A DNA stretch of 64,000 bases from Dipodascopsis uninucleata var. uninucleata (lineage: Eukaryota; Ascomycota; Lipomycetes; Lipomycetales; Lipomycetaceae): NCBI GenBank assembly GCA_030568195.1, contig JAJLTO010000015.1:372001-436000 (forward strand), given 5' to 3'. Position numbers and translations under genes: made by a program. The first letter of the stretch is position 1, and the number at the start of each line of letters is the position of its first letter. A model generated the notes under the pieces. It searched no databases and was not told the origin of the DNA. It was given only the letters and a program-made list of their open reading frames with translations. Positions 1 through 64,000 of this stretch are shown one piece after another.

Positions 1-83
1 CTAAAAGAGTTATCTTTACAAAGAAGTATTAATGCGCCGAGGGAAACAATATATATATATATATCAACTTCTATTTTATAGTA
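1..83. other. AT-rich 3' flank of the DenD-like gene
   Basis: Short stretch beyond the stop codon of the dehydrogenase gene, with an (AT)8 dinucleotide run at 49-64. No gene is seen. Confidence 0.6.
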
Positions 84-1040
84 TTAACGTGTATTCTCTA
101 AATGGCTCTTGTAATCCTGGACTATCTGAACAAAAGAATCATCTCGCATAAATCCTGCGTTCAAAGCAAGTGAGTTGTCGAACTTATCGGACCAGGAAAG
201 TAAGATTCTCTCGGCAGCAGGATCTTGGACTTCTTTGACATACTGCAGCTTCTCTTTACCACCGACAAGCTCAAGTGCATCCAGCATTTCTTGAACAGAA
301 ACACCTATTCCAGGGATATTGACTGCTCTAGCATGTGATAAGAAGACTTCAGTATTCATAGTTAGTGCATGCATCAGATTGGCAAGCAAAATACGGGGAG
401 AGCACACCCACGACACGAAAGTCCTGTTTTCGATCGGGACAATGCACTCTTTACCGTCGAATGGCTCTCTGATAATGCCAGAAAGAAACGACGACGCGGC
501 AGCGGTCGGTTTTCCAGGTCGCACTGTGACGGACGGGAACCGAAGCGACAGACCGTCTATGAAAGATCGTCTGGTGTAGTCGTTGATTAGAATTTCTACC
601 ATGAGCTTCTCCGCTCCGTAAGAGGACTCCGGGGTAGGCACCACACTCTCGTCTACTACAGCTGGAAGTGGTCGACCGTAGACAGCACCTCCAGAAGCAA
701 ATACTACCCGGAGACCTGCGTTTTTCTTACGAAAAGCTTCTAACAGTGCTCTTGTTGTATCAAAGTTTGCTTTCATACCGAGTTCGAAGTTGGCTTCTGA
801 TCCACTAGACATAATTCCGTGAAACAGGAAAGCTGCATCTAATTTCCCGTCTACCACACTGTCAATTATCTCAATGAGATCTCCCTTGAGAGAAACTGCA
901 TTTTCAGCATTAAGACAGCCGCGGGGCAGTGGAGGCTGAACAATATCTACCATGACAACTGTATTGTTCTTGTTTTTAAGTAGCTCTTCCACGACCAGCT
1001 GACCCACGAAACCAGCAGCACCTGTTACAAGGATCCTCAT
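84..1040 (-). CDS. NAD-dependent epimerase/dehydratase family protein, D-erythronate dehydrogenase (DenD)-like
   Basis: 318-residue extended short-chain dehydrogenase. The N terminus carries the Rossmann motif TGAAGFVG (residues 6-13), an acidic residue ends the second strand (VDIV, 31-34), and the catalytic pair is Y141/K145 (SSYGAEK). The middle part (DYTRR, RFPSVTVRPG, AASSF, REPFDG) matches the pattern I know from DenD, the bacterial enzyme that oxidises D-erythronate at C2 with NAD; this placement is from memory of the family. The reaction here is inferred: oxidation of a hydroxy-acid or sugar acid in the cytosol, since no signal peptide or membrane segment is visible. The ATG lies 565 bp from the start of the divergent Zn2Cys6 gene, and a TCGG-N7-CCGA palindrome stands 174 bp before this ATG. 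No intron is needed. A general nucleoside-diphosphate-sugar epimerase is the main alternative. Confidence 0.88.
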   Translation of the reverse strand: MRILVTGAAGFVGQLVVEELLKNKNNTVVMVDIVQPPLPRGCLNAENAVSLKGDLIEIIDSVVDGKLDAAFLFHGIMSSGSEANFELGMKANFDTTRALLEAFRKKNAGLRVVFASGGAVYGRPLPAVVDESVVPTPESSYGAEKLMVEILINDYTRRSFIDGLSLRFPSVTVRPGKPTAAASSFLSGIIREPFDGKECIVPIENRTFVSWVCSPRILLANLMHALTMNTEVFLSHARAVNIPGIGVSVQEMLDALELVGGKEKLQYVKEVQDPAAERILLSWSDKFDNSLALNAGFMRDDSFVQIVQDYKSHLENTR

Positions 1041-1605
1041 TTTGCCCGTTTTGTCTCTTTATACAGTATATTACACACTATATCGCACACATACAGAATG
1101 GAACGAAAATATACTGAATCCTACTGTTCATTTTATAGCATATTCGCGTACTTGCTGTCCTTTATAAGCTGGACCAGCAACTTTACTTGAAGAAACCCTA
1201 ATTACCACGTTTATCGGACATCCACCGAGAATTTACTCCATACTTTCTACACCAGGCTGATAGCATTTTACAGAAATTGTACTCATTAGTGTAAGGAAGA
1301 AGTATAATAGGTCAGTGACTAACTAAACAGAAATAGCACTATTTGGATATGGGGTAGTATTATCGGTTTGGCGATGCTATATCTAACGGAAATTTTTAAT
1401 GACCGTAGGTAATACAATTTATTCGCAGTTCATAGTGTAGATTCAACAGTCAAGTATAATTTGATACTACTGTACGATCTCTAACTGATTCTAATGCAAA
1501 ATAAAAATCTCGTCCAACAGAGAAATCCGTGTTAAGAGCTCTATGATAATACTAAAATCATATGCAAAATTGCTACGGAAATTTTATGCTTAGGCAGTAA
1601 ACAGC
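1041..1605. promoter_or_regulatory. Divergent intergenic promoter, DenD-like gene / Zn2Cys6 regulator
   Basis: The 565 bp between two divergent start codons hold no convincing gene. It contains the palindromic site at 1214-1228, closer to the dehydrogenase (174 bp) than to the regulator (377 bp). It could serve both genes, which would make the regulator autoregulated; that is inference. Confidence 0.6.
1214..1228. promoter_or_regulatory. Candidate Zn2Cys6 operator TCGG-N7-CCGA (site 1)
   Basis: TCGGACATCCACCGA: two inverted CGG triplets separated by 7 bases, with flanking T and A completing a 4+4 palindrome. Zn2Cys6 dimers are known to bind inverted CGG triplets with a fixed spacer. The same 4+4 pattern recurs before the aldolase and the MFS transporter at nearly the same distance from the ATG (174, 181 and 190 bp). 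Confidence 0.65.
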
Positions 1606-3720
1606 ATGGAGAATAGTATGGATCGGTCTGAAAATTTACCAGAAGCAAACTCACATGTGCCAGAATATGTGGTCGTTTCTAAAGGACGAGCATGTAAGAT
1701 ATATATGATTTCTAAAAGTTGTGTATATTAAGATTCCTAACTTACAGTATTCATAGGCGTCGAGTGCAAAAAGCACAAGATCAAGTGCGAAATGCGCCCT
1801 AATAGTATCAGCTGTGTACGATGTAGGAAGAAGCGACTGAAATGCGTCAATAGCAATGAAATCCGACGATTGTTGGATGAGGGAGAAATGTACGTATAAT
1901 GCTGTATAAATTACAATGGTAATAATTACTGATAGGATGACTAAAAAAATAGATGGAGAACAGAGTACTCGAGCCAATTAATTCAGTTGCGCTCGGCGGT
2001 GTCTACCTTACTGCGTGCAAATAATCTCCCAGACATACTGTCGTTTCCAGTGAAAGCCGAACAAAATGATTTAGATTTGCCTGAATCCAATGCGGTTGAC
2101 AAGAGACTTTCAGACACATCAATGCAAGATGAAACGCCTCTGGCTGAGATGCCATTGAGTGCTCCGTCGACGTCTATGACAGAGAATGGACAGCAGGCAA
2201 ATACTAACCGCGAAGCAGGGATGGATCAAGTAAAGGAACTAGAGCCAGAATTGGTGGATGCTCCTATGAATAGTGTGTATGAGGTAACAAAGTTAGAAAC
2301 TCTGAAAGGATACAGTAAGGGCGATGGAGTGTCAACTAAGTCATGCTTAGAAGAGGACTTTATATCTGCTGGACTTTTGGGACTGGAAGAAGCAGAGATG
2401 CTCTTTTCTTTTTTTTACCGTACTATGAATCAATTTCTCTGGGGAGGTATTGCTCTCCCATATAATGATTTAGAGTCTGTTAGACGTGCCTCTTCTATTC
2501 TTACCACAGCTATCCTCTCCGTTGCAGCCCTGAATCTACCTAATAGTAACAAGGCATTCCTAAATTGTTATAACGAATATATTAGACTGACGTTCACAGT
2601 AACGTTAAGTAGAAATCACAGCTTAGACGAACTCCGGGCACTTATTATTGGTGCTTTTTGGCTTCCGGACTTGAGTTGGAAACTTTCAGGTCTTGCTATC
2701 AGAGTTGCCACTGAGATGGATGTTCATAAGAGTGTGCGAAGACTAATAGTGAATGGAGATGAGAATGAATTTGAGCGAGCGAAGATTTGGTACTTAATAT
2801 ATATACTAGAACACCAAATCAGCATCGCTTACGGACGACCGCCATCTATCTACGAAGATTTTTCAGTTCAAAACTACAATGACTTTTTAAAGTACAGAGG
2901 AGTAACTCAGTCTGATCTGAGAATGATTGCTCAAGTAGCCCTGTACAAAATATTAGCACGAGCATATAAACGATTCGGTCTCGATACCGATCAATGCCTC
3001 TCGGAAGAAGATCTTAATGACCTGAGACTATTCAATCTAGAATTAGACCAATGGCGGATAGTATGGAAACCAAAGCTAGGTAATTAATATTTCACACGGT
3101 AGATTGCTGACTGAAGAAACTATGCTAACATCCATCGCTCAGAGGACAGCCCATATGTGGGATCATATCCAGCTAAAGGTGTAATTTGGCATCACCATTT
3201 TGGTAAATTCCAACTGAACGGACTGGCATTTAGAGGTTTACCGCCGAACGGTCCTGTGTCGACAGACCGCAGAGAGCTATCCAACATAGCAATTGCATCT
3301 GCAGTGGCAACACTTCATATTACATTCGAGGAAGAAGATTTACGAAAAGCTATCTCGGGCGTACCAATCTACACGCACGCAATGGTGGTCTTTTGTACGG
3401 TGTTTCTACTAAAAGTTGCTTGGAAGTGGAACCGCTCATCACTGAATATAGATCGCACCCAGGTGCTGAGTTTAGTTGATAGCGTTGTTAGCTTATTATC
3501 ATCAGAGCGCGTCAATGAGAAGCATATAATACACCATAGTGCTATGGGTTTAAAGGCAATGTTACTTAAACTGAAAGAAAAAGATAGATCGTCGGAATCG
3601 CCGTCGTCAGAGCAGCTTCGCCAGATTGATCTGCTGACAGGTGACTTGTCATTCGGAGGCTTCGGCTTCGACGAAAATTGGACCGCTTTTTCGATGAGCA
3701 CATATGACTATTTCATGTAA
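1606..3720 (+). CDS. Zn2Cys6 fungal-type transcription factor, four exons
   Basis: Proposed exons are 1606-1693, 1757-1889, 1953-3079 and 3143-3720 (641 residues). Splicing joins GRA-C-VEC, giving the binuclear zinc cluster C30-x2-C33-x6-C40-x8-C49-x2-C52-x6-C59 followed by a basic run (RKKRLKC). The first intron cuts inside the first Cys codon. All three introns are 63 nt; donors are GTAAGA, GTACGT and GTAATT. The middle region (about residues 210-430, with WGGIALPYNDLES, RRASSILTTAI and ILEHQISIAYGRP) resembles the fungal-specific regulatory domain of this class. It should bind inverted CGG triplets as a nuclear dimer. It sits between the dehydrogenase and the aldolase, so it is the natural pathway-specific regulator. 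An upstream in-frame ATG at 1606 is preferred over 1618. The second intron's acceptor is the least certain boundary. Confidence 0.87.
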
Positions 3721-4647
3721 ATGATGTGATTTTTGTTTATTATATGTAATAACTACCATTGGGAAATGGCTTTCTAGATCAATTACGGTATGATTTCTGG
3801 GTTTTTGGACTTTTAATCGCCTGCTTTTTAATTTTGGTGTTTTGTACTTCTCTTTCATACCGTATACAATTCTCATATCTCTTAATACTATTTTTGCTGC
3901 CATATTCTATTGGATTGATTTTATTACGATTGTATTGTATCTATTGAGCTAAAGCCAATGTATAGATGTCTCTACGCTGATATTTGTGTTTAAATATATA
4001 TACAAACAGTAGAATTAGACCTAGCGCATTTCTGTGATATATTCAATGACTATAGTAGCCCATAATTATAATACAGCACTTGGTGATCTGTACCAGTCTA
4101 GTTTACCTTCAATTGCAGCATTTGATAGAGTTGTTAGCAATTGGGTGTACATATATGTATTGTATCATACTTAACACTACACATACAACACTAATCCTAG
4201 CACTTACAATTCTCAACTGTCACTTTCCAAGACAACCCACCTTCAGGAGGTTGAGGACTTCTCCACTTTTTTACCCTTCTCCTTAATTGCATTTAAGCGT
4301 CCGGCTCGAATTCTGTTCATGGATATTTCTCCATTTTTACCGGACATTTCCCCGGTTGTATGCGACATAAATTAAGCTTTTGAAATTACATCAGGAGAGG
4401 TACAGTGACCCTACTTACAATGCGGGGTAAAGACCACTTCATAAGGAATTGTTCGGAAAAAGTCCGACGCTAGACGCGGTGTTAAGTTCGGCGCAACAGC
4501 GAAAACCTGAACGAGGACAAGAAAGCTGAACGATAAATACTCGCAAATATACTAAATAAACAATAATAGATCACTTGCTGACCGTCACTTGCTGAACAAA
4601 TAATCATAGAAATCAAAAATTATATTTCAAATTTTGATATATAAATC
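3721..4647. promoter_or_regulatory. Intergenic region with the aldolase promoter
   Basis: About 0.9 kb between the stop of the regulator and the start of the aldolase. Short open frames here are AT-rich and unsupported. The aldolase-proximal 350 bp are visibly richer in G/C and contain the palindrome at 4453-4467, plus an imperfect relative with an 8-base spacer (CGG-N8-CCG) near 4339-4352. Confidence 0.55.
4453..4467. promoter_or_regulatory. Candidate Zn2Cys6 operator TCGG-N7-CCGA (site 2)
   Basis: TCGGAAAAAGTCCGA, a perfect 4+4 inverted repeat with a 7-base spacer, ends 181 bp before the aldolase ATG. It has the same half-sites and spacing as sites 1 and 3 but an unrelated spacer sequence, as expected for a true binding site rather than a copied segment. 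Confidence 0.65.
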
Positions 4648-5773
4648 ATGTCTGAGTATCCTTACAATAACTTGACCTGGCAGATCCTTGACGCCGCTGA
4701 GAAGGGCAACTATTGTGTTGCCGCCTTTAATTGGTATGTGGGATAAGTGGGGTGGGCGGATTTGGTAGTGAAGCATGGGTCCTCATTTACAGCAAATACA
4801 TGATATTAAAATAAAGATCGTGTGTTACTGTGAATATTGCAATAAGCATGCCGAGCAGAAAAAAGAACAATGGAGAATATAAATCTATTGGGCACTGGCT
4901 GAGATTTTGCGGGATGCAAATGAACGAATGGAAATATAGATATTCGCTTAATATACACAGCTACTAATAGTTGGTTCATATGATTATAGTTACAATGCCG
5001 ATAGTGTTCTCGCCTCTATCAAGGCCGCTGAGGAAATGAACTCACCTGCGATGATCGAAATCTTTCCGTGGTCCATGCACTTCCAGGGTCCGGAGTACGT
5101 CAAGTTTGTTGCCAATGCTTGTCATGCTGCTAAGGTACCGATATCGCTTCACATGGACCATTGTACTCTTGAGGAGGATGTCCTTCTCGGTTTAGAGCTA
5201 CCATTCGATTCTATCATGGTTGATGCTGCTAGTACTGACAATGAAGAGAACATTGCATATGTTTCGAAGATCGTTAAGCTTGCAAAGGAAAAGGGGATGA
5301 CCATTGAGGCGGAGATGGGCCGTATTTCTGGCACCGAGGATGGTATCATTTCTGCTAAAGAGATGGAGCAGAAGTTTACAGAGCCTGATATTGCTGCTGA
5401 ATTCGTTGCCAGGACTGGGTGTCATTATCTCGCTCCTTCCTTTGGTAATATCCATGGACCGTATCCAGAAGGTGGTCCTGCCAAGTGCTGGCAGCTTGAC
5501 AGATTTCAAAAAATCCGCGAGTCAATTTCCAAGGATACAAAGATGGTGCTTCATGGTGTTTACCCAGTAGATGAGGTGATGGTTAAGAAGGCTATTGAGA
5601 TTGGTGCTCGTAAAGTTAATATTAACAAGAACTTGTACATACCATACCTGAACTTTTATAAGGAGCATGTGGACAGTTTAGAAATGACCCTTCTTAGTGA
5701 AGGTTCACAGAAAGCATTTGTCGAAGAGGCTAAGAGGGTCTTAGAATTGGTAGGATCTGTTGGAAAGGCATAA
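4648..5773 (+). CDS. Class II (FBA/KbaY-type) aldolase-like protein, two exons
   Basis: Exons 4648-4733 and 4990-5773 (289 residues) are separated by a 256-nt intron with donor GTATGT, branch-like CTACTAAT and a TATAG acceptor. The splice gives VAAFNC-YNADSVLA, the usual N-terminal strand of the family. Zn/catalytic features are HMDH (83-86), the EAEMGR strand (E135/E137), H184 in GNIHG and H217 in LHG, consistent with the metal-dependent TIM-barrel aldolases that cleave ketose-1-phosphates. The usual phosphate-binding GGSG loop after LHG is GVYP here, and the NVxT-type motif is NINKN (239-243), so the substrate may not be a standard bisphosphate. The length is normal for the family. The gene carries operator site 2 and converges on the MFS transporter gene (172 bp gap). 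Its role in sugar-acid breakdown is inferred. Confidence 0.88.
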
Positions 5774-5945
5774 TAAATTTACTTATTTGATCTTTTTGTT
5801 TACATGATAATTTTTTTGATTACTTTCATATTTCTAATTCTAAATATATTTTATATACTAATAGAATAAACGTGAGTCTTATTATATGCGCTTAATAATA
5901 ACTTTAATTCATAAACTAAAAACCAAATACAAAATTATACAAAAT

Positions 5946-7664
5946 TTACTTTGCAATTTCTTTCTCTAATTCAGGTTCTGCATCCTTAGATATAGATAAT
6001 GGCGCTATACCTGTAGCCTCTCGCTGCGCCAATAGTTCTTCAAATTCTTTCTCAGCCTTCCACACAAATGGTGAACTGGTCGAAAACAAAATATCCAAGT
6101 GCTCCAAATGGCGTCGAGCTGTTTCCACATAGAATAGATAGACAGGAATGAGCATAACAAAATTTACGAGCGAAAAAAGAATCAATGTCCAGAAACCAAT
6201 TGCACTGGTAAGATACGGTATAATTTCGTTGATTACTCCACCAGCAATGGAAAATGCTACGGTTGCCAGAGCGGTTCCTTTTGCACGACACGACAAAGGG
6301 AACACCTCGACAGGATATACCCAGCATGTTGTTAACCAAGTAGAACCATATGCAAAAGTATAGCAATAAAGAATTGTTGCTACACCAGCTGCGTATTGTG
6401 CTGTTTTAGCCGGATTTGTGTCCGAGAGTGCTTCAACTTCATGAGCTAAAATTCCACCGATCAACAGTAAAATACCCATAGCCAAGCAACCACCTAACAT
6501 CAATCTTCTACGACCTACATGGTCCGAAAGATACATAGCTAGAAGCAAACTGAAGAAATAGCCAATAAAGTTGCAGCCTGCCAAGACGATAGATTTGTCA
6601 CCAGAGAAACCCGCTAGAGTGAAGAGTTCAGGCGCGTAGGTCACAACAAAGTCAATTCCAGTAAACTTTTGCATGATTTGAACTCCGGCACCAAGTATGA
6701 TTCGTCTTCTGGTATTCTGTTTGTCTTTGATAAAGAGCATACTGTAAAAGGTGTGATGAGCACCTTTTTCTAATGCAATAGAGTCCAAGATCTCATTGAT
6801 CTCATCCTCGATTTTCTCTGCATCAGGATGTAATCGGCAACGCTCCAATACTTCTCGAGCAGAATCCACATGACCCGTTTGCACCAAGTGTCTAGGTGAC
6901 TCAGGAAAAAATGGGCAACACACAAGGATAAAGAGCAAGAAAATGATCTGAAGGCCCAGTGGAAATCGCCAAGAGAATGACAAACTTCGCGACTTTGTGC
7001 AAGCATATTCAGTCCAGTACACGATTATTTGGCCAACGATAGCTAGAGCAAATTCGAAAGACACGAATGCACCTCGAAGATGAGGATCAGCTATCTCAGA
7101 TGTCCAGATAGGAACAATAGTATTTAAATGTCCACAGCCTACACCACCAAGGATGCGACCAAAAGACATCCAAGCAAAGTTTTGCGCCGAAGATTGAAGA
7201 GCAGCTCCAAGAATGGCCCAATAACAGCCGATAGCAATTGTTTTCAGTCTTCCAACTCTATCAGCCAAGTAACCAGTAAATACGGCACCAAAGAGAAATC
7301 CAAGGAACCACAGACTAACTAAACCTCCGATAGCAGCAGCATCTCTCGAAGATCCAGATGATGCTTTCATCAAACGAAGATAGTCGTCGTTGGTATTGAC
7401 TTGACTCATGCAACTGGCATCAAAGCCAAAAAACATAATGGCTGTACCAGCAAGCATAAGAATAGCGTAGCTCATGCTCTTTCCCTTCAGCTTGATACAC
7501 CTACTCGGTGAATAACCTCCAGGGATAAATTTCTCCATCCTCGACTCAGGCTTGAAGAGACCTTCACGAGTGAGGTGAGCCACCATGTCAAACTCTGACT
7601 GCTCTGCGGTGGACTTCTCCGCAAGAACATCATTATGTTTCGCGTTGACTTTTTCCGCAGTCAT
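5946..7664 (-). CDS. MFS sugar-porter family transporter
   Basis: 572 residues, twelve predicted membrane segments and long cytosolic ends. Sugar-porter signatures are present in order: GYLADRVGR after TM2, GRILGGVGCG in TM4, PESPRHL before the central loop, LSDHVGRRR after TM8, and VYPVEVFPLSCRAKG with a modified C-terminal VETARRHLEHLD (usually PET). It should be a plasma-membrane proton symporter or facilitator for a sugar or sugar acid; the substrate is not readable. Two CGG-N7-CCG sites lie 190 and 275 bp before the ATG, tying it to the regulator at 1606 and to the aldolase and dehydrogenase. No introns are needed. The start is the first ATG in frame, and the N-terminal 60 residues are hydrophilic. 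Confidence 0.93.
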   Translation of the reverse strand: MTAEKVNAKHNDVLAEKSTAEQSEFDMVAHLTREGLFKPESRMEKFIPGGYSPSRCIKLKGKSMSYAILMLAGTAIMFFGFDASCMSQVNTNDDYLRLMKASSGSSRDAAAIGGLVSLWFLGFLFGAVFTGYLADRVGRLKTIAIGCYWAILGAALQSSAQNFAWMSFGRILGGVGCGHLNTIVPIWTSEIADPHLRGAFVSFEFALAIVGQIIVYWTEYACTKSRSLSFSWRFPLGLQIIFLLFILVCCPFFPESPRHLVQTGHVDSAREVLERCRLHPDAEKIEDEINEILDSIALEKGAHHTFYSMLFIKDKQNTRRRIILGAGVQIMQKFTGIDFVVTYAPELFTLAGFSGDKSIVLAGCNFIGYFFSLLLAMYLSDHVGRRRLMLGGCLAMGILLLIGGILAHEVEALSDTNPAKTAQYAAGVATILYCYTFAYGSTWLTTCWVYPVEVFPLSCRAKGTALATVAFSIAGGVINEIIPYLTSAIGFWTLILFSLVNFVMLIPVYLFYVETARRHLEHLDILFSTSSPFVWKAEKEFEELLAQREATGIAPLSISKDAEPELEKEIAK

Positions 7665-7853
7665 TTTATCTAGATCTGCTTCGACTTTACTAATAATATC
7701 GTATATATGAGTATGAAGGTATTACTTGTAGAGCTTGTCTCTTAGTTGACACAAGAAACATGAATCTACTTATATATACTCGTTTCGCTCTTGAAGACAG
7801 CTTCCATGTGGTTGTACCTAGATACGAAATTAAGCTAATGTACTACCCCACCT

Positions 7854-7868
7854 TCGGTGCACCACCGA
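7854..7868. promoter_or_regulatory. Candidate Zn2Cys6 operator TCGG-N7-CCGA (site 3)
   Basis: TCGGTGCACCACCGA, a perfect 4+4 inverted repeat with a 7-base spacer, begins 190 bp upstream of the transporter ATG at 7664. The half-sites are identical to sites 1 and 2. Confidence 0.65.
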
Positions 7869-7938
7869 GATATTTGTGTGTTATTCAGACACGTAGTGTT
7901 TGACTTTATTTATTCTAACTCATCAGACTAAAGTGTTG

Positions 7939-7953
7939 TCGGATCAAAACCGC
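7939..7953. promoter_or_regulatory. Candidate Zn2Cys6 operator TCGG-N7-CCGC (site 4)
   Basis: TCGGATCAAAACCGC keeps both CGG triplets and the 7-base spacer but has C instead of the final A. It stands 85 bp beyond site 3 in the same promoter, so the transporter may be controlled by a pair of dimers. Confidence 0.5.
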
Positions 7954-8842
7954 GAAGAGGTAGAGCGATTTTCTATGACAAGCTTCGACCCTGCTTGGCT
8001 CATCTAAGCTAGTAAGGAGGGGCTATGACTATGGATGCTATTTATTCCTGACGACGTCGCCTGATTCCTTTTATTTAGCTTGTAGAATGGATACCATGTT
8101 TATGTTTGCGCTGTTATATTTTCCAGTGGAGCATTAAGCATTAGTGATCTTCTCGGTGGTTACCCCAGATTGCACGCCAAACCCAAATAAGTTCTCGGCG
8201 ATTCAGCACGGCACACGGAAGTTTAACTACGCACATGTCTTAAAATAGAGTTTACTCTACCCCGCGATACTTCTCTACTAGTAAACTATCGTGCAGCGGA
8301 ATTAGCCAAAATCTGGAGAAACCCCAAAGCATGGCGAACAGCTGCGGATACAGCTGCCAAAGTCTGAGACGAACGCTATTTTGATATCTACTGTTAGTAT
8401 CGTAGGCTACAGATAAGAAAAGGAATTGAGACTAGAGAAAAAGGACACATGACGATTATTTGTGCTAGAAACGCGGAAGGGGAAATATATGATCAAAATG
8501 TGTCGTCAAAGCTACCAATCATACTAGAATCATACTAGAGCCTCGGCTCAAAGAAGTGCCATATCCAATCCTGGTAGCCCTTATTTACTCGGATGTATAT
8601 AAAGAGGCTATCATGTGGCTTACTTCCTTTGACAATAACGGCATAGCATTCTATCGACATAAGAACCTTTATTATGACACTCATGACCACAAATAATGCT
8701 TATACGACTTCACTAGACACGGGTTCAGTATATTTATTGCTCAATAGCGTAATTACATGAAACATAACAGCGAAAGGATATAGACGGCATACATACGGTA
8801 TATATGAGCGGACCCATGGTCGTAAAAGGTATGAAATGCGCA

Positions 8843-11050
8843 TTAGTCAAAAAATATAGTTTTGCCGGTTGCTTCGTCAAATGTGACATCGATGACGGCC
8901 TTTCCCTCCTCATTTATACGGACATTAATTCCATCATGATCATGCCAAAACTTGGAAACAACAGTATTTGCTGTAACGTACGTGTAGCGGCCTTGCAAGC
9001 GTGTTGACAGCGGCCTCCCAAAAGAACTCGAGAAAATGACTACCACGCCGCGTCCAGTAGAAGGATTGATCTTTTCGTAGACCTCGGGATTGCCACCGAC
9101 GTTGCCTACCTTAATAATCTGAGCAGCGGTAACGTCTTCTCTAACTGCCTTATACTTGGATAAGTATAAGTGCATGCGCGCGACTCCTGCGTCAGATATG
9201 GCGTGAAGATCTCCCCAGATGCCATTCTGACCTAAAATCAGTGATGCAATATTAGCCTTCTGGGCTTCTGCGCCTGCGTCTGTGTCTTTAGCAGCGAGCA
9301 TGCTGGCGCCAATATACCGATTGTGTTCTACGTATTTGTCATCTATAGGTTCCGAATCATCCGGATAATAGTGAGTCAGAAATAAAATGGAGGGGATCCA
9401 CTTGTCATAGACAAGTGGTGTTCGGCAGATCCACGCGCGAGCGGGTCCAGGATAGAAGAACAGATTAGGATTGCGTTCCGAGGAACCTTTCTTTATCTGA
9501 GGAGGGAATGGGAAGTTGTAGTTCATATGGTATGGACCATTATTGATCAAGAAGAACTTCCCGGCGGAAAGGAAAGAGAGACCCACAAAACGAGATCCTT
9601 CTGTCACGTCAAAGTCCACAATGGCCTCAGGAATGGCCGCAGAAAGACGCTCCACAATTTTAACCATGTATAAACCAAGCTGAAAAGCATATGAATCTGC
9701 TCGGTCTCCCGCCGAGCATGACGCATCTCCATGATAATGATCCGGACTGTTGCAACCATATTGACTGATAGCATCCCACTTAAAATATGTGACCCCTAGA
9801 GTCCTTGCACGTTCAATCAACTTGTCTGCGAAATCCTCAGAATACCTGCTCACTAGACACATCTGATAAGCTTCCTCAGAGTCCCAGACTTTCTCCGGAT
9901 CTACAACTGTACCATCCCACGACATGGTACAGTCTTTATGTTCGATGTAGAGTTTACTGGATATGGCGGCAGATTTTGGCTCAAACCAAAGACCAAGACG
10001 CATACCATAGCTATTCAGTCTATTCTTCACTTCAGCCAGGCCATCAGGAAACTTATTAGTATCAACGAGCCAGTCTCCCGCAAAGCTGTACCAACCGACA
10101 TCAATTACATAGACATCAATGCCCATGGCATATGCACGATCTATGTCTCTCAAAATGAACTCCTGGTTAATCGGATCGAGATATTTGCCGCCGAACCAAT
10201 GCTTCTGCCTCTCCTGACGATTCCACGTGTTATAGAATATGTATGGACTACGACTCGCGGGATTTGGGGCCATATACTTCAGCAAAAACTCGCGGAACTC
10301 GCTCGCGAGTTGGTCTATTGTCCCATCTATAGCTGCAAAATCAAAGAATATTGAGCTAAATGGAGCTGTCGCAAGCACTTGTCCTGCAGTATAGTTTCCC
10401 TTCACAGCCTTGACTGCTAATCCACCTGAAGGATCAAGTTGGAAGCGTAGAAAACGGTCTGGATATTGGCTGCCGTGCTCATAGGATATCACAACGCTGG
10501 TGCCATTCTGTCCATGCCCAGCTATTATTGGACCCATATACGAACAACAACTATTGAATTCGCTTTCTTTTATGTCAATTTCATTTAGGGTGTAGCTGTG
10601 AACAGGCTCAAGGTACTCTGACAGCCTGATCTCCTTCGCTCCGGTTTTGCTTAGCGACACCTTTGTATAGCAAAGGTTATCACAACCTGAAGACTTTGTC
10701 AGATGTCCGCTTCCGTCAAGCAGATACTTAAACCGAATTACAGGACTGCTGGGCGCAATACGTAAGACAATAGATAGAGTTAAATGCTCGGCTCCTCTCA
10801 CGGGCCCTGAGCTCACAAGCTCATAGATGTCGCTCGAGATCTGTTCCACTAGTGGCTGAGACCATGAACTGACATTTGCAGATACCAAAGTACCATCCAC
10901 TTCAAAGTCAGGAGAGCGAAAGTAGAACACATCTTTTCCAGGAACCTCGACCGACAGAAAATGCTGAAGGTCCGTAAGAAGCCTCAACTTATACTTCAGT
11001 CGCTCTGGTAGTTTAATCTCGATGGAACCTTGCTTCTCAGATGCAGTCAT
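8843..11050 (-). CDS. GH36-like (clan GH-D) alpha-galactosidase, intracellular
   Basis: 735 residues. An N-terminal beta-sandwich-like part (about 1-260) is followed by a TIM barrel with FYNTWNRQ (272-279), YVIDVGWY, LGLWFEPK (352-359) and the nucleophile motif YFKWD (D426). The FDVTEGSRFVG segment (480-490) corresponds to the Gly-rich substrate-binding loop. GH36 enzymes hydrolyse alpha-1,6-galactosides by a retaining mechanism. No signal peptide is visible (the protein starts MTASEKQG), so it should act in the cytosol on an imported sugar, fitting the divergent MAL-type permease. Where typical GH36 enzymes have an SD acid/base motif, this protein reads LINNGPY, so specificity or chemistry may differ. 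The gene is intronless and starts at the first ATG. Other alpha-galactosyl or alpha-N-acetylgalactosaminyl activities are possible. Confidence 0.85.
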   Translation of the reverse strand: MTASEKQGSIEIKLPERLKYKLRLLTDLQHFLSVEVPGKDVFYFRSPDFEVDGTLVSANVSSWSQPLVEQISSDIYELVSSGPVRGAEHLTLSIVLRIAPSSPVIRFKYLLDGSGHLTKSSGCDNLCYTKVSLSKTGAKEIRLSEYLEPVHSYTLNEIDIKESEFNSCCSYMGPIIAGHGQNGTSVVISYEHGSQYPDRFLRFQLDPSGGLAVKAVKGNYTAGQVLATAPFSSIFFDFAAIDGTIDQLASEFREFLLKYMAPNPASRSPYIFYNTWNRQERQKHWFGGKYLDPINQEFILRDIDRAYAMGIDVYVIDVGWYSFAGDWLVDTNKFPDGLAEVKNRLNSYGMRLGLWFEPKSAAISSKLYIEHKDCTMSWDGTVVDPEKVWDSEEAYQMCLVSRYSEDFADKLIERARTLGVTYFKWDAISQYGCNSPDHYHGDASCSAGDRADSYAFQLGLYMVKIVERLSAAIPEAIVDFDVTEGSRFVGLSFLSAGKFFLINNGPYHMNYNFPFPPQIKKGSSERNPNLFFYPGPARAWICRTPLVYDKWIPSILFLTHYYPDDSEPIDDKYVEHNRYIGASMLAAKDTDAGAEAQKANIASLILGQNGIWGDLHAISDAGVARMHLYLSKYKAVREDVTAAQIIKVGNVGGNPEVYEKINPSTGRGVVVIFSSSFGRPLSTRLQGRYTYVTANTVVSKFWHDHDGINVRINEEGKAVIDVTFDEATGKTIFFD

Positions 11051-11082
11051 ATTTTCTTTAAGTCCTAATTATATGTTCGTCT

Positions 11083-11096
11083 TCTCGAGCCAATTT
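11083..11096. repeat. Direct repeat TCTCGAGCMAATTT, copy 1
   Basis: 14-base motif centred on CTCGAG, repeated at 11351-11364 with one difference (C versus A). It lies just upstream of the GH36 gene start and is a possible transcription-factor site. Confidence 0.35.
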
Positions 11097-11350
11097 GGAA
11101 ATGTACAAGGTATTTGGAGGAAATACGTGATTATAGTGCTTCAAAGCTTTATGCGACGTACCAACTACTTGTCACTGCATGACCCTTTTATAATCATCAG
11201 TCTTTCGCTTAAATCGATTACTCAAGTGCGATGTCACATTCTAAACAGCCTAATAGAATCTATTGCTTAAAATCATGATTCAGCTCAAGGAACCAATCGA
11301 TCCAGGACAAGCAATTGCAACTGCATGTTTAATAGGATGCCGTCACAGAG

Positions 11351-11364
11351 TCTCGAGCAAATTT
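11351..11364. repeat. Direct repeat TCTCGAGCMAATTT, copy 2
   Basis: Second copy of the 14-base motif, 268 bp from the first, in the same divergent promoter. Confidence 0.35.
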
Positions 11365-12166
11365 AGCGTAGTTGGTAAGCAGTAGAGTTAGGTAAACCGT
11401 CCATATAAAGAAAAGCAAACAATATTTCCATCCCCGCAATTTTCTCTTTTAGCTGAAACATCATATTTATCCGCAATTTAAGCTGCAATATGACTATCCT
11501 CGTGGGAGTCATCCTCCTCATCGGCATGGAAAAATAATGACGGTATTTAATACCTTACTATGGTTTTTATGTAGGTATAAGAAGACAAGCAGACATTCGA
11601 CAAGAAATCTGCCCTGATTTTGGTCACTTACAGAGGTATCAATACATTGCCGGTACAAGACTCATCTAAATCTATACATAGAATACATGGATCAAGGCAA
11701 ACACTGGACACTATGAAAATAGATATTTCGCGATTTATAATTACAATTGTAACCCCACAAAAATAGCTCTAGCTAGCAAAAGTGATTCCTGTTACCTCAT
11801 CTCATATGCCATTATGAGAAACTTATTTAACCGTGTTCGCCAGTATACTTCACCGTCTACCCGCATTTTACCAAACTGATCTGGACAGTGTCTAACATAT
11901 ATTATTCTCTGTCTCACTCGCTGTATAGACGTGGGGGGGCAATGTTTTGACACGAGGAGCTCAGAAAAGCTTCATAATGCGTCATAAGATATCGAAATAT
12001 AAATATCCGCGAACACGATCATACTACTGCGCTCTCAATCATATAAATCTCAACATATCTTCCAACGAAAGAAGTATCCAAATAGTATACTGATAGTATC
12101 AACAATCACGTCCACAAATTGTCGGTAAGTGGATTAATATATGCTATCATCAACTATACAGACACG

Positions 12167-13825
12167 ATGACGGATATTCAACTTGAACCAACTAAACTTG
12201 ATCTTTTGCACGTAGAAGATGACACAACCCTAGATAAAGAAACCAGTAAGTATACTGGCCATAAAATGCTAGAGGAGGCTAAGAAGGCAGCAGAGCGTGA
12301 ACATGCACTTGGAATAGTCGATGCTCTTAAGGCTTATCCTTATGCTGTGTTGTGGTCGTTCATTGTGTCTATGACTATTATCATGGAAGGATATGACACC
12401 AATCTTATAGGAAACTTTTTTGCCTACCCACAGTTCAAAGAATATTACGGAAATTATTATCCAGGTCTCGGACGAGAAGTGTCTGGCCCTTGGCAGGTAG
12501 CTCTTACCGATGCACAAAGTATCGGTACCTTTTTTGGTGTACTTATCAACGGATATGCCAGCAAGCAGTTTGGTCACAAGAAAGTATTGCTGGTATCTCT
12601 AGTATTGATGATAGCATTTGTGTTTTTGACTGTATTTGCTCCGAGTGTGGAAGTTCTGTTCGTTGGCCAGTTACTTTGTGGGTTCCCTTGGGGGGTATTT
12701 GCGACGATCGGCCCTGCTTACGCATCAGAGGTATGTCCTCTGGCGCTTAGAGGGTATTTGACTAGTTATATCAATCTTTGCTTTGCAACCGGACAACTCA
12801 TTAGCGCTGGAGTTCTCTATGGATGTAAAGACATAGACAATGAGTGGTCATTCAGAATTCCATTTGCTGTGCAGTGGGCTTGGCCAGCACCGCTCATAGT
12901 TATTCTTTACTTTGCTCCTGATTCTCCCTGGTGGCTCGTAAGAAAAAATAGACTTGCCGATGCAGAGAAGGCTATGCGAAGACTGTGTGCAAAAAATTCA
13001 CCGACGTCCCCTGAGCAGATGATAGCTCTAATAGTCCATACGAACAATCTTGAACTCCAGCTAGAGACGGGTGACTCGTACTTCGATTGTTTCAAGGGAA
13101 CCGACTTACGACGAACTGAAATCAGCTGTGTTTCTTTCGCCGGTCAGGTACTAGCTGGCTCTCAATTCGCGTATAGTCCGACATACTTTTTTGAGCAAGC
13201 AGGCATGGATACATCTCAGGCCTATAAGATGAACATAGGAGGTACAGCTTTAGCTTTCTTCGGAACCTGTTTGTCATGGATATTCATGACTTTCCTTGGC
13301 CGACGCACAATATATATAAGCGGTATGGCTGCAATGTCTACGCTTCTGATCGTAGTAGGATTTCTTTCTCTTGCACCTGAGTCTAACAGCTCAGCCCTGT
13401 GGGGTCAAGCGGCATTGACTGTACTTTGGCTTTTCAGTTTCTCCATGAGTGTTGGACCTGTTGGTTGGGCAATTCCTAGTGAGACTTCATCCACTCGATT
13501 GCGACAAAAGACTGTCTGTCTGGCTCGAAACGCGTACTATATTTCCTCTATCATTGCAGGTGTTCTTAGTCCGTATATGATAAACCCGACAGAGTGGAAT
13601 TGGAAAGGAAAGACGGGCTTTTTCTGGGGTGGCTCTGCTTTTTTGACTACTGTTTGGGCGTACTTCCGCTTGCCGGAAACCAAAGGGCGCACATTTGCAG
13701 AGCTTGATGTCCTTTTCGAAAAGCGTGTCCCAGCAAGAAAGTTCAGATCATATGCCGTAAACGCGTACTTAGATGAAATTGATGAAATAATTAAGCAGGA
13801 CGATACAGAAAACACACCTGTATGA
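12167..13825 (+). CDS. MAL-type alpha-glucoside/alpha-galactoside:H+ symporter (MFS)
   Basis: 552 residues from the first ATG at 12167; the open frame extends to 12119 without an ATG. The pattern is that of yeast maltose/general alpha-glucoside permeases: MEGYDTNLIGNFFAYPQFK in TM1, PWQVALTDAQSIGT before TM2, CGFPWGVFATIGPAYASEV in TM4, PDSPWWLVRK before the central loop, GRRTIYISG, and PETKGRTFAELD at the C terminus. These permeases import disaccharides with protons across the plasma membrane. Lying divergent from a cytosolic alpha-galactosidase, it probably brings in that enzyme's substrate (melibiose, raffinose or galactinol type); this is inferred from position. No intron is needed. Confidence 0.92.
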   Translation: MTDIQLEPTKLDLLHVEDDTTLDKETSKYTGHKMLEEAKKAAEREHALGIVDALKAYPYAVLWSFIVSMTIIMEGYDTNLIGNFFAYPQFKEYYGNYYPGLGREVSGPWQVALTDAQSIGTFFGVLINGYASKQFGHKKVLLVSLVLMIAFVFLTVFAPSVEVLFVGQLLCGFPWGVFATIGPAYASEVCPLALRGYLTSYINLCFATGQLISAGVLYGCKDIDNEWSFRIPFAVQWAWPAPLIVILYFAPDSPWWLVRKNRLADAEKAMRRLCAKNSPTSPEQMIALIVHTNNLELQLETGDSYFDCFKGTDLRRTEISCVSFAGQVLAGSQFAYSPTYFFEQAGMDTSQAYKMNIGGTALAFFGTCLSWIFMTFLGRRTIYISGMAAMSTLLIVVGFLSLAPESNSSALWGQAALTVLWLFSFSMSVGPVGWAIPSETSSTRLRQKTVCLARNAYYISSIIAGVLSPYMINPTEWNWKGKTGFFWGGSAFLTTVWAYFRLPETKGRTFAELDVLFEKRVPARKFRSYAVNAYLDEIDEIIKQDDTENTPV

Positions 13826-14189
13826 TAGCCTCCTTACTTTCTAGCTCGACACTGCCGATATTTTATGTTAAGTATCCATTTACAGAGCAAGCATTGATAA
13901 TGGGTTAGGTGTATAACTTGTACTGCGTGTACAATGAGACATCACGGAGACATCCCAATATGATACCTCCGAGAAACAGGAACATGCTATAATGTACTTA
14001 CAAGTCACAATTCTAATGATGCATTAATTATAACATATATTTTCTCTTCATTCATTGCTCTATAAATAAAACTAAATAAAGCCTATTTGCAGCTGTTCAT
14101 CCAAAGCCGCTGCTACTCAGTATCATGGCCACGTGTAATGAGTAATGATCCCACATATTTTAGTTATGTTACTATAAATCTTTAATTCT
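13826..14189. other. Convergent 3' region
   Basis: 364 bp between the 3' ends of the MAL-type permease and the Gfo/Idh gene. It is AT-rich, with no gene or repeat recognised. Confidence 0.6.
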
Positions 14190-15227
14190 TCAGTAGAGCT
14201 TGACTTCAGCGATCTTCTTGCCGCGTAAGCTTTCCATAAGAGCAGATCCGATGGAGACTGCCTTAGCAGCATCCTTTAGGTTGAAGTTTGGTGCTTTATC
14301 TTCAAGAATCCAATCACGGAAAGCCTCAATCTCAAGCTTGAAAGCGTATCCAAAGATCTCCATGTGGGAAGCTGGACCTTCCATACGAGTACCATTCTCA
14401 TCGGAAATTTCAAGACTAATCAAGCGTGGCTCGCCGTTAATAAGGAGACGGCCCTTAGTTCCGATGACCTCAGTCATAGAGTGGTGACCATGGCGATTAT
14501 CACGACTACCATAGACGTTCATGATAACATCGGACTCCTTGAAAGTGATAATTCCCATACCATCGTCAACATCGCCGAAGGCCTTAAACTCCGGGAAGAC
14601 GTTAGTTGTACCAGTACCGTAGGCAGTGTCAGGAGTCTTGTCCTTGCCAATAAGGTAGAGACAGGCATCAATGTCGTGGATACAGCAGTCAACAAATATA
14701 CCTCCAGAGGTAGCAATGTACTTCATCATGAAGTCATTGCGAGCATAGAGGTCAGTAGTTTGAGATCGGATCGTCATAACCTCACCGATATCGCCATTGG
14801 CGATGCGCTTGCGGGCCTCGACGTATGGCTTTGCATAGCGACGAGGGAAGCCACAGCAAACCTTGAGATGTGGATACTTAAGAGTCTCGTAGTAAAGCTC
14901 CCATGCGTCGACAGCATTGGAGCAGATAGGCTTCTCGCAGAAGACGTGCTTGTTCTGCTTGAGAGCCGCCTTGACCTGCTGTGCATGGAGAGCACTTGGG
15001 GTGACAATGAGAACAGCGTCGAAGACATCAGATTTGATGAACTCGTCGTAATCCTCAAAAGTAGCAATACCCTCTACATTGTTCTTAGCCCATTCGAGTT
15101 CAGACTTGACGACAGAGCAGACAGCTGTGACCTGGATAAATCTGGTATCGATCATGTTCTCTACATGGATTTGACCCATGCGACCGCATCCAGCGATACC
15201 CATTCGAAGTATTTTTGATCCCGTCAT
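14190..15227 (-). CDS. Gfo/Idh/MocA oxidoreductase, inositol 2-dehydrogenase-like (IolG type)
   Basis: 345 residues. The N terminus has GIAGCGRMGQIHVENM (GxGxxG, about residues 10-25), followed by the EKPICSN loop (about 98-104), where the Lys is a conserved catalytic residue, and GGIFVDCCIHDID with the active-site Asp/His pair. The family oxidises cyclitols or sugars with NAD(P). The closest pattern I recognise is myo-inositol 2-dehydrogenase/D-chiro-inositol 3-dehydrogenase, but substrate calls in this family are unreliable. It acts in the cytosol and has no intron. Codon choice is visibly biased to C/G-ending codons (ATC, GTC, AAG) compared with its neighbours, which suggests high expression and also produces a long antisense open frame. 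It is convergent with the MAL-type permease; if galactinol-like compounds are imported and split, inositol would be the next substrate. Confidence 0.85.
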   Translation of the reverse strand: MTGSKILRMGIAGCGRMGQIHVENMIDTRFIQVTAVCSVVKSELEWAKNNVEGIATFEDYDEFIKSDVFDAVLIVTPSALHAQQVKAALKQNKHVFCEKPICSNAVDAWELYYETLKYPHLKVCCGFPRRYAKPYVEARKRIANGDIGEVMTIRSQTTDLYARNDFMMKYIATSGGIFVDCCIHDIDACLYLIGKDKTPDTAYGTGTTNVFPEFKAFGDVDDGMGIITFKESDVIMNVYGSRDNRHGHHSMTEVIGTKGRLLINGEPRLISLEISDENGTRMEGPASHMEIFGYAFKLEIEAFRDWILEDKAPNFNLKDAAKAVSIGSALMESLRGKKIAEVKLY

Positions 15228-16130
15228 TTTGTATAGTGAAATTGTGCCTCCTGTGCTTCACTGTGATCTGACTGCCTTCTGCTTTGTTTCTATTAATCTG
15301 GCGATTCAATGCCCATTTATATTACAGCTTTCTAGTATCCTGGTATGTTACTGCTCTGCTATATAATAAGCGTGCCCAACTTTTTCCGTGCGCTTCTTTT
15401 GGGTTTTCCGAATGTAAGAGTGTATGATAAGCTTTTATTCTGCTACAAACCTTATTTGTCCGGAGAGTCCATAATCGTAACTGCCATGTGAAGCCGTAGA
15501 AACCTCTATCGACCCGGGGGAGCTTCAGAATTGGGCTTCAACAGTAAAGAAGCAGCTGGTTCTTGTTTGGCGCGCAGTATAACAGCAGGCGCTTAACCCC
15601 GCTTTATATTGTCTATGGCGTCGACAATACTAATAGTCAACTACCGGCGGAGATGTGCCTGTATCGAGAAGTCTAACCCTAATCGCTCCAGGGTGATCTG
15701 CTATAATGTGGAGAAGATACTTGTTATTGTACCCTAGAGGCACTTACGAATCTACGGTACAGGAAAGCCATTGCAAGAGTTTTGCATGTGCTATAGATAC
15801 GAGACCCTGTGGAATGGTAGGTGAGACGCGGAGTGTCCAAGTGGCAGTTAGAGAACACTTGTCATAAAACTAGGTGTATTTGTAGATTGCATATGCGAGG
15901 ACCGGTATGTGTATTTTTTTGTATATAGCGAACTGCACGCTTATTTATTTGCATATAAATAATATATAGGTATATAAGCACAGACATACATTTATCAGTA
16001 CGTTTATGCCATATACTGGTATGTGGATACAGCTACACATTTGCGCCATATATCCATATTTAAAATGTGTACATCATTTATTAATAAGAAAGTGTAAATA
16101 CTACCAAACCCCGGACCAGTATAGTAATTT
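15228..16130. promoter_or_regulatory. Promoter of the Gfo/Idh gene and 3' flank of the Dal5-type gene
   Basis: About 0.9 kb without a supported gene. The part next to the Gfo/Idh start is richer in C/G. No CGG-N7-CCG element was found by eye. Confidence 0.5.
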
Positions 16131-18122
16131 TTAGTGCGCAAAACGGAAGTCAAGGCGTTTGTTGCCTTCATCAGTAGTCGTGGATATGTAAGCCAGACGC
16201 TCTTCGATAGTCATGCGCTTCCATTTTGCATCTCTTTGCTTGTTCCTGTATATGTAATAGAATTTCGTACCCAAGTATATAACCAAATTCATGCAGTTGA
16301 TTGCAATCAGCACGCTATTACCGCGTCGATATAAAGGCTTATCGTCAGCTCGATAAATATTGTTCGATATAATACCGCCGAGCTGACAGAACATATTGTA
16401 CATGGCGGCAGACACAGTTCGCGTGCGCACACTATTAGAGTTGCGAGATGTCCACCCGACCTGAATTGCATGTGCTATGTTTGAGAGTTAGTAAATCCAC
16501 TGTTAAGCAGGCACATTACTATATACATTGGATATCGGTGCTTACTGTATGGACCACAGAGGATCAATGTTGTGACGATATATTTGGCCCACTTGCTCGT
16601 AGATTCTGAAAATGTTCGAAGAGGAATCAACAAAACCAACACCCAAACCTGGCACATGAGCCCGTGGTAGCTTCGTTCATTGAACCTTTGTGACATATAC
16701 GAAACTATAAGAAGCTTTGAAAGTAAAATAATGGTTATATTAGTCAGGTACAGATCAGATATTAGGCTAATTGGTGTCGGATAACTTACAAAGACAAGAT
16801 GCAATACCTGGTAAGGTAGTCCCATAAGTGTTGTTTGAAAAGTACTGAATCCTAGCGAACGCAATGTAAGAGTCAGATAGTTGCTCTCTGGTGTAGACGG
16901 GATAGTGAAGGTAAGACCAATTATGTAGATTGGCCATAGATCATAGTCCGTGACTGATTTCCAGAACATTTTCCAGTCAATAGCCTGACGATTGTGCATG
17001 TCGCCCTTGGAAGGATCATCGCGCAGAGCACGATTGACAATCAACTTTTCTTCTTTTTCATTAAACCATCCATTTCTTCCTCTGAACCACGACTTTGTGG
17101 CCGTGGGACTGGCTGGCAAGTAAAGGAAAGCAAAAATTCCAATCAAAGCTGTAACGGCGCCTTCAATCATGAACAACCACTGCCAGCCCGCTCGTCCTCC
17201 CACGCCTCTCATGTGAAGAATTCCAAAAGCCATAAACGATGACACGATATCCGCTAGGGTCATTGCTGTCCAGAAATATGCTAGACGTACAGGTAACTCG
17301 ATTGCAGTATAAAAGTACGAGAGATACAAGCACACATCTGCAATGAATCCACCTTGTAGAGCACCAAGCAGAGCACGGGTCACGTAGAAAGAGGCCTTGC
17401 TATCAATTGCGAATTGTGCCATAGATACTGCACTCCATGCTATAATCTATTAAATTATCATTAGGATATATCATCTCAATACCAGACAGATCAACTGACA
17501 TACCTGGATAGGAATCCAAACATCAGCTCCTAGTTTCTTGCTGACCAATTGAGAAGGAACTTCTGCCACCAAGAAGCAAAGCTTGAAAATAGTGTTTCCG
17601 TTGTTATAATCATTAGTGCTAAGTTTGAGATCGTCAAGCATGTTATCTGCCAGAGCTTGTGAAAGATTTCCTCGATCTATCTCAAGTGCCATGAACATAA
17701 TACAAACCCAGATCATAATTCGAACATCTATCTTTCTCACGACAGACTAGATAGTCAAAATCTTTGTTAGTCGACTTTAAACTAATTTGAGTGAGCTTGT
17801 AGCTAAGACATACTATTTCTTCACGCCATGTCCATCTCTCCTTAGGATCAAACCTATGCAGGTTCTCATATTTCGGATGTGGTTGATACAGCTGAGCCTT
17901 GTCTGGGTCATCGAAGACAGAGGGCTGCGTAGCAATTGAATCAAGATCTCTATCACTTGGACCTTTATTCCAGAAGTAATAAGAGCCAGGAGTATCTGCA
18001 GAAAGCTGTGGCCAGTAATCTGGGATATTAAGGTCTAGAGCACTTTCTGAGCTACCTGAGCTGTCCCTTTTCTCAAGGACTTCCAACTTTATAGACTCCG
18101 TCTTGAACTTTTCGTCGACCAT
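16131..18122 (-). CDS. Dal5-family (anion:cation symporter) permease, five exons
   Basis: Proposed exons, in coding order, are 18122-17814, 17746-17504, 17446-16790, 16714-16546 and 16474-16131 (573 residues; introns of 67, 57, 75 and 71 nt). Splicing restores the family sequence across every junction: [10 protein letters not shown] after exon 1, [39 protein letters not shown] and [24 protein letters not shown]. The C-terminal block ([28 protein letters not shown]) is typical of allantoate, nicotinate, pantothenate and vitamin H permeases. The hydrophilic N terminus is about 105 residues, long for the family but usual in yeast members. It should be a plasma-membrane organic-anion/H+ symporter with unknown substrate. 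The third intron is a multiple of three without a stop, so a retained form would add 25 residues. Confidence 0.9.
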
Positions 18123-20391
18123 CTTCTATATTTTTATAGTATCGAGTCAGTGTTTTAAGATCTATGTATTTATCTTCCTTAAGACACGAAATGACCTTTA
18201 TATATCGTCGCTCTACGGCGTTCTGCGACCATTGCTGGCATTGCGTGCTGACAGCCAAGTTTTGTTTTTTTCGATATTATCGTCATGAGAGGTCAGCATT
18301 GAGTTTCTGTCTTGGCTATTTCTTTTTAAAATGTACACTCATGAGATAATTTTTTTGCTACTTTTTACTCTTTGTAATAGCCTCAGATTGTTAAGGTAAG
18401 AGTAAAGTGTGGGACTCTGATTATCGAGAGTTTTTGCGTAGTTGTAGTGAGATGCCCCTCCGAGCACGTAATTCAGCTGGCGGATTTCAATATTTGCAAA
18501 CACTATTATTCTTTATTGTCCCAATTACTAGGCTATGAAGGTAATATCCTTTTTTCAACCAGTACATAGACCATCATCACAAGCCATTTTGCCAGTCGAC
18601 TATAAAATGCCATTCAGGTTGGTCTTTCTATTTATAAAAATAACAAGGTTTCAGAAAGTGTTAACGGAGGCAATGCTATGTCCTATCAAATTCTTGATTA
18701 TTGCAGGAGGTCCAGAGATTGTGCCCAAACTTCACAGTAGATTTCAAGCATGCGCAACGTGTTTTGTAAGCGATCTCTTGGTATATTAGAGTCGCTAATA
18801 TGAAACATGCTGGCATTGACGTGTTCATTGGTGAGAGCGCAAAATTTATACGACTTGAGAGTCTTCTACCACTTTTGGTGTCGAGTGACCATGGTAAAGC
18901 TGAGACTAGACTTCATGGCATCTACGCATCTCACAAGTCCGCCTGAGAGCTAAAAGACTATCCTCCGTGAGCCTATCTAATAACAGATGCAAATTGAAGG
19001 AATGTATACTCGTGAGCGAGGATACATGAAAATGCTTTTATGACTAATAAAAAGCAGACTAGCATGGACACTTCCAATATGGTATATCATTCAATTTGAA
19101 CTGTAATTCTATCTGTAGGATTTTCACACAAGTGTACTGAAGCCCACAAAACACTTATCCGCACTCTATCTTTCGTGTAAACACGAAGCAATCAGACATC
19201 AAATTATAAATATAAAAACTAATAGACGTGATAGCTCGAGACAGCACTATGAAATATTGCTGTATTAATTAGCACACATGCTCTCGTGGAAAGAACACCA
19301 GTATCGAGCAATTGAGCCACACAGCTCAATGTACAATGACTATGAGCCAATAAATGTAGTTAGCGTTACTTTATTTAAGCTAATAGTGAGTACCACATGT
19401 TCAAATCTTCTCTATTTACATTCCCTGGTTCCTGGTTTGAAGCTCATGGCCACAGTGCTCCACTTAAAGTTTAAAGACATTGGGACATTAATATTATCGC
19501 TGAACAATGGCAATATAGCAATAATAATAGTTTTGATAGAGGATAGACCAGTTAAGCACAAGCCTTCATCTAACAACGCGATTACATTGTGAAAACTGCC
19601 TTAAGGTGGGCATCAGAAAAGGACAAACTGCTATCGCATACTGATATTCTATTTTATAACTCCATTTGTATAGTAAGTATCTGTATTGGTATTATGACTA
19701 TAACTGTACCCACATATCTGGTAAATAAGTAAAACGGAAGCCGCTGTATTAGCTATATTCTTTTATAACATTACCACTATCTAAGAGAATATTTCAAAAC
19801 CGTCAATAAGAAATTTCGTTAACTATTGTGGACGCATGGCTTGCGTAGAATTTGTACTTAAAATGTGTGTTAGATATATTTGTAGGTGATTATCAAGTAA
19901 CATAGTATGGCATGACGTCACTCACGTGATGTGATTAATGATCTGCAAATTATTGTAAAGAATCATAAATAATGAGAACATTGTCCTTATATGTATATTC
20001 TAGCCATGCACATGGACATGGCAGCCGAGATGAAAAATTTTTCTTGCTTTGCATTCTTTATAAAGTATTTTTTAGTTGCATAAGTTATTAGATACAATAC
20101 CTTTAGTGGCAGTGGTTGCCATTAGAGAACTGTGGCAAACCCAGTTGTGAACAAGAAATATGCGTGCAGTCGGTGTGATGGTGATCTTAGCACTAAACAG
20201 ATTCGACAAATTCAACAAACATCATGGAAGAGCGTTAATAAAAAATTAATTCACGTGGATGAGCAGAGAAAGCCATTGATTGCCGTAATATAAAAGGTCA
20301 GCACCTGCAGCGCAAGAGCACTTTGTTGTAGCCTCAATCTTTATATAGTTCTTATTTCGACGGTTCATATATATATATATATATATACAAA
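18123..20391. other. Intergenic region, 2.3 kb
   Basis: AT-rich DNA between the Dal5-type gene and the secreted-protein gene. Open frames of 61-104 codons occur (such as 19278-19592) but show low-complexity, AT-driven composition and no family motif. The 3' end holds the promoter of the next gene, with an (AT) run at 20367-20387 directly before its ATG. Confidence 0.55.
20367..20387. repeat. (AT)n dinucleotide run in the 5' leader
   Basis: About ten AT units immediately upstream of the ATG at 20392. It could act as a TATA-like or leader element for the secreted-protein gene. Confidence 0.5.
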
Positions 20392-20922
20392 ATGAAAATC
20401 TTTAATATTTTCTTCTTCGTTGCTTTTGCGACTATAGGATTCCTGGGAAGAGTCTATTCCGATCCTCTTGTTGAGTTAACTGCTTTCGCTCCGGGAGCTC
20501 AGATTGACAACTACAAATTGAGCTCCATCCATGAAGGTGCTGGAATCAACTACTTTTTTTTGTACAACTCTTCAAATGGCCAGGTCTTAAACTACAATGA
20601 GACAGGACAACAATTGTGGGCTAATCTCTCCTCCTACATATACACAGTTGGTGTTATCTATAACGTATTATATCTCTCAGTTGTGAGTACTGCGGACAAA
20701 ATCACCTTTGCGAGCAATGGCACGTTGCTCCTTAATGGTACATCTGACGGGTTTTACGGTTGCAAAAACGTCAACGACCCTTACAACTACTCCAGTCAAT
20801 CTTACGAGGTTACTCATATTTCTCAAGATGAAAAGCCGCTTTCGACTGACTGCATTCCATTCACGATTGTTGGAAACCTCACTACTTCTAACGTCACGTC
20901 TTCTCATGGGTCTGGCTGGTAA
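20392..20922 (+). CDS. Small secreted N-glycosylated protein, cell-wall-like, function unknown
   Basis: 176 residues. A clear signal peptide (MKIFNIFFFVAFATIGFLG, cleavage near residue 24) is followed by a beta-rich ectodomain with about eight N-glycosylation sequons (NSS, NET, NLS, NGT twice, NYS, NLT, NVT) and a Cys pair (GFYGC and DCIPF). The DGFYGCKNVNDPYNYSS segment reminds me of small fungal cell-wall or surface proteins, but I cannot name the family. There is no GPI signal or C-terminal membrane segment: it ends in NVTSSHGSGW. That could mean a freely secreted protein or loss of a serine/threonine-rich tail; a splice to a further exon was considered but gives an immediate stop. It stands alone, with its own promoter, upstream of the tRNA pair. 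Confidence 0.75.
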   Translation: MKIFNIFFFVAFATIGFLGRVYSDPLVELTAFAPGAQIDNYKLSSIHEGAGINYFFLYNSSNGQVLNYNETGQQLWANLSSYIYTVGVIYNVLYLSVVSTADKITFASNGTLLLNGTSDGFYGCKNVNDPYNYSSQSYEVTHISQDEKPLSTDCIPFTIVGNLTTSNVTSSHGSGW

Positions 20923-21193
20923 ATTTAGTAATATAAGCTAAGTGTCTCAAAAGTCAATTCCAGATGGCGGAGCTTCTATGAGACCCAGCGGGTATCCTAA
21001 ATTAAGGGTATATGAATAGCTATAACAATGAATAATAAAAACGTATTAAATATAAATAAGATCATTCCATATTCTTTTATGACTGCTGAGTTATCAAATA
21101 CCTGATTCCAGTATGAATAGTATAATATTACCTCCTACAAGCATAACGATTGATAACCTTTATAGTTAATATGACAGATATTATCATATTTTT
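20923..21193. other. Short intergenic region before tRNA-Lys
   Basis: 271 bp, AT-rich, with no gene recognised. Confidence 0.5.
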
Positions 21194-21266
21194 ACCCTGC
21201 TAGCTCAATTGGCAGAGCGTGAGACTCTTAATCTCAAGGTTGGGGGTTCGAGACCCCCGTGGGGTG
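21194..21266 (+). tRNA. tRNA-Lys (anticodon CTT)
   Basis: A 73-nt cloverleaf without intron. The acceptor stem ACCCTGC pairs with GTGGGGT (with wobble pairs). The D arm begins TAGCTCAATTGGCAGAGC. The anticodon stem TGAGA/TCTCA encloses loop CTCTTAA with anticodon CTT at 21227-21229. The T arm is GGGGGTTCGAGACCCCC. A run of T residues, the Pol III terminator, follows at once from 21267. It decodes AAG. Confidence 0.96.
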
Positions 21267-21274
21267 TTTTTTTT
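21267..21274 (+). terminator. Pol III poly-T terminator of tRNA-Lys
   Basis: An uninterrupted T run directly after the tRNA discriminator base, the standard RNA polymerase III stop signal. Confidence 0.85.
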
Positions 21275-21417
21275 ATATATATAAAATACATTTACCCAAA
21301 TGTAATTTTTTTTTATCAAAAAATAAAAATCATACTCTCTGAAAGAAATATAATAAAATTAAAATATCAAATATATTTTCGAAAAAAAATATACATCAAT
21401 CAAGTTGACTTATTATT

Positions 21418-21489
21418 TGAACGGTAGGGGAATCGAACCCCTGTCATTTGCTTGGAAGGCAAATATGATAACCACTACACTAACCGTCC
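21418..21489 (-). tRNA. tRNA-Gly (anticodon TCC)
   Basis: On the minus strand a 72-nt cloverleaf: acceptor GGACGGT pairs with ACCGTTC, then TAGTGTAGTGGTTATCA, anticodon stem TTTGC/GCAAA around loop CTTCCAA (anticodon TCC), and T arm GGGGTTCGATTCCCC. It lacks an intron and closely follows the known yeast tRNA-Gly(TCC) layout. It converges on tRNA-Lys 151 bp away, with a T run (minus strand) near 21382-21389 as a plausible terminator. Confidence 0.96.
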
Positions 21490-21853
21490 CTAACCTTGTA
21501 ATGGTAGTAAAGCCTGCACATTTTGATGCATAATATTAGGGTTTTGTTAATATAGATTTGTAAACATAATCAAGAAAATGATTAATAATAAATTGTTAGT
21601 AACGCGCACCAGTGAATAGTAAGCAGATCAAAAAAAAAATTTGATAATCAAACTGTTGATTTATGAGCAGCGGCCGTACATTTCCGTTTCCGAACCATAG
21701 TTTTGCCAACTAGGATGCTTACGTGATCGCTGAATACCATATATAAATTCATTTTAGGACCCAGAGAGTGGTAAACTTGTAGCAGATACATATAGAAGCT
21801 GAAATTGGTTTTATAGTGGGAATTACGATATATACATTTCAATAAACGGAAGC
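21490..21853. other. Intergenic region, tRNA-Gly to SDR gene
   Basis: 364 bp that include the promoter of the SDR gene. No further feature was recognised. Confidence 0.5.
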
Positions 21854-22612
21854 ATGCCTGAAGGAAAGATTTACGTTATTACCGGTGCGTCTAGAGGCAT
21901 TGGTCTTGAATTGGCGCGAAACTTCTCAAGTAATGCGAGCAACACAGTTTACGCGGCGGTCCGCGATCCAGCGAAGGCTACTGATCTTAAGGACATCGCC
22001 ATTCAAAACAAAAATGTACGTATCCTGAATTACGATGCTTCAGATAAAGATGCTGGAAAGATGCTGGCTGTGGAAGTAGCGAAAACAACTTCCTATGTTG
22101 ATTTTGTCATTGCCAATGCTGGAATTAGTCAGTGGTCTGGTAAAATTCAGGATGCCCCATATGATCAAATCATTAATCATTTTGCTATCAATACCGTCGC
22201 ACCCTGGATGCTTTTGAGTGGCTTTATAGAATTACTTGAGAAGGGACCGACGAAGGCCTTTGTTACAATTAGTTCCAATGCTGGATCAATGGGCATAGTG
22301 GGTAACTTTGATCCTTTTTACCAAGGACCTTATTCGGTATCTAAAGCAGCAGTCAACATGTTTACCGTAGAAGCATACAATGAGCTTAAGGCTCGTGGAT
22401 TGAAGATCTGTGCTATTCACCCTGGTGCAGTAGATACTGATATGCTTAGAAATGCAGCTGAGGCAACAAAAGAACTTGACTTTGACTGGAGTACTTTAGA
22501 GATTTTATCTCCTGGAAAGAGCACAGGAGAAATAGTCAAGGTTCTCTCTAACTTAAAAACTGAGCAATGTGGACACTTGGTTAACTATGACGGCAACATC
22601 GTTCCATTCTGA
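21854..22612 (+). CDS. Short-chain dehydrogenase/reductase (SDR)
   Basis: 252 residues with classical SDR motifs: cofactor-binding TGASRGIG (10-17), the NAG motif in FVIANAG, an active-site Ser in VTISSNAG, and YSVSK giving the Tyr/Lys pair, followed by HPGAVDTDM. It should be a cytosolic NAD(P)-dependent carbonyl reductase or alcohol dehydrogenase. It resembles the carbonyl-reductase/sniffer-like and norsolorinic-acid-ketoreductase-like group, so the substrate cannot be assigned. The length is normal and no intron is needed. It is convergent with the OPT transporter (230 bp gap); no functional link to its neighbours is evident. Confidence 0.92.
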   Translation: MPEGKIYVITGASRGIGLELARNFSSNASNTVYAAVRDPAKATDLKDIAIQNKNVRILNYDASDKDAGKMLAVEVAKTTSYVDFVIANAGISQWSGKIQDAPYDQIINHFAINTVAPWMLLSGFIELLEKGPTKAFVTISSNAGSMGIVGNFDPFYQGPYSVSKAAVNMFTVEAYNELKARGLKICAIHPGAVDTDMLRNAAEATKELDFDWSTLEILSPGKSTGEIVKVLSNLKTEQCGHLVNYDGNIVPF

Positions 22613-22842
22613 AGGATTTTTTCTCTGGATTTGCGAAGTTACTATGCTTAAAATTTGCGCATCTTTATTTAGTTTACAGTTTTATGTGGCATACGCCACA
22701 TATGCGGCTAAATGCTTACATTAAATAAAGTTTAATTGTTTCACATCAATTCATATATGATTAAATCACACTACTTATGAACAGAGAAAGCAGAGACCAC
22801 GAAGTTTAACAAAAGTCCAACTAACTAGAAACCAAGTAGCAT
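22613..22842. other. Convergent 3' region SDR/OPT
   Basis: 230 bp, AT-rich, with a small perfect palindrome TGTGGCATACGCCACA near 22684-22699, a possible hairpin at the shared 3' end. Confidence 0.5.
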
Positions 22843-25422
22843 CTAATATGTTCCAGGCACTAATCCAAAACCTTCCTTTGGTATTGGGAGGATAGTACCC
22901 GATTTTGCACCATCAACACCTGCTCTGCTTACAGTATTTCCCCACCATTTCAAATTGACAGCCTTATAGTCAAAAGCAAAGTACACCACAACAGCGCTAA
23001 GCGCAATTCCAGAGGAGAAAGCAGCAGTTAGTACATAGTTGTACTTTGACCACCATGGCAAGTATCTCGACTTTAGATACCACATGAATAATAGAGAAGC
23101 ATAGAGACCAGTAGTAAAGTAGGATAAATTGTAGGTTTGGCCCCAAGTAGCAGCACCATTCGCAAGTAAGATCGGATGTGCATGCTTCATAAGTTTTGGG
23201 AAAAATCTTGTCATCAGAAAGAATGGAGGCACAACGAGCACTCCAATCAAAAAACTGTACTTAAGTTTAGGATAAAGCTTCGAAAACACTCGCTCCGGTC
23301 CGATAACACCAAAAATGACGCTGTCGGCCCAGATTGTCCTTGTTCCTGGACACGTGAATTTATCTTTCTGTGTTGTAGAGCAAAGATCTTTCATAGAATC
23401 CATTTGAAATAAAATTACACCTACTCCAACAAAACATTGGACGACAGTAGCTAGTAATTGTGCCCGAAAAGCTGCACGAGGTGGAATTTTCGAGTAATGT
23501 GCAAGCTTGAGATCACTAATAAAGTTATCTGCCTGATTGTCCGTATTGATACCTATTAAACGACACAAGAGGTTGGCATTACCATTTCCTGGAACCAGAT
23601 AGCCAGCGATAACGCTAGCCAGATTATTCATTCGTAATAAAAATCCTGTAAAGGCATAGATGAGAGTAACAGGAATAACCATTGAGAATGATATCAACAT
23701 GGTGACCACTATACTCCACCAGGGTGTTTGGGTTGGATATTGAGTCACTCCAAGCATGAACATTACAAATGAAGCTGAAAACAAAATCAAGTACCAATAA
23801 TCCGGAACTTCTTTATAGTTTCGCATCATTCTGGATATTGGATCATTATAGAGGTCGTAGACTGATTTGTTTCTTGCTCGAATTCCACGATAGAATTCTA
23901 TAAATGAGCTCTTGATCATTTTCCACTCTGTTATCAAAATGTATAGAAAGGTCATAGGATACATCATCAGAAATCCGCCAAGGTAAACAAGGTAGCCTGA
24001 CGATAAATATGGTGGCGAATAGCTTTGATACTTCTCTTCGTCGAGAAGATTATTCGTTAGCACTTTACTCACATTGAACTTTGTACCGTCATTAGCCCAG
24101 AGCTCATTAGAATTGATAGGCATATATGAACCCCAGGCATAATTTGTCCAGTACAAAGCAACAACCACAACTCCACCAAGTACCATCCCAATATAGTTGT
24201 TTACAGATGCAAAAACAGGAATGACTAGAGGGTTAAAATGATTAACAACTGCCCAGTCAAAAGTTGGCCATGGGTTTACGCCCATACCAAGAAAACTGCC
24301 GCAAATAATCGCAAGCTTTAAGTTATTTGGAGAAATCCAAGTGATCCAGTTGAAGTCACTCAATGCAGTAAACACGAAATCCGGAAAGAAGAAATAGACG
24401 AACATTCCAGCAAAGCAAATAAAGAAAAACTTATATCGCGAAATAATCCAACCATTGACGGGATTTTTTGGCTCGGGAACTAGTAGTGCACGGTTCAGCG
24501 CTAGTGTAGGTAGAATTGTCGGCCATATAGCCTTTGAAGGATAGATAACCCATCTCCTCAATACGCCTGCCCAACTAAAACCAATAACCAGAGCAGAGAG
24601 ATTCAATACAATGATGTAACCAGTGGATACCCAGCTCTCGTTATAGAATACAGGTAGCTTCTGGCTGAGTACATAATTCATGAAGTTAGAAGAGCCTGCA
24701 GCTACATTCACCATCAAAGTAGATAGCATCTGTTCCTTATAGGTCCAGGGCCCAGGATTAAGACTGATTCGTTTTCCGCGGACAGTAATACCCCAGTCGG
24801 GGAGAAGCTGAGAGGCTTTACCACATGGATAAAGTAAGAGCTGGATGGCGGTTGACTGAAGAGTAATACTGGGCTGACGCCAATTGAAAAACGAATTCAC
24901 GAAAGTCCCAAGAACTACCCAGATAAGACCCAAGGCATATGACCGTAAAGTTTCTACTGGAATAGTAGGGTCATCGTAGGGATCCACGACAGATCTAACT
25001 TCAGGATATGGAGAGAAACTGTCTATTAAAGTTGCCTCTACTCTAACAGCCATATCAAACTCTAGAGGACTCATCGTCTGTAGCGATGTTCCATCTATTA
25101 AAGCTTGAATCAAATCCATTGATGTTCCAGGAAAGTTCATGTCGTCTTTATGAATGTCGACTGCGTTCTTCAAAATTTGCATTCCTCTTTCTGGTGTCAT
25201 TTCAATTGCGCATGATAGTAAAAAATTCAAATGGCTCTGACCATCGTTCTCTTCTTGAGCAAACTCACCGAGCCTTGAGCGTAGCTGGTTCTGGAGAAGG
25301 TTCCTTTCTTCATCGGAAACAATTTCATTTACAGCAACAGAAGGAACTTTTTCCTTCTGATACTCATCGGCTGACGATAGATCACTGCTATTAGAGACCA
25401 CGAGATCTTCTATTTTCTCCAT
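22843..25422 (-). CDS. OPT-family oligopeptide transporter
   Basis: 859 residues from the ATG at 25422; the frame runs on to 25449 without another ATG. A hydrophilic N terminus of about 150 residues leads into SPYPEVRSVVDPYDDP and IPVETLRSYALGLIW, the standard entry to TM1 of yeast OPT proteins. The family signature SLNPGPWTYKEQ (NPG motif) is present, as is SKIPPRAAF (the KIPPR motif) in the C-terminal half, with 14-16 membrane segments overall. OPT proteins are proton-coupled plasma-membrane or vacuolar importers of tetra/pentapeptides, glutathione or metal-peptide chelates. It is a paralogue of the gene at 61651; the two align through the NPG and PSKAIWP regions. No intron is seen, in contrast to that paralogue. 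Confidence 0.94.
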   Translation of the reverse strand: MEKIEDLVVSNSSDLSSADEYQKEKVPSVAVNEIVSDEERNLLQNQLRSRLGEFAQEENDGQSHLNFLLSCAIEMTPERGMQILKNAVDIHKDDMNFPGTSMDLIQALIDGTSLQTMSPLEFDMAVRVEATLIDSFSPYPEVRSVVDPYDDPTIPVETLRSYALGLIWVVLGTFVNSFFNWRQPSITLQSTAIQLLLYPCGKASQLLPDWGITVRGKRISLNPGPWTYKEQMLSTLMVNVAAGSSNFMNYVLSQKLPVFYNESWVSTGYIIVLNLSALVIGFSWAGVLRRWVIYPSKAIWPTILPTLALNRALLVPEPKNPVNGWIISRYKFFFICFAGMFVYFFFPDFVFTALSDFNWITWISPNNLKLAIICGSFLGMGVNPWPTFDWAVVNHFNPLVIPVFASVNNYIGMVLGGVVVVALYWTNYAWGSYMPINSNELWANDGTKFNVSKVLTNNLLDEEKYQSYSPPYLSSGYLVYLGGFLMMYPMTFLYILITEWKMIKSSFIEFYRGIRARNKSVYDLYNDPISRMMRNYKEVPDYWYLILFSASFVMFMLGVTQYPTQTPWWSIVVTMLISFSMVIPVTLIYAFTGFLLRMNNLASVIAGYLVPGNGNANLLCRLIGINTDNQADNFISDLKLAHYSKIPPRAAFRAQLLATVVQCFVGVGVILFQMDSMKDLCSTTQKDKFTCPGTRTIWADSVIFGVIGPERVFSKLYPKLKYSFLIGVLVVPPFFLMTRFFPKLMKHAHPILLANGAATWGQTYNLSYFTTGLYASLLFMWYLKSRYLPWWSKYNYVLTAAFSSGIALSAVVVYFAFDYKAVNLKWWGNTVSRAGVDGAKSGTILPIPKEGFGLVPGTY

Positions 25423-28400
25423 ATTAGCTATGATAGTTGCCTGATACAAAATTGTGCTGCATCTTTCAAACGGAATTCAATCCATTCTTATACAGATTGA
25501 TATGACGGCTCATGGTTTCAAGTTACATGCACCAAGACGCAGAGAGACAGGTGCCAATAACATTGGATTCTCATATCCTGAATCATTAATAAATCAGAAG
25601 ATAGTACGCCAAAAAGTATAATGGTTCCAAGAAGCAAAATTAGTTCAATTTTTTGATGTAGTGCCACCGTTGGGCATGCTTTTTTGAGAGCTCGGAGGTG
25701 GCCAATGTAGATACGGCTACTTTTTAGACTCAAAAAATTAACTGGTCCGTGTACGTCTAAACTTAGGCGTAAACTATGAGATGCAAAGTTTATCATTGGC
25801 TTCTCGTTTGCTAGGGCAATCTATCTTGGATGGGTCAGTCCACGTAACTAAACCTGATTGATAAGCATTTTCGGCTCTTGGGCGCAGCCTAATTATTTAT
25901 CTTAACAGGAAATACAAGCTACTGATACTCAGATATGATGGCTTATAATATTGGCGTTTTTAAGCTGGATAGGCCGTTAGTGCATGGTGTCTCTTTCTAG
26001 CTGTCTTATACCGAGGCTTCAAGGGCTAGAATACGCCAACAAAAAGAGATATCTGCGTATCCTCCTAATGCGCGGATATCCCGAACAATGTGGTTATACC
26101 CTCACACACAATCATTTACTATCAAGTTATTTATTAGTCTGTACCAAGTGACGTTAATTCACGCATTGATATGATATACAAGCGGATTCTATTCTGAGCG
26201 TCAGCGACGAGTGAGAATTAAAGTGAAAAATTTCAGTTTATTCTGGTATATATCATTGCTAATTGTTTAGTAGAATCATAGTATCAAAGGAGCAATAAAG
26301 TATTATGCTTATCATAATGTTAACAGGCAATTATGTCTAATAATAACTACCTTCAACAGTATAATAACATTGATCCAAGTTATGATCCACTATGTTTTAA
26401 CATCTGTAAGTGACCGTAAGACGACAGCAAAGTTAGTATCGCTAATACCGATAGTATAAATTGACTATTATCAAAGAGTAATCATAAAAGTCAACCAAAA
26501 ACAAAAAAGCAAAGAAAAAAAGAATAAAGGAAAATAAGCTAATTAAGATATCCACATTTCGGGAATGCCAAACTACTGTCTACGGGTTCTTCAGAAATGG
26601 GTAGTCACAAAATAGAAGAAATACGACTTTCTTGCCATATATTTCTGGCAAGGACTGTTTTGAGAAATGTAAAAGATGTCGTCCTTCAGCCGATACTATA
26701 TTTTCTTTTTTATCCGCTCCCGCTAGTGGTCTAGCTGTAATATATTATACGTGTAGTAAATGAGAGTAGATCTCTAAACGAAGCTCTCGACGAGTACCAT
26801 CATCATTAACACGACAAAGTATCCACTCTAATCACACTGGACAGCTCTCATCCATCAGGCATTAGCTGTCTATACAAAGCCACACCTTCTAGCTCACTAG
26901 TAAACCGAGCACGCAATTCACGCCAAGCTTACTATTGCCTCTTTGTAGGGTATCATGTTGCTCATACACTTGGATAATCACCCTCTACTCTCAACATCGG
27001 AAGATCCATCCATCAAACGAGTAATTAGGAAGCTACCTAGTCACAATTATCATAAACTTCTAAATCGGAAATAGTTAACAGAGACTTTGCGTAAATGTGA
27101 CGTTCATCTTCGATTTAAGTGCTACGTCTAGAATATATCAGGGTGTGGATTTGTGAAGGTGACCAGAGGTTTGCTGCAGAATCTGTATACTGCAGAAGAG
27201 CAAAACTAAAACATCCCATTTCAATAGTCACATCAATTATGAAGTTATCCAGCCTCAAGGTGAAATTCTTTTTATTATTTCGTCTCCTGAGTATTCATAC
27301 AAGGATAATTGGCCTTGCGTTTGATTCTTCAAGCAAATTTGCTACTTGAAACTTGAGATGGCCGCTTACATGAATCTAGCGTACAACATAGATTATGATA
27401 ATAATTTCGGATTGTCCAATAAACTGGCTAAAAAATAGTAAGGAACAGGAAGAGTGATAAACTGTCCTGAAACCTGCACAGCCTCTGCTTCTATACCTAG
27501 ACTGAAGATGAATGTTTGACAATCTTAGTAGTCGCAGAAAGTCGAGCAATTTCGCTTGTATTCTGGAAGAGCTAGAAATGATTGTGCACTAGTCATGGCG
27601 CACTCGTATCATCAAAGATATCGCATTGCGACCTTATATTTTCTCCCCAGAGGCACTATGGGCTCAATGTCAAGTCCAACGCCTTTCTAACCTGCTATAA
27701 TCCATATATTGTTACACAAAAGTTACCAGACCGACCGTAAAAGAAGTACTGCGGAGTAGACATGATATACATTATACCATCAGATAGGTACACTTAATAC
27801 TGTACTTGGATTGGTATAAGTCAGCTCAATCAACAGTGTCAGTAAACTATCACAGTTGAAACATGGCTAGGGATAGTATAATATACATCTTTACTCTAGA
27901 CAAAGCCTACATATTGCACAAAACGCGTCACATAAATTCGATATGAAAGTAATTCTTATTTTATTCCTTACAGAGTATCCGACTCTTGAGTATTAATATA
28001 TAAGTAATCGACATATAAATATGCTCGCACACAAATATGCAACACAATAAGACGCGAATGCGTACATCTAGAAAATATAATAGAGTGTTGCCGTAATAAT
28101 CGGCTATCAAGGGAAGGCAGCTCAAGGCACTGAAAACTGAATGCAGTCCTACAGAGATAGACTTCTCAATGATTTAGGCGCTGATAGTTTAAATATAAAG
28201 CTCTCAGCGTCAGATTTGAAGTATTATCATCATTATAAATAACTGAAGTACAGGATATATTGTGACAGACAAGTCCGACCGTTTCTATGATATACTCATA
28301 AATGATGGGCAGGCAAGACGTGGATTGTTAATGTGAGGTTTAGAATAAAATTATCATCGACAGTGCTACAAACTCTGCTGTGAGCGTTCGAACATTAGGC

Positions 28401-31400
28401 AATCAAATGTCAGCATTAGTTGTCATCAACTGGACATACCAGAAATGTCAACTATGTCTATCTCAATCATATCGTCGCAATATAAAGACTGTGTCTTTCC
28501 TATACGTCCTGTAATGGATTGCAACACATGGTATCTTGGAGACTTTAGATAAGATACATAAATCAAAGCTCACAGTTATTCTATACTAGCAGTAAAATCA
28601 AATGCTTCCAAATTATTCACAAGAGAGAGCATTTCCCTTCTCTCTCCTGGAATAATTTGTTGCGCTTTTCGCGACATTCAACTACCAGGTCATTTGAAAA
28701 GTGCTTCGAAGGGCAATTCTATTGCAGTATGCTTTAGAATATGTTAAGATTTCGATTCAAATACCACCTCAAATAGCCACATGTCTTCATGATGCTTGCT
28801 TTTTGTAGAAGTGAATATAGAACGTGTAGGACGACAAAGCACAGTGCCACCAAGTCATTAGCAAGCCGTCTTGACGATAAACTTATACCACCAACTGGTA
28901 GTGAATGAATATGCCCTGTGATATTCACTATTTTTATGCTATCTTCTCGAATTGGAGCTGTTGTTGAGAATTATCATTACAAAATCTAGAGATGCAGTTT
29001 GCGAGCTGATATACGTATTGTACGCCGAAGAGCCTCCAAAGCAAAATGTGAGACCATCTATACCCTTTGTTAACTTCAATTAAATGTCAAGTCTGCATCG
29101 TTCTCCATGGCTTCGCTCTGTTTTACTACAATTGACACAATCGCACAACAATAGATACGTCGATTTCTAACATCTATGTACACTTATTGCGTTGAGAACC
29201 CAGGAGTTTCTCTTATGTAAACACGCAATTGAAAACGAATCACCGCTATATCGATTATTAATTTAGGATTCTAAAGAACCACCGAAGCAACTTGTATTTA
29301 CTGTCATGACTAAAGAGTGGCCATTTGCCGTTGCAGACAATTAGCAATGAAGTATTCGCATATTCGAATACGATCTTTCTAGACGTCCCACAAACATAGA
29401 TAAACGCATCTCTCGCGCTTCATCTTTATTCTAGCTTGGTCTGCTGAGCCTGATTTCACCCTGCTAGCTGATGGCCGAACTCACGAAAAATGGCAAATAC
29501 AAGAACTTTACAGGATGTGCCTATCCTAGTGATTTTACAGGGCATATTTTTGCGCAGGTGTCATACAGCTCCCTGAGCTCACAAGCCATCTGAATACACG
29601 GCCATACAGTCTTCGTATTATATACCCTAGCCTGCACGGCTGGCTAAAAACGGAAATCCGATACTTGCGCCAGTTTGAGGAAGCACCATTTAGGCACCGA
29701 AAGCGAAATTTGAACTTTACTTAAACATTCCGCTCGTATATCCGCTCGAGCATGCTAAATGGGCTAGGTTTATTGAAGTGGGCTTTTACAGGACTGTGGA
29801 CGTAGTAATATTTCGATAGAGAAACAGAAGTAGGTAGATATATACAACGATAATATCACATATAGCAAGGCCGAAACAGCATCAGAAGCAGCAATATACT
29901 ATGATATATATTCTTTAATGTGCATTATAGCTTCATTGCTAGCAGAGATATGAAAAAATGCTAAGCATTGTGCACGTAGGACCATGTGCATTATTGCACA
30001 TTAATGCGAACAATCTGTATTAGTAATCTTTAACTCTGGCTATATTAAGTTATATTAGTATGTTTAAATCAATTGTTCTTGAAGCCACAATATAAATAGT
30101 GATAAAGTAGACAGGCAGCTCTATTTAGCGTATTCTAATAGTATTTGAGCGCCATGACTCTGCCAACAATAAATACAGACATAGGGTTTACAAGATCTTG
30201 AAAGTCATAAATATAATAGTCGGGCTGACGTGACTAATGTCAGATTCAGATATCCATGAACCAGCGTAGACCGACACTCCTCAACTTGCTTAGCAAAATA
30301 AACTGCATATGCACGCATATGGTCTGCATATAATAGTAGGAAACAGTCATAGCAACAGCTTCTGTGATTTGTCTTCCTGTCTACTGTGAAAAAATCACAG
30401 CAGCCTCGGTCACGACGAAATATTTTGACACCAGCCGCGTTCAGATCAAGTTCAAAAGAGGACTTGTGCGTGAATATTAGATATGCTACTGAATGGACCA
30501 AAGCTGAACGCTGCAGCCTCCCGGAGCATTAATAGTTCAGTACACTAGTAAGCGAAGAAGCTGTGATAGCATTATAGTTCGGTATCTGTAACTAGGGCTT
30601 AAGTAGCAATATTATTTATAAGACAGAGCCTATGCTTAGATACAAAACTAGTACAATAGTAGCTAAATATTGAACTCGTGCGATATAGGTTTAGACTTGC
30701 AATTTCAGCTTGAATCAGTTACGTGGGAAAATCAATACAAGGCTATTGATTGCTCCTTCGACCGCTTGTACCAATTGCCAGGAATACAAACAAATATCGT
30801 GTATGATCTTTAGGCAGATGATGGACCCAGATATCCCTCAGTCAAAATACCAAATATAGAATAAATTAAATCGAAATTCTGATAAATCATCATGTTGGCT
30901 GTTGCATGCAGCTGAAGCTAGGATCGAGGACCAAGAAACGAAACTGGCCCACACTAGATACTGATTATTCCAGATACTTGTAGCATACTCTTTTTTTCAG
31001 GCAAGTTTCAGAGTCGGCTCAGATATTGACTTGATCTTGGGTTACTGAGGCTTATATGGTCTGCGTTTTAGCACAGTTCCAATCTGTAAAGTGAGTATAA
31101 TAGAGTCTCAATGCAGCTCAGCGGCTGTGCGCAAATATGATATAAGATTAGTTTCTTCAAATAGATATAGACTATTCCCAGAAATATAAACCAAGCATAA
31201 TAGGCCATCCGTAATAAGGAGCCGTAGGATGATGCGGTATATGAATCATATTTTAAAAAATACTGTTTGCCAGGACAATTTTTTATCTCCGGTATTCAAG
31301 GTAATTTCATCAACTATATCAGTTAAGCTCGGCTAGATTTGAGCGGCGCAAATAAGTTTCAGAACATAGCAGGCTACACATTTCTTCGTGCATAATTCTG

Positions 31401-31762
31401 GTATAATTGATCATCTACACAACTGGCACTCTAAAATATCTCTTTGAATCAGACACTGCATATTTTCATCTGGCTAGTACTGATCACGAACTAACTGTCA
31501 AGGTCACTTGATCTGCCAAAAGAGATATGGCATGCTACACTCAGAAACAGCGTCTAGAGTTAGTCGATAATTAGATGTAAAGCTAAATGCTATGTAAAGC
31601 TTGGTTTTTAACATAACTACTGCCACTACAAGGCTTTTAGTGGAACACCATTGTTACAATAGGGCTTTTCTGTGCAAAGAGATAATCTATGCGCTAGTTG
31701 AAAATGTTTAGTATAAATATCTTGCTGAAAGACGTGATAAATTTGCATTTACTTAAATATGA
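25423..31762. other. Gene desert, 6.3 kb
   Basis: No gene can be supported. Open frames up to about 98 codons (such as 30205-30501 on the minus strand) lack recognisable motifs. The sequence is AT-rich with stops in all frames. I saw no terminal repeats, integrase or transposase motifs, and no long tandem arrays. The first few hundred bases next to 25422 are the OPT promoter. Confidence 0.5.
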
Positions 31763-31773
31763 ATGAGATATAG
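31759..31773 (+). promoter_or_regulatory. Four-codon upstream open frame overlapping the next start
   Basis: ATGAATGAGATATAG encodes M-N-E-I-stop and overlaps the ATG at 31763 by shifting four bases. If transcribed it would reduce initiation at 31763 and could favour the in-frame ATG at 31796. Confidence 0.35.
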
Positions 31774-33286
31774 TATACTTGTGAGTGAATATACAATGAC
31801 TTCTCACACGGGGTCTTTGAGCCATACAGTGATAGAGCAGCAGAACCATGACGTTGATCTTGAAAGAAACGACCGGACTGAAAATAATGAGATAAGCTCT
31901 TCAAACGCGTCGCGATCAAATCACGTTCCTGCTGATGTCAGAGAACTACTAGACTCGGAAAATTACAGTAGTATATTCAAAGAGGGACTGACATGCTTGG
32001 ACCTCCAAGAGCCTTCTTATAATGAAATCATGGGTCAACTTGATGACATCAAAGGGAATATTGTCAGTCACTATAGGACACCGAAGTCACCAATTATCTT
32101 TAATGGGCAGCTTGGGCAGCTAGGACAGCTGGCAAAGATTAGGAAAAAATGGATTAACGCTGTTCTACTGATGTTGGGTAAATTACGAGAGATAGAGTGC
32201 ACAGTCGATAGTCGATTTGTGCACCTATTGGCGTATGAGCTTTTCAGCAATGCCACATTAGAACACATAATCAGGGATGTTAATGTTACAGAAATCGACT
32301 TCACTGGAGCCGTAAGAAGCAGTAATACTACTAAAGGGAATAACGGCACCATTGAAGAGACGAGTAGCACCATTGTAGAGACGAGCAGCACCATTAGAGA
32401 GAGCAGCAACACCAGTTTTACCATTACATTCATTGATCAATGTAAGGCAGTTAGTGAAGCCTCTATAATCTTAATTGGGAATGATGGCGATAGAAGCAAA
32501 AAGGTCATTCTTGCTAGCGATCACTCTTTCTCATATGTCGCTAAAATTGATAACAGTGGAACAGATGAAATAACAAAAGGCGTAAAGAATCTCTCAACGG
32601 CCACTTTTAGTGCAAATGGAATGACTATCCGAAATACCGTTATGGCAGTAGGCGTTCTCGCTATCTATGCGGCTCTTCTTGCATTAGCAATACTAGGTGC
32701 TATAGAATCTGACATTGTAGACAATATAACGAATAACACATCCGATCCGGATGCCACTACAAAAGGCGAGCGACTGGCTATTACACTTGGTATACTTATA
32801 GCTGTCGCAGGATATGTAGGCGACAGATTTAAAAATATGGCGGCGAGCAACTGGACAATGGCGGATCTCATTAGATTCAGGGTTACCTTCACTTCCGTCT
32901 CAGAGGCTGCTGCGTATCTAAGAATTCATCCTCAAATCATTATTGCAAAAATTGTAAGCGACCTTGAGTTACACAAAAGTGTTCCAACATCCGGTCCATA
33001 TGACAGTTTGGTGAGAAATAGCGGTGTTTCAGAGAATGGTATTAAAATCGATGTGCCGGTAAAGTCAAGTACGTTGAAGGATATAGGGTGTGACATATTC
33101 TTGTTTAAGTGGATGTCGTCCTCAAAGTACAGACTCTTGATTATCCAGAATGGTCGGCTTCTGGGTATCTCGGAATATTCAAGCAATCGTGCTATTTTGG
33201 ACGTCGTACAAGATCTGACAGATAACACCGCAGTCTTGGGCTTGAAACTCATTTTAAATGAGGTGGACGAACATTATTTTGAGTAG
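31763..33286 (+). CDS. Orphan two-TM protein with a heptad minisatellite, function unknown
   Basis: 507 residues from 31763, or 496 from the ATG at 31796. I do not recognise a family. Visible parts are: a polar N terminus (1-65); a helical region with a GQLGQLGQL repeat (115-123); a Ser/Thr-rich stretch of three seven-residue repeats (EETSSTI / VETSSTI / RESSNTS, 198-218), encoded by a 21-bp minisatellite; two hydrophobic segments (about 292-313 and 337-353) separated by a short Asn-rich, probably lumenal or extracellular loop with NIT and NTS sequons; and a 150-residue C-terminal domain. There is no signal peptide. Codon use is coding-like throughout and no introns are needed. It stands alone between two long gene-poor stretches, 588 bp from the convergent 3' end of the PBP-like gene. 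It could be a rapidly evolving lineage-specific gene. Confidence 0.75.
   Translation: MRYSILVSEYTMTSHTGSLSHTVIEQQNHDVDLERNDRTENNEISSSNASRSNHVPADVRELLDSENYSSIFKEGLTCLDLQEPSYNEIMGQLDDIKGNIVSHYRTPKSPIIFNGQLGQLGQLAKIRKKWINAVLLMLGKLREIECTVDSRFVHLLAYELFSNATLEHIIRDVNVTEIDFTGAVRSSNTTKGNNGTIEETSSTIVETSSTIRESSNTSFTITFIDQCKAVSEASIILIGNDGDRSKKVILASDHSFSYVAKIDNSGTDEITKGVKNLSTATFSANGMTIRNTVMAVGVLAIYAALLALAILGAIESDIVDNITNNTSDPDATTKGERLAITLGILIAVAGYVGDRFKNMAASNWTMADLIRFRVTFTSVSEAAAYLRIHPQIIIAKIVSDLELHKSVPTSGPYDSLVRNSGVSENGIKIDVPVKSSTLKDIGCDIFLFKWMSSSKYRLLIIQNGRLLGISEYSSNRAILDVVQDLTDNTAVLGLKLILNEVDEHYFE
32348..32410 (+). repeat. 21-bp minisatellite, three copies, inside the orphan gene
   Basis: Three consecutive 21-base units starting ACCATT (32348, 32369, 32390), the first two differing at a few bases and the third more diverged. 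They encode seven-residue repeats and keep the frame, so copy-number changes would not break the gene. Confidence 0.8.
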
Positions 33287-33874
33287 ATGTATGTCAATGG
33301 TTGATGTGATTCATATTCTGGAAATAGTAAGTAATGAAATTTAGATATCAGGTACACTAGATTCATATTTGAAAATACCAAGCAGTCTTATTGTATTACT
33401 ATCCTTCTCATGAAATTTGGACTATTTTTATAATTTTTTTGTTTACCATCGTCTTTATAATAATTACTGGATTTTTATTCTGCTCTGTTGTTCGAAGATA
33501 TGAAACGCGCCTGAAGGATATATGTCGATTACTAATGAAGTAGCTCACAAATTGATAGAAATTGTAGGACAGGCATTCTAGGAAGTACAATAGCCACTGA
33601 AAGCATACTCATAAAGCATGGCCATAACGTAATTAATATGAAATAAGGCAAATAATTTCAGCTTCAGCTCAGATTAAAAACTATGAGAGCATAATGCAAG
33701 ATTGAAATATTAAGAAGTTGGTAATAAGCAGAGCTGTATTGTCTATCTAATTAAGAGTAACAGGAGATCACAAGCATCTGTTCTACCCAAAATGGTCCAA
33801 AAGATCAAAAAAAAAAAAAAATTGGTTTAAATTTGTTTTATATAAATAATAGAAATTAAAATTTGAAGCGACCC
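33287..33874. other. Convergent 3' region
   Basis: 588 bp, very AT-rich, with an A15 run at 33807-33821 near the 3' end of the PBP-like gene. No gene is seen. Confidence 0.55.
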
Positions 33875-35551
33875 TTAAGCAGAAACAATAGAGCTTGAAG
33901 CATGCGATGCCTTACGCTCGATGTATCTCTCATCGGAGGTCTTGGTTGCAGCATTACGGTTACGAATAATCAAGTAGGTAAAGACGGCAATAACAAGGAG
34001 ACCACCAACGATAGTTCCAACGATAGTTCCAGCCAATTGACCACCAGACAATCTCTTTGACGACGAGCAGGTCGAAGAAGATGCCGAGGAGGAAGAAGAG
34101 GAATATGCAGCTACGATGTCACTAGCAACCGAAGAGTCGTAGTCATCCCCAATAATGGCAGCAGACTCATCTGTGAATGATTCATCCTCACCAAAAGCAT
34201 CAAGTGAGACACCAACATTCTCATAGCCAGCGGCCCAGATAGGATTGGTGCATGAAGTCAAATCTGAGGAGATGCTCTTAGCAGCAGTATAAGAACTATA
34301 GCAATATTCCGAGGAACTTCCGACTGAGTTCGAGCTAGTAGTGTCACTGATTGACCTCATGAAGGTAGGAGTGTAGCTAGAATCGAGCATATCGGAGTAG
34401 ACAACGTAGATCAAGTCAAAGAGAGCCAAGTCAGGTCGTGACAGAGCCTTCTCCATAAAGTTATGTTGTCCACTTGAAGCAACCGTACGATCAGTAACAT
34501 AAATGTTGGCATTAGAGACAGCATAAGCACCCTCTGCTGCACCAGTAAGGGACTTCCAAGCCGAAAGTCCAACGCGAGAGCTCTGGCCAAGAGCCGTTGT
34601 GTACTGTGTTCTATCAATGTATACCCATGACTGTTTGGCCAAAGAAGTAGAATCACTGGACGTAGACACGTTAACTACACCTGCTATATTGAAAGTAGAA
34701 CCACTATTAACCGATGTGCTAGTCCAAGCTCCGTCAGAGCTTGAAACGTTTACTGTTCGAACACCAGCATCGTTGGCAAGAATATTCAAGAACTGATTAT
34801 CATCGACTTCGAAATCTCCATTACCGTTATAGGCAAGGAATGAAACAAAACGGTTCTGAGGGAACTCTCCACGAATAATCTTGTCATACACATTGAAGGA
34901 AGCACACTTGTAGTTTGCCGCGATTGCGTTATATATGTCATATGCCTGCCATTCGACACCATAATACATAGACAAAATCTTGAGATAGCCAAGAGTTTTG
35001 AGGGGACCAAAAGTACCTTCGCCCCAAATTCTCATGTTAGTTGTAGCAGTTTCTGGAGCAGAACCGCCTGCTGTATAGAATGTAATGTCCACGTTTTCAG
35101 AAATGTTAGTATAACTATCCGAGGTAAGAGTTAGTCCGCTCTCAATGTTTCCGAGGATACAAGGATTAGTGACATCTTCCTTAACGCCAACTTTAGCAAT
35201 GGTGTCAGCCTTTCCAAGCATGTCAATGATGTTCATTGTGAACGGGTCGACAACAGAAACATTAGTAACTGGAATATGAACGTATTGCATGTTGCTTCCA
35301 GATCCGAGATCAGGAGCATCCTTTGTGCAGTACAAAATAATGCTTCCTGCCAAACGGCCACTCAACTTAACATATGTGTTATTGTAGGTAGGCGAGGTAG
35401 GTAACTCCTCTGTAGTGGAATTAAACTTGACGTCGAAATAATCTATATCAGAGTCTGGAGAATCATCATAACAACCGGGGCGAAGAGCAGATGCAAACGG
35501 AATGAGTGACAATGCCGCTGCTGCAGATATAAATTTGGAGAACTTCGTCAT
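33875..35551 (-). CDS. Type I membrane protein with a periplasmic-binding-protein-like ectodomain
   Basis: 558 residues from the ATG at 35551. The frame also has an ATG at 35581, but the inner start gives a textbook signal peptide (MTKFSKFISAAAALSLIPFASA). The ectodomain contains IPVTNVSVVDPFTMNIIDMLG..DTIAKVG, which resembles the start of class III (BtuF/FhuD-type) substrate-binding proteins, and a later WGEGTFGPLKTLGYLKILSMYYG helix; this assignment is from fold pattern, not proof. A Ser-rich stalk (SSSSSSASSSTCSSSK) precedes a single membrane helix (GTIVGTIVGGLLVIAVFTYLIIRN) and a 30-residue basic/Ser-rich cytosolic tail. It may capture a metal chelate or cofactor at the cell surface. Codon use is C/G-ending biased, which suggests good expression. 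No intron is needed. Confidence 0.7.
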   Translation of the reverse strand: MTKFSKFISAAAALSLIPFASALRPGCYDDSPDSDIDYFDVKFNSTTEELPTSPTYNNTYVKLSGRLAGSIILYCTKDAPDLGSGSNMQYVHIPVTNVSVVDPFTMNIIDMLGKADTIAKVGVKEDVTNPCILGNIESGLTLTSDSYTNISENVDITFYTAGGSAPETATTNMRIWGEGTFGPLKTLGYLKILSMYYGVEWQAYDIYNAIAANYKCASFNVYDKIIRGEFPQNRFVSFLAYNGNGDFEVDDNQFLNILANDAGVRTVNVSSSDGAWTSTSVNSGSTFNIAGVVNVSTSSDSTSLAKQSWVYIDRTQYTTALGQSSRVGLSAWKSLTGAAEGAYAVSNANIYVTDRTVASSGQHNFMEKALSRPDLALFDLIYVVYSDMLDSSYTPTFMRSISDTTSSNSVGSSSEYCYSSYTAAKSISSDLTSCTNPIWAAGYENVGVSLDAFGEDESFTDESAAIIGDDYDSSVASDIVAAYSSSSSSASSSTCSSSKRLSGGQLAGTIVGTIVGGLLVIAVFTYLIIRNRNAATKTSDERYIERKASHASSSIVSA

Positions 35552-36385
35552 TTTGTCGTCGAAATCTTTTAAGTCCAGCAATATCCAACTGAGTATTTGG
35601 TTAGAAGTTGCACTAAATTGATAGTAGAGAGGATTGTTAAATCAAACGTGTCAGAATTTAGCAGTTCTTTGGTCCGCCTTTTGTATTTCGGTCTTCTTAT
35701 CAGCTGGTTCATATCTTTGTCAATTATCGTCAGAATCCAGACGTCGCTTACTATCCTGCACAATCTGGCCAAGACTTGAGATGGTATAATATATTAACTG
35801 ATTTTCTAGGTATAGGAAGTAGTCCCACATCTAATGCCATTGTCAACTGAAGGTCATAAGAGACCGAGGTCAGAAAGTTACTCAAAATTAGAAAAAAACT
35901 TTGTACTCTTGGAAGGTACCGCTTTAGACAAAATTAAACTCACAGCACTAGCTAATACACGTCAGCCATGGTTAATTCTCATAACCCTGTGGATACATGA
36001 CCGGTCTCGCTCAATTGAATCGGGATAAGACGGTATGTTCGAGTCAATAGCCGAAGTTAAACAACGTAGACAGGGAGCATGCGGAAAGCTAATTGGGCTT
36101 GATAAGGTTACATCTTATCAGATGGTATTGATAAATAAATGCTACCATTCCAAAAAACGAATAGTCCAGATTCTCATACTCCTAAATGACAATTCGATTA
36201 CTTGAAATTAGGTCTCTCGGTAAACAAGAATTTTAATCAGATACTTGAATTGCGAGATCTTTTGATCCGAATATTCTAATACTCTATATCCTCAAAGATT
36301 CTTAAGGTGCTGCTCAGAAATTCTTGATAGCAGTCTTGGCAGCCCATTCTGACATTCATTGTCCTTGAGAACCGATTAGAACGAT

Positions 36386-36411
36386 ACAAGTTAACTATAC
36401 AAGTTAACTAT
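36386..36411. repeat. 13-bp tandem duplication
   Basis: Two adjacent perfect copies of ACAAGTTAACTAT. Confidence 0.8.
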
Positions 36412-36725
36412 ACAGGGTATACAAATATCAGATAAGTGTTCTCTAGTTTAATTTCAGAACATCCATAGTTTTACTGGATTATGCATTTCTCATCACCTAG
36501 AAAATGTGGAGGTTCTCTCGTTACGTTGCAGGTAATATGTTAATTTATCAAAGTAAATAAATCTTTACTTTTCATGGGGAAACGTACAGCTGGCAAGGTT
36601 ATAAAAAAAGGCCCCCCCGCTATACTACAATCAAAATTCACTAATGATTAAGTGCGACGAGATGGGGTTTGTGCCGTGCTCTTTTAAGATCTACATACAT
36701 ATATTACACTAAATAAGTTAGCAGC

Positions 36726-36750
36726 ATGCCATGCCATGCCATGCCATGCC
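36726..36750. repeat. (ATGCC)5 pentanucleotide microsatellite
   Basis: Five perfect tandem copies of ATGCC in non-coding DNA. The copy number is likely variable between strains. Confidence 0.9.
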
Positions 36751-39027
36751 TTCTGAATCTTATTATATCGGGACAGACTTGGGAATCCGGGATTTCAGTG
36801 CACTGCCGCCAGAAATTGACTGATATATTCTCTCTTCCATGACATCATATGGCAGGTCCTTGTCGAATAATGTAGAGTCAAAAGGCTATGATTTGCTGGA
36901 GATCTGTTATCTATTGTGTTTCGCAAGAACTAAATCAACAATCTGATACTAGAATTGATAAAGAGAGATCAGCCGGACTGTCATGACACAGAGAGTTGTT
37001 GTAATATTTCAATTCTGAACATGCTCTGTATGGACCTCTGCTTAATATACACAGGATTTGGATGTTGTAAAAATGGATTTCATTTACACCCGTATGATAT
37101 ATTGTGATGCAGGAAAATACTATAATAAGCAGGTCAGCTATAATTAATCGCTAAAGCAACCAACATAGAAATCCTCGGATTGCTACTTTTTCTTCACAGA
37201 CCTAGAACGCGTGCCAAGCATAAAACAATTGTGCGGCCATTCGAGTAAAATCACAATTTAGCTAGACCATTATGGACTGAAAACTTGCAAAGGTTTTGGA
37301 AACTCTATACTACTAAATTCTCTTTAATGAGCAATTATGTCCAAAGTCAAGGCTCTGTTAATTGAATTCAGTGCTTGGTAGCTTCCTTACTCGCTGCATG
37401 TAGCTTTATGGAGGATCGAAACAAGTTAACGAAAAAAAAAATACTCTGGGCTGACTTTGTCGTACAACTTGTAAGATACTATAGAATAAAACTTCCTTGG
37501 CCAAGCATGCAGCCAGATATGAGCTTTTAAATCTTACTGGCCAGAATTTTATCCTGCTATTCTCTGATCTTCTGAAATTACAACTGGATCCACCGTCGGA
37601 ACGTGCGAATCAATGAGCAAGTGCCTTAAGGTTCAAGTAGGTACACAGAGCTCCATGATAGCATACCACGCCGTAATGATGGAATAGGGCATATACGGCG
37701 TTTTCATCATTAAATCTACAGGTCGCTTACTTGATACAATACTTAGCAGAATTTGTGAATTGGCTATCAGGCGTTTCACGTTGCAAGTTCTGAGAGAGTA
37801 TTACTTTTGATATGATGGTGACTGACTGACTGATTTGAAATCTCCGACTGACGATCCGATGTAGTTAGAAACTTAGAACTACACGCGCGAACTGATTGAC
37901 CTAATGACTCGCAGCAACATACTGATTGTTTGATAATAACTGATACCTTATGCTAAACTGATACCTTATACTATGAAATTAATAATCTACAATTATTTAT
38001 TAAACGGAAGAAAGCTTATTCCTAGGAGAGGATATTGTGGTAATGTAGAAGATCTGTGATAGGAAACATGGTAACTCTGGTATTTCGCGCACGAATCCAA
38101 CGGGTTCACGATCCAGTAAAATAGGGACCCCAGAGATCCTGGGCAAACTTGAAATTGTTGCTGAAGCAGAAGTCTAGATTCTCCTAGTATTGTTTGAACT
38201 AATGAGACTGAAAAGCGGAATGATAACGTAATTGTGCAACCAACAGTAATATCTATGCCAGGGAAAACAAAGGAAATATGCGTAAGCTAGATTAGGGGAA
38301 TTTGATACTGTAGGACAGAAAAACCAAGACGAATACGCATATCCGTTCTGAATATTGGCTTATGTCTCTATTTTATCGCCGAGAAGTAGTAATTCATAAA
38401 TCTCTTTGGCGTCTGCGGTATGTTCGCCATATATAGATCAATAGCGCATGCGAAGCGAAATCTAAGATATACGTCCAATACTTCATCGTGTTTTACATTC
38501 ATTCAGCCAGTTGATCAAGATTATACGACATGATTCACTCTGAAAAGTACTGATTTGCTATGTTTATTGCTTTCCTTCGGTTTATTAAACCAATGCATAT
38601 TGAGGGTGGTAATGGCTGTCATTATATCGATGACAAGTTAGCAGACAATGCCTGTTTATGCTTAAGTTAGTGGCCTGTGCTTAAATTGCTCGTGTGGCGC
38701 ACCATCGTCATCTCTCATTTTTTTTCGGTATAAAACCACCTTACCCTATAAAATAGCGTAATATATCGTAAGGTTAAATTTTTGACGGATTCTATGAGCA
38801 GTAACTGGGCGAACTAGTTGTCTTAACGTTACTCCTAGTCTCGAGCTTCATACAATTCGCCAATGAATTTGCTAATGGTCAGATACCTCACGTCGGTTAT
38901 ATGATAACCCTCGTTTCGTTTATCGTCATTTAGAAGACGAGCTGACTGTGCTAGAACAGGGACATAAGAATAAGATCTCTCTTAATCCTGAAATTTGGCA
39001 ATAATATTATGACGGAATACGCACGCG

Positions 39028-39078
39028 ACTGATTATAGATTGATAATCGATTACCACGAGTAGCAGTCTATAATCAGT
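39028..39078. repeat. 12-bp inverted repeat (hairpin)
   Basis: Arms ACTGATTATAGA (39028-39039) and TCTATAATCAGT (39067-39078) are perfectly complementary, with a 27-base loop. It lies about 370 bp downstream of the SnoaL-like gene. Terminator, replication or mobile-element remnant roles are all open. Confidence 0.6.
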
Positions 39079-39447
39079 TGTGTTCTAGCATACTATTATG
39101 AGCTCTAAATACATGGACTATAATTTGTAATTTTAAGTCGTGAATATAAATAAGTGTAATTACAACAACAATCTAAAGTATAGGAAATCTTCTGTTTAAT
39201 ACTGAATAAGGCACATCTTAATCCAATGCAAGAGTAGCCTTGATGCAAGCTTTGTTTCTAACAGCATTGATCGCTTCTCGTCGCCGAGATTTTGGTTATG
39301 AGTAGCTCATCCTTATCTCACAGTTCCTCAAGTTGTGGGCCCATCAAAAAATACGCACTTTTAAGGAAAATGAGGACAAATATATCTCCTTTCACAGTAT
39401 TGTCAACCAACCAAATAGAAGACTATCATGCATCATAAATACTTATT

Positions 39448-39912
39448 CTAATTTTCAGTCATAATTGAGTAGTCACCCTGAGTCCAGGCAAACTTGAGTT
39501 TCCAGTGCTTGATCTTCCACAGCCCGTCGCTATCATCCTTAATGCAGTCAATGAAATACAAACTACCTGCTAAAAAACTTGCCGAGTCCGGCACAGTTCC
39601 CTGGTTTTGACGGTAGTGCTGAGCTAGCGCAGAAGCGGTCACAGATGCACTAGATTTGCCGTCCTTGATGTCAATACGAATGTTAGTAATGAGATGAGAC
39701 GTATCTAGCTTTGACACCTTGTCGTAGCATTTAGAATTAATATCATCCAAGCCATCCATAACATTGCCATTGAGGTCGAAAATAGCATCTGCAGTGAATG
39801 CAGATTCAAATAGAGCATGATCCGCAGTATCCACTCCACCGACGGCGCGGTAGATCGCATCGGCGATGGCTTCGCGGACGCTGAGAGAGTCAAGAGACGC
39901 TGGAAGTGCCAT
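39448..39912 (-). CDS. SnoaL-like / NTF2-fold small protein
   Basis: 154 residues. The helical start (SVREAIADAIYRAVGGVDTADHALFESAFTADAIFDLNG, read in parts) and the following strands ending in GLWKIKHWKLKFAWTQGD fit the SnoaL-like polyketide-cyclase/NTF2 superfamily, here of the 'SnoaL_4' nuclear-transport-factor-like type common in fungi. Members include small isomerases, dehydratases and proteins of unknown role. There is no signal peptide, and the length is typical. Codon choice shows C/G-ending bias. It stands alone between two long non-coding stretches, so no pathway can be inferred. Confidence 0.85.
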   Translation of the reverse strand: MALPASLDSLSVREAIADAIYRAVGGVDTADHALFESAFTADAIFDLNGNVMDGLDDINSKCYDKVSKLDTSHLITNIRIDIKDGKSSASVTASALAQHYRQNQGTVPDSASFLAGSLYFIDCIKDDSDGLWKIKHWKLKFAWTQGDYSIMTEN

Positions 39913-42900
39913 GGTAGATTGATTAGTCAGCAGTAAAACGAGATTTTAGATTGTTCAATAAAGACTGTCAACAAACTAGCAAAGGTAATATTGAGCAATA
40001 TATATATCGGAAATTGAGAATATTAGTTTTCGAATAGTATTGTATATTACTGCCCCAATCATAGCACCTATAGGTGTCCGAAGTCCGAAGTGAATTATCT
40101 CCGCCAGGTGAGATTCCGGATATAACAAGATCATAATATTATCTCCACACGCAACTTTCTAGCAGCACTTAACTAATAATCCAGGTGCTATTAGCTCAAA
40201 ATCTCGATATTTTGATGACTTCAATGATCTACGGACTATGTGCATGAAAAAAGCTTGGTATAAAAATGTGGACGACGGTAAGAATGCACGATATGTAGAC
40301 CAAGTTCATTATGGAATTTTTTTTCTTGAGATATGTGGGATTGCATTGATACATCCTAAATAGCTAGTTCTTTCACTCAATGTGAAGCAACATATGTGCA
40401 AGAATTGATTTCTGATATCCTTTCAAGTAAGGCACAAAGTGCATTAGAACGACTGAACACGTTGAATATTCGAGAAGTTGCTTGTATAGTTATATAATAT
40501 AAAACAGGGTCACATGCGCAGCGTATGAGCTGTTGAAACTAATCCTGGTAGTAAACGTAAATTTGCTACTTAGGAGCTTCATAGAGAAGAAGGATCATAA
40601 TAAATCGCAGAATTGTATTCCACAAGCGCAAACACTATAATATGTCTATTACTATGACTTGTAGTATTGGGAGCGCCACATAGGAAGTTTACATGAGATT
40701 CTCGGTACTATGAAATAGTATGTATACCACATCGCAAAATATGTCTTTATTAATTCTAAAATGATGCATCTTTTTACAAGTCAAAAATAGCGCAAGTTTC
40801 GTTGCAAAACTACTCAAAGTAACAGATGAAGCTATAATTGCGATCAATTATCACGTACTAGAATAGTTGGCAGAGAGAGCCTGAAAATCTATCAGATGTA
40901 GATGTCAAAGCAACACAATGTTTCGAAATGTCTGAATGATAAATTTCGAATAGACTCTCTGCAGCAGTAAATATGATGAACCAAAATACAATGCGAAAGT
41001 GTTACCTGGGCAAGACTATACTATTCAAAGCTGATATTCGTGAAAGCTATTGCTATCCCAAAGCAAATCGACACGACAGGATTCGTAATAAACGTATTTC
41101 ATCTCGCATAAACGGCGTTCTTTACACGTAATGTTTTTACAGTTATGACTGGTATACACAGATATACAGCTAAGAAGCACGAGGCAGTATGGCTAAGATT
41201 TTAGCGAAAACTAGTTCCCCAATACGATGGTAATTTGCCTTTCCTATTTGCTCTATAGTTTCATGCATCATCAGACTTTGATCGTTGATATGTAGCTACA
41301 GCTTAGAGCAAAGTTTCCTTCGCTATCATTCGAGTTTCCAAATGCTGAATGATTGTCATTTGTAATCCCAAAATAACCTTGGAAACTTCTTTGTGTTACA
41401 CCGATAGCAAGAATACTCTTGCGTTGCAGAGTGATAAGGTCTAGATTATCAATAGACAAGGGGTTTCTCAGACGATGTGATACGTATGGCCGAAATTTCA
41501 TCTTCTGCTATTATAAAATCAATACCGAAGCAACAGTGGGTTAGCGACCAAGGACAGGACAGATATCAAGACTTAGAAGTTAAATGTATAAAATTGTTAG
41601 GTATTTAAAAATATTTTAGATATGATAAACCAAACAGATCCTGCCTTGGTCTGCAACATATGGGATGAGTGTGCGATCTCTTGAAGGAGTGCAATGACTG
41701 CCTGAATTCTTGTATCAAGCTTATTTGCTGAAATAGAGGTTTAGCCGCTAGACTTAGAATCATAGGACTCTATCCGATTCTTGGTCGTGGACAAGTCTCT
41801 TCGCAATGCATCTGTCAGTACGCAAATTCTCTCTTCAAAGAATTTTAGACATCAAATATACTAGATTCAATACTATAATTCCTATGCACCAGATTCTAAC
41901 TGATTGATCAGCAAACATAATATCAGAAACATCACGTACCTGTGAAACAGAACAGACACTGCTCACGTCATTCACGACAGCAGGATATTACTAGCTGAAA
42001 TATTATTTACAGTCATTAGGAATATGAACTAGCTATAAGACTTATTGTGATGCAACTCTAGATACTGGGGACAAAAATCTTTATCTGTAGTATTCTTGGT
42101 TGTCTGGTATAAATATTGCTCTTCGCCATCTTCGCCACCATGGCTCCGCATATCAGCGACCTTACTGAACGCCCGTACGCTCTTGCTTCACGAATGCACT
42201 AGTAATTAGAGAATTGAACCAAACGGCAAAGGAAACCAATCAGTAATAAATGGCGGCTACAGTGCCCCGTAATCAGATCTGCTCATATTGAGACTATAGC
42301 GTCAGATGCACAATAATCTGGAGGACACTGATAGTAAGCTTTCAACGCGCTTCAGCAAATTGTAATTAAACTACTGTAAAATAGGACAAAAAGGCGCTTC
42401 TCGAGGATGGAACATTGCATTTCGAGTTAATTTCTGTTATGAGGACTATAACAGTCTTAAAGCCATGAAAATTTCAGCTCGGATCAGAAGTGAAATATTT
42501 CGTAGCACCACAATTCCTGACTGCAATAGCAACCACAGTGTCCTTTAAGTGTCCGTAATAAGAAATACCGCCTATGGCTGCTGCGTAATTTGGAACTCCC
42601 GAGGGTACGTAAACTGTTCGATATCATAAGTTCGCACCTGTAATCCGAAAAATATGCGGCAGTTAAGAGTTATTTAAGTTAACATGCTACTATTTATTTG
42701 CCGGTTATGAAGATGCATTCTAATGTTCCATGCAGTCGTATGGAGTTGACTGAAGAAGTGAGAAGACCAGAACTCATGGCGAAATCATTAATCCTGGGAT
42801 CGACTTCCTGAATGCCTTCAGTAGTTAGAGAGATTTCGCGCCAATTATAAAATCAACTTCCTGCAGATTTCTTGTTACAGTAAATCACCTCCATAAAGTA

Positions 42901-45078
42901 AAAGCATCAAAGGTAGATTACTTATTTCTTAACAATAGCATACAATCCACCTTCACCAGATCTTGCCGTTAAAATCCCTAATAACGAACGGTGAGCTCAT
43001 TGAGCGTTCGGATGTTACGATCCCGTCGCTAGCATGAAGTGAGCTGGAATAAATATAATACTAAGAAAAGCCAAATTGTCAGAGTAAATAAACACGAATA
43101 TTTTGTTCAAAGGGAATAAAATTATATCCAGTCATGAAGATAATAGGACCATATGGAGTATACTAAGGTGAAATAAAGAATTCAATGAGAGGTGCATAAG
43201 CCATACAAAGGATTTCGTCAAACAAGCTCTCATACGGGCCATTAGATTGATATCAACTATCTCAAATTCAAATCGGTATCTCATATCTCGTGTCTCACGA
43301 AGTGTCCTAGATTTTAATTTTAGACCGAGGGCTATATGTCTCCGATAGAATATAATTACGGTATATATAACAAGTACGGACCATAAAAGGGTTGTCTGCT
43401 CGGCTGTGATATATCGCCACGGCAACTGTCCTAAAACTAGCCAGAGACTGGTCGATATTTTGTCTAAGGAATCCAGCTATTGCAAAAGGCGAAACATATG
43501 TCCAGGTTTTGCTAAGGGAACATCATAGATCTGCCATATAGCCAGATAGCTGGAATAATCGAAGAGAGTCTTGCTCATCATAAGTGCTTGCCATGGCAAT
43601 AACAGTAAATTATACATGCTGTATTTTCGCCAACCAAGAGCCATCCGTTTCTTCGGACAAACTTCTACCACTGTTCAACACTGCCATCTTTAGATACATC
43701 TTTGCACGGCTACAGTCAAATTAATCCTCATACCGAAAGTGTACTACGTTGCGCAAGCACGTTATACGTCTATCTCATATAATGATCCCAGCCATTGACT
43801 GAAAGAATGCTTGCTCGCCAATACGAGCACGTGATAGCATTTCCAGCCGCACATAGCGCACATCAGGCCTTGATTTTTTGCAGTTTGTTCTCGGATGCAG
43901 AATTGGCTGATTAGTGCTATTCTCCATTGGCTAATATCGCTCTTTATATCTATTCAACGTCTGATTAGAGATCGTGAAGACACATGCTCGATTTTGACGC
44001 TATCATCTACGATTCTTCTTCGTTCTTGCTTCTTTGACTATTCGGCTGGATCGCTTCTCGGCCATTCATGTCTTAGCGATAATTTTTGAACTTGGCGTTC
44101 GACAGACGAGCTACCTTGTCATCATGTCTGTAGTATAGTTTTTTTTTGGGTATGCGCATAGGTACCAAAAAGATTCTAGCTTTAAAGCTGATTTCACGAG
44201 CGCCAATACATGACTACGCATTAATATGTTCCCATGTGCAAGATCGACTGGCTGCTGCGTGCCGATGGCTTTCGTCAAGATGACCCTTTTTTTTATTATT
44301 GCGAATATAAAGGTCCACGCCCATCCTACCTCAGATGTTTTCTCTTGACAACTACTTGGCAGTACTTGGCAGATACATCATTACATCGCCTTTCACAGCT
44401 ATGGTAGATACGAAATTCACCAATAGCATGCCGCTGTTGGGACATGTTCTCTTGAGCCTGGGAGTTTAGTTTTTTGATGTTAGGGTTTTAACTATGTAGG
44501 GTTACTTAAACTATCGCACATGTGATTTTAATATTAAGACTGAGAGCGCAGGAGTTCAACGTTGTATGGTTGCTGACAGTAACACTGTGGGGACGCAATT
44601 GGCAGGTCCCAAGTCGGTAAAAGTAGTATATCTTCCTTGTAGCAGCAGATAATGAGAGTTTGGCCAAGAAATCAAGCCTCTTGGTTGTCGTTTTATGCGT
44701 GTATCAGTCAATGTGCCATCGGCAGGTGGACGCATTGATTTTTCTATTGGTGACCGTATCTGACATAGATCCACAACACGTCGAAACGAGAATTTTAGTT
44801 TTGATGCTTTGAGTGCCTAATAAGAAAATCTGCTAGTAGTTGGATATTTGAAAGTTGGGTTAACTAGTGTGTGCGAGATTACCTATAAAATAGGTCGACT
44901 AGCCAGTCGATATCTCTGTTTATTGTTCTCAGTTAGCCAGCAGAGGTCTCACAAGATCAAGACTTACGTTGAATTCCTTTAGACGAACCCGTAATTCGCG
45001 TAAATATTTCGTTAGCAACTACCTTGATTCTATTTAGGTTGTTTACATTGTTGGTTGCCTTGCGTAATAAACGAAAAA
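39913..45078. other. Gene desert, 5.2 kb
   Basis: No gene is supported. The only suspicious stretch is 43132-43671 on the minus strand, where open frames of 60-100 codons overlap in two phases and could be the remains of a host gene, but no family is recognised. A CACGTG element lies at 43828-43833, about 1.25 kb before the PHO89 start, further than usual for a Pho4-type site. The last few hundred bases are the PHO89 promoter. Confidence 0.45.
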
Positions 45079-46767
45079 ATGGCGTTGCATCAGTTTGATT
45101 ACATCTTCGCGCTGGGAATGATATTTGCGTTCCTTGACGCGTGGAATATTGGAGCGAATGACGTTGCGAACTCGTTTGCTACATCAGTTTCGTCGCGGTC
45201 CCTTAAATATTGGCAAGCGATGGTGCTAGCTGCTATTTGTGAATTTTTGGGAGCAGTTCTTCTTGGATCACGAGTCTCAGATACAATTCGCAATAAGATC
45301 TTGGATGTTACGTTATTTGAAGAATATCCAGCAACCCTGATGCTTGCTATGATGTGTGCTGCTGTGGGTTCGTCGATTTGGCTTACTATCGCAACGAGAA
45401 TTGGAGCCCCAGTTTCTACCACCCACTCGACTGTTGGTGGTATTATGGGTGCCGGAGTTGCAACGTTTGGTAGACATGGTGTCGTCTGGGGTTGGAAAGG
45501 ATTTTCTCAGATTGTTGCGTCTTGGTTCATCGCTCCAGCCATTGCTGGAGGATTTGGTGGCATCATCTTCTTGATTGCGAAATTCACAGTACTGAGATGG
45601 AAGGATAAAGCCTTGCGAAATTCGTACTATCTTATTCCGTTTTTCTTCTGTTTTACAACTTCGATCTTAACTCTTGTCATTGTATGGAAAGGTGCACCTA
45701 ATTTGAATATCAGTAACCTCAAACCAGGTGCTATTGCTGCTTGTTGTCTCGGTGTTGCTGGTAGTACTTTGTTGATTTATTTGCTTTTCTTCTTTCCCTA
45801 TTTCTATAGGAAGGCAGCTCTCGAAGACTGGACTCTTAAGCCCTATCATATGTTTCTTGGTCCCCTTCTATGGAAGCGCGGCGAAGTTCCTCCTCCACCA
45901 CCTGGCGCAGTGTCTGTTCCGGACTATGCAGAAGGTCACAAGGAGGCGGATGATAATGCTTCTGGAACTGGAGATGAAGAGAAAGATATGGGCGAAAGAG
46001 TAATTACGGAAGTTAGCGCAACGTCAGCACCTTCAGAGAATAATACACCTCTGTCTGGAGTAGAAAAGAAGGAAATTGCCCCCTGGTATACACCTAAGGG
46101 TGCAGCTATTAGAATTTGGAAGGCTTTCACTCATGGTCTTACACAGGATGTTATCTCATATCAAAGCTCTCAGGGCGGTTTCTTGGCTGGTGATCACAAG
46201 CGGCGAAATAAAAATGCACCTATATACGATAATAAAGTGGAACATATGTTTTCTTTCTTACAGGCTTTGACTGCCGGAACCATGTCGTTCGCTCACGGAT
46301 CTAATGATATATCAAACGCTGCTGGTCCACTAGCAGCTATTTATTTCACCTGGTCCCGGAATAGTGTCAGTGCGAAGTCACCAGTTCCTGTTTGGCTTTT
46401 AGCGTACACCGCTGGCGCATTGGTCATTGGTCTATGGACTTATGGATACCATCTTATGAGGAATCTTGGAAATCGTCTTACCCTTCATTCTCCTTCTCGA
46501 GGATTCTCTATGGAGCTTGGAGCGGCATTGACTACAGTTTTAGCTACCAAGCTTGGTATCCCAATTTCATCTACTCAGTGTATCATTGGTGCAACAGTTA
46601 TGGTTGGTCTATGTAATAATGATTTGCGGGCAGTTAACTATAGAATGGTCGCATGGTGTTATGCCGGATGGATTCTTACAGTTCCATGTGCCGGTTTGAT
46701 CTCCGGTATCATATGTGGTATTATTATCAACGCTCCTCACTTCATGGAGGTTTATACCGCGTCGTAG
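45079..46767 (+). CDS. PHO89: Na+/phosphate symporter, PiT family (Pho89)
   Basis: 562 residues from the ATG at 45079 (a longer frame to 45055 has no better ATG). Both PiT signatures are present: GANDVANSFATSVSSRSL near residue 23 and GSNDISNAAGPLAAIYF in the C-terminal half, plus the paired GAPVSTTHS and GIPISSTQC motifs of the inverted repeat. About twelve membrane segments flank a long charged central loop (about residues 280-390, Asp/Glu-rich). Yeast Pho89 imports phosphate with Na+ at the plasma membrane at alkaline pH and is induced by phosphate limitation through Pho4. No clear CACGTG/CACGTT site lies close to the start. The gene is intronless and isolated. Confidence 0.97.
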   Translation: MALHQFDYIFALGMIFAFLDAWNIGANDVANSFATSVSSRSLKYWQAMVLAAICEFLGAVLLGSRVSDTIRNKILDVTLFEEYPATLMLAMMCAAVGSSIWLTIATRIGAPVSTTHSTVGGIMGAGVATFGRHGVVWGWKGFSQIVASWFIAPAIAGGFGGIIFLIAKFTVLRWKDKALRNSYYLIPFFFCFTTSILTLVIVWKGAPNLNISNLKPGAIAACCLGVAGSTLLIYLLFFFPYFYRKAALEDWTLKPYHMFLGPLLWKRGEVPPPPPGAVSVPDYAEGHKEADDNASGTGDEEKDMGERVITEVSATSAPSENNTPLSGVEKKEIAPWYTPKGAAIRIWKAFTHGLTQDVISYQSSQGGFLAGDHKRRNKNAPIYDNKVEHMFSFLQALTAGTMSFAHGSNDISNAAGPLAAIYFTWSRNSVSAKSPVPVWLLAYTAGALVIGLWTYGYHLMRNLGNRLTLHSPSRGFSMELGAALTTVLATKLGIPISSTQCIIGATVMVGLCNNDLRAVNYRMVAWCYAGWILTVPCAGLISGIICGIIINAPHFMEVYTAS

Positions 46768-49700
46768 TTACATGACACGTTTGGGTAGTTTCATATTTTG
46801 CGTCGTAATACTGGCACTGATTTGTCGATATAATGATAGACGCTATTCTTTTATCTGCCAATTTAATGTGGTAGCATTTTTGAAACTATAAACACAAAAT
46901 AATTGATACTATTTTTCTTCCAATTTGTGGATTAACCAAATGTATAATCTTATTCTGTTTGATTACGGTAACTTAATGTTTATTGTTTTTTTGGTAATAG
47001 GATGCTAGTAGATTACCATCTCTTGAGTTTTATGATGGAATAAACCATAGCTAGAATTATGGGTAATAGGGATAATATTTTCTGGTTAATAAGTTCGATT
47101 TTTCCTATTTAAATATAATAACTAGGTATATGCTGAAAACGACACTGATTATTCTTTTTTTAGCACCTTTCGTGTTTCGCTTCTTCTAGAATTCTCCTAT
47201 ATGGACTCCAATCCTCAGGGAAAATAGATTTTAAAATAGATCCATTTTGAGATATAATATCAATTTACTACTTGATCTTATGTACGAATTAGCAAATTGT
47301 GTCCCCAATTGGGTTTTACGAGTTTGACGTAGTGTTTTGACAAGAAACGAGGTATATACTATGTTATCTCACCCGGGGCATATAACTCTACATTACTGCA
47401 CTTTGTCAGATCCATGTGATGTTAAACAGTTTTCTAGTTTCCCGTCATATTAACTTAGTTTTAGAAGGATATAAGGTTGAGAACTTGACTATTCTTGTCA
47501 AACTAAAATTATTTACGTAGATTATACATGTAGCTGTCTAAGTACGTATGTACAAAACGCTTCACTTATACTGATTAGAAGATAATGAGTTCAATTATAT
47601 ATATAGTTGTAAATATCTAAAAACTGATGCAACCTACATTGGGAGATATTTGGTATTATTTATACGGAAAGGTACTTCAGCTCTCGAAACAGATCATTAC
47701 TCTAGAACTCTTTCGAGATCATTAATATCAGTCGGAAATATATAATTATGGTAGATGCGACAGATCCGAATCGAATGTAGAAGCATCCAGATAGATAAGC
47801 CGTACATTAGTCCTACTGGAATATTAAGGTTGAACTCGAGATCGGTGCTTCCAGATAGATTCTTTATTACTTTGTAGTACGACTAATTGCGAGAAACAAA
47901 TTATTGTCTATAGCCGACATGTAACCTAGGGTAAAATTCAGTATTGCTGATCAGGAAATGTATGATTCGATAGACATACTTGTGTCGCCTTTAATATAGA
48001 AAGACAGAAACTAAAGATTGGCCAGTACGCTAAAGACTTATGTTGGAAATATCTAAGAGAACAAAACTAACAGATTAAAACGCCCAAATAAGTCTTGCCT
48101 GGCAGAAATGCATATATACTGGGCTAAAGGTTTGAAAGTAGGTTTACAGATAGAGCTAAACTGTTTATATTGCAAGTAAAGAGGGCCATGATAACGAACG
48201 CAAAATAAGAAATGCTTGTAGAATCAGTTGCTTCTATAAGCGCTTGTTAGTTCCAGGTGAGCTATAGCCTTTTTACAATAGAAATTCGTATGTGTTCTGT
48301 CATTTGATATTATGATAGATAGTATATGATAGTGACAGGATGCAAGAGAGAGTTAATAATAGACGATATTCCGCTTGTCAGACTACCACTCCATGGAATA
48401 TGTCGTAGAAGCAGCATACCGAACCTAGCTCATCTACAGACGAAATGTTCCCACAATTTCTTTTCTCCTTGCAATAATCTGTGGAGTTGCTTGCACAGGC
48501 AAACCTCTCGTCATGGACGCGACATCGGCATGACTACGGCAAATTTCCTCACGCTATCCACGCGTCCTATTAGGCGGTGGCAGTTCCATTCTATAAAAGC
48601 GTCCGGACCTCACCCGCACAATACTTAATGATATCTTAAGAAATTGGTCGTGCCTCTAAGCGTGCTCATCTAGAATTTATGAATAGATGCGTCACCAGCT
48701 CTATGGTGTTAATTTGCAGTACGCACAAAACCTTGCGCTACTAAACAATAAGCCAAAGTACTGGAGCTTGACTCTCTAATGATTTCCAAACAGTAATCCA
48801 ATACGTCGCATCTGCTAGAAGTCATCGGTGTCTTAAGCTCTCGAGTCTCTTATCAATTTTGGTTAGTATACCTTCTCTAGAAGATGGATGCATAAGCTGA
48901 TCAAATGGCATGGTGTGCTGTCAAGCTAGCTCCAAAATTTGTCAAATATCGAAGAACTTTTTTATATCATCCATTCTTTCCATACAAGATAGATACTGGC
49001 TATCTGGCCAGCTTCAAAACCATAATCGTTGTTAGACTATTAGCAGCAGAGCTGAACAATCAATTTATTTTGTAGGAAGCAATAGTGAGCTCTTACGAAG
49101 TCTCATTATTGATATTGAAAGTTTTATTGACGTCTATTTGTCAAATTTATGGTATAATTATCTTTAAACTGACGCCGTTATGAAAATAATTGCCTTTCAA
49201 ATTGGTTGTGTGTCAGAGTCAACCTCTTTAGTGCACTTAGGGAGTGAAACACGCAATATTTGCAATAGACTAAATGCTTGGATTGGGCAAATCTTCGTAT
49301 CTGTTAGTTCAGAATCTCAGGAAAATGATGAATTATAGACAATCTGACACATAATATAATTGTCCATACTTGATTATACGGAATAGTCTGTTGAAGCGCT
49401 ATATGGTCACATGTTGATAGTATGACTCCCTAGATCAAACAAAATTCTGAAGATACTGCCTTTGCTCTCGGATAAGTCATTTATATATCATTCTCTGAAA
49501 TTGAGAGAAAATTTGGGTTGCGAGATGGATTGACTGGTCTAGGTTACTACGACAACGTCTCTAGCTTGCTGGAATTCAATACCTTACTGTCCGACATTCT
49601 AGGCAGTGCCTTAGGTGACAAGTAAAAGAAATCGCCTACTCGTTGCCAATACTGCTGGTCCAAGTAGCCAATACGCCTTCATTCCAAATGCTGTATCGAC

Positions 49701-51388
49701 GATCAGTTCCTGAATTTTTGGCATTCTTGAGCATGCACACACAACAATGCTGGTTATCGTTCAAGCTGCTAAACAGTCGCCCGAGTAAGGTTAAATTCTT
49801 TGTTGAGGTAGTTTTAATTATAGCTAGAATCTACCCAGTTTTAATTATGCTTACTATACCTAAACCAATGATCTCTATAGAGAATTACATGTCTTAATGA
49901 ATAAATCGTCTCTAATTATGAAACGATAGGATAAATATGAAAGAAGCATAAGAATTCCATTAGGGAAATGATACTAACTATCTGAAATAATGTACCTAAC
50001 AGTTGATCTTTCATAGGACTAAACTAACAAGAAAGCTGAGGTTCATCAAGAAAGACGAATATATAAATCTTCTCGACACAGACCTCAATTTCTAATTTTA
50101 TATTTCTCTTGCCATACTAGCCATTCCGCCTTCAAAAACATTACTCAGTATGCAATTAATTCTTACAAACTATAGTGGGTGTGACCTAACAGCTAAGTGA
50201 GTTAAGAGGCACGTAAATTAAAATGGTGTTCGATTCGCTTGAGCTCGAGATATATATGTATCGTACGAGCACACAAAAAAAATTATATATCCTACGGAAA
50301 GGAAGTAGAATGTATTTATGGGTGAACTTCATTTATTTAGCTAAGAAGTTTGGAATATAGTTATATAAGTATTTTTTTAGTCCATACTGCTGTAGAGACT
50401 CCGTTAATGAAGAGATACATAATATGAGATTTCTAACGAACGTTAGACTAAAACAGGCTGAAGCATCTAATCCTTCAGCATTATGATCAAATTCAAAGGT
50501 AGCTAGCTCTAGATGTTTAATAACTTAGGAATAACAGAGCTATAGCACCAATATAATTTAAATAAAATGTGTATAAACCAATGAGTTAAGCCCTGACTAA
50601 TTCAAAGAAAGCAGCGTATTGAGAGATCTCGCTTGTTGGAAAACTGTGCAGACACCGTAAAGAAAGATTTTCTTGCCTCTATACCCTTTTAATGTGCTAA
50701 TAGAGACCAATATTTATATAAACTGACAGTTATAACAAATAAATAGGCTTGCAGTTACATCCTACACGGCTATTTAGGTTGAGGCTTGAGGTAAGGGTAT
50801 GAATTGCAACTTATTACACCATTTTTTGGCAGGATTACCTGCTCAATGGAGAGAGTATCCTGTCATTTCGTGCTTGCCTGTAGGCGATGTAGTTTTCACG
50901 TACCAAATACTTATTCTATTGCGTTGATACTTATGTTGCATTTATTGCTATAGGCAGAAATTCTGGTACAGTAAATTGTGCTTAACATTAAGTAATGTTT
51001 TTCGATCTGATAGTGTATCATCTGTATAGACATGAGGAACTTGTTTGTTTAGCAGAACTGCGGTATGTAACTTAATCTAGCTTTCACCAACACCTCTAGG
51101 CTACGAATAACTTTATCCTGAGTTCATGAGAGCATTAAGGCAAAAGATGACGTGCTTGGTCTATGTTAGTGGTTAACCATGGTTGAAGAATCATCGGACA
51201 TGTCCAATGCCTTGTCAGCTAAGTAGTAACTTTTTTTTGTTACCTGTATCTTCTGAAACGGAGGTTTCTGCGGATAACGAATAGCTATTTCTATGGTATA
51301 TAGTCTCTGCTTCCAATATCATTTCCATTTTCTCATATACTCTGCTTGAATTGCTTGAAGCTGGCATTTTGAAATTTACTGTAGAGAC
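46768..51388. other. Gene desert, 4.6 kb
   Basis: No gene is supported. Open frames of 84-100 codons (48326-48628 and 49643-49897) lack motifs and appear to be chance. The final kilobase is the promoter region of the ABCB transporter. Confidence 0.5.
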
Positions 51389-54300
51389 ATGGTAAATCAG
51401 TTACAACCAAGCAAAGATGCTCGCAAGAGTACAACGGAATCATCTCCTCTGTTACAGCAGTCTGCCAATGCGACTGCTGTAGCCGTACATACGGATGAGT
51501 TCTCTCATCTTTCGCCTCGCGAGGCCGCGATTCTTCGTTCTCAGGTTAAGGTAGAGCCAGTCAAAGCGTCATTTTGGGCACTTTATCGATACGCAACGGC
51601 TAAAGATCGATATCTTCTTGCGATTGGTTTTTTATTCGCCATTATTTCCGGAGCTCTGAGACCTCTGATGACGGTACGCTTTCTATTTCGCAAGTTAGTA
51701 CTACAAATGCTAATTACTTGTGTAGATTCTCGTTGGAAATATTGCTCAGCTATTTGTGACATATCGCCCGTGCTACGACTCCCACGATGGTGAATATTAT
51801 CAAAATTTCTGTGAATACAGCTCTAATTCGACATTCCATAATTCGAATTTATACAATGAGACAGATGCCTCTGAAAGCTACGGTTCAAGATATGAAGCCA
51901 TAACTTCACCTGAAGAGTTTATGAGATCAATTAACAAAATTGCATTGTAAGTATTTTCCGTGTGTTGCTGCTTGGCATCTGATTGCTGATAAACAATTAG
52001 TTTCTTCATTATGCTAGCTATAACAGATAGCATTGCATCAACAATATGCACGTTCATTTTTATCGACAGAGGTGAAACTCTCTCGTCACGTATCCGACGT
52101 CATTACCTCGAATCGACATTGCGGCAGAACATAGCTTATTTTGACAAACTCGGTACAGGCGAGATAACGACTCGCATATCCTCTGACGCACTGCTTGCAC
52201 AAGAAGGCATGTCCGAAAAAGTTAGTCTAGCGACTTCTTCAGTTACAAATTTCATTGCTGCTATGGTTGTCGCATTTTTTAGGTCTTGGAAGTTGACATT
52301 TATATTATTGGGAATTATTATTAGTGTAATGGTTACCATGGCGATTTCTTCACATTATATGGTTCGATTTTATCGGCGGTCTCTTTCTGGATATTCTGTT
52401 GGTGGCACAATTGCAGAAGAAACCCTTTCAAGTGTTCGGAATGTACAAGCATTCGCGATGGAAGAAAGACTCGCGTCACAGTACGATGATTTCCTTGTCA
52501 TCACTGAAAGATGGGCGCATAGAGCTGGGATGGTTTTAGGAGTCACAACTGCAGCCATGTGGTTTTTCATGTACTGCAATTATTCACTGGCTTTTTTCCA
52601 AGGATCACGCTACATTGCATCGGGATACTTAGAAATTCGTCAGGTCATGTCGACGCTGATGGTGGTCATGATGGGTGCTTTCTGGTTGTCTAATATTCCA
52701 CCACATCTCCGTCATATAGCCAATGGTATGGCTGCCGCATCTAAGTTGTATACTGCCATCGATCGTCCTTCGGCTGTAGATCCTTTTGAAGAAGGTAATA
52801 CTTTTCCAGTCTCGGAACTTGCGGGCAACATTGAATTTCGAGACGTGAAATTCATTTACCCATCGCGCCCAGAATCGGTGATCCTCAATCATTTTAACCT
52901 CACGATAGAGGCAGGAACTACAGTGGCCCTTGTTGGTGCATCAGGATCCGGCAAAAGTACAATTATAGGCATCCTTGAGCGTTTCTATAAAGCTGTTGGT
53001 GGGAATATATACATCGATGGTCATGACATTGATGAATTAAGCGTCTCGTTTTTAAGACAGCAGATTGCACTTGTCTCCCAGGAACCTATTCTGTTCGCTT
53101 GCACAGTCTTTGAAAACATTGCTTATGGTCTTGTAGGAACGCGTTACGAAAATGTCTCTGACATAGAGAAGCAAGCTCTGGTAACTGAAGCCTGTAAACA
53201 AGCAAATGCTTTGGATTTCATTGAAAAGCTACCTCTTGGTTTGCAGACGCATGTGGGCGAACGTGGATTTTTACTTTCTGGAGGACAGAAGCAGCGTGTA
53301 GCTATTGCACGTGCTATTGTAAGCAATCCTAAAATTCTCCTACTCGACGAGGCCACTTCAGCCCTAGATACTAAGAGCGAGGGTGTGGTTCAAGATGCAC
53401 TAAATGTTGCGTCAAAGAACCGAACAACGATTGTTGTTGCCCATCGCCTATCAACTATTAAAGATGCTGATAAAATTGTTGTTATGTCTCATGGAACAAT
53501 CCTTGAAACCGGTACCCATGCGGAATTGATGAGGAAAGAAGGTGAATACTATTCACTTGTTCAGGCTCAGAAAATTGAGCTTGCTAAATCTTCGACAATT
53601 GTGGACTCCAATTCCGATTCGGAATTGGATTCCGAAGATTCCTCAGTTAAGAGTGATTCTACTGAATCTTGGGAGAAGCAGTCTGAAGAAGAAGCAAACA
53701 CGTTAAGACTCCAGCGAACAAAAACTGGACGCTCCATTTCTAGTGTTATCCTAAGCCAGAAATTGGAGCAAGAAAACCTAAAGCCGGAATCAACGTGGGC
53801 ATTGATTATGTTTTTGACTTCACTAACTAAAAAAGAGAATGGCTATTTGCTTATTGGCTCAGTATGTGCTGCCATAAATGGTTTAGGACATCCGGCAGTG
53901 GCAATTTTGTACGCTCTTTGTTTGCAAGCATTCCGTGATGGTCCTGATTCGTATGATTATATGCTCAGTCACATTCGAGTTTACTCTTTAATTTTCTTTC
54001 TCCTTGGTATACTTCAAAGTGTGAGCTATTTTGTCTGCAATGCTACGCTTTCGTTTGTCGGCCAACGATTGATTCGACGAATTCGACTACTCACATTCAA
54101 ATACTTTCTACGACAAGATATGCAATTTTTTGATCTAAAGGAGAATTCTACAGGTAGGCTAACTGCGTTGCTGTCGCAGGATGCACAGGCTGTCGAAGGA
54201 CTTAGTGGTGCTACCCTGGGCCAGATATTAAACGCGATTACCAATGTTGTAGGTGGATCGATCTTGGCTTTGATCATTGCCCCAAAGATGTCATGGGTGT

Positions 54301-55574
54301 TTATTGCATGTTTGCCGCTTATGATTGGCACTGGATATGGCCGTTTTTCTCTCTTGGCTCAAGTACAAGCTCAAGCTAAGGCAATGAGTGAAGCATCATC
54401 GGCATATGCATGCGAGGCAGTCTCCACTGTTCGTACTGTAGCAACTTTAACACGTGAAAAGGATATTATAGAGACTTATGAACGTGATTTAGTTGATCAA
54501 GGACGGAAAATGAGATTTGCATCATTTAAGTCTTCGGCCCTATATGGAGCTGCACAATCTATGCAGTTTATTATCATGGGCCTTGGATTCTGGTGGGGTT
54601 CGCGATTTGTCCGAACTGGCACTTATTCACCGTTTCATTTTTACGCTGCCTACATGTCATCTATTTTTAGCGCCCAAAATGCGGGTGTTGTATTTTCTTA
54701 CGCTGCCGACATAAGCAAGGCGAAGGCTGCGGCTATTAGTATCAAGAAATTATTCGACCGTAAACCTGAAATCGATCTATGGAATGATGATGGAATTATT
54801 CTCGATTCAGAAAAGGTTGAGGGTGAAATCGAGTTTCGTGACGTTCATTTCCGTTATCCAACTCGAAGTGCAATTCCTATTTTACGCGGCCTCAATTTGA
54901 AAGCCAGCGTAGGCGAGTATATTGCTCTAGTTGGTGCGTCAGGCTGTGGGAAAAGCACTACCATTAGTCTGATTGAGGAATTCTACCGACCCTTGAGTGG
55001 GCAGCTTCTCTTTGATGGGAAAGATATAAATACTTTAAATATTTCAAACTATCGCAGTCATATCGCATTGGTACAGCAGGAACCAGTATTGTACGCTATG
55101 ACTATTAAAGAGAATATTTTACTTGGGTCCCTTGAAAAGCCTGAAGAGATCTCAGACGAGCGTCTTGTTAACGTATGCATGCAGTGTAATATCCATGACT
55201 TTATTGTCTCACTTCCTGATGGATATGAGACGATGTGCGGTACAAAAGGTGTCTTACTTTCAGGTGGACAGAAGCAGCGCATTGCCATTGCTCGTGCTCT
55301 GATCCGAGATCCTAAAGTCCTTCTGTTGGACGAAGCGACATCGGCATTGGACTCTGAGTCAGAGAAGATTGTCCAGGCAGCGCTCGATCGGGCAGCAAAG
55401 GGGCGTACGACGATTGCTGTTGCGCATCGTCTGAGTACAATTCAGAACGCCGATCGCATTTATGTATTTGATGGTGGAAAGGTAGTGGAGTCCGGAACAC
55501 ATTTGGAACTTTTAGAATTGCAGGGACGGTATTTCGAGCTGGTACAGGCGCAAGCATTGGAAGCGTCGAAGTGA
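51389..55574 (+). CDS. Full-size ABCB (MDR/Pmd1-like) ABC transporter, three exons
   Basis: Exons 51389-51673, 51726-51946 and 52001-55574 (1359 residues) with introns of 52 and 54 nt (donors GTACGC and GTAAGT). Splicing joins RPLMT-ILVGNIAQLFVTY and NKIA-FFFIMLAITDSIAST, restoring TM1-TM2. The architecture is TMD-NBD-TMD-NBD. NBD1 has Walker A GASGSGKST, signature LLSGGQKQR and Walker B ILLLDEATSALD; NBD2 has GASGCGKST, LLSGGQKQR and VLLLDEATSALD, so both sites look catalytically complete. A linker of about 100 residues rich in Ser/Asp/Glu separates the halves. The first extracellular loop is long and carries several N-glycosylation sequons. Family members (S. pombe Pmd1, Aspergillus MDR-type) export hydrophobic drugs and toxins at the plasma membrane; an a-factor (Ste6-like) exporter is less likely. 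The GTACGC donor is slightly atypical. Confidence 0.95.
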
Positions 55575-57930
55575 TGTCTCTTGTTTAGTTTTGGATTCCG
55601 TCTCCGGAATATGAGTTGATTAGTTTAGTGTGGTTTTACGGTAATGCGTGTTCAATTTTCCTAGAGAGTCTACAAACTACCATATGTATACTGATTATAA
55701 TTATCTAACTATTTTTCCACTACATGATATTGAAATTGATGATAATTATTGAGTTTAACTCCGTTAGCGCTACACTAGGTGAAAATTGAAAATATTGCTA
55801 ATGCATAGTAGGCTTCCAATTACGATGGAGAGCACACAACAGCAAAGTAAAACTGACTAGATATCAGTTGTTGAAATAGACCTTATCACGTTAAATAGAG
55901 CAGATTTTATTGTTTGTATGTATGATCTAATATTATTATTTAATAATAATGTAGCTGAGTAGTGTTTTTTATCTTGTAAAATCGTTGATAGACCGAGCGA
56001 GCAGACATAAAGACAGTTTTGAGTCACATCCAATGATATTGACGAGGATAAGGTGATCATCCTTGACTTAAAAACGCTGACTGAAACAGTATATTTCCGA
56101 GCTTATAAATGGCGGCTGTCATAAATTGTGACATTATCACGTTAAATCATATATAATGAAGTGTGCAGTTAATTGTAAGCTTTGGTATGCAAGGCTGCCA
56201 TCATGAAGAGCTGAGATCACCCGTTGATTATTTATTTTTTCTTTTATTGTTATAAGGTCTCTCAGAACAGTAGGATCGTATTTGGCGCGCGAGAAGTTAC
56301 TATGAGTGCTCGATTTTACCATATATTCTGTTGTAAGCATCAGCGAGAGTTTTCGACATATGGAGGAATCTCAATTAATAGGACATTTTTTCATAGGTTA
56401 AATGCAATTTTTGCTGTGCTTATCAATGTGGAATAACTGGAAGAATATGAACTAAGTTTCACTTCTATTTCTCAGAAAAAGGAATAGATGCTGTTGATTT
56501 AGTCGACTCCTCTCTAAAAATGAAGTCGAGTATTAGTAGAGTTGACATAAACTTGTATTTATCATATGCGCTCTCAAAGCCTAAGAGAACATTTCATTAC
56601 ATATAAAATAGTAAATTTACATAGATTCACGTAGAAGTGAATCGTATCTATCGTATTTCCCGAGATATTGCTATCGGCTATGAATTTTATTTGCTCAATT
56701 GTCGAAGTACTAAGTATTGCAATTTCCTCAGCCAGTATTGGATATTCGGAAAATCGGCATGAGAACAAAAATTCTTGACAAACCATTGACACAGGCTTCC
56801 ACAGAATCGAGTTTTGGCCAAAAAGAAAAATCACTAAAATAGTGGCCTAGATTGCAAACTAAACATTAAGAGAAAATGCGATCAGATCTGCAAAGGAATA
56901 TGATGAATGTGTAAGCATCCCACACACTAAAGTATGCATTTGAGCCAGTAGTGCATTTAGAAGAAATAGAGATTCAATAGTGAAACTACTGCTGAACCAG
57001 TTTATTAAGATTCTCCACAAACGCGGCATGGAGAATAGAATAGTGAGAAAACTTGGCTTAATATAGATGTCGCGCGAATATATATATATGTGGAGTGGAG
57101 GATACCATCTTAATGTCGAACAGAAGACAAGTTCGAAGTCTGATGACACTTTTACTCAAGACTGGTTAAATTACCCATGATTTAGTCATTGAGAGCATTT
57201 GAGCATGTTATTATCATTATCGAAGCATTTTATTATACTCAAGTATAATTTGTGGATTTTGAGGTAATCGTAGTCCGAGGTGGAACAATTTTTATTAGTG
57301 CACCATTACCCCCACATGTCGACTAGCCAAAGTTAGACTGCAAAGATTATACTTTTGGATGTAGCACTTCCTTTAATCAACTACAGTTTCTGGATCAGTT
57401 GACAGAACGTCTATTTGTCCCTACTCAACCAAATCACAAACTCTAGCTTATCAGGTGACCTATACTTACTATTTGAATTATGGCGAAACTGACGAAATTA
57501 TAATCGCGAACGATTGCTAGCTCTTTAGGAACCCTCACAAAGTGAAACAATACAATAAAATAATCTCTTATACAGATTATTTGATAATACTTGTGATTTA
57601 AGACAGTTATATCATTCACCTTAGAGAATCTCGTGCAACAATCGGCGAAATACTAGACACGTTTGATACCAGTTTGTCAGAATTTATAAACGTGGGTTCT
57701 ACAGGTAAACACCATCCTCAATTGAACAGCGTGAGATAGCTTCGTCATTGAAGCCCAGCTCGCACGTACCCCTTGAATTTGGATATTTATCTAATCGTGT
57801 GAAACACATAGTATTTTCTTCGTTCTGAATCATCGACCAAGTTGCTCAGTGCTCGTCATAATGTTGAGCAGCTTATTTTACGCCGTATTGTACCTGTATA
57901 AGTTAATTAAGAATTTTGATTTAGTGACTA

Positions 57931-57985
57931 AATATAGAGTAGGATTAGTTAATGTGGAAAAAGATGAGCAGAATATAGAGTAGGA
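57931..57985. repeat. 14-bp direct repeat pair
   Basis: AATATAGAGTAGGA occurs at 57931-57944 and again at 57972-57985. The second copy overlaps the left arm and loop of the adjacent hairpin. Confidence 0.7.
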
Positions 57986-58005
57986 GGGGAAAATATTCTG
58001 CTCAT
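57964..58005. repeat. 13-bp perfect inverted repeat (hairpin)
   Basis: Arms ATGAGCAGAATAT (57964-57976) and ATATTCTGCTCAT (57993-58005) with a 16-base purine-rich loop. Function unknown. Confidence 0.7.
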
Positions 58006-61000
58006 GTTTACTTTGACTCCTAGAGTCCTCATTCCGAACTACATAGAGTTTTGCTTGCGGTTAAGCATCTACGAATCCGAAGATCTGATCAATGAATTTA
58101 TTTCCATCAACAATTGAAGTACAGTTTTTAGCATCACTGTTGCAATATCCTCTACTGATAGAGACAATTAACTGTGAACAGATCTGGAGCACAAGAGCAC
58201 ATCTAAGAGCCAATGATAATAAGTGGCCGGTTTCCGCTGATAGCTAACTCACTTTGGTCCAGGCACGATTCAAGTATTTTACATTATGTAATATGATATC
58301 TCTAATGAACAACTCGGCCTCGTATGTCTGAGCAGACACCGTCCGAGGACATTAAGTTAAGGTGGGTACAAGTTCATTTCATCATAGAACTTGCAAAAGC
58401 TACCCTAACCATTTCAAGATACCCTTATGTCATTGAGAGCATCACATAGAATCTCATCATATGTGCCTGATTCATAGTTATATCTAAACTTCCAGAGATT
58501 TTCGATACATTCTGTCATTTCCTTGAAAGATCTCAAGAAATTTGTAGTATTTCTATTCTATTATGAAGATGCACGATTCTGTATCTCTTGCGACTCCTCC
58601 TGATATTCTATGGTACGTACTTCATGATATTAAAGATTTCGATCTTCCCAAGGCCAAAAATATCAGGACGACCTTACAGCAAATATGAGTGTAACTTTAT
58701 TTTGTCGCATAGCCGTGTTGCTTCATGTTAGCTAGCACTAATAATTATACTGCCGAGTATTCATTGCAGAATAACCAGTGATAAGGTTCAAGTGTAAATC
58801 AGCTGTGGGGTCACCATAGCGAGCTTCACGATATCGCCAGCATATACTGGATTGCTCATTATACATACTTCATAATGCACAAAGCATAACAAGAGTAGAA
58901 GCCCCATGAGGCCCATGAGACATTTTACCTACTGCTCTAAATGACCCAAACCGTAATTAAGTATGCAGCATCATATGAAATAAATGAGACCAGTGTCTAT
59001 TGTCTGAATTATTGCCTCGGAAGTGTATCTTAGCGATCGATGGCAGAGACAGGACTATTCACCGTATTTTGAGTTTTACGATGAAACTCCTACAATAGTA
59101 ACCTTGAGTATCCTGCAAAACTGCCAAAGGGTTGTTGTAAGATAATTTAAGCTGCTGAAATATTTGGACGTTAGTACTGGGTTGCGGCTCCTAAAATTAC
59201 GGCTTTTGCCGCATTTTCACATGATCAGTGACAACTCGATGTAACGATGATATTACACGGATAGCCGCAGCTGTTACTTCGCGAATTAATACTATGGTGA
59301 TTGAAAGTATGTTCTTGTTTAGCGACCTGGAAACTCCAACTGCTATGTTTAACTATATATGTTTATGAGAACATATATGAAAAATTCACCAAATGGTATT
59401 GCTGAGTTTAATTCAAGTTTTTGGATGCTTAGACTATTAGCATAAGAGAGCATAATGGATGATGTCACTACACTCAATAATTGCCGAAGACTAGGATATA
59501 TTTCAACATAGTCAAGTTATTTAAGTTACTGAAGTTCTCATCAGATATTTGATATGACTTAGAAAGTAGTTTTCGTAAACTGAGATGAGCTAAGAGCATA
59601 TTTATTATTCTATGCTATCTCTCTATTTAACAACTTTATAATGATTAGGTGATGTAACAAAGCCTACTTGACATGTTGTCAATAACAGGAGAATCAGGCT
59701 TCATTCAGAGTGCTTCGAAAAGATTTAGAGAATCTGTTCATATACGCTAGATATTGCAGTTGATGCAACCTTAATCGGCAATAGGATACCGCGATTAGTA
59801 CCATACAATGCGGTTCCTAACATTAAGCCAGCCAGTTATGCAGTAGCAGTAATAAGGAAATGAAATGAATCCTGAGATAATTAGAATTAGAACCACCTGT
59901 AATTTCAGCTGCGGTATGCCATCATAGACCTCGCTGTAATCTGATTATTTATAAGTAATATTTTATAAGTATTGATGTATATACTGCTATATAGCCTTTT
60001 AGTACGTCTCAAGTATTCTTTTTAGATGGTGTGATTTTTCAGTGTTAAATAGAGATCGAGGCCACATTAACAGTATCGATGTTACAGAAAGTGCATCGAA
60101 ATGGAACATTTATGTAGATATATAGGCTCTGATATAATAGTGCAGGTATGTGTTATATGTAAGATCCTATCGAATACGAGTTCTTAGTTAGAATAATAGA
60201 CAATGTACTCAAGTAATACAGAAGTCAATCGAAAATGAGCAGTTGCAATAAGAACCATATATGATTTGAATTATATTTTATTTCTAAATGAAGATATAAA
60301 AGAATATCAGCTAACGCTCTCCTCTTCGGTGACAATTCTATCATAGTACAATCCCGATTTCGCAAGTATGGTGAAGTTAAGAAATTGCGAAATCAGTGAC
60401 TAGTTATTGGATATATTAATAATAACCTTCAGCGATTCATCTGATAGCTGCAGCAGCTATGAAACTGAGGTTCCTACGGCTGTTGCAAGTCGCCTTTTGC
60501 TTAGTTGACCAAAAAAATTTAATCTTTTCGCCATATGTAAAGCTTGTGGCTATCGATCTTAACTACCAGATATATTTCAGTTATACAGATGTTATCGCAC
60601 TTGCTAATGCTCTGATCATTTTATTATAGACATGAAGATAGACTAATTGTTATTATATCTAATAGAGACGTGGCTAATCGCGGTTAATATTTGATAACAT
60701 TAAATTATAGTCAGTAGAGGTTGGATCGATTAACGGCCAACCTGCCACTAAAGAAAAACATTCTGAGAGCAGGGAGGAGAAATTGGAAAACATTTTTTTT
60801 CTAGCCCTTATCTTGCTCATTTTGAGTATAGTTTCTCAGTTCAATCAAGTATCTTCCGCTATCTCCTACGACATGATAATGCATTAATGCTTGTTGTACA
60901 ATATAATTTGGAAAACGAGTAATACAGTCAGCTGTTGGTTACTACATATGGTGCTCAATAGTAGTGATAACTATTATCAAAGCAAGAAGCGGGAAAATGT

Positions 61001-61650
61001 TACAACATCCAAGACTGATCGTAGATTATGAGCAAGTGTTAAAGTTACTTGGAGTAAAGATATTATCGAAATGACTGCGAGGAGTGCATGGCGAAGGCTA
61101 AATTTGAGAAGCACACAATAATTGGGGAAGTTACATCCAGAATGAGAAACTAAGAATGTCAACAGGACAAAGATATTCTTAGAGCCATAGCCAATTTCAA
61201 GAAATCTGCACGAACTGTGAAATATTGTTTTTTCATACTATGCCTATGTTGATTTAACCTATATTGTTATGATAGGGATTTAAGTAAATGTGATTGCATG
61301 TGAATGTTGAAGTGCACAATCGGTAGGAAGTTGATCCTACTTGAAAATATCTACTTCGCAACAGCCCGTGATCTGTTTGAATCTGTTCAAGCAGAAAATA
61401 TAGGCGCATTTTTATTTGTATATAGCGGCTGCGACTTGAAGATTCCATGTACAAAATGTCAACGTAAAATCCCTCTATATTTTAATACCAGAATATTTTC
61501 AAATTAGACCGGAAACTTTAACGATAGAGAATAAAATAAGTGTAAAATAAGGATAAACAAGAGAGATGACTGGATAGCAAAGCTAATGTGGCACAAGCAA
61601 GAGTAAAAGTTTTTATATGTTTATTATAGTATCATATGAAATTAATGATA

Positions 61651-64000
61651 TTAATTCCACGTTGCGGGTCCAAATTTTTCACCTTCTGCAACTGTGAAAA
61701 TTGCAGGATTACCAATACCACCACCATCAACACCGGCGCTCGACACAGTACGGCCCCACCAATTTATTTCAACATTAGTGACCTGAAGTGATACGAAGAC
61801 TAAAATAGCACATAATGCAACACCCGCACTGAGAGCAGCTGAGAGAACAAAGTTATACTTAGACCACCACACAAGATAGTGACGACGGATGTAATACATG
61901 AAGATGAATGATACCTCCATTCCCGGTGTGAAGTAAGAGAGGTTATAGCCCGAGTTCCACCAACTCATACCAGCAAGGAACATAATCGGATTAAAATTCT
62001 TAATAAAGGGGAAGAAACGCATAGAATAAAGACGAAGATAGAAGACTGGTGCTCCGATTAAGACGCCAATCAAGAACGACCACTTAATCATAGGATAAAG
62101 CTGACTAAATATGCGCTGGGGACCTACAACACCCCAGACAAGGGTCGCAGTATATAAGGCATTAGGGAACGGACAGACAAATCTGTTAGACTGGTCGCTA
62201 GAGCATAGATCTGAAAAGGAGCTTATTAAAACTTCGTTGGCCGCGACAGTGATAAAGGTCTGGATCAAGACTGCAAGTAATTGACAACGGAGAAAAGCCC
62301 GTGGAGGAATTTTAGAATAGTGACCCAATTTCTGAGAGCCGATCAAACTATCTGCCTGAGCGTCCACATTCCATCCATACACTCTGCAAACCATATTAGC
62401 AATAGCATGCTCAGGAATCATGTAACCAGCAACTATAATAGCAATATCATTAAATCCTAGCTCATAGCCAGTGATAGAGAATACAACAGCACTGGGAAAG
62501 ATTAGGAAGACACTGATTAAAATAATGACGATGATCGACCACCAGGGAGTATTCGTTGGATATACCTCACAGGCAATGATGCCAAAGATAAGTGAGATAA
62601 TAAGAATTGACACGTACCACCAATCAGGTACTTCTGGATATTTCGACATCAATCTGCATAGAGGATCGTCATAGGATTCGTAAGTACGTGATTTCCGTCG
62701 AAAGCTTTTAGCGAAGCCAATAAATCCAGTTTTAAGACTCTTAAACTCGGCCAGGACAATGTATACCCATGACATGGTAAACAAGACATACTCGGTACAG
62801 TAAATCATGACGTATCCCGCAGAAAGAAAGGGCATAGAATAGTTTTTATAATTCTCAACGTTTAATGTCAAATCAGAGTTGATAATTCTGGAAGCATTAT
62901 ACTTAGCTCCCGTATTATCATACGAAGATGTTGAATTAACAGGAAGATAGCCCATCCATTTATAATTCGTGAAGTACATGATGATTATGATGAGACCAGA
63001 AACTACCATTCCAGTATACTGATTGAATTGTGAGAAAAACGGAACTGCAAGAGGAGCAGAATAACTAATTACTCCCCAATCGAAAGTAGCTAATGGATTG
63101 AATCCCAAGCCACTATTCGAACCAGTGATAACTGCGAGCACCTTATTTGCAGGTGCAATCCAAGTCATCCAATTAAATGTACTGAGAGCAGTAAAAATGA
63201 AACCAGGTAGCCAATAATACGCCATCATGCTGAACATCACGATAAAAAAAACTTGTATCTGGACATTGTCCAGCCATGAATACTGTGCGTCCCTTCCGGT
63301 TGTAACAGTGTTCTATTAAGCATAAGTGTAGGTAACAGTGAAGGCCAAATTGCTTTGGAAGGATCTAAAATCAGTTAGCGTAACTCACGATGAAATAAAA
63401 GTATTACAACATACAAACAACCTGCAAAACCATGTTAGTAAAATAAAAATTAATAGAAGACTAATCAAGAAAACTCACAAATCGCCGTAGCACACCGGCA
63501 AGACCGAAACCAAAAAACTGTGTCGAGAAGTTCATAAGGAAAATATAACCAAAGTTCACCCATTTCTGACCAAAAAATCGATCCAGCTTCATGACAAGAA
63601 CGTAACTAATGAAATTGGACGAAGTAGAACCTACTTGCACCATAAGAGTAGCCAACATTTGCTCTTTGTTATTCCATTTACCAGGGTTTAGAGAGTGACG
63701 CTTGCCAAACACCGTGATACCCCAATCAGGAAGAATGCGCTGTAGCAACTTGCCACAAGGAAACAATAAAATCTGAATAGCAGTAGAGCCAATAGTAAGC
63801 GAGGGCTGACGATTAGAAAACAACTGATTGATGAAGGAACCAATTGCGACCCATATCATGCCAATAAAATAAGCACGGATAGTCTCAACGGGCATGTTTG
63901 GGTCATCCATTGGATCACACAAACTTCGCACTTCAGGATATGGCGAATGAAATTTAAGGACTGTAGCCATAATCAAAAGATCTAGTACATAAGAATCGTG
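61651..64000 (-). CDS. Second OPT-family oligopeptide transporter, partial at the window edge
   Basis: Coding order: the frame is open from the edge (64000) to 63479, then a 7-nt microexon 63421-63415, then 63364-61651. Introns are 57 nt (GTGAGT, TACTAAC, TTGCAG) and 50 nt (GTATGT, GCTAAC, TTTTAG). Splicing reads GVLRRF-VVY-PSKAIWPSLLPT, matching WVIYPSKAIWPTILPT of the paralogue at 22843. Family motifs are SPYPEVRSLCDPMDDP, HSLNPGKWNNKEQ and SKIPPRAFLR. The start codon is probably outside the window: the ATG at 63970 falls where the paralogue is already in homologous sequence. In the third exon, a run of eight T (63244-63251) is one base short of the nine needed to continue RYKFF into FIVMFSMMAYYW; the rest is intact. 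So it is either a sequencing slip in a homopolymer or a recent pseudogene. The substrate is expected to be peptides or glutathione-like. Confidence 0.88.
63415..63421 (-). other. Inferred 7-nt microexon (GTTGTTT) of the second OPT gene
   Basis: Minus-strand GTTGTTT lies between a TACTAAC...TTGCAG acceptor and a GTATGT donor. It supplies exactly the codons V-V-Y(first base) needed to join RRF to PSKAIWP in frame. No single-intron solution restores the conserved sequence. Confidence 0.75.

What the first reader, a model, noticed from the sequence alone, without database searches (positions are those of the whole stretch)
84..7868. Candidate undescribed catabolic regulon: DenD-like dehydrogenase, class II aldolase and MFS porter under one Zn2Cys6 factor
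Seen: four adjacent genes, and the promoters of all three non-regulator genes carry TCGG-N7-CCGA at 174, 181 and 190 bp before the ATG. Known: Zn2Cys6 dimers bind inverted CGG triplets with fixed spacing, and DenD belongs to bacterial four-carbon sugar-acid pathways. FBA-type class II aldolase domains occur fused to a four-carbon acid sugar kinase (DUF1537) domain in large plant and fungal proteins. Inferred: import, oxidation and retro-aldol cleavage of a sugar acid. No kinase gene is in the window, so a partner may lie elsewhere or the aldolase may act on a non-phosphorylated substrate.
Basis: partly seen in the sequence, partly recalled or inferred. Interest (0 to 1): 0.82.

Follow-up and report, generated by a model that had tools for sequence, protein, structure and literature searches.

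The report
Yeast sugar-acid catabolic gene cluster
In a yeast genome, four neighbouring genes (a transporter, two enzymes of sugar-acid type and a switch protein) appear to be controlled together through one short DNA signal, and a sister cluster elsewhere in the same genome carries the same signal, which points to a possible sugar-acid breakdown route.

Summary
TCGG-N7-CCGA lies 174, 181 and 190 bp before the ATGs of the DenD-like, aldolase and MFS genes. The genome (Dipodascopsis uninucleata) has 54 such sites in 16.2 Mb; one in each of three promoters within 6.7 kb is far beyond chance, even allowing for 78 CGG/CCG arrangements.

Independent support: on contig 10 a regulator paralog and a DenD paralog flank TCGGCGGAACACCGA, near an L-threonate-dehydrogenase-like gene and a dihydroxyacetone-kinase (DAK) gene. 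A second DenD-aldolase pair on contig 5 lacks the motif.

No DUF1537 kinase was found in the genome. The aldolase keeps its metal ligands but has K/R where DHAP aldolases have Thr. DenD scores just below its family cut-off.

Best reading: a sugar-acid catabolic regulon, probably with a DUF1537-free route. Substrate, step order, binding and co-expression are untested.

The parts
84..1040 (-). DenD-like NAD-dependent dehydrogenase (extended SDR type), 318 aa, no intron
   Evidence: ORF; NF043036 D-erythronate dehydrogenase 309.4 bits, cut-off 325; PF01370 69.7 bits; best solved relative 2hrz
1214..1228 (+). TCGGACATCCACCGA, predicted regulator site in the shared DenD/regulator intergenic region
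   Evidence: 174 bp to the DenD ATG, 378 bp to the regulator ATG
1606..3720 (+). Zn2Cys6 regulator, 641 aa, introns 1694-1756, 1890-1952, 3080-3142
   Evidence: model; PF00172 and PF04082; identical to P0241
4453..4467 (+). TCGGAAAAAGTCCGA, predicted regulator site before the aldolase (181 bp)
4648..5773 (+). class II (F_bP_aldolase) aldolase, 289 aa, intron 4734-4989; metal ligands kept, phosphate-clamp positions changed (HGVYP, NINK)
   Evidence: model; PF01116 248.1 bits; identical to P0121; residue counts
5946..7664 (-). MFS sugar-porter-family transporter, 572 aa
   Evidence: PF00083 305.3 bits; TIGR00879 278.1 bits, cut-off 237.8
7854..7868 (+). TCGGTGCACCACCGA, predicted regulator site before the MFS gene (190 bp)
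7939..7953 (+). TCGGATCAAAACCGC, second CGG-N7-CCG upstream of the MFS gene (one mismatch to TCGGN7CCGA); possibly chance

Best explanation
The locus is a small catabolic regulon for a sugar acid. Inferred working: the Zn2Cys6 protein binds CGG-N7-CCG as a dimer and, with an inducer, switches on the porter, the DenD-like dehydrogenase and the aldolase. The porter imports the acid; DenD oxidises a hydroxyl next to the carboxylate to an oxo-acid; the metal-dependent aldolase splits or decarboxylates this oxo-acid without prior phosphorylation by a DUF1537 kinase; the triose or aldehyde product enters central metabolism through a DAK-type kinase and possibly the aldehyde dehydrogenase encoded next door. 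A sister locus on contig 10 (regulator paralog, DenD paralog, L-threonate-dehydrogenase-like gene, DAK gene) shares the site and probably handles the same or related acids. Shown: genes, sites, their excess over chance, the site at the paralogous locus, no DUF1537 match in the assembly, the aldolase residue change. Inferred: binding, co-regulation, substrate, order of steps.
For: Site in 3 of 3 promoters; 0 of 20000 shuffles share an arrangement with the same flanks. Independent site C10:531376-531390 between a regulator paralog (first ATG of its open frame C10:530778, -) and a DenD paralog (ATG C10:531767, +); a second CGG-N7-CCG lies 66 bp before that regulator ATG; shuffles of the 988-bp stretch give TCGGN7CCGA in 99 of 20000 and two CGG-N7-CCG in 30 of 20000. 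Both DenD paralogs are 54% identical to the window's, the regulator paralog 31%. L-threonate-dehydrogenase-like ORF at C10:526954-527871 (NF043037 206.8 bits, cut-off 350, ORF cut by the locus edge). DAK match at C10:523190-524143. Of 11 species named in both lists, regulator and DenD have equal contig length in 8 (best 120 rows of each), with close locus tags in three (A. wentii MW887_001300/001301, A. tanneri EYZ11_005231/005233, L. kononenkoae V1525DRAFT_409409/409414); also two unnamed contigs of 7165 and 33344 bases. DUF1537 not found. Aldolase: K or R at residue 242 in 110 of 114 ungapped rows of the 120 listed homologs, Thr in the genome's glycolytic aldolase and in 79 of 80 bacterial relatives, the other one gapped.
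Against: DenD and both paralogs score 308-311 bits, below the cut-off of 325. The aldolase reaches no NCBIfam cut-off among its 20 listed families. The motif is rarer genome-wide than its reversed control (54 against 97). Of the 46 sites fetched outside the window, 22 (the contig-10 site among them) lie outside ORFs of 100 aa or more, and the ORFs scanned beside such sites are mostly of unrelated families. The contig-10 site is 377 bp before its DenD, not 174-190. The second DenD-aldolase pair (contig 5) has no CGG-N7-CCG upstream and a different Zn2Cys6-like gene between (seen by eye; no contig-5 match to the regulator). No exact site lies between C10:453387 and C10:531376, so the DAK and L-threonate-dehydrogenase-like genes have none of their own. 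K/R could still bind a phosphate. The aldehyde dehydrogenase promoter has no site within 2 mismatches in 657 bp. Three of the 11 species do not match in contig length, two of them visibly different assemblies.
Confidence: 0.6

Rival explanations
1. Phosphorylative route: a kinase of another family (for example the DAK-type one) phosphorylates the oxo-acid first and the aldolase then works like bacterial 2-OtnC, releasing DHAP; the K/R still grips the phosphate.
For: F_bP_aldolase-type 2-OtnC belongs to three-step threonate pathways (PMC12540250, passages and section 5); bacterial relatives of the aldolase have a DUF1537 kinase in the held flanks in 3 of 80 loci; DAK gene near the sister locus.
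Against: The bacterial relatives, those three included, keep HGASG and NVNTE-type T (79 of 80, one gapped); the window branch has lost both; no DUF1537 match in this genome.
Confidence: 0.25
2. The substrate is not a C4 acid but a pentonate or hexonate: DenD makes a 2-oxo-aldonate and the aldolase cuts C3-C4, giving hydroxypyruvate (the carboxylate analogue of DHAP, held by K/R) and glycolaldehyde or glyceraldehyde, which the neighbouring aldehyde dehydrogenase could oxidise.
For: K/R in place of the phosphate-binding Thr; DenD below the D-erythronate cut-off; aldehyde dehydrogenase gene adjacent; DenD and this aldolase branch paired twice in the genome.
Against: I know of no such natural pathway (recall, not a search); the aldehyde dehydrogenase lacks the site.
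Confidence: 0.3
3. The genes are neighbours by chance and the shared motif is a coincidence or a site of an unrelated Zn2Cys6 factor.
For: Relatives of the regulator lie on several contigs; the reversed motif is commoner genome-wide than the motif.
Against: Shuffle tests, the paralogous locus and the recurring regulator-DenD linkage.
Confidence: 0.1

Closest known systems
Bacterial three-step L-threonate pathway (LtnD, 2-OtnK = DUF1537, 2-OtnC = F_bP_aldolase) and the fused Arabidopsis LTD protein (PMC12540250; passages and section 5 seen)
   Same: Acid-sugar dehydrogenases and an F_bP_aldolase-type last enzyme
   Different: No DUF1537 kinase found in this genome; aldolase of a fungal branch with an altered phosphate site; control by a Zn2Cys6 protein
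Zn2Cys6-controlled sugar catabolic gene sets of ascomycetes, e.g. FUR1/L-fucose of Trichoderma reesei (PMC12370193; passages seen)
   Same: Zn2Cys6 regulator next to a dehydrogenase gene, with transport and catabolic targets
   Different: The pathway proposed there uses another SDR (FDH1), the dehydratase LGD1 and the aldolase LGA1
3pm6, putative fructose-bisphosphate aldolase (Coccidioides, organism recalled)
   Same: Closest solved relative; also FPW and NVNR at the altered positions (alignment)
   Different: Named only 'putative' in the entry; other fungus
Ppr1/UaY-type sites TCGG-N6-CCGA (recalled, no call)
   Same: Same half-sites
   Different: Spacing 7, not 6

Membership tests
D-erythronate dehydrogenase DenD (NF043036) | score over the curated cut-off of 325 bits | tested here: not met
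   309.4 bits over residues 1-312; paralogs 311.3 and 307.9
D-erythronate dehydrogenase DenD (NF043036) | activity on D-erythronate | not testable with these tools
   needs an enzyme assay
Class II F_bP_aldolase (PF01116) | family score over cut-off and metal-ligand histidines | tested here: met
   248.1 bits, cut-off 25.5; in the 120 listed homologs H83 116/120, H86 119/120, H184 120/120, H217 116/116 ungapped
DHAP-dependent FBA/GatY/KbaY or 2-OtnC | phosphate clamp HG(G/A)SG and Thr in N-x-x-T (role recalled from class II aldolase structures) | tested here: not met
   HGVYP and NINK in the window protein; clamp kept in the glycolytic paralog and in 79 of 80 bacterial relatives, one gapped
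DUF1537-type acid-sugar pathway | DUF1537 kinase present | tested here: not met
   PF07005 and PF17042: 0 matches in the own assembly, controls ring in 3 of 14; exon-by-exon search of an assembly that may be incomplete
Zn2Cys6 (Gal4-type) regulator | Zn2Cys6 cluster plus fungal transcription factor domain | tested here: met
   PF00172 25.3 bits (cut-off 21), PF04082 37.2 bits (cut-off 23)
Regulon with TCGG-N7-CCGA | site shared by the member promoters and by a second related locus | tested here: met
   binding itself not tested
Regulon with TCGG-N7-CCGA | site conserved in other species | not testable with these tools
   I had no fungal DNA beyond the own genome

The most novel reading that the evidence does not exclude
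A fungal sugar-acid pathway that dispenses with the DUF1537 kinase: DenD/LtnD-type oxidation, then an aldolase branch whose phosphate clamp has become a carboxylate (or other) site acts on the free oxo-acid, and phosphorylation comes last through a DAK-type kinase, the whole run by an old Zn2Cys6-DenD gene pair using TCGG-N7-CCGA.
Probability: 0.3. Interest if true: 0.68.

Novelty: new variant of a known kind. Interest (0 to 1): 0.52.

Why it matters
In the searches I found no described regulator for fungal breakdown of small sugar acids (threonate, erythronate, aldonates). This locus gives a testable regulator, a defined site, a regulator-enzyme gene pair that recurs in other ascomycetes where public records call the parts 'prtT' or 'epimerase', and an aldolase branch (nearest solved relative 3pm6, named only 'putative') with a specific hypothesis for its substrate class.

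Tried and rejected
Kinase elsewhere under the same motif: one search lists 50 of the 54 sites; 4 of the 50 are in the window and the flanks of the other 46 were fetched. I scanned 16 ORFs beside 16 of these 46 sites against Pfam. Three had no family; the others were ketol-acid reductoisomerase, inositol polyphosphate kinase, MFS sugar porter, malate synthase, DUF4743, acetylglutamate kinase/reductase type, AtuA, cytidylyltransferase, ATP synthase B, ATP-grasp/CoA ligase, WDR3-like, MFS_1 and FAD-linked oxidase. No acid-sugar kinase or sugar isomerase. Two further sites (C19:27854, C22:114582) were placed but not read; two of the 54 were never placed.

Bacterial context for the substrate: 91 bacterial loci encode a relative, the best 80 were returned, nearly all cyanobacterial by title. 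No ORF in them matches the window DenD at E 1e-8; 3 of 80 hold a DUF1537 kinase. No direct substrate clue.

OtnI and 3-OtnC partners: one PF00596 match (C6) and PF01261 matches on C7 and C16, none near the clusters.

Synteny in other fungi: no fungal DNA could be searched; I compared contig lengths and locus tags by eye, from the best 120 rows of 4605, 312 and 468. Contig length is that of a protein cluster's longest contig, so equal length is indirect, and large contigs make it weak. Regulator against DenD: 11 species in both lists, 8 equal; the three others are P. chermesinum and L. tetrasporus (different locus-tag series) and Paecilomyces variotii (strain not clear). Aldolase against DenD: 6 species in both lists (A. 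wentii, A. melleus, A. ambiguus, T. proteolyticus, P. brasilianum, L. kononenkoae), 0 of 6 equal; only A. wentii DTO 134E9 is surely one assembly by its tags.

DenD tree of 35 rows: contig-5 and contig-10 DenD group with Lipomyces DenD (97/91), the window's falls with other fungi (92/88), but all three are long branches, so orthology is unsure.

Papers: no fungal erythronate/threonate regulator in the listings (10 of 76 listed). PMC12540250 (passages and section 5) and PMC12370193 (passages) were seen; other papers only in listings. Guo 2024 and Zhang 2016 are not held and are known to me through PMC12540250 and recall. Not used: structure prediction and fold search.
Full report
Organism and genes. 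The window is contig 15, bases 372001-436000, of a 16.2-Mb, 25-contig assembly. The spliced aldolase and regulator models are identical to proteins named for Dipodascopsis uninucleata (P0121; P0241).

The motif. TCGG-N7-CCGA is at the stated places and distances. The window has 4 sites against 0.28 expected; one is inside the GH36-like ORF. The genome has 54, its reversed control 97, so what is unusual is the clustering: 0.022 expected in 6.66 kb, P(>=3) about 2e-6. Allowing 78 arrangements of CGG/CCG, a common arrangement in three shuffled 500-bp promoters appears in 16 of 20000 trials, with common flanks in 0 of 20000; with full intergenic lengths it is 24 and 1 of 8000.

An independent test. 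The genome holds two further DenD genes, both 54% identical. One, on contig 10, stands next to the best paralog of the regulator (31%). The 988-bp stretch between their first ATGs holds TCGGCGGAACACCGA and TCGGTTCAGATCCGG; shuffles give the exact motif in 99 of 20000 and two CGG-N7-CCG in 30 of 20000. The regulator paralog's start is taken from an open frame, not from a gene model. Given 50 other sites, 0.006 would be expected within 1 kb upstream of the two DenD paralogs. The site is 377 bp before this DenD, further than in the window. Beyond the regulator paralog lies an ORF best matched by L-threonate dehydrogenase (NF043037, 206.8 bits, cut-off 350, ORF cut by the locus edge), and about 3 kb before that a DAK-type kinase match (C10:523190-524143, one of four DAK places). 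The stretch between these two was not readable, and neither has an exact site of its own.

A counter-case. On contig 5 a DenD and a class II aldolase again sit together (1320712-1321656 and 1324857-1325633), with a Gfo/Idh/MocA gene, a short-chain dehydrogenase and another Zn2Cys6-like gene (by eye), but with no CGG-N7-CCG in the 697 and 766 bases read upstream of DenD and aldolase. So DenD and this aldolase branch go together twice in one genome, only once under this motif.

Recurrence in other fungi. The best 120 of 468 regulator homologs are 38-49% identical (the window protein itself aside) and come, where named, from ascomycetes (Lipomyces, Aspergillus, Penicillium and others); several are labelled 'transcriptional activator of proteases prtT'. 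Locus tags differ by 1, 2 and 5 in A. wentii, A. tanneri and L. kononenkoae. Equal length is indirect evidence and weak for large contigs; the close tags are the strong part. The older unit therefore seems to be regulator plus DenD; the aldolase joined it in this lineage. I did not trace the MFS gene.

The aldolase. Metal-ligand histidines are kept, but the phosphate-clamp positions (role recalled from class II aldolase structures) differ. In the 120 listed homologs, residue 242 is R in 88 and K in 22 of 114 ungapped rows; residue 219 is T in 99 of 115; residue 220 is H in 82, Y in 12 and S, the canonical residue, in 4 of 112. The glycolytic aldolase of the same genome keeps HGGSG and NLDT, and the bacterial relatives keep HGASG and T in 79 of 80, one gapped. 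FPW at 54-56 marks the fungal branch (F 117/117, P 117/117, W 114/117) and is in 0 of 80 bacterial relatives. The nearest known role of such aldolases in acid-sugar catabolism is 2-OtnC, acting after a DUF1537 kinase (PMC12540250). No such kinase was found here.

Mechanism. I infer import, NAD-dependent oxidation and metal-dependent cleavage of a free oxo-acid. For a C4 acid the product would be dihydroxyacetone plus CO2, taken up by a DAK-type kinase; for C5/C6 acids hydroxypyruvate plus glycolaldehyde or glyceraldehyde, the aldehyde suiting the dehydrogenase gene just left of the window, though that gene lacks the motif. None of this chemistry is shown.

Verdict. The pattern is real, non-random and supported by a second locus; the sugar-acid reading is plausible, but DenD misses its family cut-off and nothing here shows the substrate. 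A new variant of a known kind, the Zn2Cys6-controlled catabolic cluster.

Noticed in passing
8843-11050 (-): GH36-like gene (Melibiase family, 69.8 bits) whose coding sequence holds a fourth TCGGN7CCGA at 9701-9715; no site within one mismatch in 11051-12000, the nearest 950 bases of its promoter side.
   Followed up: partly
12167-13825 (+) and 14190-15227 (-): Second sugar porter and an inositol-2-dehydrogenase-like Gfo/Idh/MocA gene (236.3 bits, cut-off 355): possibly a separate catabolic pair next to the regulon.
   Followed up: partly
L073:658 to L054:1036 (contig 15, left of the window): Aldehyde dehydrogenase gene tail-to-tail with DenD; no site within 2 mismatches in the 657 bases read upstream.
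   Followed up: partly
L055 and L052 (contig 5, 1319212-1327133): Second DenD plus class II aldolase pair with another Zn2Cys6-like gene, a MocA gene and an SDR, without the motif.
   Followed up: partly
L045 (C12:494929-494943): A motif site about 2.5 kb from another DAK match (C12:497418-498397); the site is on the 3' side of that gene.
   Followed up: no
L038 (C10:371351-371365): A motif site 552 bp before a malate synthase ORF; hits of this kind may well be chance.
   Followed up: no
16475-17422 (-), 52011-55574 (+), 61651-63237 (-) and 63461-63970 (-): ORFs that look by eye like an MFS gene piece, an ABC transporter and an oligopeptide-transporter-like gene in two ORFs; not scanned against any library.
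   Followed up: no
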